Of a stretch of DNA of 40,988 bases, positions 1 through 40,988 are shown in pieces. Positions within the stretch are counted from its first letter, which is position 1; every line of letters begins with the position of its first letter. The notes below the pieces were generated by a model. It ran no database searches and had not been told where the DNA came from. It saw nothing but the letters and a program-made list of their open reading frames with translations. The stretch is from a virus, in the IMG/VR virus record IMGVR_UViG_3300034073_005187, positions 1 through 40,988 of that record; one strand, written 5' to 3'. The translations under genes were made by a program, and so were the position numbers.

Positions 1-429
1 GACACTCAGGCTCTCCGCCCAAGATTAGACAACTCTTATGCAATTGGCGGAGCCTCTCGAAGGTGGACTCAGTTGTATGCGGTTTCTTCCACGATTAATA
101 CCTCGGACGAACGCGAAAAGGAATACATCAGCGATATAGACGATTCAATCCTTGACGCATGGGGCGATGTCCAGTACGTCAAGTACAAGTTCAAGGATGC
201 CATAGAGCAAAAGGGTGATGACGCTAGATGGCATTTTGGACTTGTGGCACAAAGAGTAAAAGAGGTATTTGAAGAACACGGTATTGACCCGTTTGAGTTT
301 GGAATCTTGTGCTATGACTCGTGGGATAATGGGGATGGTGCTGGCGACCGTTACGGCATCAGGTACGAAGAGGCTCTCGCCTTGGAGTGCGCATATTTGA
401 GACGACAGGTTGAAAGGCTTAGCCAGTAA
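1..429 (+). CDS. Tail fibre/tailspike C-terminal chaperone domain (peptidase S74 type), 5' partial
   Basis: The frame is open from base 1, so the gene starts outside the window and only its last 142 residues are seen. The segment 'YAIGGASRRWTQLYAVSSTI', then 'NTSDEREKEYI', an 'AWGDVQYVKYKFKDA' stretch, 'WHFGLVAQRVKEVF' and 'YEEALALECAYLRRQ' are the hallmarks of the intramolecular chaperone of endosialidase-type fibres. In that family (peptidase S74) the domain trimerises, helps the fibre fold and cuts itself off just before the conserved Ser of the T-S-D motif; Ser and Asp of TSDERE are present. The C-terminal 'LRRQVERLSQ' fits the usual helical tail. The stop overlaps the next start (TAATG), which places it at the head of the fibre operon. 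The missing upstream part is presumably the receptor-binding fibre. Confidence 0.9.
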   Translation, partial: DTQALRPRLDNSYAIGGASRRWTQLYAVSSTINTSDEREKEYISDIDDSILDAWGDVQYVKYKFKDAIEQKGDDARWHFGLVAQRVKEVFEEHGIDPFEFGILCYDSWDNGDGAGDRYGIRYEEALALECAYLRRQVERLSQ

Positions 430-1901
430 TGCCGATTGATTTTCCATCCTCGCCCACAAACGGACAGACATTCTCGTCCGGCGACAAGACGTGGGAATAC
501 GACGGCGTGGCGTGGGTCATGGTCACGCCGACTGCATCTATCGGGTCGGGAAGCATCACGGCAGACAAGATTGGAACTGGAGCGGTCACCGCAGCAAAGG
601 TAGCGTCTAACGCTGTAACTGAGGCAAAAATCAATGACGGTGCAGTTACCCAAAATAAACTCGCGTCAGGTTTGTCTGGTATCACGGTTACTACTACCGC
701 CCTGAGAAGTACGGTAGTTCCTTCTCCGTTTACTGGTCAGTTCATATTCTTGACGGATACCTCTGAATTGCAGAGATGGAATGGTGGTTCATGGGTCGCC
801 GCAATTGCTACCGTTCCGACTGGTGTGCCGACTGAACTATCTTTGGTTTCGGCAACACTTTTTACTGTCACAATTTCTTTTTCTGCTGGTCCTGACGGTG
901 GTTCTGAGATAACCAACTACCAATATGCGCTGTCGACGAACGGAGGAACTACTTTTAGTTCCTACGCCAACTTGAATCCCGCAGACGGAACGAGTCCGAT
1001 AACGATAACCGGATTGGCTCCAGGGACCTCGTATCAGGTCAAACTAAGAGCAGTGAACACACTTGGACCTAGTCCTTCGGAATCGTCTACGCTTAGTTTT
1101 TCTACACAAAGTGTCAGCATGGAATACGTAGTTGTGGCTGGCGGCGGAGGTGGCGGTGAAGGCGACGGAGCAACTTTTTATGGCGGTGGAGGCGGTGGCG
1201 GCGGTTACCGTTCTTCAGTGCTTGGAGAAAACTCTGGTGGAGGTGCATCGGCGGAAGTACCAATAGCAATTGTGGGTTCATCGACCTATACAATTACAGT
1301 TGGCGGTGGGGGGGCTTTCAATTCGGGCAGCGGTACCAATAGTTCCATAGCGGGAACTGGTATCACAACAATCACATCCAATGGTGGCGGGCGTGGTGGT
1401 AGCGCTAGTGGTGGCGCAGCAGTTGGTGGTTCTGGAGGCGGTGCTGCTGGAATAGGAAGCACTGGTGGTGCTAGCGGTACGGCAAATCAAGGTTTTGCCG
1501 GTAATGGCGGTGGTGGCGGTGCTGGCGAGGCTGGAGCAACGGATGGGACAGCCCAAGGTGGGGATGGCGTTTCATCGCAAATAAACGGAACAGCAACGTA
1601 CAGAGCGGGCGGCGGAAACACTCCGAGCGCAGCAAGTAATACCGGTGGTCTTGGTGGGGGTGGCTCATGGTCTGGAGGAACTAAGGCTGGTGGCACAAAC
1701 ACTGGTGGTGGTGGTTCTGGTGGGGCTGCTCAATTCGGCACTGGTGGCGCTGGTGGTTCTGGAGTGGTTATTGTTCGCTACCTAACAGCAGACGCAAGTA
1801 CCTACACAATCACTGGCGGAACAAAAGTCGTAGGACCTGCAGGCGCAACTGCTTACACGGTCCACACATTCACATCTAGCGGAAGTTTGGTGGTCGCATA
1901 A
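429..1901 (+). CDS. Tail fibre/adhesin with FN3 and glycine-rich domains
   Basis: 490 residues, start fixed by the TAATG overlap with the upstream gene. Residues 1-33 form a short module ([12 protein letters not shown] ... [12 protein letters not shown]) that recurs at the start of the genes at 1901 and 10498. Residues about 35-85 are heptad-like repeats with Lys and Asn typical of fibre shafts ([18 protein letters not shown]). Residues about 133-228 are a fibronectin type III domain ending '[17 protein letters not shown]'. Residues about 233-455 are glycine-rich, with the block '[18 protein letters not shown]' that recurs in the genes at 6069 and 6944, and the tail closes with a beta-like '[16 protein letters not shown]'. 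Such Gly-rich adhesins sit at phage fibre tips. Exact receptor unknown. Confidence 0.85.
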
Positions 1902-4900
1902 TGGCGATTGATTTCCCGAACTCTCCCGCACCGAACGACACATACACGGTCGGCGACAAGACGTGGATTTTCATTGACAGCAAGTGGCAAAGCGGTAACG
2001 GTCCGATAGGTCCTACGGGTCCAACAGGTCCGACTGGTCCAACTGGCGCTACTGGACCAACTGGTGCAACGGGTGCGGCATCAACCGTTCCTGGTCCTAC
2101 TGGTGCTACTGGTCCGACTGGTGCAGACGGATATGTTGGCTCCGATGGTGCCACTGGCGCTACTGGAGCAACAGGACCACAGGGTGAAGTCGGCGCAACA
2201 GGACCGACTGGTGCCACAGGACCACAAGGAGATGTTGGCGCTACAGGACCGATTGGACCGACAGGGGCAACAGGACCACAGGGAGAGACTGGTTTAACTG
2301 GAGCCACTGGTGCAACTGGTCCCCAAGGGGAAACCGGAGCAACAGGACCCGTTGGGGCAACTGGGGCAACAGGCGATGTCGGTGCAACAGGGCCCGTCGG
2401 GGCAACTGGAGCCGTAGGTCCGACGGGTCCAATAGGTGCCACAGGACCAACTGGCGCCACTGGTCCAGAACAATATGTAACGGTTTCTTCTGGTGCTCCC
2501 GCATCTCCGGTGCAAGGAGAAATGTGGTTCGATTCCGACACCACGCAAACATTCATTTATTACGATTCAACGTGGATCGAGATCGGCGCCGCTGGCGCAG
2601 TAGGCGCAACGGGTCCTACTGGTCCTGCTGGTGCCACTGGTCCCGAAGGCGCTGAGGGCGCAACTGGACCCGCAGGTGTAGAAGGTCCAACAGGACCAAC
2701 TGGTGCGACTGGTGATACTGGAGCAACTGGACCAACAGGAGACACTGGACCCACAGGACCAGCAGGTGCAACTGGCGCCACAGGTCCAACAGGTCCTGTT
2801 GGTGCTACTGGTCCTACTGGTCCGAACGGACCGTTGAATGACCTATCTGATGTAACCATAACTGATGTTGCGACAGGAGACGTTCTTTACTATGGGGGAA
2901 GCGGCTGGGTAAACACACCCATCGCAGGTATCGCCGCAAGTTCTTCAATAACTGTTTCCACGACCGCACCAGCCTCCCCGTCCGAAGGAGACATGTGGTT
3001 TGAATCCGACACAGGAAGAACCTACGTTTATTTTGATTCATACTGGGTGGAAATAGGTGCGGTTAGCACTGGTTCGCGAATCGCCATCAGTGGCGGCGCA
3101 CCCGTCAACCCCGTGGAAGGCGACTTGTGGTTTGATTCTGATACAGCAAAAACGTTTGTTTACTATGACTCGTCGTGGGTGGAAGTAGGCGCCGCCAACA
3201 GCGTTCCGCAAGTCCTCGACGACTTGACGGACGTATCCGCTGCATCGCCGACAAACGGTCATTTCCTACAATGGAACGGTACGGCTTGGGTCAATGATGA
3301 GATCGACTTGGGTACGGATACGACTGGTAATTATGTTGCGACGATTGCCGGCACTACGAATCAGGTGTCGGTGTCTGGGTCTGGTTCTGGGTCGGCGGCG
3401 GTCACGTTGTCTACTCCGCAGGACATTCATACGGGTGCGACGCCGACGTTTGCGGGTGCAACATTGTCGGGCTCTTCGTCTGGTGATTTGTTGCGTATTA
3501 CGCAGACTGGTGCGGGTAATGCGCTGGTTGTGGAGGATTCAACGAATCCTGATTCGACGCCGTTTGTTGTTGATAATGCTGGAAGGCTCATCGTTGGTCA
3601 TACGGGTTTCGTTGATGTTGATACGTTCACACCTGCAACACAGTTGCATCATTATGGGGCGGGTCTTGGGCTTTACAGGTGGAGTGCGAACGGAACTGGT
3701 GTAACTACGTATGTCGCAAAATCTCGCGGCGCAACTGCGGGTTCTTACACCACTCTGCAATCTGGTGACCAGTTGCATGTTCTGAGTTCTTATGGCGCTG
3801 ACGGTACGGGTTTTGTAAATGCGGCTCAAATTGCCACGACTGTTGACGGTGCGGTTTCTACTGGTGTTGTTCCTGGTCGCATAACTTTCAATACCGCTTC
3901 TTCTGCTGGAACCATTACGGAGCGTATGCGTATCGACTCCGCTGGACAAGTAGGAATCGGTGGAACCCCGTCGGCTGGCGACACGCTACGCCTCTCCAAA
4001 AACATCACTGGGGCAGTCAACAGTGGTGGAGTGTACGTCAGCGGAGCCATCCAATCAGATGTAACCACCGCAGTCCGCGTGTTTCGGTCAACTCCGTCAA
4101 CCGCCAACAGCAACTTTACATTGACGCAAATCTCGCACTATAGCGTCGTTGAGGGCACGTACAGCAACATTACGGCTGGCGGTGCGGTAACGAACCAGTA
4201 CGGGTTCTTGTGCGGTCCGATGACGCAGGGTACGAACATCTACGGTTTTGTGGGTCAGGTCGCCGCCGCATCAGACCGCTGGAACCTATACATGAGCGGC
4301 GGAGCCGCAAACTATCTGGCTGGTCGCCTCGGCGTAGGCGCGACCCTGACATCTGGTGCGATGGCGTTGATTACGAACACGACCGCCGCCGACGTTGGGC
4401 TAATCGTCAAAGGGGCCGCGTCACAAACAGGTGATTTGTTTTCAGTTCAAAACTCTGCGGGCACAAAACAGTGGCACATCAACAGTTCCAACGCAATCGG
4501 ACACGGCATAGGAACCGCCACTACAACTGGTTTCGTTGCCAGCGCTGGACTAGTCGCAAAAACATCTACCGCGTTCGGACCCCAGTACGTGTTGGGCAAC
4601 AAAACCAACGACACGAGCGCCCCTTATGTCATTCTTGAAAAAGACCGAGCGGATGCAGTCGTTCAATCAGGTGACGTTTTGGGCAACATTCAGTTCCGAG
4701 GTTATGATGGGGCGAACTATCGTCCAGCAGCGGCAATCGTGGCGGTGGTTGACGGCACTCCAGACACTGACGATATGCCTGGGCATCTGCGTTTCAATAC
4801 GACAGCCGACGGTTCATCCACGCTTACGGAGCGTATGCGTATCGACTCCGCTGGACAAGTCGGAATCGGAACGACACCTGGAGCGGGAAGAAACTTGGTC

Positions 4901-5473
4901 ATTGGCAAAGCAATCACTGGTTCCACTGGCTCAATAGCAGTTGTTGTCAACTCGACCATACAGTCAGACGTAACTGCCGCCACGGAAATCTTTAGGTCAG
5001 CGCCATCCACCGCTGCTCAATCATTCACTCTTACCAGCCTTAGCCATTTTTACACTCTTGGTGTTTCTACTCCTGGGTCTGGCTCTGCAATAACAAACCA
5101 GTACGGTTTCTTTGCTGGTTCTTCGTTGACTGGAGCCACGAACAACTACGCCTTTTACGGAGACGTAGCCGCCGCATCAGGTCGCTGGAACCTTTTTGCC
5201 ATCGGCACAGCCGCGAACTACATGGCGGGTCGTCTCGGTGTCGGAGCAACGCTGACTTCTAATGCGATGGTGCGGATTACAAACACAACCGCTGCCGATG
5301 TTGCACTTATTATCAAGGGTGCGGCAAGCCAGTCTGGCTATTTGACGGAATGGCAAAATAGCACCGGAACCACGGTGGCATACGTAAACGCCGACGGTAC
5401 ATCATCGTTCGGAGGAAATCCACTAACATCTTCACAAGCCGCCGCCGTCCTAATCATGGACATCGGCGCATAA
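1901..5473 (+). CDS. Long collagen-like tail fibre
   Basis: 1190 residues; start overlaps the previous stop (TAATG). Residues 1-33 repeat the [13 protein letters not shown] module. Residues about 34-188 and 230-310 are Gly-X-Y collagen-like repeats dominated by GPT, GAT, GPQ and GPV, which in phage and Bacillus proteins form triple-helical shafts. Between and after them a module of the type '[20 protein letters not shown]' occurs four times. Then '[20 protein letters not shown]' leads into a long beta-rich region with two copies of '[14 protein letters not shown]' (near residues 672 and 976), each followed by related blocks of about 200 residues. No S74 chaperone follows at the C terminus. 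Proline is mostly in the X position and Thr in the Y position, as in Bacillus BclA. A likely target of the hydroxylase and glycosyltransferase genes at 12-18 kb, by inference only. Confidence 0.9.
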
Positions 5474-5488
5474 CAACAGGAGCAAAAC

Positions 5489-5716
5489 ATGACAATAGAT
5501 TATTCATCGTTACTGACAAACGAACAAAAGAAAAATCTGCTTCAGCAGAGAATTTCGCAGTTCGCAGCGGAAGCATGGCAACACGAATTGAACAAAAAGA
5601 CATGCGAGCAACTTGGCGACGAAAGCGGAGTGGAGAGTGCAAACAACGCACTTTCGGTTCTTGATGCCGCCATATCCGTACATCAAGCCGAATTAAACGA
5701 AATACCGTCCGAATAG
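5489..5716 (+). CDS. Small helical protein in fibre operon
   Basis: 75 residues, preceded by AGGAG seven bases before ATG. The sequence is hydrophilic and predicted helical (LLTNEQKKNLLQQRISQFAA ... ALSVLDAAISVHQAELNEIP), with no signal peptide or known motif. It lies between the collagen-like fibre and a small virion-like protein, in the same strand and close spacing. Small helical proteins here are often fibre assembly factors or coordinate the shaft, but nothing in the sequence proves that; I do not recognise a family. Confidence 0.75.
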   Translation: MTIDYSSLLTNEQKKNLLQQRISQFAAEAWQHELNKKTCEQLGDESGVESANNALSVLDAAISVHQAELNEIPSE

Positions 5717-5726
5717 AAGGTAAGCC

Positions 5727-6062
5727 ATGGCAGCCGGAGATAGAACAGAACAGAGACTTGGCGGACCAACGCAGTTGGGTACGACTACCACGACGATTGC
5801 GACGTGTGCGGCGAGCAGAGTCGAGGTGATCAAGCAGATCATAATCTGCAACACGGACACGGTTGACCGCACTGTGACTCTCTCGATTGGTTCGGCGGCT
5901 ACGGCCGCCAACCGTTTCATGTCGCAGTTGCCAATCGGCGCGAACGACATGATGGTGTTCGATACCGCCCTCGTTCTAACGGCTGGCGAAACCCTGCAAG
6001 GTCTTTCGGATGCGGCGAGCGTCGTGAACGTCATCGCCATCGGATGGGAAAAGGAAGTCTGA
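5727..6062 (+). CDS. Small beta-rich virion-like protein, paralogue of 10916-11263
   Basis: 111 residues, ATG preceded by AAGGT. It is rich in Thr, Val and Ala with alternating hydrophobic strands (IIICNTDTVDRTVTLSIGS, then AANRFMSQLPIGANDMM, then VNVIAIGWEKEV), suggesting a small beta-sandwich. The same layout (taxis: 'T..VDR.VT..IG' then 'VLTAGETL') recurs in the protein at 10916-11263, and in both cases a glycine-rich adhesin follows, so this is one half of a duplicated cassette. Proteins of this kind are frequent beside phage fibre genes, probably as decoration or baseplate-attached parts. Function not proven. Confidence 0.75.
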   Translation: MAAGDRTEQRLGGPTQLGTTTTTIATCAASRVEVIKQIIICNTDTVDRTVTLSIGSAATAANRFMSQLPIGANDMMVFDTALVLTAGETLQGLSDAASVVNVIAIGWEKEV

Positions 6063-6068
6063 TTCCTG

Positions 6069-6947
6069 ATGCCGATTTCCACGCCGTACGGAGTGCAGGG
6101 GCTTAAGGATTATGTGAAACTTTCTGCACCTCCAGTAATTGAATATCTCATTATTGCTGGTGGTGGAGGTGGGGGAAGCACAAATTTTGGAGGAGGGGGA
6201 GGCGCTGGTGGCTATAGATGCTCAAGAACTGGTGAATCCTCTGGCGGTGGTGCCTCCGCAGAGGCAGTGATGCAACCATCCTCGGGTGTTACATACACCA
6301 TTACGGTTGGTGGTGGTGGTAGTGCAAATACAAGCGGTTCTAATAGTTCTATTTCTGGAACGGGTTTGACCACGATAACTTCCAATGGTGGGGGTGCTGG
6401 CGGAACAGGGAATCAAGGAGTTGGCGCAACTGGAGGTTCTGGTGGTGGTGGTGCAGGCAGCAACACGGCGGGCGGAGGTGTTTACACAAACCATGGGCAA
6501 GGCACCGCCAACCAGGGTTATAGGGGTGGCGGCGGGTCAAGAACCGCAAACTCGGATGGCGGTGGTGGAGGTGGTGGCGCTGGAGCAATCGGAATTGGAA
6601 ACACTGGAGCGGGTACAGCCGTTGGGGGTGCTGGAGTTTCATCTTCAATAACAGGAACCGCAATCACTCGTGCTGGTGGGGGCGGCGGTGGGTACGCCAT
6701 TAATAGTGGCGGTGCTGGCGGTGGTGGCGCAGGAAGTGGAACAACCCCAACTTCTGGAGGTGCAAACACTGGTGGTGGCGGTGGAGGTGGTGGCGCTTCT
6801 GGCAGTTCTGGCGGTTCTGGAGTGATTGTTTTGAGACATCCCAAAGTCTATAAAACTGGCATCGCGACAAATGCAATCATTACAACAGTAGAAAACGATA
6901 CTGTCTATTTGTTTAATTCTACAGGAACTGTGCTCTGGCCCTCATGA
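6069..6947 (+). CDS. Glycine-rich adhesin
   Basis: 292 residues. After a short head (MPISTPYGVQGLKDYVKLSA) comes a strand 'IEYLIIAGGGGGG' and a long Gly-rich domain including '[18 protein letters not shown]', '[20 protein letters not shown]' and '[20 protein letters not shown]', ending 'VIVLRHPK' and a beta-like tail. The same block order occurs in the genes at 429 and 6944, so these are recombining copies of one fold. Gly-rich domains of this type may form polyglycine-II helix bundles, as in phage S16 adhesin. Its stop overlaps the next start (ATGA). Confidence 0.8.
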   Translation: MPISTPYGVQGLKDYVKLSAPPVIEYLIIAGGGGGGSTNFGGGGGAGGYRCSRTGESSGGGASAEAVMQPSSGVTYTITVGGGGSANTSGSNSSISGTGLTTITSNGGGAGGTGNQGVGATGGSGGGGAGSNTAGGGVYTNHGQGTANQGYRGGGGSRTANSDGGGGGGGAGAIGIGNTGAGTAVGGAGVSSSITGTAITRAGGGGGGYAINSGGAGGGGAGSGTTPTSGGANTGGGGGGGGASGSSGGSGVIVLRHPKVYKTGIATNAIITTVENDTVYLFNSTGTVLWPS

Positions 6948-8716
6948 GCATCTCAAACTCTCGCAAACCACGCACGTCAACCGAGTACGGTATCTGTTCT
7001 GGCGGTACGGAAACGGACATCACCGTTGCTGGGATCGGCTACAAGTTGCACACCTTCACGGGTGCTGGCAGTCTCGTTGTCACTACCCCTGGTTGGTTTG
7101 ATGTGCTCGCTGTAGGTGGTGGTGGAGCGGGAGGCGGTAACGCAACCATCAATACAGCAAGGGGCGGAGGCGGGGGCGGAGGGGCGGTAATTTCGCAAAC
7201 TGTTTATTTCTCCGACAATCAAACGATTGTCGTCGGCGCAGGTGCGACATATTCGCACTACTCCGCCGCTCGTGGCGGATTGTCCGCCGCAGGAGAAATC
7301 GTCGCCCCAGGTGGAGGACAAGGCGGATCATTCGAGTCGCAAATTCCACCGAATAATTGCGGTTCCGGTGGAGGCGGTGCAGGACGAAACGAGAGCGCTA
7401 CAAACACTGGAGCGGCTGCCGGTCTGCCGTTTCTGGGCAATAGCGGAGGAACGGCATTCAGCAGCACCGCAAATAGCGGATTTAATTCCGCTGGCGGAGG
7501 CGGCGGCGGTGCCGGCGCAAATGGCTCGAATGGATCTTCAACGGTGGGTGGAGCTGGCGGTGCCGGGGAGGATATTTCTTCTTGGCTTGGTCAGTCGCCT
7601 GGAACAACTTTTAGAGCCGGGGGCGGCGGTGGTGGTGGAACCACCGGCGGAGCAGGCGGAACGGGTGGGGGTGGTGCTGGTTCAACCGGCAACGGGACGG
7701 GGACAAACGGGGGCGCAAACACGGGCGGTGGCGGTGGCGGTTCGGTAAATAGCGGTTCATCAACGTCTTCATCCAACGGCGGTTCAGGAATCGTCTACAT
7801 CCGTCGTAGAGTCTCTGGTTCTGCTGTAGGAACGCTGACTTATGTGCCAGTACTTCTTGGTGTTGAGTATTTAGTTGTTGCTGGTGGCGGTGGCGGGAAC
7901 GGAGCATCTGGCGGTTTTGCTGCTGGCGGTGGGGGGGCTGGAGGATACCGCTCTTCAGTGAGCGGCGAAAACTCTGGTGGTGGTGCTTCTGCAGAAACAC
8001 CGACGCCAATCCTCGTCGGTACTCATTCAGTAACAGTGGGTGGCGGTGGAGTTTCTGGAGCAAAAGGAAGCGATAGCAATTTTGGTTCCATCATTTCCGT
8101 TGGTGGCGGTTTTGGTGGCTGGGGTGGAAGTTCTACCGTTTCCACGAATGGAGGCGCTGGTGGTTCTGGTGGTGGTGGCGGCACCATGTCAGGAACACCA
8201 GGTGCGGGCAAAATTGGTGGAACTGGGACGACAGGTCAGGGTTATGGAGGTGGAACCGCACGTGACCATAACAGCAACGACACCAACATTCAGGCTGGTG
8301 GTGGTGGAGGCGCTGGAGAAGTAGGGCAAAACGGCGGAGCAAGTGTTGCTGGTCGCGGTGGGAATGGGGTCGCGTCATCCATTACTGGTTCTTCCGTAAC
8401 CAGAGGCGGAGGAGGCGGTGGCGGTTCTTTCCAAAACACTGCAGGAGCAGGAGGCTCTGGCGGTGGTGGTGCTGGAGGCGTGTACACGTCTTCAACCAAT
8501 GGCTCTGCTGGCACCGCCAATACTGGCGGCGGTGGCGGCGGTTCTGGTTTTAGTCCATCAGTCGGCGGAGCAGGCGGTTCAGGATTAGTAATCGTTCGCT
8601 ACCCAACATCCAACGCCACTGGTCTCTCCGTAACTGGCGGAACAATCACCACATCTGGTTCTTACACAATCCACACATTCAATGCATCTGGCACTTTCAC
8701 GGTGGCACGGGCATGA
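6944..8716 (+). CDS. Tandem two-module glycine-rich adhesin
   Basis: 590 residues, start set by an ATGA overlap with the upstream gene. Two Gly-rich modules follow each other: residues about 50-285 (VLAVGGGGAGGGNATINTAR ... GIVYIRRR) and about 300-560 ([20 protein letters not shown] ... GLVIVRYP), the second carrying '[18 protein letters not shown]'. The ends are beta-rich (SYTIHTFNASGTFTVARA). Its N-terminal head (GGTETDITVAGIGYKLHTFT) resembles that of the gene at 11273, showing head and tip swapping. Likely a receptor-binding tip of the tail. The next gene is an endonuclease that looks inserted behind it. Confidence 0.85.
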   Translation: MSISNSRKPRTSTEYGICSGGTETDITVAGIGYKLHTFTGAGSLVVTTPGWFDVLAVGGGGAGGGNATINTARGGGGGGGAVISQTVYFSDNQTIVVGAGATYSHYSAARGGLSAAGEIVAPGGGQGGSFESQIPPNNCGSGGGGAGRNESATNTGAAAGLPFLGNSGGTAFSSTANSGFNSAGGGGGGAGANGSNGSSTVGGAGGAGEDISSWLGQSPGTTFRAGGGGGGGTTGGAGGTGGGGAGSTGNGTGTNGGANTGGGGGGSVNSGSSTSSSNGGSGIVYIRRRVSGSAVGTLTYVPVLLGVEYLVVAGGGGGNGASGGFAAGGGGAGGYRSSVSGENSGGGASAETPTPILVGTHSVTVGGGGVSGAKGSDSNFGSIISVGGGFGGWGGSSTVSTNGGAGGSGGGGGTMSGTPGAGKIGGTGTTGQGYGGGTARDHNSNDTNIQAGGGGGAGEVGQNGGASVAGRGGNGVASSITGSSVTRGGGGGGGSFQNTAGAGGSGGGGAGGVYTSSTNGSAGTANTGGGGGGSGFSPSVGGAGGSGLVIVRYPTSNATGLSVTGGTITTSGSYTIHTFNASGTFTVARA

Positions 8717-8745
8717 AATCGTTTATCATGGAAGCGGAGTAAATC

Positions 8746-9612
8746 ATGCCCTGTGTATACGCCCTTTATTCTTCGGAAAATCCCAAAGAAATCAAATATG
8801 TTGGTCGTTCGCAATTCGATTCTCCACAAAAACGCTTGAGTACACATATTCAAGAAGCAAATCAAGGGAAATCAAATACATACAAATGTAAGTGGATACG
8901 ACATGTTTTGACGTCTGGTTTTAAAGTTGAAGTTATAACTTTGGAAACAAATTTATCATGGGATGAATCTGCAAAAAAAGAAATGGAATATATTTCGCAT
9001 TATAAATCGCTTGGGCATAAATTAACAAATTTGACACTCGGCGGCGATGGAGCACTCGGAATGGTGCATACCAACGAAACACGACTCAAGATGCGCATCG
9101 GTCATCTGGGACGCAAACACTCGCCAGAAGCAATAGAGAATATGAAAAAAGCCCGCAAGTTTGTAAGTGCGGAAACTAGAGCCAAACTGAGCGCATGGCA
9201 AAAAGGTAAACCAAAATCAGAAGAGCATATACAAAAAATGAGAAAACCAAAATCCGCTGAACATGTAGAAAAAATGCGTCAAGTCAATCTAGGTAGACAA
9301 TTTTCAGAAGAACATAAACGAAAAATTAGTATTGCGGGTAAAGGGCGTATTGTTTCAAAGGAGACTCGAGACAAACTGAGTAAAGCGAAAAAAGGTTTTA
9401 AGCATACACCAGAAGCAATAGAAAAAAATAGACAGGCTCATTTGGGGAAAAAAGCCTCGCTAGAAACCAGAATGAAACAAAGCGCTGCCAGGAAAGGCAA
9501 AAAAAGAACTCCGCTTTCTGCTGAAACTAAAAAAAAGATAAGTGATACTCTTATACTACGCAATAAGCGTTTACGAGAAAACCGAACATCGCCAACTGTA
9601 GGAGGTGAATGA
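8746..9612 (+). CDS. Free-standing GIY-YIG homing endonuclease with NUMOD3 repeats
   Basis: 288 residues, GGAG a few bases before ATG. The N terminus has a degenerate GIY-YIG core: V4-Y5-A-L-Y, then 'KYVGRS' with Tyr18, Gly20 and Arg21, and the acidic helix 'EMEYISHY' (Glu79/Glu81) that supplies the metal ligand in the family. From about residue 105 to the end are repeated basic helix blocks of NUMOD3 type ('RIGHLGRKHSPEAIENMKKA', 'RKISIAGKGRIVSKETRDKL'), the DNA-binding part of such enzymes. The gene is clearly richer in A+T and Lys than its neighbours, a sign of recent transfer. It splits a fibre operon without breaking either neighbour, as mobile intergenic endonucleases do. It shares bases with the next start. 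Confidence 0.9.
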   Translation: MPCVYALYSSENPKEIKYVGRSQFDSPQKRLSTHIQEANQGKSNTYKCKWIRHVLTSGFKVEVITLETNLSWDESAKKEMEYISHYKSLGHKLTNLTLGGDGALGMVHTNETRLKMRIGHLGRKHSPEAIENMKKARKFVSAETRAKLSAWQKGKPKSEEHIQKMRKPKSAEHVEKMRQVNLGRQFSEEHKRKISIAGKGRIVSKETRDKLSKAKKGFKHTPEAIEKNRQAHLGKKASLETRMKQSAARKGKKRTPLSAETKKKISDTLILRNKRLRENRTSPTVGGE

Positions 9613-10316
9613 TGCCGCTGTCAAGCGTCCTCGGCGCATCATCCGTCATAAAGCCGGGTGTATGTACTTCTACAACCCGCCCTACAGCTCCATATGAAGG
9701 GCAACTCATTTATGAAACCGATACGGGCAGGGTTGTTTCTTGGAACGGAAGTGCGTGGGTGCATACGGCGCCTAGTGGACTTGTGCCTATCGCCCCAACT
9801 TCAGTTGGCAAAACTGGCACAAGCAGTACCGCAACAGCAAGTACCATCGGTCAAGTCACTTTTGCGCTATGTGAAACATTGTTGCTTAACGGAGTATTCA
9901 CTAGTGCATATGCCAACTACCGAATCGTGTTCACAGGATTTGGTAGCACAGGCCTATCAATGAACTGCCGTCTCAGCGTCGGAGGTTCGCCGTCATCCGC
10001 TGCGTCGTACAACCGACAGCGATTGGTTGCGACTAGCACAACCGTAGCAGGCGTAAGGTCAACGGGCCAAACGTCGTGGGAAATTGCCACCAACATTGAT
10101 ACGACAGGCGGCGATAATTTGTCAATGGATATCTTCAACCCGCAAGCGACCGCTAACACGTCATTCAACGTTTTATCGCTAAGTACGGTAAGCAGCAGTT
10201 ATTGGCAATCAGCCGTTGGGTATTTCAACGCAACCACATCATTTGACGGAATACAATTGTTAGCAAGCACTGGCAATATCAGCGGAATCGTTAGCGTGTA
10301 CGGGTACAACCAATGA
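9612..10316 (+). CDS. Tail fibre/virion protein
   Basis: 234 residues from the second of two adjacent ATG codons (9609 and 9612); the second is better spaced after GGAGGTG at 9601-9607. Early residues 'TTRPTAPYEGQLIYETDTGR', then 'VSWNGSAWVHT', are the usual entry module of phage fibre proteins. The rest is beta-rich with 'NYRIVFTGFGSTGLSMNCRL', 'FNVLSLSTVSSSYWQSAVGY' and a C-terminal 'GIVSVYGYNQ', a pattern common in C-terminal fibre domains of cyanophages and actinophages. Its stop overlaps the start of the next gene (ATGA). Role in host recognition is likely but the receptor is unknown. Confidence 0.8.
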   Translation: MPLSSVLGASSVIKPGVCTSTTRPTAPYEGQLIYETDTGRVVSWNGSAWVHTAPSGLVPIAPTSVGKTGTSSTATASTIGQVTFALCETLLLNGVFTSAYANYRIVFTGFGSTGLSMNCRLSVGGSPSSAASYNRQRLVATSTTVAGVRSTGQTSWEIATNIDTTGGDNLSMDIFNPQATANTSFNVLSLSTVSSSYWQSAVGYFNATTSFDGIQLLASTGNISGIVSVYGYNQ

Positions 10317-10498
10317 GCAAAATTAGGATTTACGACGGCGGTTATTCGGATGAGCAACGCAAAACCGACCAAGCGACGGCAAAAGAAAAACTTGAACAGG
10401 AACAAGCGCAAAAAGACGCCAAAGAATCAGCCAAAGCCAAACTCGCCGCCTTGGGTCTAAGCGAAGACGAAGTTAACGCAATAATCGGAGGCATCTGA
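10313..10498 (+). CDS. Small charged helical protein
   Basis: 61 residues, ATGA overlap at the start and TGATG overlap at the end. The middle is a strongly charged helix (DQATAKEKLEQEQAQKDAKE, then SAKAKLAALGLSEDEVNAII), which is coiled-coil like. No known family. Its position between two fibre parts suggests a small shaft, chaperone or assembly protein; this is inference from context only. Confidence 0.7.
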   Translation: MSKIRIYDGGYSDEQRKTDQATAKEKLEQEQAQKDAKESAKAKLAALGLSEDEVNAIIGGI

Positions 10499-10683
10499 TG
10501 CCGATTGATTTCCCTGCCTCCCCAACAACTGGCGACTACTACTCATACGATGCCCGCACCTGGAAATGGGACGGTACGGCTTGGATACTCGTCGCAAGTG
10601 CTACTCTGGTAAACAACGTGGACGGCGGCGGACCAGATTCGGTCTACGGCGGTATCGCAACCCTTGACGGGGGAGGTGTCTAA
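10498..10683 (+). CDS. Stand-alone fibre entry module
   Basis: 61 residues with GGAGG before the ATG. The first 33 residues (MPIDFPASPTTGDYYSYDAR, then TWKWDGTAWILV) are the same module that opens the fibres at 429 and 1901, here with only a short Gly/Asp tail (NNVDGGGPDSVYGGIATLDG). It may be a separately encoded attachment head or the relic of a longer fibre that lost its body. The next gene starts directly after its stop codon, preceded by GGAGGTG inside this gene. Confidence 0.75.
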   Translation: MPIDFPASPTTGDYYSYDARTWKWDGTAWILVASATLVNNVDGGGPDSVYGGIATLDGGGV

Positions 10684-10908
10684 ATGGCCGTAACTATTCA
10701 ACTAAGACGAGGCACTGCCGCCGCGTGGACGGCATCTAACCCGACCTTGGCTGCCGGCGAACTCGCCTTGGAGACCGACACCGGCAGATACAAGATCGGC
10801 AACGGTTCAACGGCTTGGACGAGCCTTTCGTACTCGTCTTTGCCGTCGAATGCGATTACCTCTGGAGAAAACGACCAAGTCGTCCTAGCGACGCAGATTT
10901 TCGGATAG
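10684..10908 (+). CDS. Mtd_N-like small fibre protein
   Basis: 74 residues. The pattern 'IQLRRGTAAAWTASNPTLAA', then 'GELALETDTGRYKIGNGSTA' and 'WTSLSY' matches the N-terminal domain of the Bordetella phage major tropism determinant family, which occurs at the head of many fibre proteins and attaches them to the tail. Only this domain is present. A strong GGAGGTG lies before the ATG, which follows the previous stop directly. No reverse transcriptase or template repeat is found nearby, so there is no sign of a diversity-generating retroelement here. Confidence 0.85.
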   Translation: MAVTIQLRRGTAAAWTASNPTLAAGELALETDTGRYKIGNGSTAWTSLSYSSLPSNAITSGENDQVVLATQIFG

Positions 10909-10915
10909 GAGAATC

Positions 10916-11263
10916 ATGGCTGTATTTAGCAAAGAACTACTGAGCGGTTCAACGAACGGCAGGCTCATTAAGGTAGCGGCGACCGCCACTGCTGGCACTA
11001 CCATTCACACGGCGCACGCCACCGCAGAAGACGAGATTTGGCTGTACGCGGTCAACTCGGATACGACCGACCGCAAGTTGACGATTGAGTTCGGCGGCAC
11101 GTCTTCGCCAGACGACCTCATCGAGCAGACGATTACCGCAGAGTCTGGTTTGATTCTTGTGGTTCCAGGTTTGGTTGTTACTGGTTCAGTTGTGGTGCGT
11201 GCTTTTGCCGCGTCAGCCAATGTTGTGATGATTGGCGGCTATGTCAATCGCATCACGGCGTAA
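10916..11263 (+). CDS. Small beta-rich virion-like protein, paralogue of 5727-6062
   Basis: 115 residues with AGGAG before the ATG. Strands such as 'DEIWLYAVNSDTTDRKLTIE' and 'GLILVVPGLVVTGSVVVRAF' match the layout of the 5727-6062 protein, with weak sequence similarity. A glycine-rich adhesin follows in both places, so the pair is a repeated cassette. Probably a structural or baseplate-linked protein; no family name can be given from sequence alone. Confidence 0.75.
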   Translation: MAVFSKELLSGSTNGRLIKVAATATAGTTIHTAHATAEDEIWLYAVNSDTTDRKLTIEFGGTSSPDDLIEQTITAESGLILVVPGLVVTGSVVVRAFAASANVVMIGGYVNRITA

Positions 11264-11272
11264 GGGGTAGCG

Positions 11273-12118
11273 ATGCGTTTCGGTGAGCGTACACGCTCAG
11301 GCACATCAGTATCAGGGTGGACAAAGCGACCTACTGCTGGTGTCGGGTACGGTGTTGCGACGGGTGGCACTTCGTCGTCTATCACGGTGAGCGGTCAGGC
11401 GTACACGCTTCTTACTTTCTCATCTGACGGGAACCTTGTCGTATCTCAGGCTGGGGTGTTTGATTTGTTGCTCATCGGTGGTGGTGGTTCTAGCAATACT
11501 TCAAACGGTGCCTACGGTGGCGGTGGCGGTGGCGGCGTTCTAGGAATAAGCACAACTCTGACGGTGTATTTAGCCGCAGATACCTATGCCGTTGATGTGG
11601 GTGCAGGTAGCGGTGGGGGATGGGGTGCGAACGGCTCACGAAGTAGCGTCGCTGGTTTCATCGTTGGTGGTGGCGGCGGTGGTGGTGGTCGTGGAAACAA
11701 CTACTGCGGTGACGGCAACCTAAACTTTCAGCAGAGATTCCCTTTCCGTGGTGCTAATGGTGGCGGTTCAGTGCTTGATGCATTATTCGCAAGTGGAACA
11801 ATAGGATTCGCAGGCGGCTATGGTCCTGCGGCAATAAATACGGGGGCTGGTTCTGGTGGCGGTGGCGGCGGTGCTGGTGGAAGTGGTGGAAACGCTTCGG
11901 GCGGAACAGGTGGCTCAGGCGGAAACGGAATAAACATCTCTGGCTTCACGGGTGCTGGTTCCGCTTACTACGCAGGGGCAGGGGCAGGTGGTTCACCTTC
12001 TGGTACGGCAGGTCTTGGTGGCGTTGCTGGCGGTGGCGGTGCTGGCGTGAACTACGGTGCTGGCGGCTCTAACGGTGCTGGTGCGGCTGGCGCAGTATTC
12101 GTGAGGTTCAAGGTATGA
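11273..12118 (+). CDS. Glycine-rich adhesin
   Basis: 281 residues. The head (GGTSSSITVSGQAYTLLTFS, then SDGNLVVSQAGVFDLLLIGG) is related to the head of the protein at 6944, and the body is Gly-rich ([20 protein letters not shown] ... GGAGVNYGAGGSNGAGAAGA), closing with the strand 'VFVRFKV'. This is the last large fibre gene of the operon. It overlaps the next start by ATGA. Likely a third receptor-binding tip in the same phage. Confidence 0.8.
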   Translation: MRFGERTRSGTSVSGWTKRPTAGVGYGVATGGTSSSITVSGQAYTLLTFSSDGNLVVSQAGVFDLLLIGGGGSSNTSNGAYGGGGGGGVLGISTTLTVYLAADTYAVDVGAGSGGGWGANGSRSSVAGFIVGGGGGGGGRGNNYCGDGNLNFQQRFPFRGANGGGSVLDALFASGTIGFAGGYGPAAINTGAGSGGGGGGAGGSGGNASGGTGGSGGNGINISGFTGAGSAYYAGAGAGGSPSGTAGLGGVAGGGGAGVNYGAGGSNGAGAAGAVFVRFKV

Positions 12119-12345
12119 GCGACACACGCACCTACTTCGCAAAGGTTGAGAACGGCATCGTGACCGATGTTCGCGTCGTCGCCTACGACTTCATCGTTGC
12201 AAACCCCGACCGATACGGTGACGCTTCGCTCTGGATTGAGTGCTTCCAAGATGGTTCTGGTCGTGGCTATTGCGGTGTCGGTTGGACTTATGATGCGGTG
12301 AACGACGTATTCGTAGCACCGGAAAGCGAACCCGCAGAAGACTAG
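12115..12345 (+). CDS. Small fibre-associated protein
   Basis: 76 residues, start in an ATGA overlap with AAGGT upstream. The N-terminal pattern 'YFAKVENGIVTDVRVVAYDF' and the later 'GYCGVGWTYDAVNDVFVAP' are typical of short proteins found behind phage tail-fibre genes, in which the acidic tail ('ESEPAED') is also common. In other phages these are presumed fibre-assembly or minor structural proteins, but no activity is known to me. It is the last gene of the plus-strand fibre operon; the next start has its own promoter-like box. Confidence 0.75.
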   Translation: MSDTRTYFAKVENGIVTDVRVVAYDFIVANPDRYGDASLWIECFQDGSGRGYCGVGWTYDAVNDVFVAPESEPAED

Positions 12346-12348
12346 ACT
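12343..12348 (+). promoter_or_regulatory. TANNNT -10 box for leaderless start at 12355
   Basis: TAGACT ends six bases before the ATG at 12355, so the first transcribed base would be at or next to the A of ATG. No ribosome-binding sequence precedes that ATG. No good -35 box is seen. The same arrangement is found at six other starts in the window. Confidence 0.5.
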
Positions 12349-12354
12349 CGCTAC

Positions 12355-13407
12355 ATGCGATTCCATGTGGTGAGTTTGCCACACACCCAAACGAACCTAG
12401 ATTTCACGGCGTGTGCCTTCACCGAGAAGGTGCGCAAGTTTGCCATCATGATGAAGTCTCTCGGGCACACGGTGTATGTATATTCAGGGGACAAAAACGA
12501 AGCACCGTGCGACGAGCACATTCAGTGCTTCACGGAGAAAGAAAGACTCGCCGCCTGCAACGGCGGGCACTACACGATGGCGTCGTTCGACGACTCAAAA
12601 CCACATTGGGTCAAGTTCAACCAGACCGTAATTAAAGAACTGCGCGGTCGCCTAGAGGAACGAGACTTCATATGCGTCATCGGCGGCTATTCGCACAGGT
12701 CAATCGCCTACGCCTACCCGAACCATATGACGGTCGAGTTCGGCATCGGATACCCAGGAACCTTCGCCAAGTATCGTGTGTTCGAGTCGTATGCGTGGAT
12801 GCACTCCATTTACGGCGCGGAAGCCAAGAATCCTGCGGCGGCTGATGGCAGGTTCTATGACGCAGTCATTCCCGCCTACATAGACATCGCTCAGTTCCCA
12901 TTCGTGGAAGAACCGAGCGATTACTACTTGTTCATGGGGCGCCTCATAGAACGCAAGGGCTTCAACATCGCCGTGGAAGCCTGCAAGAAGGTTGGCGCCA
13001 GACTGCTCATCGCAGGGCAGGGTATTCCACCTTCGTACGGAGAATACGTGGGTGTGGTCGGCTCGGAGAGACGCGCCGAATTATTCGGTAACGCAATTGC
13101 ATCGTTCGCACCAACCATTTACGTGGAGCCGTTCGGCACGGTTGTAATTGAGTCGCAAGCCTGCGGAACCCCAGCGATAACTACTGATTGGGGCGCATTT
13201 ACCGAGACGGTAACTAATGGCTTGAACGGCTATCGATGCCGCACACTGAAAGACTTCGTTGGGGCAATGGAGAAAGCAAAGTCCCTAGACCGCAAAAAGA
13301 TTAGGGAATACGCCGTGGCGCAATATGGACTGGATGCCGTGGCACTTCGCTACGACGAGTACTTCAAGCGTCTTTCTACGCTCTGGGAGGACGGTTGGTA
13401 TTCGTAA
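12355..13407 (+). CDS. GT-B glycosyltransferase (GT4-like)
   Basis: 350 residues. The C-terminal half shows the GT-B fold of family 4: 'YYLFMGRLIERKGFNIAVEA', 'ARLLIAGQG', and the E-x7-E element 'EPFGTVVIESQACGTPAITT' with both Glu residues, followed by 'WGAFTETVTNGLNGY'. These residues bind the nucleotide-sugar donor. The N-terminal half (FTEKVRKFAIMMKSLGHTVY) fits the acceptor-binding domain. It lies between the fibre genes and the hydroxylase cluster, so its acceptor may be a virion protein, a cell-wall glycan or phage DNA; the sequence does not tell. The stop overlaps the next start (TAATG). Confidence 0.85.
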   Translation: MRFHVVSLPHTQTNLDFTACAFTEKVRKFAIMMKSLGHTVYVYSGDKNEAPCDEHIQCFTEKERLAACNGGHYTMASFDDSKPHWVKFNQTVIKELRGRLEERDFICVIGGYSHRSIAYAYPNHMTVEFGIGYPGTFAKYRVFESYAWMHSIYGAEAKNPAAADGRFYDAVIPAYIDIAQFPFVEEPSDYYLFMGRLIERKGFNIAVEACKKVGARLLIAGQGIPPSYGEYVGVVGSERRAELFGNAIASFAPTIYVEPFGTVVIESQACGTPAITTDWGAFTETVTNGLNGYRCRTLKDFVGAMEKAKSLDRKKIREYAVAQYGLDAVALRYDEYFKRLSTLWEDGWYS

Positions 13408-14105
13408 TGACGACGATCACTTTAAGAAAAACGCAAATTGATTCACCGGCTCTGCGTCAATCACGGGTGAGACGCGACTGGATGGACGCCACGCACAACA
13501 AGCACGCATACCAGTGTCGTCCGATGACCGTAGCCAACGTCTACGGCTGGGAGCTGTCCCTCCCGTGCGAAGTCAGGGTCGCCTGGAGGGGAGGGAACCA
13601 CAACGTCGACATACTCAACTCCCCGAAATTCGGAGTTTCCGCAGGGATTATAGGAATGATAACTTTCCCGATCGGATGGAGGTTCAAGACGGAACCCGGC
13701 CACTCCATACAAATAGGAGGTTCCCCCAATCTGATACTGCCCGGGGCTCAAGCACTGTCGGCGATCATTCCGACGGACTGGTGGCCCGACGAGTTCCAGA
13801 TGAATTGGGTTATAACCGAAGTCGATAGGGAGGTTGTTTTCCCCGAGGGTTTTCCGTTCATGTTCTTCACCGTCATCAAGAACTCGGTCGCCGAGGAAGC
13901 CAAATTATTACTGGATTCTTCGCCGGAAAACAGGGAAGCCGTCGAATCGCGCATCAAATACGGAGAAAGCAAAATGAGGCGGAACGTGGAAGAGCCGTGG
14001 ACTTGGACTCGAGGCATCAAGACGGGTCTCGATGCCGACGGGAGCAGGATAGGGCCCGCCTTCACCGGCCTACCCAAGCTTCACGAACTCGGCGACGAAG
14101 GCTGA
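13407..14105 (+). CDS. DUF6065-like protein
   Basis: 232 residues from the ATG at 13407, which overlaps the previous stop (TAATG); an upstream in-frame start inside the previous gene is less likely. Conserved-looking parts are 'CRPMTVANVYGWELSLPCEV', 'ITFPIGWRFKTEPGHSIQI', 'ALSAIIPTDWWPDEFQMNW' and 'FPEGFPFMFFTVI', which match my memory of the DUF6065 family, found in phages and some bacterial modification clusters. Function unknown; the Trp and His pattern suggests a small-molecule or metal-binding fold but that is guesswork. Its end overlaps a small convergent minus-strand gene by 25 bases. Confidence 0.75.
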   Translation: MTTITLRKTQIDSPALRQSRVRRDWMDATHNKHAYQCRPMTVANVYGWELSLPCEVRVAWRGGNHNVDILNSPKFGVSAGIIGMITFPIGWRFKTEPGHSIQIGGSPNLILPGAQALSAIIPTDWWPDEFQMNWVITEVDREVVFPEGFPFMFFTVIKNSVAEEAKLLLDSSPENREAVESRIKYGESKMRRNVEEPWTWTRGIKTGLDADGSRIGPAFTGLPKLHELGDEG

Positions 14106-14245
14106 GAATCGGCTATCTCGGCGACCCTGTCGATCGTCCGCTGATCCACGAGCGAGGCGAGGACGTGTCCAACCCATTGATACGAGGACTTTTCGCAGTA
14201 ACCCTTGGATTGCATGACCTTAGCTATCGATTCGACGTCAGCCAT
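14081..14245 (-). CDS. Small protein downstream of oxygenase
   Basis: 54 residues (MADVESIAKVMQSKGYCEKS ... LASLVDQRTIDRVAEIADSQ). The ATG at 14245 lies inside the last codons of the 2OG oxygenase on the same strand (8-base overlap), which is how most genes here are coupled. It is hydrophilic and helical, with no known motif. It runs 25 bases into the convergent gene at 13407-14105. No other gene covers the 14106-14237 gap, and a start in the overlap supports it, but no homologue can be named. Confidence 0.5.
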   Translation of the reverse strand: MADVESIAKVMQSKGYCEKSSYQWVGHVLASLVDQRTIDRVAEIADSQPSSPSS

Positions 14246-14939
14246 AGGGATTGCTGCTCGCTTTCGTGCCGTCTTCGTTGTATCCCGGCGTGTATTTATG
14301 GAATCTATCGTTGTAGTCGAACATCGTAACCGCCGAGTACTTCACGCCCGACTTAACCGGCAACGAGGCGTGCGAATATATGAAGTTCGACGGACAAATT
14401 ACTATGTCCCCTTTCCTCGGGGCGTACTTTTGGTCTATGTACGGAAACCAAAGCTCCCCTCCCTCAAAATCGTCGTTGAGATAGCCGACCGTGGAGACTG
14501 AACAAGTGTAGGAAAATCCGTGATCGGCATGGACGTTGAAGTGCTGACCGACGCCGTATTTGACGAAGTTCACGGCCTCTATGTACTCCATGGTTATTCC
14601 GTATTGAGACGTGTAGTTGTCCACGCAGGCCTTCGTGTATGCGATCAAGTCGTTGAGCAGGCGAGCCATATGAACGTACTCCTGTGGGGCCGAGTCAAGC
14701 TCCGATTTCCTAAGTTTGCAATCGAAACAGTCCCTATAATCTTTCATCTCCTGGTAGTCGCCGACGAGCGCAGGGGACCAAGATACCGTCTTGGACTTCC
14801 CGATCGCCATGGCGTTTTCTATGGTCTGAATGTCGGTCGTGTACTCCGGCAACACGGAGCGATAAATTTTTATGCCGAATCTCGGGTCGTCGATGCTCTC
14901 CACTTGAATTTGTGGCTGCGTTGTTGCCGGTGCGTTCAT
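14238..14939 (-). CDS. 2OG-Fe(II) oxygenase, prolyl-4-hydroxylase-like (1)
   Basis: 233 residues. The double-stranded beta-helix core has the iron triad His137-x-Asp139 ('FNVHADHGFSYT') and His190 ('YSHASLPVKSGVKYS'), with Lys200 ten residues on, at the position that binds the 2-oxoglutarate carboxylate in prolyl hydroxylases (usually Lys or Arg). Between them is 'STVGYLNDDFEGGELWFPYI', the family's usual core strand. It uses 2-oxoglutarate and O2 to hydroxylate a target, most likely a protein side chain. The N-terminal 120 residues are more divergent. It is transcribed divergently from the next oxygenase with only 22 bases between the two start codons, and no ribosome-binding site. Confidence 0.9.
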   Translation of the reverse strand: MNAPATTQPQIQVESIDDPRFGIKIYRSVLPEYTTDIQTIENAMAIGKSKTVSWSPALVGDYQEMKDYRDCFDCKLRKSELDSAPQEYVHMARLLNDLIAYTKACVDNYTSQYGITMEYIEAVNFVKYGVGQHFNVHADHGFSYTCSVSTVGYLNDDFEGGELWFPYIDQKYAPRKGDIVICPSNFIYSHASLPVKSGVKYSAVTMFDYNDRFHKYTPGYNEDGTKASSNPYG

Positions 14940-14945
14940 GTTTTA

Positions 14946-14955
14946 ACCCTATCAT
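14946..14955. promoter_or_regulatory. Overlapping divergent -10 boxes, leaderless starts
   Basis: On the minus strand TAGGGT (14946-14951) lies six bases before the ATG at 14939. On the plus strand TATCAT (14950-14955) lies six bases before the ATG at 14962. The two boxes overlap by two bases. The 22-base spacer leaves no room for leader sequences or ribosome-binding sites, so both genes are probably leaderless and compete for the same promoter space. Confidence 0.6.
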
Positions 14956-14961
14956 TTACGT

Positions 14962-15537
14962 ATGGACCGAGCTGGAAACACGGAAAACATAGTCTTCGTA
15001 CAAGGCGTTATTTGCGGTAATGATCTTGTGGCGTTGCGCTCCTACTGCGAATCGGTCGAGCACTGGTCCTCCAACTCGTACGACGGAAGCGACGACAAAA
15101 TACACCACGTAACGTCGTTCTCCGAACCATGCCTATCGTCGCTGAAGGTAGCCGTGGATCATGTTCAGTGGATGATAGAGGAGCGCTTTGGTAGAGAATT
15201 GATGGGGCAAAACCCGAACATAAGGAAGTGGGAGGTCGGCGATTATCAGCCACTGCACGCCGACGGAGAAGATACGGAGGGGAAACCCAACGAAGCCTAT
15301 CCGGTGGATTATGCGTCGATCGTCTACGTCAACGACGACTACGATGGCGGAGAAATAGAGTTTCCGCTTCAGGGGATAAAGTGGAAGCCGGTAGCCGGAA
15401 CGGCCGTATTCTTTCCCGCCAACAAATGGTTCTCCCACATGGTCCACGAAATAACGAGCGGCACGAGATACACGTCTCCACAGTTCTGGATGCCAACGAA
15501 ACACGTCAAATTGCGCGATTTTTATGCCCTTGCATGA
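14962..15537 (+). CDS. 2OG-Fe(II) oxygenase, prolyl-4-hydroxylase-like (2)
   Basis: 191 residues. Iron ligands are His99-x-Asp101 ('YQPLHADGED') and His159 ('FSHMVHEITSGTRYTSPQFW'), with Arg169 ten residues later for 2-oxoglutarate binding. The core strand 'SIVYVNDDYDGGEIEFP' is nearly shared with the two following genes, so the three are duplicates. 'IRKWEVGDYQPLHAD' is the usual lead into the first metal ligand. No ribosome-binding site; a TANNNT box sits six bases before the ATG. Its end overlaps the next start. Related to hydroxylases of proline in collagen-like and other proteins; the true substrate is not shown by sequence. Confidence 0.9.
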   Translation: MDRAGNTENIVFVQGVICGNDLVALRSYCESVEHWSSNSYDGSDDKIHHVTSFSEPCLSSLKVAVDHVQWMIEERFGRELMGQNPNIRKWEVGDYQPLHADGEDTEGKPNEAYPVDYASIVYVNDDYDGGEIEFPLQGIKWKPVAGTAVFFPANKWFSHMVHEITSGTRYTSPQFWMPTKHVKLRDFYALA

Positions 15538-16057
15538 CTCTGGTTACGGAATAGAGTGGTTCCACGATTCCATACGGAACATTGACGAGCTCGTTGCATC
15601 AGTATCTTCGCTTCCCTGGTCGCGGCCGCAAAATGTGGACAGGAAAGACAGATCAAACTCGGTTTTCTACATGATGTCGCGCGATCGGCATCCGGTGGAA
15701 TTTGGTTTCGTCGACGAATTCTTGTCTTCCGGCTTGGCCGAATACAGGGATAAATATAGGTTGCAGAAGCTCAAATACGAATCGGTTGAGGCTTTGCTGT
15801 ACGAGGAGGGGGAACGATACGTGGAGCACTTCGACAACGGCTCCCCGCACGTCGCCAACAGGATATGCAGCATGGTCGCCTATTTGAACGACGATTACGA
15901 GGGCGGAGAGATCGAATTCCCGATCTTCGGCTTGAAGACCAAACCAAAAGCCGGATCATTGGTCGTTTTCCCATCAAACTATCCCTACTTGCACGTCGTG
16001 CATCCGGTTCTTTTCGGAAAACGATATGCATTGAACGTCTTTTTCTGCTACGAATGA
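15524..16057 (+). CDS. 2OG-Fe(II) oxygenase, prolyl-4-hydroxylase-like (3)
   Basis: 177 residues, start overlapping the previous gene by 14 bases in another frame. Ligands are His102-x-Asp104 ('YVEHFDNGSPHVANRICSM') and His157, with Arg167 following ('YLHVVHPVLFGKRYALNVFF'). 'MVAYLNDDYEGGEIEFPIFG' is the conserved core strand. The first 60 residues are shorter and different from those of genes 2 and 4, so the substrate pocket may differ. It sits in a three-gene tandem run of the same family, followed two bases later by the next start. Confidence 0.9.
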   Translation: MPLHDSGYGIEWFHDSIRNIDELVASVSSLPWSRPQNVDRKDRSNSVFYMMSRDRHPVEFGFVDEFLSSGLAEYRDKYRLQKLKYESVEALLYEEGERYVEHFDNGSPHVANRICSMVAYLNDDYEGGEIEFPIFGLKTKPKAGSLVVFPSNYPYLHVVHPVLFGKRYALNVFFCYE

Positions 16058-16058
16058 A

Positions 16059-16652
16059 ATGAGGAATTGCGAGGAGGTTACTCCGCCTGGGTACTGGGGA
16101 TCGGGAGCGGAGAACATACACGTAGTCGATAACTTCGTGTCGCCCGATGATTTGTACAAAATAATGACCTACGCCGAATCCATAAGGACTTGGGGTGAAC
16201 TTGACGACGCATGGGACCAGCGAGTTCATTCGTTCGAGATGATCCACTCCAATTGCGAAGACGTGGCGGACTTCTTGAAATCGCTGACCGATTCGATCAG
16301 GGAGTCCATATCCGAAGCTCTCTACGCCGAATTGACCGAAGCTGCTCCGAGCATAGTCAGATGGAGAGTCGGAGACTATCAGTCACCGCACGCCGACAAG
16401 CAGGAAGTCGACGGTTCTCCGAACCGGTATCCGGAAAACGACATTGCTTCGATCGTTTACCTCAACGACGACTACGAAGGCGGGGATATCTATTTTCCAA
16501 ATCAGGACTTAAGTTTAAGGCCCAGCGCAGGTTCGCTCGTATTCTTTCCCGGCGACGTCAACTACCTCCACGGAGTAACGGCCGTGAAACGGGGGGTTAG
16601 GTACACGATGCCTAATTTTTGGAGCATTAGGAGCATCTGTAAGTTTTCTTGA
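16059..16652 (+). CDS. 2OG-Fe(II) oxygenase, prolyl-4-hydroxylase-like (4)
   Basis: 197 residues. Ligands are His111-x-Asp113 ('YQSPHADKQEVDGS') and His171, with Arg181 ('YLHGVTAVKRGVRYTMPNFW'), and the core 'SIVYLNDDYEGGDIYFP'. The arrangement is close to that of gene 2 at 14962, including the 'VRWRVGDYQSPHAD' lead. Same tandem operon, starting one base after the previous stop. It ends 26 bases inside the convergent GlcNAc-transferase gene, so the two ends of these transcripts overlap. Probable protein hydroxylase; free small-molecule substrates are possible too. Confidence 0.9.
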   Translation: MRNCEEVTPPGYWGSGAENIHVVDNFVSPDDLYKIMTYAESIRTWGELDDAWDQRVHSFEMIHSNCEDVADFLKSLTDSIRESISEALYAELTEAAPSIVRWRVGDYQSPHADKQEVDGSPNRYPENDIASIVYLNDDYEGGDIYFPNQDLSLRPSAGSLVFFPGDVNYLHGVTAVKRGVRYTMPNFWSIRSICKFS

Positions 16653-17541
16653 ACTTTTCTAAATCTATTCCGATGAAATCAACTGCCATTTTTGCCGACT
16701 CTTGGTCTGGCGCGCCCCATAGCCCGGTTAGGGTTCCATCAAATATTGATGCGACTCTTTGGGTCGTATACGAGTCCATGGACCTCAGTATGGGCGGAGG
16801 AGCGTCGTGCATGAAAATGGTTCTCCAATCTCCTGATTTTTTTGCGTCAAAGAATTTATCTCCTTTATCCAGGTGGTAGATGTCAAGATAGTCAGTGGAA
16901 AAACTTCTGATCCCCCTGGAAATTAACCTAAAATATATGCTTAGCTCCTCTCCGTAAAACCACATATGGGGATCGGGCGGAACTACGGAAAAGGTTTTCG
17001 AAGCAGAAAACATGTACGCGGCGGAAACGGCCCTATTCTCCATCCAGTCAACTTTTTTTCGAGGAACCCAATTTTTTGACCAAACCCGAAAATGTTCGTC
17101 CAAAAACAAAAAAGAAGATTCTTCATTTTTTCTTATCGGAACCATAAATCCTTCTGGACCCTCCATGCACGGACTCACGTGCTGGGAAATTACTATCTCG
17201 TTTTCGCAGGCGTTGGAAATGGCCTCGTATCTTAAGACAATTTCGGAATCCCAGTTTTTTCCGAAAATCATGTGGGCATCGCACTGCAGAACGTAATCGA
17301 AACACGCCGAATTTTCCATGGCCATGTAACGCGGTATTCCCACGCCCGTGGGAACGCTAGTTCTGTATTTTTTGTGCGCCGCCGGATATTCGTCGAGGTC
17401 GGAAAATTTATCATCCGTTCTGAATTCGCATACGTTCACGAATACATCGTTTTCGTTGCTTTTGTTTTCAATTATTGACTTGACGGTTTGTTCAACGTGG
17501 GATTCGTTGTATGCCGCTATGGCGACAAGAATCGTCGCCAT
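16627..17541 (-). CDS. Skp1-type GlcNAc-transferase (PF11397-like, GT60)
   Basis: 304 residues. The N terminus 'ILVAIAAYNESHVEQTVKSI' is a GT-A opening. Then come 'GVGIPRYMAMENS' and 'YVLQCDAHMIFGKNWDSEI', where D-A-H is the metal and donor site of this family, and 'MWFYGEELSIYFRLISRGI', where Glu-Glu and the Arg fit the family's 'GEE..aRlw..G' element. The best-studied member adds alpha-GlcNAc to a hydroxyproline of Skp1 in Dictyostelium after a prolyl-4-hydroxylase has acted. Here the gene lies directly beside four such hydroxylase genes, convergent with their tandem run, which strongly suggests that hydroxylation precedes glycosylation. The donor sugar and target are inferred. Confidence 0.85.
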   Translation of the reverse strand: MATILVAIAAYNESHVEQTVKSIIENKSNENDVFVNVCEFRTDDKFSDLDEYPAAHKKYRTSVPTGVGIPRYMAMENSACFDYVLQCDAHMIFGKNWDSEIVLRYEAISNACENEIVISQHVSPCMEGPEGFMVPIRKNEESSFLFLDEHFRVWSKNWVPRKKVDWMENRAVSAAYMFSASKTFSVVPPDPHMWFYGEELSIYFRLISRGIRSFSTDYLDIYHLDKGDKFFDAKKSGDWRTIFMHDAPPPILRSMDSYTTQRVASIFDGTLTGLWGAPDQESAKMAVDFIGIDLEKFKKTYRCS

Positions 17542-17545
17542 TCGT

Positions 17546-17779
17546 TCACCACTTACCGAGCGGGCAAGTGGCGTCTTTGAGCTTCACCTTAAGATTCATG
17601 AAACACCCGCACTCCCTGCACTGATTCGTGACCCGCATGAGGCGGTCGCACGATAGGCAGATATTGAAGCGCGTGGTACTTTCGTCTTCGGTGGACTTTT
17701 TGACGTTTGGATCGAGGACGTCCCAAGGCCTAGTGGATCCGAGTTTCTTCTTGTATTCGCTCCAAGCGCTCATGATCAT
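17546..17779 (-). CDS. Small zinc-ribbon-like protein
   Basis: 77 residues, ATG in an ATGA overlap with the upstream gene; a second ATG two codons later is possible. The C-terminal half has 'NICLSCDRLMRVTNQCRECG', then 'CFMNLKVKLKDATCPLGKW': four to six Cys in CxxC-type pairs that fit a zinc ribbon. Proteins with this ending ('CG.FM..K..L....CP.GKW') are common in marine and freshwater phages, near glycosyltransferase or fibre genes. Function unknown. It is four bases from the GlcNAc-transferase start and thus probably in one transcript with it. Confidence 0.8.
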   Translation of the reverse strand: MIMSAWSEYKKKLGSTRPWDVLDPNVKKSTEDESTTRFNICLSCDRLMRVTNQCRECGCFMNLKVKLKDATCPLGKW

Positions 17780-18003
17780 TCGGCCGGAGGGATGAAATCA
17801 ACCCCGTCAAACGTCCATCCGGCGACTACCGAGGTTTTCAGTTCTTCCGGAACGAGAACTATTTGCGGATCGGAGCTTAGGGCGGCTACGGCGTTTTCGG
17901 CTTCCTGTGGGTACCTCATCGCAAAAGCGACTTCTCCGTCCACTACCACCGCAAAAACGCTCATGGTTGCCTCATTTATACGAGGCACCGAGGAATTTGA
18001 CAT
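17776..18003 (-). CDS. Small unknown protein
   Basis: 75 residues, ATG at 18003 with a perfect GGAGGT five bases upstream; a second ATG at residue 14 has a weaker site. The sequence 'VFAVVVDGEVAFAMRYPQEA' and 'PQIVLVPEELKTSVVAGWTF' suggests a small alpha-beta protein; the end 'WTFDGVDFIPPAE' resembles those of short phage proteins found beside fibre genes. First gene of a three-gene minus-strand run ending with the GlcNAc-transferase, all with overlapping or nearly touching ends. No family recognised. Confidence 0.7.
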   Translation of the reverse strand: MSNSSVPRINEATMSVFAVVVDGEVAFAMRYPQEAENAVAALSSDPQIVLVPEELKTSVVAGWTFDGVDFIPPAE

Positions 18004-18030
18004 ATTTACCTCCGAATTGAAACAATACTA

Positions 18031-18675
18031 CTATAAGCACGGACCGGAAGTGCATGGTCCACAAATGCAACAGATTATGGAGATTATTTGCGTTTCCTGC
18101 GAAGGGCATCCTACGCATGGATCAGGGTTTCCGTAGGGCGCCTGCCAATAATAGGTCCTGTATTGAACATAACTGCCGCCTTCGCACCCGTAGAAGTCCT
18201 CCGAATACAGCAGAACTCCGTTGCAGCTCGTACACGCGGGTAGCGAAAACGGCGGTGGGAACGGCGGTGGGAACGGCGGTGGGAACGGCGGTGGGAACGG
18301 CGGTGGCGCAAATGGCGGTGGCGCAAATGGCGGTGGCGCAAATGGCGGTGGGAATGAAGGTGGAGCTACCGGTGTTGCGGAATTACTCGACGCCGTGTTG
18401 TCGGAATTCACTCCGTATGGGGTTTCGAGTTTTACCGTGAATGTATACGATGTCCCGTTTGACAAACCGGTAACGGTTATTGATGAGCATGGCGATGCAC
18501 AAGTCCCCTGGATACTGCTGGGTGAAGAAGTTGCTCTATAGGTTCCAGAATTCGATTTGCCCCGATATGAGGACTCAGTGAAATTAACCGTGACCTGACC
18601 GTTACCCGCCGTAGCCGTGCCGATTGTCGGCGTTGAAGGCTTCTTGCCCTGACTAGCGGTATTGCCGGGAATCAC
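18031..18675 (-). CDS. FN3, PPPF-repeat and Cys-rich protein
   Basis: 214 residues starting at GTG (18675), in a GTGA overlap with the upstream fibre gene. Residues about 14-104 are a fibronectin type III domain ('TVTGLSNGTSYTFTVKLETP'). Residues about 107-144 are a run of PPPF and PPPFA repeats encoded by tandem DNA repeats (see 18251-18355). Residues about 147-214 hold many Cys ('PACTSCNGVLLYSEDFYGCE', 'IICCICGPCTSGPCL') in pairs that look like disulfide bridges or metal sites. There is no signal peptide. The Pro-rich run would adopt a stiff polyproline-II rod, like plant extensins. Its place between hydroxylase genes and a fibre gene makes it a good candidate for hydroxyproline modification; this is inference. 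Confidence 0.8.
   Translation of the reverse strand: MIPGNTASQGKKPSTPTIGTATAGNGQVTVNFTESSYRGKSNSGTYRATSSPSSIQGTCASPCSSITVTGLSNGTSYTFTVKLETPYGVNSDNTASSNSATPVAPPSFPPPFAPPPFAPPPFAPPPFPPPFPPPFPPPFPPPFSLPACTSCNGVLLYSEDFYGCEGGSYVQYRTYYWQAPYGNPDPCVGCPSQETQIISIICCICGPCTSGPCL
18251..18355 (-). repeat. Tandem 12- and 15-base repeats coding for PPPF units
   Basis: On the plus strand the unit GGCGGTGGGAAC (12 bases) occurs four times in a row (18251-18298), then GGCGGTGGCGCAAAT (15 bases) three times (18299-18343), then GGCGGTGGGAAT. On the coding (minus) strand these give PPPF and PPPFA blocks. Unit sizes are multiples of three, so copy number can change without breaking the frame. Confidence 0.9.
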
Positions 18676-19784
18676 GTCGAGCTCAAATCACCAATCAGAT
18701 ACCACTCGTCGGTTCCTCTTTTGATCAGGGTCGCCGTCGAATATTGGGCTCTTAGATATGACCCCGGTGTCGCCCTGACGGTCACACCCCCGGTGGCAAC
18801 GACTTGTGTCTTGCCGGCGCCATACTGGGTTATGGTGACCTGAGAGCCGATCGGGAATGCGTGAGCCGAATTGAGCGGCACCGTCACCGTATTTGCTGAT
18901 CCGACGTTCATTTCGATTACCTTGTTCTTGTCTCCAAGAACCAGGGAGTAATTTGCGGTCTTGGTGTCTATTGAAAGATCGGCGATCTTTCCTCTTTCGA
19001 TCCCCGCGGTGGAACTGATGTCGGCGTTCACTATGGTTCCGTCTGCAATCATCGTGCTCGTAACAGTGCCCGTATCGGCGGCAGTTATTGCCGTGCCCGA
19101 AATCTTGGTCTTATCAATTGCAGCCGAAGCGTTTATGTCGGCGTTGACAATTACCCCCGACCCAATAGCCGTAACCCCGGTTGAACTGACCGTTACGTCA
19201 CCGCTCAGTGCGGTGGCGGTCGGAACGTTGCTCGCATTTCCGATAAGAACCTGACCGGCGGTAATGCTCGCCAATTTGCTATGGGCTATGGCCGCCGATG
19301 CGTTTATGTCTGCGTTGACTATCGTACCGTCGGCTATTTTCCCGCTGGTCACGGCATTGGCGGCGATCTTCGATTCGGTTACCTCTCCGTCGGTTATCGT
19401 GTTCATGATCACACCGGTCAGCATCCACGAGTTCGCGTCAAGTTTCAACAGGGTGGCTAGCGAATAACGGGTATTCAGCTGGAGGACCGAACCCTCGGCG
19501 CTTATTGCGACACCGGAGGCGCCCTGAACGTTCACGGTTCCGGCAGAGTCCAATAGAAGATTCACCCTGTCGCCGACGTCGAACAAAACGGAAGAGTCGG
19601 CGGGAACCGTCAGGGTTACGGAACCAGAGTTGGTGAATCTAATCAACCTGCCCAAATCCGAGGCCACGAGCGTATACGAGGTTCCCGACTGCGTATTTAT
19701 CGTGTAATTGAAGTCGCTGGCCTGCAGCGTGTTCATTTGGGCCGCCGTTAGCGTTTGCCCGGCGGTAAATTGCTGAATCGTCAT
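18672..19784 (-). CDS. Tail fibre shaft protein
   Basis: 370 residues from the ATG at 19784, which has GGAG seven bases upstream; a TTG five codons earlier is the alternative. The start 'MTIQQFTAGQTLTAAQMNTL' is a common fibre N terminus. Residues about 30-125 form a beta domain ending 'LLKLDANSWMLTG', and a related domain closes the protein ('TATLIKRGTDEWYLIGDLSS'). Between them are repeats such as 'GTIVNADINASAAIAHSKLA', a shaft pattern seen in long tail fibres. It is read away from the plus-strand fibre operon and coupled to the PPPF protein. Likely a second, separately regulated fibre. Confidence 0.85.
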   Translation of the reverse strand: MTIQQFTAGQTLTAAQMNTLQASDFNYTINTQSGTSYTLVASDLGRLIRFTNSGSVTLTVPADSSVLFDVGDRVNLLLDSAGTVNVQGASGVAISAEGSVLQLNTRYSLATLLKLDANSWMLTGVIMNTITDGEVTESKIAANAVTSGKIADGTIVNADINASAAIAHSKLASITAGQVLIGNASNVPTATALSGDVTVSSTGVTAIGSGVIVNADINASAAIDKTKISGTAITAADTGTVTSTMIADGTIVNADISSTAGIERGKIADLSIDTKTANYSLVLGDKNKVIEMNVGSANTVTVPLNSAHAFPIGSQVTITQYGAGKTQVVATGGVTVRATPGSYLRAQYSTATLIKRGTDEWYLIGDLSST

Positions 19785-19872
19785 CGGTGGCTCCGTCAAT
19801 GTTTTTCGCGGCCAGAAATCTCTTGACCGATTTTACACCCTACTTCATCATTTTTGCTAATAACTGAACGAG

Positions 19873-19878
19873 TACAAT
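19873..19878 (+). promoter_or_regulatory. -10-like TACAAT in GAG(G)TACA motif
   Basis: GAGTACAAT at 19870-19878 lies about 35 bases before the start of the small peptide at 19914. Nearly the same block, GAGGTACAAT, occurs before the endolysin (23385-23394), and GAGGTACAGT before 26078 (26003-26012). No good -35 box is seen at any of the three. This may be a phage-specific promoter class for middle or late genes. Functional role unproven. Confidence 0.4.
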
Positions 19879-19913
19879 TTAAAGCGAACTACTACTTATC
19901 CGAAAGACCCAAA

Positions 19914-20003
19914 ATGACGACGACAAAAAAGTTGCTCTTCGTTGCAGCCGTGTCGGTGGCCTTCGTTCTACTGATGGCAGATAAAGCTGGCGGAACAATC
20001 TGA
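19914..20003 (+). CDS. Small single-pass membrane peptide
   Basis: 29 residues (MTTTKKLLFVAAVSVAFVLL, then MADKAGGTI): two Lys followed by about 15 hydrophobic residues, then a short polar tail. Its TGA is two bases before the ATG of the long surface protein at 20006, so they are likely co-translated. A peptide of this shape could be a signal-anchor or a regulator of membrane insertion. Too short for a family call, but position, promoter-like motif and coupling support it. Confidence 0.5.
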   Translation: MTTTKKLLFVAAVSVAFVLLMADKAGGTI

Positions 20004-20005
20004 AG

Positions 20006-23344
<3,339 letters not shown>

Positions 23345-23384
23345 CCAACAATCTATGTAGCTAATTTTTTAGCGCCCCATTTTT

Positions 23385-23394
23385 GAGGTACAAT
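23385..23394 (+). promoter_or_regulatory. GAGGTACAAT promoter-like motif before endolysin
   Basis: The ten bases contain a TACAAT -10-like hexamer at 23389-23394, about 37 bases before the endolysin ATG, which has its own ribosome-binding site (GGGAGG). It is one of three similar copies in the window (also 19870-19878 and 26003-26012). Confidence 0.4.
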
Positions 23395-23430
23395 TTTCCT
23401 TACCAGTAACAGATTCTTCTGGGAGGAAAA

Positions 23431-24255
23431 ATGTCCAAAGTCGAATGGGATATAGTCGTACCGGTTAAGCAACCAGCTGACCTCAAGGGTATTCAACCGG
23501 GAAAGCTCCCAGAATCACTTCTCAGGGCAGTAAAGGGCGGGAAACTGCACTGGCTTGCCGCCGCCGCATGGGAAGCCATGGTTGAAGCGGCAAAGGCGGA
23601 TGGGGTTGAACTAAAGCCCGTCTCCGCCGGAGACACATATAGAAGTTTTGATTCTCAGCTTGCAGCGTTCCGTCAGCGCTACCAAAAAGAACCGATTCCC
23701 GGTGCCAGTACCAGAACTTTTCAGGGAGTAAAGTGGTACAAGAAATCACCAAAACTGGCGAGCCTTGCCGCGCCCGGCACGTCTCAGCACAACACCGGGC
23801 TCGCGGTGGATGTTCACACGGCCGCCGAACCGAAGCGACTCAAGTGGTTGATTGCCAATGTTCGCAAGTTCGGTTTCAGTTGGGAAGTGGTTCCAGAGGA
23901 ACCATGGCACCTTCGTTACACAGAAGGTGATAATCCGCCCGCTGCTGTTGCCGACTACATGGCAAGAAACAACATTGCCAAGCCAGCAAATATTCCAGTC
24001 GCTGCAGCGCCAACAACGGGAGCAGCACCGGCGGGAAAAGACGACGGCGGGGACTTAGACCCGGGCGACAGCGGTCCTCGCGTAACAAAACTCCAAGAAG
24101 AACTCGCTGAGCGCGGATTTTACAAAGGAGCCTTTGACGGTCAGTTCGGAGCAAAGACACAGGAAGCGGTCGTTGCATTCAAGCAATCCAAGGGTTACGG
24201 TGCTGGACCGAGGGCCGGCAAGAGAGTACTCGACGACCTGGGAATCGGAGCGTAA
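23431..24255 (+). CDS. Endolysin: M15 D-Ala-D-Ala peptidase with peptidoglycan-binding domain
   Basis: 274 residues, strong GGGAGG before ATG. Residues about 35-165 form a VanY/M15 peptidase: zinc ligands His120 and Asp127 in 'SQHNTGLAVDV' and His160 in 'EEPWHLRY'. This family cuts the D-Ala bond in peptidoglycan stem peptides. A Pro/Ala-rich linker (about 185-208) joins it to a PG_binding_1 domain at about 212-273 ('GPRVTKLQEELAERGFYKGA', 'FGAKTQEAVVAFKQ'). No signal peptide, so a holin must release it. Starts the lysis cassette; a separate GH25 lysozyme lies 750 bases downstream. Confidence 0.92.
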   Translation: MSKVEWDIVVPVKQPADLKGIQPGKLPESLLRAVKGGKLHWLAAAAWEAMVEAAKADGVELKPVSAGDTYRSFDSQLAAFRQRYQKEPIPGASTRTFQGVKWYKKSPKLASLAAPGTSQHNTGLAVDVHTAAEPKRLKWLIANVRKFGFSWEVVPEEPWHLRYTEGDNPPAAVADYMARNNIAKPANIPVAAAPTTGAAPAGKDDGGDLDPGDSGPRVTKLQEELAERGFYKGAFDGQFGAKTQEAVVAFKQSKGYGAGPRAGKRVLDDLGIGA

Positions 24256-24258
24256 ATC

Positions 24259-24579
24259 GTGGAATACGTACTTTCTTTTGTGGCAGCCGTCACCGCAATA
24301 GTGGTTGCGATAATAGAGCGTCGAACTCGTAGGGACGAAGAGCGCTGGGAGCTAAACACCAGAGAACACGAATCACTAGTGGAAAGGATGGAGTCAATAG
24401 GTAGCGGACTCGGCCGTTCGCTGGACAGAGTAGAGGACAACCTCGCTCACCACATAATCAGGCTGGAGAACAAAGTAGAAAGACACGATCAGGTTTTGTT
24501 CGACCATCTTGCGCATCATGCAGAACTAGAGGTAAACGCCCGATCGCGCAAAAAGCAAAAAACTGAGGTGACCGAATGA
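24259..24579 (+). CDS. Membrane-anchored coiled-coil protein of lysis cassette
   Basis: 106 residues from GTG at 24259. One hydrophobic segment at about 3-19 ('VLSFVAAVTAIVVAIIERR'), then a long charged coiled coil (about 22-90) with heptad Leu/Val/Ile ('SLDRVEDNLAHHIIRLENKV'), ending in a Lys-rich tail. It could be a holin partner or an accessory lysis protein with the N terminus in the membrane. It is between the endolysin and a holin-like gene, four bases from the first and overlapping the second (ATGA). Confidence 0.7.
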   Translation: MEYVLSFVAAVTAIVVAIIERRTRRDEERWELNTREHESLVERMESIGSGLGRSLDRVEDNLAHHIIRLENKVERHDQVLFDHLAHHAELEVNARSRKKQKTEVTE

Positions 24580-24821
24580 ACATTGCAATGTTCAAAAATA
24601 TTTGTTACAGAATTCTTGCGACTTTTTTGGCGACGGGTCTTGGCGTGATTGGCGCAGGAACAATTGCCGGCGTAGGGATTGTTAAATCAATTTGGATGGC
24701 CGGGATCGGCGGTGTCGCCAGTGTCATTGAAGGTTTATCGCGCGCATATCTAAAGGACGGAAGTCTCGACGAAAGCGAAATCAACGCCGTATTCAACAAG
24801 GTTGAAGGAGACCAGGCGTGA
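24576..24821 (+). CDS. Holin-like small membrane protein
   Basis: 81 residues, start in an ATGA overlap. Residues about 8-52 are almost continuously hydrophobic with Gly ('ILATFLATGLGVIGAGTIAG', 'VGIVKSIWMAGIGGVASVIE'), enough for two membrane helices, followed by a short soluble tail ('SRAYLKDGSLDESEINAVFN'). Size, position next to an endolysin and lack of any other motif fit a holin. No close homologue can be named. Its stop overlaps the next start (GTGA). Confidence 0.65.
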   Translation: MNIAMFKNICYRILATFLATGLGVIGAGTIAGVGIVKSIWMAGIGGVASVIEGLSRAYLKDGSLDESEINAVFNKVEGDQA

Positions 24822-25009
24822 GGCGCTTAGCGCCAATTTTTTTCCTAATTCTCGCTTCTTGCGGGTACGACGGTTACTACAGATACGAGTGTCAAGACCC
24901 GGAGAATTGGGAAGAAGATTACTGCAACCCGCCAATTTGTCTGGTGGACAATATGTGTACGGAGACGCTTTTGGGTTTTGACCCAACCGAGGAAACGATA
25001 GACCCATGA
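24818..25009 (+). CDS. Cys-rich lipoprotein
   Basis: 63 residues from GTG (24818) in a GTGA overlap. Residues 1-15 are a lipoprotein signal ending 'LILASC', with Cys15 as the lipidated residue. The mature part has 'YRYECQDPENWEEDYCNPPI', then 'CLVDNMCTETLLGF'. Short lipoproteins with this C-P/N-P-P-x-C pattern are common in phages of aquatic bacteria, often close to lysis genes, but their role is unknown. In a single-membrane host it would sit on the outer face of the cell membrane, so it may protect the infected cell. Confidence 0.75.
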   Translation: MRRLAPIFFLILASCGYDGYYRYECQDPENWEEDYCNPPICLVDNMCTETLLGFDPTEETIDP

Positions 25010-25704
25010 CGCACGACTACATGACGGGAATCGATGTTTCTCAATACCAGGGCAACATAACTTGGAAAAAGGTAAAGGATGCGGGAATAGATTTTGCCTA
25101 CATCCGAAGCAATGTGGGACTGAAGGAAGATGAACTACTGAAGCAGAACTGCAGTAGGGCCAGAAAGAATGACATACCTTTTGGGCTTTATGTTTACATC
25201 AAGCCAGAGGAGGATGTCGTTGAACAAATGCGCATTGTTTTGGCAAACCACAAAAAGTACGGCGCAACACTCGTCCCCCAAATTGACATCGAGCATCATG
25301 GTGGTGTTACGCCAAGAGTCATGAAGCAAATTGTCAGGATGTGCGTCAAAATGGCGACCGATGCACTGGGCAAACCACCGGTGATTTACACTTACGCAGT
25401 TTTCTGGAACGCACATGTAAACATGAGATTTGGAATCTCCCATTGTCCACTGTGGGTTGCCCGCTATGTGTATTACTCGGATGCCGAGTTCAAGGATAAG
25501 CCAATACCCAAAGACCCCTCCTTGTGGGCAGATTATGCATTTGATTCTCAGAAACTCCCCCAACCCGTCAAAGGGTGGAAGACATGGGATGTTTGGCAGT
25601 TTGCGGCCAACCACAATCGTGCAGGCAAGAGGCTTGGCATGACCTCGGCACATCTTGATTTGAACATATTGAAAAACACATCCATGGAAAGGTTGAAATT
25701 GTGA
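25006..25704 (+). CDS. GH25 lysozyme (second endolysin)
   Basis: 232 residues, start in an ATGA overlap. The fold of glycoside hydrolase family 25 is seen from 'GIDVSQYQGNITWKKVKDAG' (Asp10) through 'FGLYVYIKPEE', 'VPQIDIEHHGG' (Asp94, Glu96 at the catalytic beta strand) and 'PPVIYTYAVFWNAH' to 'DVWQFAANHNRAGK' and 'DLNIL'. These enzymes cut the MurNAc-GlcNAc bond. No signal peptide. Together with the M15 endolysin the phage can cut both glycan and peptide. The two enzymes are separated by three membrane or lipoprotein genes. Confidence 0.92.
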   Translation: MTHDYMTGIDVSQYQGNITWKKVKDAGIDFAYIRSNVGLKEDELLKQNCSRARKNDIPFGLYVYIKPEEDVVEQMRIVLANHKKYGATLVPQIDIEHHGGVTPRVMKQIVRMCVKMATDALGKPPVIYTYAVFWNAHVNMRFGISHCPLWVARYVYYSDAEFKDKPIPKDPSLWADYAFDSQKLPQPVKGWKTWDVWQFAANHNRAGKRLGMTSAHLDLNILKNTSMERLKL

Positions 25705-25982
25705 AACAGCGTCTGACTCCTGATGAAATTGATGCCCGACTGAAGTTTGTTGTCGGTTGTGTTTTAGCCGGCGTTCTCACCATAACCACAGTCGGCGTTC
25801 TTTATGCGCTAGTGTTCGTCACGCAGCCGATAGGTGTGCAGGCGGAGAACGACAAAATGTTTTTCGGGGTTCTTTCTTCTGTTGCGACATTTATAACCGG
25901 GACTCTTGCTGGTTTGATGATATCCACGGGTAGAAACAAGGAAGCATCACAGCCGGATTCGGCACAAGAGGTTTTTGAGTAG
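25701..25982 (+). CDS. Two-helix membrane protein, holin-like
   Basis: 93 residues from GTG (25701) in a GTGA overlap. Two membrane helices: about 15-40 ('FVVGCVLAGVLTITTVGVLY') and about 54-75 ('FFGVLSSVATFITGTLAGLM'), with a polar loop 'TQPIGVQAENDKM' and a charged C-terminal tail. The second segment ('FF.VL....TFI.G.LAGLM') is common in putative holins or membrane proteins of aquatic-bacteria phages. Last gene of the lysis cassette. It could be the main holin or an antiholin to the 24576 gene. Confidence 0.7.
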   Translation: MKQRLTPDEIDARLKFVVGCVLAGVLTITTVGVLYALVFVTQPIGVQAENDKMFFGVLSSVATFITGTLAGLMISTGRNKEASQPDSAQEVFE

Positions 25983-26002
25983 ACGATCCCGTCACCTTAT
26001 TC

Positions 26003-26012
26003 GAGGTACAGT
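26003..26012 (+). promoter_or_regulatory. GAGGTACAGT promoter-like motif
   Basis: Third copy of the GAGGTACA(A/G)T motif, 66 bases before the GTG at 26078. It lies in the gap after the lysis genes, so it probably starts the next transcript. The other two copies are before 19914 and 23431. Confidence 0.4.
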
Positions 26013-26077
26013 AAAATGAGTACGGATCTCCGCCGAGAACGTACCCGAATTTTTCTAATTTGTCTGGGAGGCACGGG

Positions 26078-26422
26078 GTGACCGAACAAATAATGCGGTG
26101 GCACCAAGACGGCCACAGCTTCAAGGTCGTCATGGACAAGTCCATGATCTTGATTACGGAATTCCACTGCCCCAACAGACTCGACGAAGGCGCACCCTGC
26201 AAACTGGAAGGAGAGTGCGTAGTGGAGCGATTCGCAACCGAATACGGATTCGACTGCAACGTCGGGGTATCCGAAATAAACGGAGTCGTGAGTATCGCCT
26301 GGACCCTGATAGGCGACACAAAAGACAGAGATGCCTGTCAGGTTTGGTTCATTCCCACCGACGACGAGTTTTTCGCCGCCTGGGCGGCCTCGCAAAAAGA
26401 AGACTTGCACCAAAAGGAATAG
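26078..26422 (+). CDS. Unknown small protein
   Basis: 114 residues from GTG at 26078, chosen because GGGAGG lies six bases upstream; a TTG at 26060 in the same frame has no such site. Hydrophilic, with Cys in 'FHCPNRLDEGAPCKLEGECV' and 'GFDCNV' that could bind a metal, and strands such as 'GVVSIAWTLIGDTKDRDACQ'. The end 'FAAWAASQKEDLHQKE' is acidic/charged. It resembles no family I can name. It follows a separate promoter-like motif and precedes a DNA-binding-like gene. Confidence 0.75.
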   Translation: MTEQIMRWHQDGHSFKVVMDKSMILITEFHCPNRLDEGAPCKLEGECVVERFATEYGFDCNVGVSEINGVVSIAWTLIGDTKDRDACQVWFIPTDDEFFAAWAASQKEDLHQKE

Positions 26423-26443
26423 TTGTCTACTAATCTTCGGATT

Positions 26444-26824
26444 ATGAAAAAGTCCGAAGAAAAATGGAACAAATACCTCCTCGCCTTAACCAAGTTCGCC
26501 GAAGAAAAAGGGCATACCGACGTGCCCGCCTCCTATTCGGTTCAATTGGAAAATTCGGTGCTAAAACTCGGAAATTGGACAGGATACATAAAAGCCAGGG
26601 GTCGCAACGGCAAATTGTCGGAAGCAAGAAAAAACGAGTTGGAATCGATACCCGGTTGGACGTGGGAGGCCAGAAGACCCGGGCCGTGCGGGGACGCCGG
26701 CAGGGATCAACAAATAGCCCTTGCCAGAAAGGGCGGGCGTAGCCTACAATCGATAGCGGTCGAATGGAATCTCTCGAGACAAAGAGTTCATCAAATCGTG
26801 AGAAGAATGGAGATAAGCGCATGA
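26444..26824 (+). CDS. Helicase-associated domain plus sigma-4-like HTH protein
   Basis: 126 residues from the ATG at 26444; a TTG seven codons upstream is less likely, and TAATCT seven bases before ATG fits a leaderless start. Residues about 6-72 match the helicase-associated domain ('WNKYLLALTKFAEEKGHTDV', 'KLSEARKNELESIPGWTWEA'), usually found behind helicases in large plasmid or phage proteins and thought to bind DNA. The C terminus is a helix-turn-helix of sigma region-4 type ('SLQSIAVEWNLSRQRVHQIV'). This short fusion without a helicase is probably a DNA-binding regulator. Its stop overlaps the next start (ATGA). Confidence 0.8.
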   Translation: MKKSEEKWNKYLLALTKFAEEKGHTDVPASYSVQLENSVLKLGNWTGYIKARGRNGKLSEARKNELESIPGWTWEARRPGPCGDAGRDQQIALARKGGRSLQSIAVEWNLSRQRVHQIVRRMEISA

Positions 26825-27000
26825 CCAAGGCCTTGGCGGGTTGGGCCGTTGGCTCAGGAATACTCTCCCTTGCTTCGCAAGTTTTTGCTTGGGTGGTAAG
26901 AAGAGAGTCGGACATCGATCTTTCGTTCTCATGGTTCGGTTCGTACGTTGGCTCGGCTTGTGTTTTACTCGTCATCACGACGATGCGAACCTCCCGATAG
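26821..27000 (+). CDS. Small two-helix membrane protein
   Basis: 59 residues, ATG at 26821 overlapping the previous stop. Two hydrophobic segments: 'LAGWAVGSGILSLASQVFAW' (about 5-24) and 'FGSYVGSACVLLVITTM' (about 38-56), joined by a charged loop (RRESDIDLSFS). The short C-terminal RTSR is basic. No motif; it may be a membrane toxin, holin-like or regulator. It is followed in 8 bases by the end of a convergent operon. Confidence 0.6.
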   Translation: MTKALAGWAVGSGILSLASQVFAWVVRRESDIDLSFSWFGSYVGSACVLLVITTMRTSR

Positions 27001-27008
27001 GGGAGAAA

Positions 27009-27587
27009 TTACTTAAACGAATTACAAGCTATGGCGAAATGCCAGTGCCAGTGCCCCACCACCGGCCACAAAACTTTTCCGTCGTTCCAGCCGAATCCGT
27101 TCGGGTTTTTGGGTATCTCGTCGCAAACGTCCTTGAGCTCGACGAAACCGCACTTATCGAGAAGATTCCAAACTCTCTCGTGATGACAATTCCAATGATG
27201 GTGAGCACCGTCCCACTCCAAGTGCTCTCTCCCCGGTTGCGTGTTTACGTCTAGGTGCTCCATGGTGGAGACGACCATGTGCCAGGGCTCCTGTCCCGAT
27301 GCCCACCTTTTTATGGTCTTGTAGACGTCCGGTCCGCAAACCAAAAACTTCGCATTCGGCTTTGCGATCCTTTTCATTTCATGCAAAAAGCCCGCCACGT
27401 CTCTCCACGGAATGTGCTCCAGAACGTGGCCCAAAAATACCGCATCAAACTCGTCGTCGGGAAACGGATACGGTTCCCCGTTTTTAACCAGCACGTCGGG
27501 CTTGGTGGTCGATCCATCGTCCCAAACGTCGGTATTTACCCAACCATCCGCATAGTGAGTGCCGCAACCGGCGTTGAGCAATCTCAT
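27009..27587 (-). CDS. Class I SAM-dependent methyltransferase
   Basis: 192 residues from the ATG at 27587, in an ATGA overlap with the upstream dioxygenase; further upstream in-frame starts would lie inside that gene. Motif I is 'LLNAGCGTHYADGWVNTDV', motif II region 'PDVLVKNGEPYPFPDDEFDA', then 'VFLGHVLEHIPWRDVAGFL' and 'NAKFLVCGPDVYKTI', typical of the Methyltransf_11 type. The C terminus has many His and Trp ('GHWHWHFAIACNSF'). It is the last gene of a methyltransferase, dioxygenase, glycosyltransferase operon, so it may methylate a sugar or a modified residue. Target unknown. Confidence 0.85.
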   Translation of the reverse strand: MRLLNAGCGTHYADGWVNTDVWDDGSTTKPDVLVKNGEPYPFPDDEFDAVFLGHVLEHIPWRDVAGFLHEMKRIAKPNAKFLVCGPDVYKTIKRWASGQEPWHMVVSTMEHLDVNTQPGREHLEWDGAHHHWNCHHERVWNLLDKCGFVELKDVCDEIPKNPNGFGWNDGKVLWPVVGHWHWHFAIACNSFK

Positions 27588-28405
27588 TCGTCTCTTCCGA
27601 CGTTTCCGCCATCTATGGGGAAATACCATCCAGTTCCGTTTTTGACTGCTGCCGGCATGTCTGATCTATGGTTTATCCCCGAATAGTGGGCTATCAAAGC
27701 CCTTCTCGTCATTTTTTTGTCATTGGGTACGGAGCCTCTGTGGACCAGGCGAGAGTGCCAGAACAGCACGTCCCCTCTTTGCGGGAGGTGCGTGACGACT
27801 TCCGCCTTTCGTTTCTCTATCTCTTCGGTGAAAATCGGCGTAAGAATGTCCTCCGAGTAAGTAGGCCATCTGTGATCCCGTTTTTCTCGGGGTAGTGCTT
27901 CTAATATTTTTTCGCGCGTGACCACCGGCCAACGATGAGACCCTCTAACGAATTGAAAAGGACCCGAGTCCGGATGTATGTCCTCGAGGGCGATCCATAC
28001 GGCGACGTAATAATCGCCGACGTGCGGGGGGTTGAGATAGGTGTCCTGATGCCAATCTCTCGTGGTGGATTTCCACCCGGTGAGATTCAGGTGAACGGCG
28101 GCCGGCTCCCCTATCAACTGCCGCATTTGTTCGCTTATCGGCCCATGCATCAGAATGCTCATCAATTCAGGATGCCTCCTATACGGAGTGCAATCGGACC
28201 AACCCCCTGGATTGAGCATCACCAATGAGCCGTCAATCACGGCGCCGTTGTTCTTTATCCAGCATTCTTCGTACTCGGACATGAGCTTTTCTCCGACTTC
28301 GTCGGACAACAAACCTTTTCTGAGCACGAAGCCGTCGTCGTTCCAGTCGAGCGGACCGGGTTCTGGCGGTGGAACGGATAGGGACTCGTAATTCACTGTG
28401 ATCAC
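27584..28405 (-). CDS. Phytanoyl-CoA dioxygenase (PhyH)-like oxygenase
   Basis: 273 residues from GTG at 28405, GTGA overlap with the upstream gene. The PhyH signature 'RDWHQDTYLNPP' gives the iron ligands His119-x-Asp121; the third is His222 in 'WHSRLVHRGSVPNDKKMTRR', where the Arg near 234 would bind 2-oxoglutarate. 'FQFVRGSHRWPV' is also typical. Phage members of this family are probably not phytanoyl-CoA enzymes; in clusters with glycosyltransferases and methyltransferases they may hydroxylate sugars, lipids or peptides. A fifth 2OG-dependent oxygenase in the window. Confidence 0.88.
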   Translation of the reverse strand: MITVNYESLSVPPPEPGPLDWNDDGFVLRKGLLSDEVGEKLMSEYEECWIKNNGAVIDGSLVMLNPGGWSDCTPYRRHPELMSILMHGPISEQMRQLIGEPAAVHLNLTGWKSTTRDWHQDTYLNPPHVGDYYVAVWIALEDIHPDSGPFQFVRGSHRWPVVTREKILEALPREKRDHRWPTYSEDILTPIFTEEIEKRKAEVVTHLPQRGDVLFWHSRLVHRGSVPNDKKMTRRALIAHYSGINHRSDMPAAVKNGTGWYFPIDGGNVGRDE

Positions 28406-29481
28406 GATTCCAGAATAGAAGAAAAAACCGAATTCCAGGACTCACCCGTTTGCCTCATGGTGAAAGACTTGATGTTTTCGCTGTTTCTTTCTACGTCGTT
28501 TTTTCTAGTTTTCGGATTCGAGAGTTCGGATATGTGCATTTCCCACTCGTCGCCGTTTCTGGCGACCCTTCCCACTCCGTGATTGGCCAAAAACACGTAT
28601 TCTGGAGTTGCGGAAGCAATGAATGGGACGCCGGCCGCGGCGTACTCTAGGCCCTTGATATAGGACTTGGCGTAGTTGAACGGAACGTCGCTCAACGGAA
28701 CTATTCCGATATCTATTTTTTCGAACATTTTGGGGTATTCGAGTATCGGTCTCATTCCCTCGACCGAACAAATCCTCGGATTCAAATCGAGTTGTTCGTG
28801 CGCCAACGGTGCGTTTTTCGTGTGTCCGGAATGGTGGAATTTCATCTTGTTGTCGGTCAGTATCTTACCGAAGAACGGAGATATGCTCTCGAGGTCGTTG
28901 GAGCGCCACGGGGTAGCGCCTACCCAACCAACGGTGGGCTGCCTGCTTCCCCTGTCTTTTCGGTGAGACCATCTTTCTGCATCTATTCCGTTTCTGACCA
29001 TTCTCACGTCGCCGTGGCGCTTCGAGTGAAACTCGTGCAGGAACGGAGTGGAGGTTATTATTGCGTCCGAGTTTTCGATGATGCTGAAGTAATGCTCCCT
29101 GTTTTGTTCCGGATTTTTTTCCGGATCGGTCGCCTGATAGGCCCTGTTTGATTCGCTTAGACCGTGAAAATGATCGTCGATATCCACGATTATCTTTTGA
29201 CCGAGACTTTTTGCCTTCTCCATGAAATCTGCGACTTTTTTGTGCATTATCAATTTCAATACGACGATGTCGAAGCCGTGTATCGCCTTGCCTTCGCTGA
29301 CGAGCAAACCGAGACCGTGTTCGGAACTGATTCCGGGGAAGCCCATTCCACAAACCCATTCGTGGTTTTTTTGCAACTCGTCCATCGGTAATTTGCACCT
29401 ATACCAGGCACATCCGTTGGGTTGTAGTGGGTTGGTTCCCCAAGCCCAGTCAAGCGTCAAATAGGCGAGCGTTTTGGCCAT
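28402..29481 (-). CDS. Glycosyltransferase, GT-B type
   Basis: 359 residues from the ATG at 29481; a GTG two codons earlier is possible. TAAACT seven bases upstream fits a leaderless promoter. Motifs include 'IIVDIDDHFHGLS', 'SDAIITSTPFLHEFHSKRHG', 'VRNGIDAERW' and, in the second half, 'VGWVGATPWRSNDLESI', 'DIGIVPLSDVPFNYAKSYIK' and 'GLEYAAAGVPFIASATPEYV', which match GT4-type donor-binding parts (E/D-x-PF replaced by the 'KSYIKGLEYAAAG' helix). First gene of the three-gene operon with PhyH and methyltransferase. Likely makes part of a glycan together with them. Confidence 0.82.
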   Translation of the reverse strand: MAKTLAYLTLDWAWGTNPLQPNGCAWYRCKLPMDELQKNHEWVCGMGFPGISSEHGLGLLVSEGKAIHGFDIVVLKLIMHKKVADFMEKAKSLGQKIIVDIDDHFHGLSESNRAYQATDPEKNPEQNREHYFSIIENSDAIITSTPFLHEFHSKRHGDVRMVRNGIDAERWSHRKDRGSRQPTVGWVGATPWRSNDLESISPFFGKILTDNKMKFHHSGHTKNAPLAHEQLDLNPRICSVEGMRPILEYPKMFEKIDIGIVPLSDVPFNYAKSYIKGLEYAAAGVPFIASATPEYVFLANHGVGRVARNGDEWEMHISELSNPKTRKNDVERNSENIKSFTMRQTGESWNSVFSSILES

Positions 29482-29502
29482 TCGCACGAGTTTAGTCGCG
29501 CA

Positions 29503-29913
29503 TCAAACCGGCCAGAAGTACGGCGCCTCGGGATCGTCCGTCCACCCGTGCGCAGAATAAAAAACAGGGTCTTTTCTGACCAGATTGGACCTGTGACTGG
29601 AGTGAACGCGTTCGTCGCCCCACCATGCTGGCAAATCCATCTCGTCGGGCTCGATCAGAGATGATATTTTTTCAGTACAGGTATCGGCGAATCCGAGGGC
29701 GATCCAGGTCTTGCAAACGGCGATACCGTAAGCGGCCAGACCTTGGGGATTCGGGCGCCACATTTTTACGGCTGGATGGTTCGCCCAGCCTTTGCCACCG
29801 CCGACGATGCAGTTGAGTATTTGGAGGGTCTCTACTCTTTGCTTTCCGAGTCTTTTTTTGTCGAGAGATTCGGCGGATAACTTTATGTCGGCATATGGAA
29901 CGAATGTTTGCAT
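29503..29913 (-). CDS. MSMEG_6728 / pyrimidine-dimer-excision-like protein
   Basis: 136 residues. 'MQTFVPYADIKLSAESLDKK', 'RLGKQRVETLQILNCIVGGG', 'NHPAVKMWRPNPQGLAAYGI', 'WWGDERVHSSHRSNLVRKDP' are the conserved blocks of this family, common in actinobacteria and phages and related to the Pyr_excise (phage T4 endonuclease V-like) clan. In T4 the enzyme cuts UV-damaged DNA; for this branch the activity is assumed from similarity. A TANNNT box (TACGAT) lies six bases before the ATG, and an opposite gene starts 24 bases away. Confidence 0.85.
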   Translation of the reverse strand: MQTFVPYADIKLSAESLDKKRLGKQRVETLQILNCIVGGGKGWANHPAVKMWRPNPQGLAAYGIAVCKTWIALGFADTCTEKISSLIEPDEMDLPAWWGDERVHSSHRSNLVRKDPVFYSAHGWTDDPEAPYFWPV

Positions 29914-29919
29914 TGATCC

Positions 29920-29929
29920 ATCGTATGAT
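29920..29929. promoter_or_regulatory. Overlapping divergent -10 boxes
   Basis: On the minus strand TACGAT (29920-29925) is six bases before the ATG at 29913. On the plus strand TATGAT (29924-29929) is eight bases before the ATG at 29938. The start codons are 24 bases apart with no ribosome-binding sites, repeating the arrangement at 14946-14955. Confidence 0.55.
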
Positions 29930-29937
29930 TAGCGTTC

Positions 29938-30408
29938 ATGAAAGTCAATAGGAAAAAAGCCCCACAAAAGAAAGTTCTTGAAATCACAAGGACCGGGAAA
30001 TGGGGTTCGGTCGTATATCTACATTCACTTGAATGCGGCCACTTGGAGGAAAGAAAAAGACCGGCAAAAACCGAGTTCGTGGCCTGCGGGAAATGCGTAA
30101 TGGCGGACGACTTCGGAAAAAGAACCGTCAACCTAGTGAGAACCGGCGTCGGTTACGAATCCATTACGGAAATGGATTTGACTCCAGACCCGATCGAGCT
30201 GATTTTCTCGTCATCGGAAAGAAATATAGCCCGAATCAAGGACGGAGTCTCGTCTTTCCTGGGCGTCGACCCAGAGGACGTGAGCGTTTTCGTCGAAGAC
30301 GACGAGAACATGTTGGTGACGGGCGGCTCCGTTTTTCTTTCCGCCACCGACCTGGTGAGAATCGCAAAAATAGGAAACCCCAAGTTTGCTTCGACCGAAG
30401 AGGGCTAA
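29938..30408 (+). CDS. Unknown protein with possible zinc site
   Basis: 156 residues. N-terminal part has 'VVYLHSLECGHLEERKRPAK', then 'FVACGKCVMADDF', with Cys-His and CxxC that may bind zinc. The second half ('TPDPIELIFSSSERNIARIK', 'SFLGVDPEDVSVFVEDDENM') looks like a small alpha-beta domain. No known family. Read divergently from the Pyr_excise-like gene, probably leaderless, and ends four bases inside the convergent transglycosylase gene. Confidence 0.75.
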   Translation: MKVNRKKAPQKKVLEITRTGKWGSVVYLHSLECGHLEERKRPAKTEFVACGKCVMADDFGKRTVNLVRTGVGYESITEMDLTPDPIELIFSSSERNIARIKDGVSSFLGVDPEDVSVFVEDDENMLVTGGSVFLSATDLVRIAKIGNPKFASTEEG

Positions 30409-31052
30409 TCCCCCTTGGACCCCTTGCATCGATGGGCGTAGGCGGGTCCCCAGGTGCAAGGATCCCACGGTCCCCAGCCCGAGTATTGATAGAGAAGGTA
30501 TCCGGCCCTAAGGTTCGTCAATGGATCGAACAATGGCTCCTGGGTGCATATACCGAGGTCGAGGCACACCCTTGCCCACTTGTTTCTTTCGAGGTTGTAA
30601 TTGACGCCGTTGATCTGCATGAGTCCGGTGTCGGACCTGTGGTTCCACTCGGACACCCCGGTGATGTTGCAATCTGCGTCGACCATGTCGCCACCGCGCC
30701 TATTCGGGCAACCCCCTGATTCCCTCAGGATGATCTTTTCGAGCTTTGCATGGGTGTTTTGGGGCCACCCAGCCTGTGTGGCCAAGGCCGGCAACCAAGA
30801 AACGTCGCCGTGCCTAAAAACTATACCCCGATAAGGGTTTTTGACTTTTTCTTCGGCTTTTTGGGCCAATCTGGTCTGTCGGTCCCGTTCCGCCCTGCCG
30901 TCGTACGACATGATCGATGCCTCCACCGGCCCGTAAATCTCGGATGGGGACAAGACGCTCGGAGCGGCGGCCTGCTGGGCGTTGGCTACTCCGATTGACA
31001 AATTGATAAACAGTATTGCGGATAACAGAAAGAACCTTGGTTTGCTTTTCAA
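30405..31052 (-). CDS. Secreted lytic transglycosylase-like protein
   Basis: 215 residues from TTG at 31052, chosen because AGGAG is seven bases upstream. Residues 1-25 are a signal peptide ending 'SIGVANAQQ'. The catalytic domain (about 100-215) contains 'LEKIILRESGGCPNRRGGDM', with Glu in the family position, 'CNITGVSEWNHRSDTGLMQI' (the usual G-x-M-Q-I/N) and 'NLRAGYLLYQYSGWGPWDPC'. Transglycosylases of this fold cleave the glycan strand of peptidoglycan. As it carries a signal peptide it can leave the cell without a holin; possible roles are preparing the wall for exit or excluding other phages. Three Cys pairs may form disulfides. Confidence 0.85.
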   Translation of the reverse strand: MKSKPRFFLLSAILFINLSIGVANAQQAAAPSVLSPSEIYGPVEASIMSYDGRAERDRQTRLAQKAEEKVKNPYRGIVFRHGDVSWLPALATQAGWPQNTHAKLEKIILRESGGCPNRRGGDMVDADCNITGVSEWNHRSDTGLMQINGVNYNLERNKWARVCLDLGICTQEPLFDPLTNLRAGYLLYQYSGWGPWDPCTWGPAYAHRCKGSKGD

Positions 31053-31252
31053 CCGACTTCTCCTGGCTTAGGGGATAGGACTAGAACGGCGAGCACACTG
31101 CTCAGCTCGTTCTTTAGCGGCTCACCTCTTGGTAAGTCATACCCTAAAGTATACCCCCCAAGGCCAAAAAGTTGAAGTTTTAAAGCCTTTTCACGAATGG
31201 CCAATAGCCACGCGGCCCTTATTTTGCGCCAAGTTCTTTTGTGAAAAAGAAT
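31053..31252 (-). promoter_or_regulatory. Intergenic region with tandem 12-base near-repeat and small hairpin
   Basis: No gene is seen between the transglycosylase start and the RNR end. It holds a tandem pair of 12-mers (plus strand 31133-31144 TAAGTCATACCC and 31145-31156 TAAAGTATACCC, 9 of 12 matching), which on the minus strand includes TATACT as a possible -10. A small inverted repeat GAGCA-CAC-TGCTC (31091-31103) lies in the presumed 5' leader. The pair may be an operator for the transglycosylase. Confidence 0.4.
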
Positions 31253-33178
31253 TTATTTGACTGGGCAGGCTCCGGTTGCGCATTCATCCAGCAAAAGCTC
31301 ACCGCCGACGGATAAGTCCTGAAGGGGCACCGTGAAGTCAATGGACGAGGCCATTTTCTCATAAGTCTCACGCGAGCACTCCTCGTACGGAGGAAGCGGA
31401 AAGTTGTGATCGCTGTGGAGCAGGAAGGATACGGATTTGACGCCTTGTCCATAATTCTCCGACAACCATTCCTTGATTTCGGTCAACTCCTCCTTGCGGT
31501 AGTAGACGGTAACGGATACTGCATTGTCCGCCCATGTCGTTTGCATCTTCTTGACCCATTCCAGCTGCTGTATGGCAGTCATCTCGGACGCCAAGATGGC
31601 TCCCTCCGGGGATTGGCACGGAAAATCGACGACGTAGCGAGTGTGGTCCTCCCTGCCGTCGAGGCCGATATCCCACTGAACCTTGTAGCCGCGTTTGCGA
31701 CACGCCTCCACGAGCGGATCGGCGGCGCCGAACCTGACTCGCCTGACGTAGTAGCGGGCATACGCCGGGTGAACGCCAGGAGTGACCCCAGGGAGCAGGG
31801 AGAGCGTTCCGGAGGGCTGGACGGTGGTGAGCCTTACCGAGACAGGGAAACCATTCTCCTTCGAGAACTTTTCATCAAAAGCCCTGAGGTGCTCGTATGC
31901 CGGGGAAAGCCACGAAAGTTGCTCCTCGGTGGCCTGGAGTATTCCCGTCACGTTTTGACCGAGTCTTGCGTTCTTTTTTACGACTTCCGAAGTTTTCTCG
32001 TATGGGTACGAAAGCCTGGTCACCTGTTTCTGCACCTTGTAGAGGAGCTCGGAAATCTCCTTGAATTGCTCAAGCGACTCGATGTTCGGGAGGAATATCG
32101 TCGCAAGGTTGCAAGACTCGCCGTCGGCGAGAGCTATCTCGGCGCACGGATTGAAACCCTCCACGGTCGGATCAGGTCGCTTTTCACCGAGCCTTCCGTA
32201 GGTGCGAGCCAGCTTGCGATTAACGAGTCCGTACGGCTCCCCCGAGCCGTCGTACCCCTTCCACAGTTCGGGGAGAATCTCGTCGAACGAATCGGCATAA
32301 ATGCTGTTGTTGGAATTCGCCCTCCAGGCTGGGATAGAGCCCGAGGACCAATTCTTGGCCCTGAGGAACAAAACGTCGTCGGGATCACCTATCGCTATTT
32401 GCGCCGACCTGCGAGACGAACCAGAAACGACTATGCGTCCGATGATGTTGCAAATGTCGAGAACGTCGATTGAACGCAACTTCTTGCCTTCGCGATTTTG
32501 CATTACCTTGCAGATGTCCTCTATTCCGTCGATGAGAGCTTGCGGACCGGATGCGGTTCCGCCGAAGGTCTTGAGTGGCGCACCGAATTGGCGAATCAAA
32601 ATGGTCGAATAGGTAAAGGACCTACCAGTGTCGAAGTAGGACTTGAGAACGCTGTGGAGCAGTCGCCTCCATCCGTTCCTGCTGTCGGGAACGATTATGT
32701 CGGCGTCGTTGGTTCGTTCGTGGACGATCGATACACCGGGCTTGATCTTGGGGAGATCGTGAATCTTGGATCTCTCGACCGAGAATCCGACTCCGCCACC
32801 GAGCATGAGGTAATCAAAAAGCATCTCGAAGTCCTCTATCTTCTCGATGTTCGTGAAGTAACAGTTGTTGAGGGATGTTCCGCTGAATTTTCTCACCAGC
32901 GGAGTGCCGAGTTGCCACAAAGCTCGTCCCGCCGGGAGGCATCGGAGATTGAACATATGATCGAAAAGCCTCTCGGCCTCATCGTCGGAAAGTTTCGCTC
33001 CTATCTCGAGGGCTCCGTTCACCGTTCGCGCACAAGTCTCCACCCAGGTTTCGTTGCGCGAATCGTCCGCGATCCTCCTGCTGTAAGTGCGAAGATAAAC
33101 GACCTCGCCGAGACCGCCGAAACCCCATGGTGCTCTTTTGTCGGCGTAGGAAAGCAAAAAATTCGGAGACAATGACAC
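31253..33178 (-). CDS. nrdJ: Adenosylcobalamin-dependent ribonucleotide reductase (class II, monomeric type)
   Basis: 641 residues from GTG at 33178 with GGGGGA upstream. It reduces ribonucleoside triphosphates to deoxy forms using vitamin B12. Key residues align by spacing with the Lactobacillus enzyme: Cys106 ('SLNNCYF') and Cys356 ('ESCNL') as the redox pair, Cys345 and Glu347 in 'NPCAEIALADGE' as thiyl site and acid, 11 residues between Cys345 and Cys356 as in that enzyme, and C-terminal Cys633 and Cys638 ('DECATGACP'). It is about 100 residues shorter than the Lactobacillus enzyme (739). It supplies dNTPs for phage replication independent of oxygen. No cobalamin riboswitch is seen. Confidence 0.95.
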   Translation of the reverse strand: MSLSPNFLLSYADKRAPWGFGGLGEVVYLRTYSRRIADDSRNETWVETCARTVNGALEIGAKLSDDEAERLFDHMFNLRCLPAGRALWQLGTPLVRKFSGTSLNNCYFTNIEKIEDFEMLFDYLMLGGGVGFSVERSKIHDLPKIKPGVSIVHERTNDADIIVPDSRNGWRRLLHSVLKSYFDTGRSFTYSTILIRQFGAPLKTFGGTASGPQALIDGIEDICKVMQNREGKKLRSIDVLDICNIIGRIVVSGSSRRSAQIAIGDPDDVLFLRAKNWSSGSIPAWRANSNNSIYADSFDEILPELWKGYDGSGEPYGLVNRKLARTYGRLGEKRPDPTVEGFNPCAEIALADGESCNLATIFLPNIESLEQFKEISELLYKVQKQVTRLSYPYEKTSEVVKKNARLGQNVTGILQATEEQLSWLSPAYEHLRAFDEKFSKENGFPVSVRLTTVQPSGTLSLLPGVTPGVHPAYARYYVRRVRFGAADPLVEACRKRGYKVQWDIGLDGREDHTRYVVDFPCQSPEGAILASEMTAIQQLEWVKKMQTTWADNAVSVTVYYRKEELTEIKEWLSENYGQGVKSVSFLLHSDHNFPLPPYEECSRETYEKMASSIDFTVPLQDLSVGGELLLDECATGACPVK

Positions 33179-33255
33179 TTGATATTCCCCCTGTTTACAT
33201 GGTGGCTTGGATTGAAGAGTTTACGATGATACCGCGTTCGGGTGCAAGGCCTTTG

Positions 33256-33600
33256 TCAATCTTTCAGAATTCCGATCTCTTTCGCCCTGTCGATCGTCAC
33301 GTACGAACCCTTCTTCGCTATACGCACGGTAATTTTAGTAAACGGCGTTATTTGCCTGTCCTCGAATACGTCCTCTTCTACGAGTATTTTTTGTGATTCC
33401 TTCAGGCTCTCCATTTTTGTGCTTGCGTCGGCGAAGGCTATTCGGTGGTTTTCGGATTTTTCGGGAGCGCAATCCCCCGTTGGGTGTCCGCACACCGGAC
33501 ACGGGGATCTGTCGGCCTTCAACAACCGAACTCCGTCCTGAAGTATTTCGTAGTGATCGCGCGTTCTGAAAAATTCCGGGTCCCTGAACACGTCCGACAT
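33256..33600 (-). CDS. Small zinc-site protein
   Basis: 114 residues from the ATG at 33600; TAAAAT exactly six bases upstream supports it and a leaderless transcript. 'SPCPVCGHPTGDCAPEKSEN' near residue 34 has a CPxC-x-H-x-C type site, seen in similar small proteins of actinophages. The second half ('ILVEEDVFEDRQITPFTKIT', then 'VRIAKKGSYVTIDRAKEIGI') looks beta-rich. Function unknown; neighbour of the RNR on the same strand. Confidence 0.8.
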   Translation of the reverse strand: MSDVFRDPEFFRTRDHYEILQDGVRLLKADRSPCPVCGHPTGDCAPEKSENHRIAFADASTKMESLKESQKILVEEDVFEDRQITPFTKITVRIAKKGSYVTIDRAKEIGILKD

Positions 33601-33606
33601 GATCAA

Positions 33607-33612
33607 ATTTTA
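33607..33612 (-). promoter_or_regulatory. TANNNT -10 box for start at 33600
   Basis: TAAAAT on the minus strand, six bases before the ATG at 33600, gives a leaderless start. A good match to the bacterial -10 consensus (5 of 6). Confidence 0.6.
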
Positions 33613-33622
33613 CGTCGTTCGG

Positions 33623-33940
33623 TCACCAGTGAAGGGACACTCCCCTTCTTTCGTTCCAGGCCCTTTGGTGAAGGCTGCAACATTCCCCCGAGTTGTACAT
33701 ACTGAGGACCGTGGCGCATTCGTCCCACATACAAACCCTCCTGCCGTCGGCGGTAATTTTTCCGACCAGAGAGGCGTCCGATTTGAGCTTCTCTATTTTT
33801 CTTTTTCGGCGAACTTCTTTCGCCCTGATTCTGCCGTTGTCCCTGGTTCTTTGCGTAACCGTTTGATTTTTTCTTTTTCGCTTGTTCCTTGCTTCTCTTG
33901 TGATTCTCTTTTTTTCGTTCAGTTCGGATATGCGCAGCAT
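33623..33940 (-). CDS. Zinc-finger protein with basic N terminus
   Basis: 105 residues from the ATG at 33940; a TTG ten codons upstream is less likely. Residues about 8-62 are a very basic helix ('KKRITREARNKRKRKNQTVT', 'RAKEVRRKRKIEKLKSDAS'). The C-terminal part 'VCMWDECATVLSMYNSGE', then 'CCSLHQR', is a C-x4-C ... C-x2-H zinc finger common in actinobacterial and phage proteins. It likely binds nucleic acid. TATCTT six bases before ATG (33947-33952) fits a leaderless start. The overlapping ORF in another frame (to 33603) is rejected because only this frame has the motif. Confidence 0.75.
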   Translation of the reverse strand: MLRISELNEKKRITREARNKRKRKNQTVTQRTRDNGRIRAKEVRRKRKIEKLKSDASLVGKITADGRRVCMWDECATVLSMYNSGECCSLHQRAWNERRGVSLHW

Positions 33941-33946
33941 GGCAAC

Positions 33947-33952
33947 AAGATA
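33947..33952 (-). promoter_or_regulatory. TANNNT -10 box for start at 33940
   Basis: TATCTT on the minus strand lies six bases before the ATG at 33940, with no ribosome-binding site between. Confidence 0.5.
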
Positions 33953-33995
33953 CAGGTGTCGCCGGAACAAACCTCGTTCGTGCGATAATTTTTTC

Positions 33996-34094
33996 GTGCG
34001 AATCTTCCATTGGGTCGCTCTCCGTTATTGGTCGTTTTTGGAGAGGATGTACGACCGAAGGATCGCACGCTTGAACAAAAAAACCGACGCATAG
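33996..34094 (+). CDS. Possible small basic protein
   Basis: 32 residues from GTG at 33996 (VRIFHWVALRYWSFLERMYD, then RRIARLNKKTDA): a short amphipathic, basic helix with aromatic residues. GATAAT (33984-33989) lies six bases before GTG, a good -10 in leaderless spacing. It sits in the gap between a divergent zinc-finger gene and a tRNA. An earlier ATG (33939) in the same frame is antisense to the zinc-finger gene start and is less likely. Low confidence because of size and no homologue. Confidence 0.35.
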   Translation: MRIFHWVALRYWSFLERMYDRRIARLNKKTDA

Positions 34095-34121
34095 CGCCTA
34101 GTCCGGGTTTTTCGTATCCAG

Positions 34122-34194
34122 TGGGCCGAGCGGGAATTGAACCCGCGACCGTCACCTTATAAGAGTGCTGCTCTCACCACTGAGCTACCGGCCC
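34122..34194 (-). tRNA. tRNA-Ile (anticodon UAU)
   Basis: 73-nt cloverleaf: acceptor GGGCCGG pairing with TCGGCCC, D arm GCTC/GAGC, anticodon loop CTTATAA (anticodon TAT), T arm GCGGG-TTCAATT-CCCGC, discriminator A. The 27-43 pair is a G-A mismatch. CCA is not encoded. It reads the AUA codon directly, which bacterial hosts usually read with lysidine-modified tRNA; AUA is frequent in this phage's genes. Confidence 0.9.
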
Positions 34195-34220
34195 CTCGTG
34201 CACAGCGTGCACCGCCGGCT

Positions 34221-34430
34221 TCATATCAAATCGTCGGCGTCGGGAAAGAGCTCGGCGACCGATTCACGAAGTTTGTCGTAATAGACGACTCCCTCTTCGG
34301 TAATTTCGTAAAGATCTTGCCCTTGCTTGTTCACTCCGACTATTCTGACGTAACCGAGAACCAACATCTTCTCGAGTTCGTCTCGAAGTTGTTTCGTCAA
34401 CTCGTCCGGATTTTGGGGCCAAATATTCAT
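34221..34430 (-). CDS. Small winged-helix-like protein
   Basis: 69 residues (MNIWPQNPDELTKQLRDELE, then KMLVLGYVRIVGVNKQGQDL, 'YEITEEGVVYYDKL'). The helix plus two-stranded wing layout suits a small winged-helix DNA-binding domain, such as those of phage regulators, but the match is by shape rather than motif. It sits between two tRNA genes on the same strand. The first four bases overlap the long ORF end of the next gene. Function unknown. Confidence 0.7.
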   Translation of the reverse strand: MNIWPQNPDELTKQLRDELEKMLVLGYVRIVGVNKQGQDLYEITEEGVVYYDKLRESVAELFPDADDLI

Positions 34431-35032
34431 TGCCGAAACCCACTCGTGGGCCGTGAGGGAATCGAACCCCCGACCGAGGCATTATGAGTGCCCTGCTCTA
34501 ACCGCTGAGCTAACGGCCCGTTGTTTTTTTCGGCCCACTCCATTTCTTTTCTTCCAATGAAATCGAGCAAGTCCGAGAAAGGCCTGAGTTCGCGAGAGTC
34601 GACGACGTAAAACGCATAGTGTTTCTTCTTGAGGTTGTCGTATCTCGTCTCGATCCTCCACGAGCTCCTGGTGGAGCAAGGGACGACGACGCAATTCATG
34701 TTCTCCTTGCAGACCATCACATAGGCGATCGGCTTTTGGGCCTTGCCCTCCCAGCTCTCGACCGTGTCGACTATCTGCGTAGGGTAGGGAAACTTTCCCA
34801 GATCCCAAGTGAAATATCTTCCCTGGCCCTTCACTTCGAGGGTGCCGGCCCTGGTCACGACGTCTTTCTCGTGGGCGGTGAACCTCTTTATTTCTTCCGC
34901 ACTCTTCGCCAATTCCAAAGGTGGGCAGTACACCCAAAAACCTCTTTCGGCGATCAACGATGCGACGTACTTGTTTCGCTCGTGGCCCTCCCTGAAGGCC
35001 GCCACATAATCAAAACCGCCGAAGTTGCGCAT
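34427..35032 (-). CDS. PD-(D/E)xK nuclease-like protein whose end overlaps a tRNA gene
   Basis: 201 residues. 'FREGHERNKYVASLIAERGF', 'TRAGTLEVKGQGRYFTWD' (E-x-K) and 'KPIAYVMVCKENMNCVVVPC' suggest a PD-(D/E)xK fold, but this is only a motif guess. The last 31 codons (from about 34519) run through the whole tRNA at 34447-34519, giving the peptide 'NGPLAQRLEQGTHNASVGGS', a typical translation of tRNA sequence. So the true domain probably ends near residue 170, and a tRNA insertion or loss of a stop may have lengthened it. Starts near a divergent promoter region. Confidence 0.7.
   Translation of the reverse strand: MRNFGGFDYVAAFREGHERNKYVASLIAERGFWVYCPPLELAKSAEEIKRFTAHEKDVVTRAGTLEVKGQGRYFTWDLGKFPYPTQIVDTVESWEGKAQKPIAYVMVCKENMNCVVVPCSTRSSWRIETRYDNLKKKHYAFYVVDSRELRPFSDLLDFIGRKEMEWAEKNNGPLAQRLEQGTHNASVGGSIPSRPTSGFRQ
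34447..34519 (-). tRNA. tRNA with CAU anticodon (Ile2 or elongator Met)
   Basis: 73-nt cloverleaf: acceptor GGGCCGT pairing with ACGGCCC, D arm GCTC/GAGC, anticodon loop CTCATAA (anticodon CAT), T arm GGGGG-TTCGATT-CCCTC, discriminator A; CCA not encoded. Loop and D-arm resemble the lysidine-type tRNA-Ile2, and C4-G69 and C5-G68 are present as in bacterial Ile2; elongator Met cannot be excluded. It overlaps the end of the coding gene at 34427-35032. Confidence 0.88.
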
Positions 35033-35051
35033 TCCGTCAGGTTAGCGAATA

Positions 35052-35080
35052 TTGACAGCAAAGTCAACGGCGATTAGTCT
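35052..35080 (+). promoter_or_regulatory. TTGACA-N17-TAGTCT promoter
   Basis: TTGACA at 35052-35057 and TAGTCT at 35075-35080 are separated by exactly 17 bases. The GTG at 35087 starts six bases after the -10 box, so transcription would begin on the start codon. A full consensus -35 with a TANNNT -10 is the strongest promoter in this region. Confidence 0.7.
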
Positions 35081-35086
35081 ACGACC

Positions 35087-35341
35087 GTGGAAAAATTCAT
35101 CGTGTCCGTCAACAGATTGCACGAAGACGAAGTCTCCTCCCTCTACGAAACGAAAAAATTGATTAGCATTCTCCTTGAGTCACGGGGATTTTTCCTGTGC
35201 TCTTCGGTAACGGAGGTGAGCGATGTACAAACCGATGACGATGGCGGCCTCGATAGACGTCGCCGTCATAAGGAACGCGATACCGACGGATCTAACCGAC
35301 AACGTCGCAACCCCCAACGGAAACAAAAAACCGTCCCCTAG
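35087..35341 (+). CDS. Small leaderless ORF upstream of AsnO-like gene
   Basis: 84 residues from GTG at 35087, directly after a strong promoter. The first 47 residues (MEKFIVSVNRLHEDEVSSLY, 'KKLISILLESRGFFLCSSVT') look like a normal protein, the rest is Arg-rich (RRRRHKERDTDGSNRQRRNP) because it overlaps the AsnO-like gene in another frame. This overlap of 119 bases is odd. The ORF may be a real leader protein, or the first part of a longer enzyme that was shifted. An alternative ending before the overlap is not found. Confidence 0.45.
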   Translation: MEKFIVSVNRLHEDEVSSLYETKKLISILLESRGFFLCSSVTEVSDVQTDDDGGLDRRRRHKERDTDGSNRQRRNPQRKQKTVP

Positions 35342-36035
35342 CGCGCTTCTTCCGAAGCTGAACGAATTCCTGTTGGATTACGTCGAAAAGTACGGAAAAC
35401 CGATCGCCTTCGCCAGGGAAAAAAACGGCGCACTGATACAGGACATCTACCCGATGCGGGAGGACGAGAAAATACAAATATCCTCCTCTTCGTCCGTCGT
35501 GTTGCAAATGCACACCGAAACCGCCTTCCACAAGTACAAACCGGATTGGGTGGTTCTTGCGTGCGTAAAGGGCGACAAAAAGGCAGAAACGCTGTACGCG
35601 ACACTCGACGAGATACTGCGTAATCTGGACGAGAAAACCATTTGGGATCTTCGTCAGCCCGAGTTCTTGACGACGATAGATCCCAGTTTTCTCCGGTCGG
35701 GGGAGAAGGATAGGGAAATAGTCGTCAGGCCGATATCGGGGTTCGGAGCCAACAAGTGGAACTTGATTTACGACGCCGACCTCATGAAGGGAATGACCGA
35801 CCAGGCTTCTTCCGCGCTCAAAAAACTCGGCATCGCAATAGCCAAATCCACCAGGAGCGTGGTCCTGAATACCGGCGACGTTCTGGTCATCAACAACAGA
35901 GTCGCCATTCACGGAAGGCGGCCGTTCAAAGCCCGCTACGACGGAACGGATCGTTGGTTGAAGAGAGTTTTGGTGCGAGAGACCATGCCGCCGCGTTCGG
36001 CGATGAAGGGCTTCGTGGTCGTCAGCGAGGCGTGA
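35223..36035 (+). CDS. AsnO-like (clavaminate-synthase family) 2OG-Fe(II) oxygenase
   Basis: 270 residues, GGAGGTG well placed before ATG. The sequence matches the Streptomyces L-asparagine 3-hydroxylase AsnO layout: 'FAREKNGALIQDIYPM', 'LQMHTETAFHKYKPDWVVLA' with ligands His97-x-Glu99, and 'LVINNRVAIHGRRPFKARYD', then 'GTDRWLKRVLVR', with His230 and Arg248. The early 'AVIRNAIPTDL' fits AsnO's N-terminal region, so the ORF seems complete. Members hydroxylate Asn or Arg in free or bound form. A sixth 2OG oxygenase here, but without nearby NRPS genes, so the target may be a peptide or small molecule. It overlaps a leader ORF. Confidence 0.88.
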   Translation: MYKPMTMAASIDVAVIRNAIPTDLTDNVATPNGNKKPSPSALLPKLNEFLLDYVEKYGKPIAFAREKNGALIQDIYPMREDEKIQISSSSSVVLQMHTETAFHKYKPDWVVLACVKGDKKAETLYATLDEILRNLDEKTIWDLRQPEFLTTIDPSFLRSGEKDREIVVRPISGFGANKWNLIYDADLMKGMTDQASSALKKLGIAIAKSTRSVVLNTGDVLVINNRVAIHGRRPFKARYDGTDRWLKRVLVRETMPPRSAMKGFVVVSEA

Positions 36036-36333
36036 GCAAGTACTCGTATTTCTTTCTTTCCCGATATTCCTTGCTTTTTTGTTTTTGGCAAATCCTGCAC
36101 CTTCGCACCCGAGAGTTTTTCTCGATGTACGTCTTGAACGAACCGTCGACGTACTCGTGTCCGTTCTTGCAGGATGAACGGTCGCGCGGATGGGGGCGTT
36201 TCGGATCGTGCCTGCCTCTCTTCGTCTCCCTGTTGACCAAACACGTCAAGCAGCAGTTGTAAACGCCATCGCCTACCACGACTCTCTTGGTGTTCTCGTT
36301 CGTGCGAACGTGACCGTTTCTGCAACGACTCAT
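36022..36333 (-). CDS. Zinc-finger/HNH-like protein
   Basis: 103 residues from the ATG at 36333, in an ATGA overlap. Two zinc sites are seen: 'CRNGHVRTNENT' with 'VYNCCLTCLVNRETKR', and 'SCKNGHEYVDGSFKTYIEKN' with 'RRCRICQKQKSKEYRERKK'. The second C-x-N-G-H ... CRxC block with a basic helix is found in N-terminal parts of phage HNH endonucleases; the HNH catalytic part itself is missing. Likely nucleic-acid binding. It ends 14 bases inside the convergent AsnO-like gene. Confidence 0.75.
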   Translation of the reverse strand: MSRCRNGHVRTNENTKRVVVGDGVYNCCLTCLVNRETKRGRHDPKRPHPRDRSSCKNGHEYVDGSFKTYIEKNSRVRRCRICQKQKSKEYRERKKYEYLLTPR

Positions 36334-36467
36334 CCTTCGCTCCCGAACGTCTCGCAATGGAGAAGATATTCCTCGGCCTGGGCCACGAGGAAGTCCTCGT
36401 AAAGTGCGAGGACCTCCTCTCTTTCATCCCGCCCGAGTCCGTCGAGATTCACCTTCGGAGGAGTCAT
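36330..36467 (-). CDS. Small acidic protein
   Basis: 45 residues (MTPPKVNLDGLGRDEREEVL, 'ALYEDFLVAQAEEYLLHCET'). ATGA overlap with the gene before and after it, so it is part of a chain of coupled genes 37716-36022. It is predicted to be a single acidic helix. The longer ORF in this frame starts inside the next gene and is rejected. Function unknown. Confidence 0.6.
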   Translation of the reverse strand: MTPPKVNLDGLGRDEREEVLALYEDFLVAQAEEYLLHCETFGSEG

Positions 36468-37474
36468 CCAATCCTCGTCCACGTACCGCAACGCGAGCTC
36501 TGGAACCCGTAGTCCCCGGAAAGAATCTGCACGATGACCTCGCTGCCGTCGGCGTTGTCGTTGTCCAAAATGTCGCTCAATTCTCCGCCGAATCCCGAGA
36601 GACGAGCCCAGTAGCAACTTCCGGCGGTGGTGGTCTTGTAAATTCCCGGCTGAACGTCGCCGCCCACCCTCCAAAACCCGTTACCGAAAGACGAAGTGGG
36701 ATTGGGCGAATACGGAGACCAGGTGCCGCAACGAGACGACTTGAAACCTGCGTCGCCGGATTTGATCTCGACGATGGCCCTTCCGTTCACGTTCTCGTTG
36801 GCGATAATGTCGCTCAACGAACCGGAGAAACCGCTCATTCGCTCCCAGTAGCAACTACCCGAAGTGGAGCTCTGATAGAGACCGGGAGCGACGTCCACCC
36901 CGACCCTGAAGGTTCCGTTACCGAAGGTCGTGCGCTGACCCTGAGGTTGCGTCGTCGTGGTGGTTCGAACGGTCGTGGTGGTCGAACTCACTACGGTCGT
37001 GGTCGTTGTGGTTCCGATCCATCCGATGGTCACGGCAGGCGTCGTGGCGAATCCGCCGATTCCCAGCGAATTACCGGCGGCCACCCTGAACTCGTAGGTC
37101 ACCCCACCGACCAAGTTGGAAACGCTCGCCGAAAGGTTGTTGATCGGAAGATCCGCGATCCTTCGCCAACTCGGCTGAGCCGAGGAACGAATCTCCACGG
37201 CGAAATAAGTCGCAACCGGATTTCCCCACGTCACGGGATTTCCCCACGTGAGCGAAAAGGTGGATGCGTCGAAAAGAATAGAGCGCACGTCGCCAGGTGC
37301 GGCCTTGGTGCGCACCCAAGTCAACTTGCCCTTCCTGCGAACGCACTTGAGCCCGCGGGAATTGTCGACTTGACCGACCTTCGTGCACCTTTTCGGCGCC
37401 GAGGCATCGGCGGCCGAGGGAAGGACGGCGAGAAGGGAGAGTGCGAGCGCCGATGCGACGATCCGATTTCTCAT
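36464..37474 (-). CDS. Secreted protein with FN3, Thr-linker and two paired C-terminal repeats
   Basis: 336 residues. Residues 1-25 are a signal peptide (VASALALSLLAVLPSAADAS). 'CTKVGQVDNSRGLKCVRRKG' is an actinobacterial secreted-protein block. An FN3-like domain (about 70-155), a Thr linker ('TTTTTTVVSSTTTTVRTTTT', about 155-178) and two copies of about 70 residues ('GNGTFRVGVDVAPGLYQSST' and 'GNGFWRVGGDVQPGIYKTTT', each with 'CYW.R.SGF.G.LSDI' and 'SSRCGTW') follow. The repeats resemble domains in secreted proteins of actinobacteria. It may act on the host surface after infection, or be a host gene picked up. Confidence 0.8.
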   Translation of the reverse strand: MRNRIVASALALSLLAVLPSAADASAPKRCTKVGQVDNSRGLKCVRRKGKLTWVRTKAAPGDVRSILFDASTFSLTWGNPVTWGNPVATYFAVEIRSSAQPSWRRIADLPINNLSASVSNLVGGVTYEFRVAAGNSLGIGGFATTPAVTIGWIGTTTTTTVVSSTTTTVRTTTTTQPQGQRTTFGNGTFRVGVDVAPGLYQSSTSGSCYWERMSGFSGSLSDIIANENVNGRAIVEIKSGDAGFKSSRCGTWSPYSPNPTSSFGNGFWRVGGDVQPGIYKTTTAGSCYWARLSGFGGELSDILDNDNADGSEVIVQILSGDYGFQSSRCGTWTRIG

Positions 37475-37716
37475 TTCGACGACGCTTTCGTTTCCTTGCC
37501 CGACAAAGCCTCGTACTCCGACTTGTAGAGCGCATTGAATTCGTCCTTGTGGGAATGGGCGAGAACGACGAGCGCCCTGCGACGAGCCTCGGCTCTCATC
37601 CTGTTCTTCGCCCGCTGTTCGGCGATGCGCTTCGCCTTCTCCGCCTCGGGAAGGGGTTTGCGTCCGCGCTTGTTGGCGCCCGCGGCGACGATCTTTTCAT
37701 AAGCCGTTTTTTTCAT
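37471..37716 (-). CDS. Small basic protein with AT-hook-like motif
   Basis: 81 residues, AAAGGT before ATG. 'ANKRGRKPLPEAEKAKRIAE' has an AT-hook-like G-R-K-P core, and 'AEARRRALVVLAHSHKDEFN', 'ALYKSEYEAL' is a helix pair common in small actinophage proteins. Likely DNA-binding. It begins the chain of minus-strand genes to 36022 and has its own promoter, TTGTTT-N17-TAGTTT. Confidence 0.75.
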   Translation of the reverse strand: MKKTAYEKIVAAGANKRGRKPLPEAEKAKRIAEQRAKNRMRAEARRRALVVLAHSHKDEFNALYKSEYEALSGKETKASSK

Positions 37717-37750
37717 GTTCTACCTTTCGTGAGTAACTACTACGAAAAGC

Positions 37751-37779
37751 AAACTAACCAATCCCGAGACAAAAAACAA
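37751..37779 (-). promoter_or_regulatory. TTGTTT-N17-TAGTTT promoter for 37716 gene
   Basis: On the minus strand the -35 TTGTTT (37774-37779) and -10 TAGTTT (37751-37756) are 17 bases apart. The ATG at 37716 follows after a leader of about 30 bases that has a ribosome-binding site. Confidence 0.5.
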
Positions 37780-37795
37780 CCCCGATTCAAAAAGC

Positions 37796-37824
37796 TTGCT
37801 TTTCCAGATATTTCCGGTTAGGTT
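37796..37824 (+). promoter_or_regulatory. TTGCTT-N17-TAGGTT promoter for 37833 gene
   Basis: TTGCTT at 37796-37801 and TAGGTT at 37819-37824 with a 17-base spacer. The GTG at 37833 starts eight bases after the -10, so the transcript is almost leaderless. Divergent from the promoter at 37751-37779. Confidence 0.55.
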
Positions 37825-37832
37825 GTTCAACC

Positions 37833-38276
37833 GTGAGCGTTTCCGAGAACAGGTTGCCGACGGCGACCGAAGAGCACAAGTGCGACGAGTGCGGACGGCC
37901 GATCAAGCTGTTCGCCGACGACATGTACAAGGGCGAGCACTCCTACAAGCAGGTCGTCGGAGGAGTATGCCTCGACTTCTCGGGCGGATACGAGGAATTC
38001 AACGACCTCTGCGGCCAATTCGCATCGGGGGAGAACTTCATCGACGGGTACGTGGCGCTTTGCCACGATTGCACCGTCCTGCTCTATAGCGCCATCCCGA
38101 ACGCCGTAAAGAAGTTCGGTTTCGGGCTCCATACGCCCGACGACGAAAATTCGGACAAACCTTGCTGCCGATGGTCTTGGACCCTGAAGAAGATCGACGG
38201 AGAACTGAGGCTGTTCGTACCCGACGATACGGCCGAGCATTGGATCCCGGCCCCCGATGAGAAGCCCGAAAACTGA
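37833..38276 (+). CDS. Unknown protein with zinc-ribbon-like start
   Basis: 147 residues from GTG at 37833. 'HKCDECGRPIKLFADDMYKG' near the start and 'VALCHDCTVLLYSAIPNAVK' later give two CxxC pairs that could bind zinc. The rest ('CCRWSWTLKKIDGELRLFVP') looks like a small alpha-beta domain. Proteins of this shape are found in actinophages without known function. The Vsr-like gene starts inside its last 20 bases. Confidence 0.75.
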   Translation: MSVSENRLPTATEEHKCDECGRPIKLFADDMYKGEHSYKQVVGGVCLDFSGGYEEFNDLCGQFASGENFIDGYVALCHDCTVLLYSAIPNAVKKFGFGLHTPDDENSDKPCCRWSWTLKKIDGELRLFVPDDTAEHWIPAPDEKPEN

Positions 38277-38688
38277 CCCCGCTACGAGCGCCAGGATGCG
38301 CCTGGTGCGTACGAGGGGTACTACCCCCGAGAAAGCCTTCAGGAGCGTTCTGAGGGCCTCTGGGACGCGTTATAGGTCGAATTGGAGGCAACTGCCCGGC
38401 ACCCCCGATTTCGTCCTCCCTGAGCATCGTACGGCGGTATTCGTGCACGGCTGCTTCTGGCACGCCTGCTCCAAGTGCAAGTCCGTCCCCAAGCGCAATC
38501 GGGCCTTCTGGAAGGCCAAGCTGGAGGCGAACCGTCGGCGGGACGCCCGCAAACTGAGGGCTCTCCAACGGGCCGGCTGGAGGACCCTCGTTCTTTGGGA
38601 GCACGATTCCGAAAAACGGATGAACGAGCGCCTTATGTCATTCCTTGGTTCCCGATCCCGACGGAGGGTCGGCAGACGACTCGGATAA
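38257..38688 (+). CDS. Vsr-like very-short-patch repair endonuclease
   Basis: 143 residues, start inside the end of the previous gene. 'RMRLVRTRGTTPEKAFRSVL', 'TRYRSNWRQLPGTPDFVLPE' (Asp of the G-x-P-D core), 'TAVFVHGCFWHACSKCKS' (two His and Cys for metal binding) and 'NRRRDARKLRALQRAGWRTL' are the hallmarks of Vsr. In E. coli Vsr nicks T:G mismatches made by deamination of methylated C. No DNA cytosine methyltransferase is seen in the window, so its partner is unknown. The C-terminal tail is very Arg-rich. It may act in host-DNA attack or self-repair. Confidence 0.9.
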   Translation: MRSPKTDPATSARMRLVRTRGTTPEKAFRSVLRASGTRYRSNWRQLPGTPDFVLPEHRTAVFVHGCFWHACSKCKSVPKRNRAFWKAKLEANRRRDARKLRALQRAGWRTLVLWEHDSEKRMNERLMSFLGSRSRRRVGRRLG

Positions 38689-38694
38689 ATCCGA
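38681..38694. promoter_or_regulatory. Palindrome TCGGATAAATCCGA, first of three copies
   Basis: A perfect 14-bp palindrome (TCGGAT-AA-ATCCGA) at the end of the vsr-like gene, including its stop codon. Similar sites lie at 39219-39232 (one mismatch) and 39266-39279 (fewer matches). All share TCGGATAAATC. They look like operators of one repressor. Confidence 0.5.
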
Positions 38695-38732
38695 ACGACG
38701 GAAAGAAGGCGTAGGTATATAAGATGAGGGCT

Positions 38733-39194
38733 ATGAACGAAGAGAAACGAGAGTACTGGCTGATGTGCTATCCGGACCAGGTGGACGACGCACCCGAGAA
38801 AGGACTCGGACCTCGCCATTTCTACGCCGAGGCCGGCGATTCCGGTCCCATCTATTCGCTCTCGCTGATGCCGAACTCCAAGAGCGCCGCCGGTCTGCTC
38901 AAGTTCGTCGGAGGTCGCAGGTTCGACGGAACGAGAACCATATTCGCCGAGAACGGAAAGAGATACGAGGTTCCCGAGTACGAGCAGTTCGATCGCGCGA
39001 CTTGCGTGAGAGTCGACGCCGACGCACTCGTCGAATCCGGTCTCGCCGAGATCGTCGAGGAGAACGATCCATTCGGTGCGATCAAACTCGTCGCCAAATC
39101 ACCGGACTTGCCCGCCTCCTGCCTGATCGAGTTCGTCGAGCACAAACTCTCCGATCCGACCGTTCCGTCGTTCGACGCTCCGCCCGGGGCGTGA
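38733..39194 (+). CDS. Unknown protein
   Basis: 153 residues from the ATG at 38733, preferred to 38724 because TAAGAT lies seven bases upstream. 'YWLMCYPDQVDDAPEKGLGP', 'GPIYSLSLMPNSKSAAGLLK', 'FDGTRTIFAENGKRYEVPEY' and 'ASCLIEFVEHKLSDPTVPSF' suggest an alpha-beta protein, with no recognisable motif. It follows the vsr-like gene behind a palindrome, and is the last likely gene before the repeat region. Function unknown. Confidence 0.7.
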   Translation: MNEEKREYWLMCYPDQVDDAPEKGLGPRHFYAEAGDSGPIYSLSLMPNSKSAAGLLKFVGGRRFDGTRTIFAENGKRYEVPEYEQFDRATCVRVDADALVESGLAEIVEENDPFGAIKLVAKSPDLPASCLIEFVEHKLSDPTVPSFDAPPGA

Positions 39195-39372
39195 CCCGGA
39201 CGCACCGGCGATCCCCGATCGGATAAATCCGGCGACGAATAGGTCGTCTTCGATTTTTGAGCGGATCGGATAAATCAGAATCGCTTCGGCCGCTCCAACA
39301 CCGACGTGTGAGCGCCCACACCGAACGCCTGTTCGCAAAAAGTTCGAACGCCTGTTCGCCCCCACGGGTGGC
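39195..39372. other. Intergenic region with operator-like palindromes
   Basis: No gene is seen. It contains TCGGATAAATCCGG at 39219-39232 and TCGGATAAATCAGA at 39266-39279 (copies of the palindrome at 38681) and then two LexA-like boxes (39322-39358). The DNA then passes into the low-complexity region. Confidence 0.7.
39322..39358. promoter_or_regulatory. Two LexA/SOS-box-like sites
   Basis: CGAAC-GCCT-GTTCG occurs at 39322-39335 and 39345-39358, starts 23 bases apart (about two helix turns). Both fully match the CGAAC-N4-GTTCG core of LexA sites in actinobacteria and Firmicutes. A third site is at 40960-40973. Confidence 0.6.
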
Positions 39373-40585
39373 GCTCATCACGCTCGTCGCACCTCGTCGC
39401 ACGACGCTCGTCGTGTCGCACCTCGTCGTCACACCACCCTCGTCGTGTCGCCTCGTCACGCTCGTCGTGTCGCATCACGCTCGCCTCGTCACGCTCTTCG
39501 TGTCGTCGTCGCACGCTTCGCAACACACACTCGTCTCACCTCGTCTCATCACACACACTCGTCACACTCGTCTCACTTCGTCTCGTCACACCACACTCGT
39601 CACACCACACACCACACTCGTCACACACCTCGTCGTCGTGTCGTGTAGCACCCTCGTCGTGTCGCACTCGTGTTGTGTCGCACCCTCGTCGTGTCGTCGT
39701 CGTGTCGCACCACGCTCGTCGTGTCGTGCGTCGTCGTGTCGCACACACGCTTCGCACCTCGTCGCACACGCCTCGTCGCACCACGCTCGTCGTCGTGTCT
39801 CGTGTCGTCACCGTGTCGTGTCGCACCACACGCCTCGTCGTGCCTCGCACCACACGCCACACCCCCCCTCGTGTCGTCGTGTCCCCTCGTGTCGTCGTGC
39901 CGTCGTGCCTCGCAACTCGCCACGGGAGAGGTGCGTCGTCGCATAGGCGTCGTACACGACACCCCCCCGATACACGACACCCTCGTACACCACCCTCGTC
40001 GTACACCACCCTCGTCGTACACGCCACCTCGTACGCCACTCTCGTAGCACACCACCCTCGTCGTCGTGTCGCACACACCACTCGTCGTACACCCCTCGCA
40101 CACCCCCCTTCGTACACCCTCGCCACACACCCTCGTCGTCGCCACTTCGTCGTCGCCTCGCAACTCGCCACGGAGGCGCCACGGAGAGGCTCGCCACTCG
40201 TGTAGCACCACCACCTCGTCGTCGTGTCGTCGCAGGTGACGCCCCTCGTGACCCGACACGATCGACACACACCACACACCTAGTCGCCTCGCACCTAGCG
40301 TCGTACCACGCTCGTCGTGTCGCACCCTCGTAGCGTCACGCTCGTCGTCGTGTCGTGCGTCGTCGTGTGCCTCGTGTCGTGAGCGTCGCACAACGCTCGT
40401 CGTGAGCCTCGTGCCGTGTGCGTGTCTCGTCGTCGCTCGTGAGCGTCGTGCCTCGTCGTCGTACCTCGTAGCACCTCGTGCTACGCCGTGTCGTGCCTCG
40501 CCTCGTGTCGTGCCTCGTCGTGAGCGTGTCCCCTCGTCGAACTCGCCACGGCGACACGGCGTGTCGTCGCTCGTTCGTGTCCGTA
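39373..40585. repeat. Low-complexity CTCGTCGTGTCGCAC-type repeat region
   Basis: About 1.2 kb made of irregular, degenerate units such as CTCGTCGTGTCGCAC, CACACCAC and CTCGTC. On the plus strand purines are almost never adjacent, A occurs almost only between Cs, and CpG is very frequent. Long open frames exist on both strands (up to 327 codons) only because the vocabulary excludes stops; their translations are Arg/His/Thr/Asp-rich or Ser/Arg-rich noise. Short unique islands are embedded, with GCCTCGCAACTCGCCACGG at 39907-39925 and again at 40155-40173, and AACTCGCCACGG a third time near 40538. No gene, RNA or CRISPR pattern is supported. Confidence 0.85.
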
Positions 40586-40640
40586 CACGACGAAGGCTCG
40601 CCACCGTCGGAGGGCGACGGTAGCGAGCCTCGTTGCCGTG

Positions 40641-40844
40641 CTAGGCGTTCAGCCCCCACACTCGCAACCAAGTGTCGGCTAGCACCTGAGCCTGCGTCTC
40701 GTTCAGGCAGGGAATCGTGACGATGTGACTGTCCGAACTGTCGCCAGTCGGACTGCTCAACCACACCTCAACGGTGTCCCCGTTCGTGACGATGGTGCGA
40801 GGCGTACCCCTCATCGCCACCTTGTCTCGTGTCTGCGTGTTCAC
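40641..40844 (-). CDS. Unknown small protein
   Basis: 67 residues from GTG at 40844 with AGGAG eight bases upstream. 'TPRTIVTNGDTVEVWLSSPT', 'HIVTIPCLNETQAQVLADTW', then 'LRVWGLNA' suggests a small alpha-beta fold. No family recognised. It is the last gene, behind a strong promoter with an operator-like palindrome and a leader hairpin, so it is probably expressed early and regulated. Confidence 0.75.
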   Translation of the reverse strand: MNTQTRDKVAMRGTPRTIVTNGDTVEVWLSSPTGDSSDSHIVTIPCLNETQAQVLADTWLRVWGLNA

Positions 40845-40864
40845 TTTCTTTCTCCTTGTCTCGT

Positions 40865-40882
40865 GTTGGGCTTGTTCCCAAC
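40865..40882 (-). other. Leader hairpin of 40641-40844 transcript
   Basis: GTTGGG-CTTGTT-CCCAAC is a perfect six-pair stem with six-base loop, between the promoter at 40890-40918 and the ribosome-binding site. It may stabilise the mRNA or act in regulation; it is too short to call a terminator. Confidence 0.45.
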
Positions 40883-40889
40883 GAACACA

Positions 40890-40918
40890 ACCTTAGGGCA
40901 AGTTCTGCCCCAAGTCAA
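40890..40918 (-). promoter_or_regulatory. TTGACT-N17-TAAGGT promoter with overlapping operator
   Basis: On the minus strand -35 TTGACT (40913-40918) and -10 TAAGGT (40890-40895) are 17 bases apart. The spacer and edges form a near-perfect inverted repeat: CTTAGGGCA (40892-40900), five bases, TGCCCCAAG (40906-40914), with one mismatch in nine. A repressor bound there would block the polymerase. Confidence 0.65.
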
Positions 40919-40959
40919 GTCCTGCGTGTGACGATTGCGTGACTTTCTCGCAGGCTCGG

Positions 40960-40973
40960 CGAACGCTCGTTCG
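40960..40973. promoter_or_regulatory. LexA/SOS-box-like site (third)
   Basis: CGAAC-GCTC-GTTCG matches the CGAAC-N4-GTTCG core fully. It lies upstream of the promoter for the last gene, near the right end of the window. Confidence 0.5.
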
Positions 40974-40988
40974 GTCGCCCCACCCCCC

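Follow-up and report, generated by a model that had tools for sequence, protein, structure and literature searches.

Linkage of viral genes for prolyl 4-hydroxylase (P4H)-like oxygenases to genes for proline-repeat tail proteins far exceeds that in three control sets. In one phage from IMG/VR, four such genes stand next to genes for a PF11397-type glycosyltransferase (GT) and a PPPF-repeat protein. We propose, with a probability of roughly 0.6, that these genes form a tail-fibre maturation module. Gene families, catalytic residues, operon layout and linkage in other phages were observed directly.

The oxygenase and glycosyltransferase locus

The window, that is, the whole stretch of DNA analyzed, comprises the 40,988 nucleotides of virus record IMGVR_UViG_3300034073_005187. 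A second IMG/VR contig is identical to it over 39,575 bases, and thus one phage was seen twice. The relevant features are as follows.

1901..5473, plus strand: collagen-like fibre (PF01391, E 3.1e-31)
8746-9612: GIY-YIG/NUMOD3 gene
12355-13407: GT4-like gene, outside the earlier note
13395..14105, plus strand: DUF6065 protein (PF19541, E 1.4e-41), outside the earlier note
14238..14939, minus strand: P4H-like 2OG-Fe(II) oxygenase (PF13640, E 6.6e-11)
14962..15537, plus strand: P4H-like 2OG-Fe(II) oxygenase (PF13640, E 4.1e-8)
15524..16057, plus strand: P4H-like 2OG-Fe(II) oxygenase (PF13640, E 7.6e-15)
16059..16652, plus strand: P4H-like 2OG-Fe(II) oxygenase (PF13640, E 4.8e-10)
16627..17541, minus strand: PF11397 GT (E 9.5e-18)
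17546..17779, minus strand: DUF6171 small zinc-ribbon-like protein (PF19668, E 6.3e-9), outside the earlier note
17776..18003, minus strand: 75-aa protein, operon member (phrog_14370, E 1.1e-4)
18031..18675, minus strand: PPPF-repeat protein with a Cys-rich end, proposed substrate (weak fn3 and tail PHROG matches)
18247..18363, minus strand: PPPF tract, residues 105-143, with 26 Pro and one Ser but neither Thr nor Lys
18672..19799, minus strand: tail-fibre-like gene, first of the operon (phrog_21510, E 8e-31; phrog_8780 minor tail protein, E 1.6e-27)
27584-28405: PhyH, a further 2OG oxygenase by family match, outside the earlier note
28402-29487: GT4-like gene, below Pfam's cut-off, outside the earlier note

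The tail-fibre, PPPF, DUF6171 and GT genes form one tight minus-strand operon, in which the tail-fibre-like and PPPF genes overlap by 4 bases. The last P4H-like gene (16059..16652) and the GT gene are convergent and overlap by 26 bases. The DUF6065 profile matched only Stathmin-4 in the PDB, at E 0.41 or worse.

The four P4H-like genes, the adjacent PF11397-type transferase (65.2 bits against a curated cut-off of 21) and the nearby PPPF-repeat protein, all named in an earlier note on this DNA, were upheld. All four oxygenases exceed the curated cut-off of PF13640 (2OG-FeII_Oxy_3) and keep the catalytic HxD...H residues, with an Arg or Lys ten residues past the distal His; the iron triad and the basic 2OG ligand are present in 36/36 sequences of the oxygenase alignment. 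The profile behind the P4H counts given below derives from the phage's own four oxygenases. A profile search of solved structures placed the Bacillus P4H 3itq first (E 7.6e-12), with the PBCV-1 P4H at E 4.5e-9. In the structural model of the 15524-16057 oxygenase (pLDDT 84.7), prolyl hydroxylase folds rank top: the PBCV-1 P4H (5c5t) is the best Foldseek match, and the P. putida P4H, for which a complex with EF-Tu has been solved too, leads the Z-scored fold comparison, in which AlkB and LH3 also fit (Z 16.8-16.9) and other 2OG oxygenases lie within about 2 Z units. By sequence profile, and for the modelled one also by fold, the oxygenases are closest to the prolyl 4-hydroxylase type, and hydroxylation of peptidyl proline is their predicted activity.

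Two other activities were considered and rejected. DNA modification by a TET/JBP-type oxygenase with a GT would have to reconcile TET_JBP matches of two proteins at 13.3 bits (cut-off, 34.9 bits) with a location among tail genes. Lysyl hydroxylation would find no Lys in either the PPPF tract or the Gly-X-Y runs of the collagen-like fibre.

The PPPF tract spans 39 residues and contains nine PPxF units, which vary only at synonymous third codon positions, except for an A spacer and the first unit, PPSF; a separate repeat analysis also gives tandem repeats there. The matches of the whole protein to fn3 (E 0.002, below cut-off) and to a tail PHROG (E 3.8e-4) are weak.

Linkage of P4H-like genes to proline-repeat tail proteins

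P4H-like oxygenases were confirmed in at least 539 of at least 600 candidate viral stretches of IMG/VR. They occur at 67/88 PPFF stretches among those listed (median gap 141 bp; the scan listed at least 120 stretches, and six duplicates under other identifiers were left out of the count) and, in a complete scan, at 35 of the 47 PP[TS]F stretches. The corresponding figures among the stretches listed are 7/109 for GPT-collagen stretches at least 4 kb long and 8/100 for PT-repeat stretches. Stretches with an fn3 motif carry P4H-like genes in 10/12 cases with a proline tract versus 2/95 without one (among the stretches listed), and one of the two exceptions (L599) has PPSF repeats outside the search expression. 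Fisher p-values for this fn3 comparison take no account of relatedness among the stretches. Elsewhere, PPxF tracts sit in tail-type proteins, including fn3 and minor-tail families and an S74 spike chaperone. The linkage scans share some contigs and are partly non-independent samples. Since the stretches examined are partial, all figures for the absence of a P4H or GT gene bear as lower bounds only.

After clustering with repeats masked (unmasked, nearly all PPFF loci merge), linkage stands at 33/45, versus 7/101 and 6/90 in controls. At a loose threshold, only 6/11 PPFF clusters contain a P4H, an effect of most PPFF loci chaining into a single group. The association is not exclusive: among the listed P4H loci with a length of at least 10 kb, 16/53 have no PPxF-type tract. 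PPxF is also absent from five phage stretches read, three of which have a P4H-like ORF (S-SKS1, ACG-2014g and AG-345-L05). Cyanophage 2OG-Fe(II) oxygenases share phrog_61 with all four phage enzymes, and none of the three cyanophage-type stretches examined that carry a P4H-like gene has PPxF. In the full-text literature searched, we found no report of the pairing.

We consider it unlikely that the oxygenases instead target the host, by EF-Tu-like hydroxylation, 2-oxoglutarate signalling or action on nucleic acids, with the site among tail genes being a cargo hotspot. The structural match to the P. putida P4H fits such a role, as do guesses of DNA repair or 2OG metabolism for the cyanophage oxygenases in passages of PMC3037559, and the GIY-YIG/NUMOD3 gene indicates that cargo genes do enter the region. 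However, this reading sits poorly with the rarity of P4H-like genes at tract-less fn3 tail loci, and the arrays of up to 11 P4H paralogues beside repeat proteins, among the loci listed, do not point to a single host target. We regard action of the P4H-like enzymes on the PPxF fibre as probable.

The earlier note had also placed a collagen-like fibre 13 kb upstream and had proposed the fibre proteins as substrates. The fibre is present, and the distance is only approximate: its near end is separated by 8.8 kb from the first P4H gene and by 11.2 kb from the GT gene. As to substrates, the linkage to PPxF supports the PPPF fibre, and the evidence goes against the collagen. The Gly-X-Y triplets of the latter hold 35 Pro at X and none at Y (0/79), a position that Pro takes in animal collagen. 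Because P4H linkage to PPxF loci is far above that to GPT-collagen, the PPxF fibre is the likelier substrate, and collagen was rejected as the main target. Modification of the collagen-like fibre by both the oxygenases and the GT thus seems quite improbable, although the fibre is encoded in the same phage. PF11397-like GTs were found at 0/119 GPT-collagen stretches listed, and no P4H-like ORF turned up in the examined two-thirds of the Actinomycetia phage DSL-LC01, which has annotated collagen-like genes; neither stretch of this phage has PPxF. According to passages of PMC8968730, a Bacillus P4H can act on the X-position Pro of PPG peptides, so that collagen keeps a place as a candidate substrate; the same passages describe glycosylation of BclA collagen.

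The glycosyltransferase and its candidate acceptors

The earlier note had suggested a structure prediction for the transferase and a search for its pairing with P4H genes in other phages. The model (pLDDT 90.5) has a GT-A fold with a DxH motif, which is kept in 33/33 aligned relatives. Its nearest solved folds are the mucin-type polypeptide GalNAc-transferases (Z 19.4-23.3), from which the 304-aa phage protein differs in lacking a lectin domain and in its low identity (12-15%). The modelled fold is closest to the polypeptide-transferase type, and a shared fold alone does not establish function. Gnt1, which we take to belong to PF11397, was not among the structural matches listed. The GT gave no match up to E 1 in a phmmer search of the PDB and none by tblastn against 50,697 phage records, and a scan for close relatives returned nothing beyond the second contig of the same phage.

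The two genes are nonetheless neighbours elsewhere. A P4H gene occurs in the examined stretch of 17/80 GT relatives, within 2 kb in 15 of these 17, and is absent from the examined stretch of the other 63. Among 56 non-redundant GTs, 17 have a P4H within 2 kb, and these cluster on the GT tree. The PF11397 search of P4H records covered the 50 longest of 80. One related locus (L452) keeps the GT-P4H neighbourhood and the DUF6065 neighbour, and its oxygenases are 84% and 69% identical to the 14238..14939 and 14962..15537 proteins, respectively; DUF6065 is also present near P4H and GT genes in three further loci (L453, L455 and L456). DUF6171 is fused to the GT in another (L087), and DUF6171-like proteins recur at PPxF loci. 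A tie of GT presence to Ser, Thr or Pro at the x of PPxF is a post hoc suggestion: a GT is present at 4/8 non-aromatic versus 6/136 aromatic arrays, a small comparison in which the eight include this phage and a locus that came from the GT scan alone, and the array pool includes loci found through P4H.

With one Ser and no Thr or Lys among its residues, the tract could be glycosylated only on hydroxyproline (Hyp) or on that Ser. Sister phages with GT and P4H genes carry PPTF or PPSF units, so Ser/Thr stays a rival acceptor. A serious alternative, at somewhat under even odds, is therefore that the P4Hs hydroxylate the PPxF fibre and the GT is a mucin-type enzyme using Ser/Thr of tail proteins, the neighbourhood reflecting a shared substrate with no Hyp acceptor. 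The nearest folds and the sister-phage units agree with it, the GT60 family includes mucin-type enzymes (passages of PMC8724618), and PF11397-like GTs occur at 11/112 PT-repeat stretches listed, 8 of these 11 having no P4H inside the examined stretch. The composition of the present tract speaks against it, although a Ser/Thr-rich part beyond the tract could still accept sugar. Hyp, Ser and Thr may each be the acceptor. We put even chances on the GT acting on the same fibre protein as the P4Hs; its action on Hyp in this phage is a tentative suggestion.

Proposed mechanism and significance

In the proposed maturation module, the P4H-like enzymes would hydroxylate PPxF (here PPPF) prolines of the tail protein, using O2, Fe(II) and 2-oxoglutarate. 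The PF11397 GT, co-operonic with the PPPF protein, would then add sugar to the fibre protein; within the tract the acceptor would be mainly Hyp, given its single Ser and lack of Thr, much as the Skp1 PhyA-Gnt1 pathway uses Hyp. Whether or not sugar is added, hydroxylation would stiffen and hydrate a polyproline-II rod bearing the fibre tip. We infer the substrate, the order of the steps, the sugar and the effect on adsorption.

In the Skp1 pathway of Dictyostelium and Toxoplasma, a P4H is followed by a GT60 polypeptide GlcNAc-transferase, and Gnt1 requires hydroxylated proline (passages of PMC6939170). The phage likewise pairs P4H-like enzymes with a PF11397 transferase, but it has several P4H paralogues, a tail-protein repeat as probable substrate and no Skp1. 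The PBCV-1 P4H is viral like the phage enzymes, although its virus is a eukaryotic algal one; passages of PMC7019647 describe it as active on Pro-containing peptides and report Hyp as undetected in purified virions despite the active enzyme. Plant extensins, Pro-rich proteins that are hydroxylated and then O-glycosylated on Hyp (passages of PMC8724618), resemble the PPxF fibre in logic only. By this analogy, tandem P4Hs might hydroxylate extensin-like PPxF rods, with a Gnt1-type GT glycosylating them in a subset of phages, here on Hyp; we hold this full version to be doubtful.

Published views of viral P4H-like oxygenases, in the passages available, either do not settle on a role or point to metabolism or DNA repair. 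The P4H-PPxF recurrence suggests a testable job for this common, unexplained enzyme group, and the link to PPxF tail proteins provides a peptide-level hypothesis decidable by mass spectrometry. A fused P4H/GlcNAc-transferase reportedly exists in a plant pathogen. We know of no earlier Hyp-glycosylation pathway in a bacteriophage, and the present one would be the first if true. Tail-fibre maturation would then require oxygen, iron and 2-oxoglutarate, structural Hyp would be part of phage virions, and Hyp-rich materials could be made with small soluble hydroxylase-substrate pairs. A common class of phage oxygenases would also gain a general function.

Gene layout of the candidate module and its record

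The earlier note had reported four P4H-like genes, a PF11397 glycosyltransferase (GT) and a PPPF-repeat gene in the window, and all were confirmed at the positions claimed. All four P4H-like proteins (PF13640 2OG-Fe(II) oxygenases) retain HxD...H and R/K at +10. Three of their genes lie on the plus strand and point at a minus-strand operon, the last one sharing 26 bases with the GT gene.

13395-14105, plus strand: DUF6065 gene, next after the fourth P4H-like gene
14238-14939, minus strand: fourth P4H-like gene
16627-17541, minus strand: GT (PF11397), operon
17546-17779, minus strand: DUF6171, operon
17776-18003, minus strand: 75-aa protein, operon
18031-18675, minus strand: PPPF protein, operon
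18672-19799, minus strand: tail fibre, operon

Within the operon, a 4-base overlap links the tail fibre gene to the PPPF gene, and another links the 75-aa gene to DUF6171; the gap between DUF6171 and GT is 4 bases. Another contig (L452) carries relatives of DUF6171 (54% identity), GT (64%), two P4Hs (69% and 84%) and DUF6065 (76%), their order and relative orientation unchanged; a further, different P4H intervenes between the GT and the remaining genes.

The window is the entire IMG/VR record of 40,988 bases. A second record of this phage (IMGVR_UViG_3300036770_008238, 52,096 bases; L006) is identical across window positions 1414-40988 and extends 12.5 kb beyond. An actinobacterial host is suggested by a WhiB-like protein recognized by eye in this extension (L006 10589-11011) and by the 20006-23344 protein, which in part matches a lake phage, Actinomycetia phage DSL-LC01.

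The fibre cluster also encodes four Gly-rich proteins (429-1901, with a Gly_rich_2 match; 6069-6947, 6944-8716 and 11273-12118, by eye), and the gene at 8746-9612 amid the fibre genes, with NUMOD3 above and GIY-YIG-like similarity below the cut-off, is probably a homing endonuclease. At 27009-29487, genes for a methyltransferase and a PhyH-type 2OG oxygenase cluster with a GT4-like gene whose match is below cut-off, a possible second modification set. The right end (39386-40514) contains dense short imperfect tandem repeats and overlapping low-complexity ORFs of doubtful coding status.

P4H-like genes and proline-repeat fibres

Among the sampled IMG/VR P4H loci, P4H-like genes stand in tandem arrays with as many as 11 members, and a long PPFF, PPYF or PFF repeat protein is encoded near them in 44 of 80 loci (37 of 53 loci of at least 10 kb). 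In the reverse test, repeat-coding stretches were collected by DNA-pattern scans, and P4H-like genes were then sought beside them. The PPFF set comprises stretches coding PPFFPPFFPPFF, the motif lying within an ORF in 103 of the 114 matches listed. Among the matches listed, P4H-like genes occur in at least 67 of 88 PPFF stretches (motif in an ORF, at least 4 kb) versus at least 7 of 109 GPT collagen-repeat and at least 8 of 100 PT-repeat stretches; the median PPFF-to-P4H distance is 141 bp (71 P4H-positive loci of any length). These frequencies, together with 0 PF11397-like GTs at the 119 collagen loci listed, argue against the collagen-like GPT fibre (1901-5473, plus strand), which the earlier note had counted among the inferred substrates.

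Once repeat ORFs were masked and similar loci collapsed to clusters, P4H was present in 33/45 PPFF versus 7/101 GPT and 6/90 PT clusters. At a loose threshold the values are 6/11, 5/81 and 5/71, the PPFF clusters being few because most PPFF loci chain together. The complete PP[TS]F scan yielded 71 stretches (motif within an ORF in 53), with P4H at 35 of the 47 of at least 4 kb. An fn3-peptide scan served as a control for P4H genes merely residing at fn3-bearing tail genes: among the matches listed, P4H was found in 10/12 fn3 stretches with a Pro-aromatic tract versus 2/95 without, and one of these two carries PPSF repeats missed by the search expression. Since the PPFF pattern was found in nine stretches across genomes of 84,980 prokaryote species (two with P4H-like genes, L644 and L646), the repeat is, on these sequence matches, mainly viral.

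The PPxF-repeat proteins (PPPF, PPFF, PPTF, PPSF) look like tail proteins. Those of L076, L083 and L524 contain fn3 domains above the cut-off, and that of L102 below it. The PPTF tracts of L454 and L461 belong to fusions with the phrog_8780 (minor tail protein) and phrog_21510 families, both of which also match the window gene preceding the PPPF gene, and in L091 the tract lies upstream of a Peptidase_S74 spike chaperone in the same protein. A PHROG search of the repeat proteins of L083, L085, L086 and L102 gave no match. The window PPPF protein has weak family matches only; by eye, several of the other repeat proteins have its TPVAPP-type linker and Cys-rich end as well. In L078 (1-669) the tract is followed by an apparent Hint/intein-type self-processing domain (Pfam Intein_splicing, E 1.5e-5, yet below cut-off at 25.3 versus 35.8 bits). 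Similar arrangements were seen by eye in L102, L661 and L717; a Pfam search of L102 gave no Intein_splicing match.

The glycosyltransferase and DUF6171

The PF11397 family was found in 5 of the 50 P4H-carrying virus records searched (the longest 50 of 80). The earlier note had proposed a PF11397-type GlcNAc-transferase; the family assignment holds, and the AlphaFold2 model (pLDDT 90.5) is closest to polypeptide GalNAc-transferases, which occupy rows 1-47 of the 50 listed by Foldseek and rows 1-29 in VIA-align (Z 19.4-23.3; next entry Z 17.3). DxH is invariant in all 33 aligned sequences.

The GT-P4H gene pair recurs in other phages: a P4H-like gene is present in the stretch examined for at least 17 of the best 80 IMG/VR GT relatives and for 11 of the best 12, four of these (L456-L459) being apparent near-copies. 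On a quick tree of 56 non-redundant GTs, with long branches and an unsure deeper position for the window, 17 members have P4H within 2 kb, and this linkage requires 6 changes versus a shuffled mean of 14.7 (0/500 shuffles as low).

Several GT-P4H phages have PPTF or PPSF as the repeat unit, and PF11397-like GTs occur at 11/112 PT-repeat and 5/103 PPFF loci among the matches listed; thus Ser/Thr may be the sugar acceptor in some phages. Eight of the 11 GT-bearing PT-repeat loci lack P4H in the stretch examined, and a separate Thr-glycosylation pairing is possible there. The GTs at PT-repeat loci (L331-L450) are mostly on the same strand. The window tract contains 26 Pro and a single Ser but no Thr, a composition that favours hydroxyproline as acceptor, if the tract carries any sugar.

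DUF6171-like small ORFs, detected by a Cys-pattern expression, occur at 22/88 PPFF loci among the matches listed and at 17/45 PP[TS]F loci; the controls listed gave 1/109 (GPT), 2/100 (PT) and 5/98 (fn3). In L087 (1087-2289) a PF11397 transferase carries DUF6171 as an N-terminal fusion. We guess that DUF6171 might be an adaptor bringing enzymes to the nascent fibre. The gene beside the L087 fusion encodes both PT and PFF repeats. In Synechococcus phage S-IOM18 (L720 6986-7309) a DUF6171-like gene comes after genes of the tail-fibre region and before one annotated "DNA endonuclease V", a PHROG name also matched by the window oxygenases; the annotated gene has no match to the P4H profile at E 1e-3.

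Known systems and proposed modification

The top Foldseek match of the window P4H-like model is the PBCV-1 P4H. According to PMC7019647, this enzyme is active on Pro-containing peptides, yet hydroxyproline was not detected in purified PBCV-1 virions. Phage P4H-like genes are already known, and published papers term their use cryptic (PMC9301287), guess at DNA repair or 2OG metabolism for cyanophage 2OG oxygenases (PMC3037559) or note an EGLN3-like structure (PMC12774648). Among the papers listed by full-text literature searches, with preprints and most subscription papers outside their scope, no report was found in which phage P4H genes accompany PPxF proteins or a PF11397 GT. Skp1 modification (PMC6939170, PMC8724618) and plant extensins (PMC8724618) follow the same logic as the proposed phage module.

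The idea of hydroxylation and glycosylation of a fibre is partly supported, with the PPxF fibre in place of collagen as the likelier substrate. Beyond gene content and linkage, we infer the following steps. Most likely, the P4Hs would act in the cytoplasm, hydroxylating PPxF-rod prolines ahead of assembly, the paralogues possibly sharing out positions within the repeat, and the GT would add a sugar. These modifications would make the polyproline rod stiffer and more soluble.
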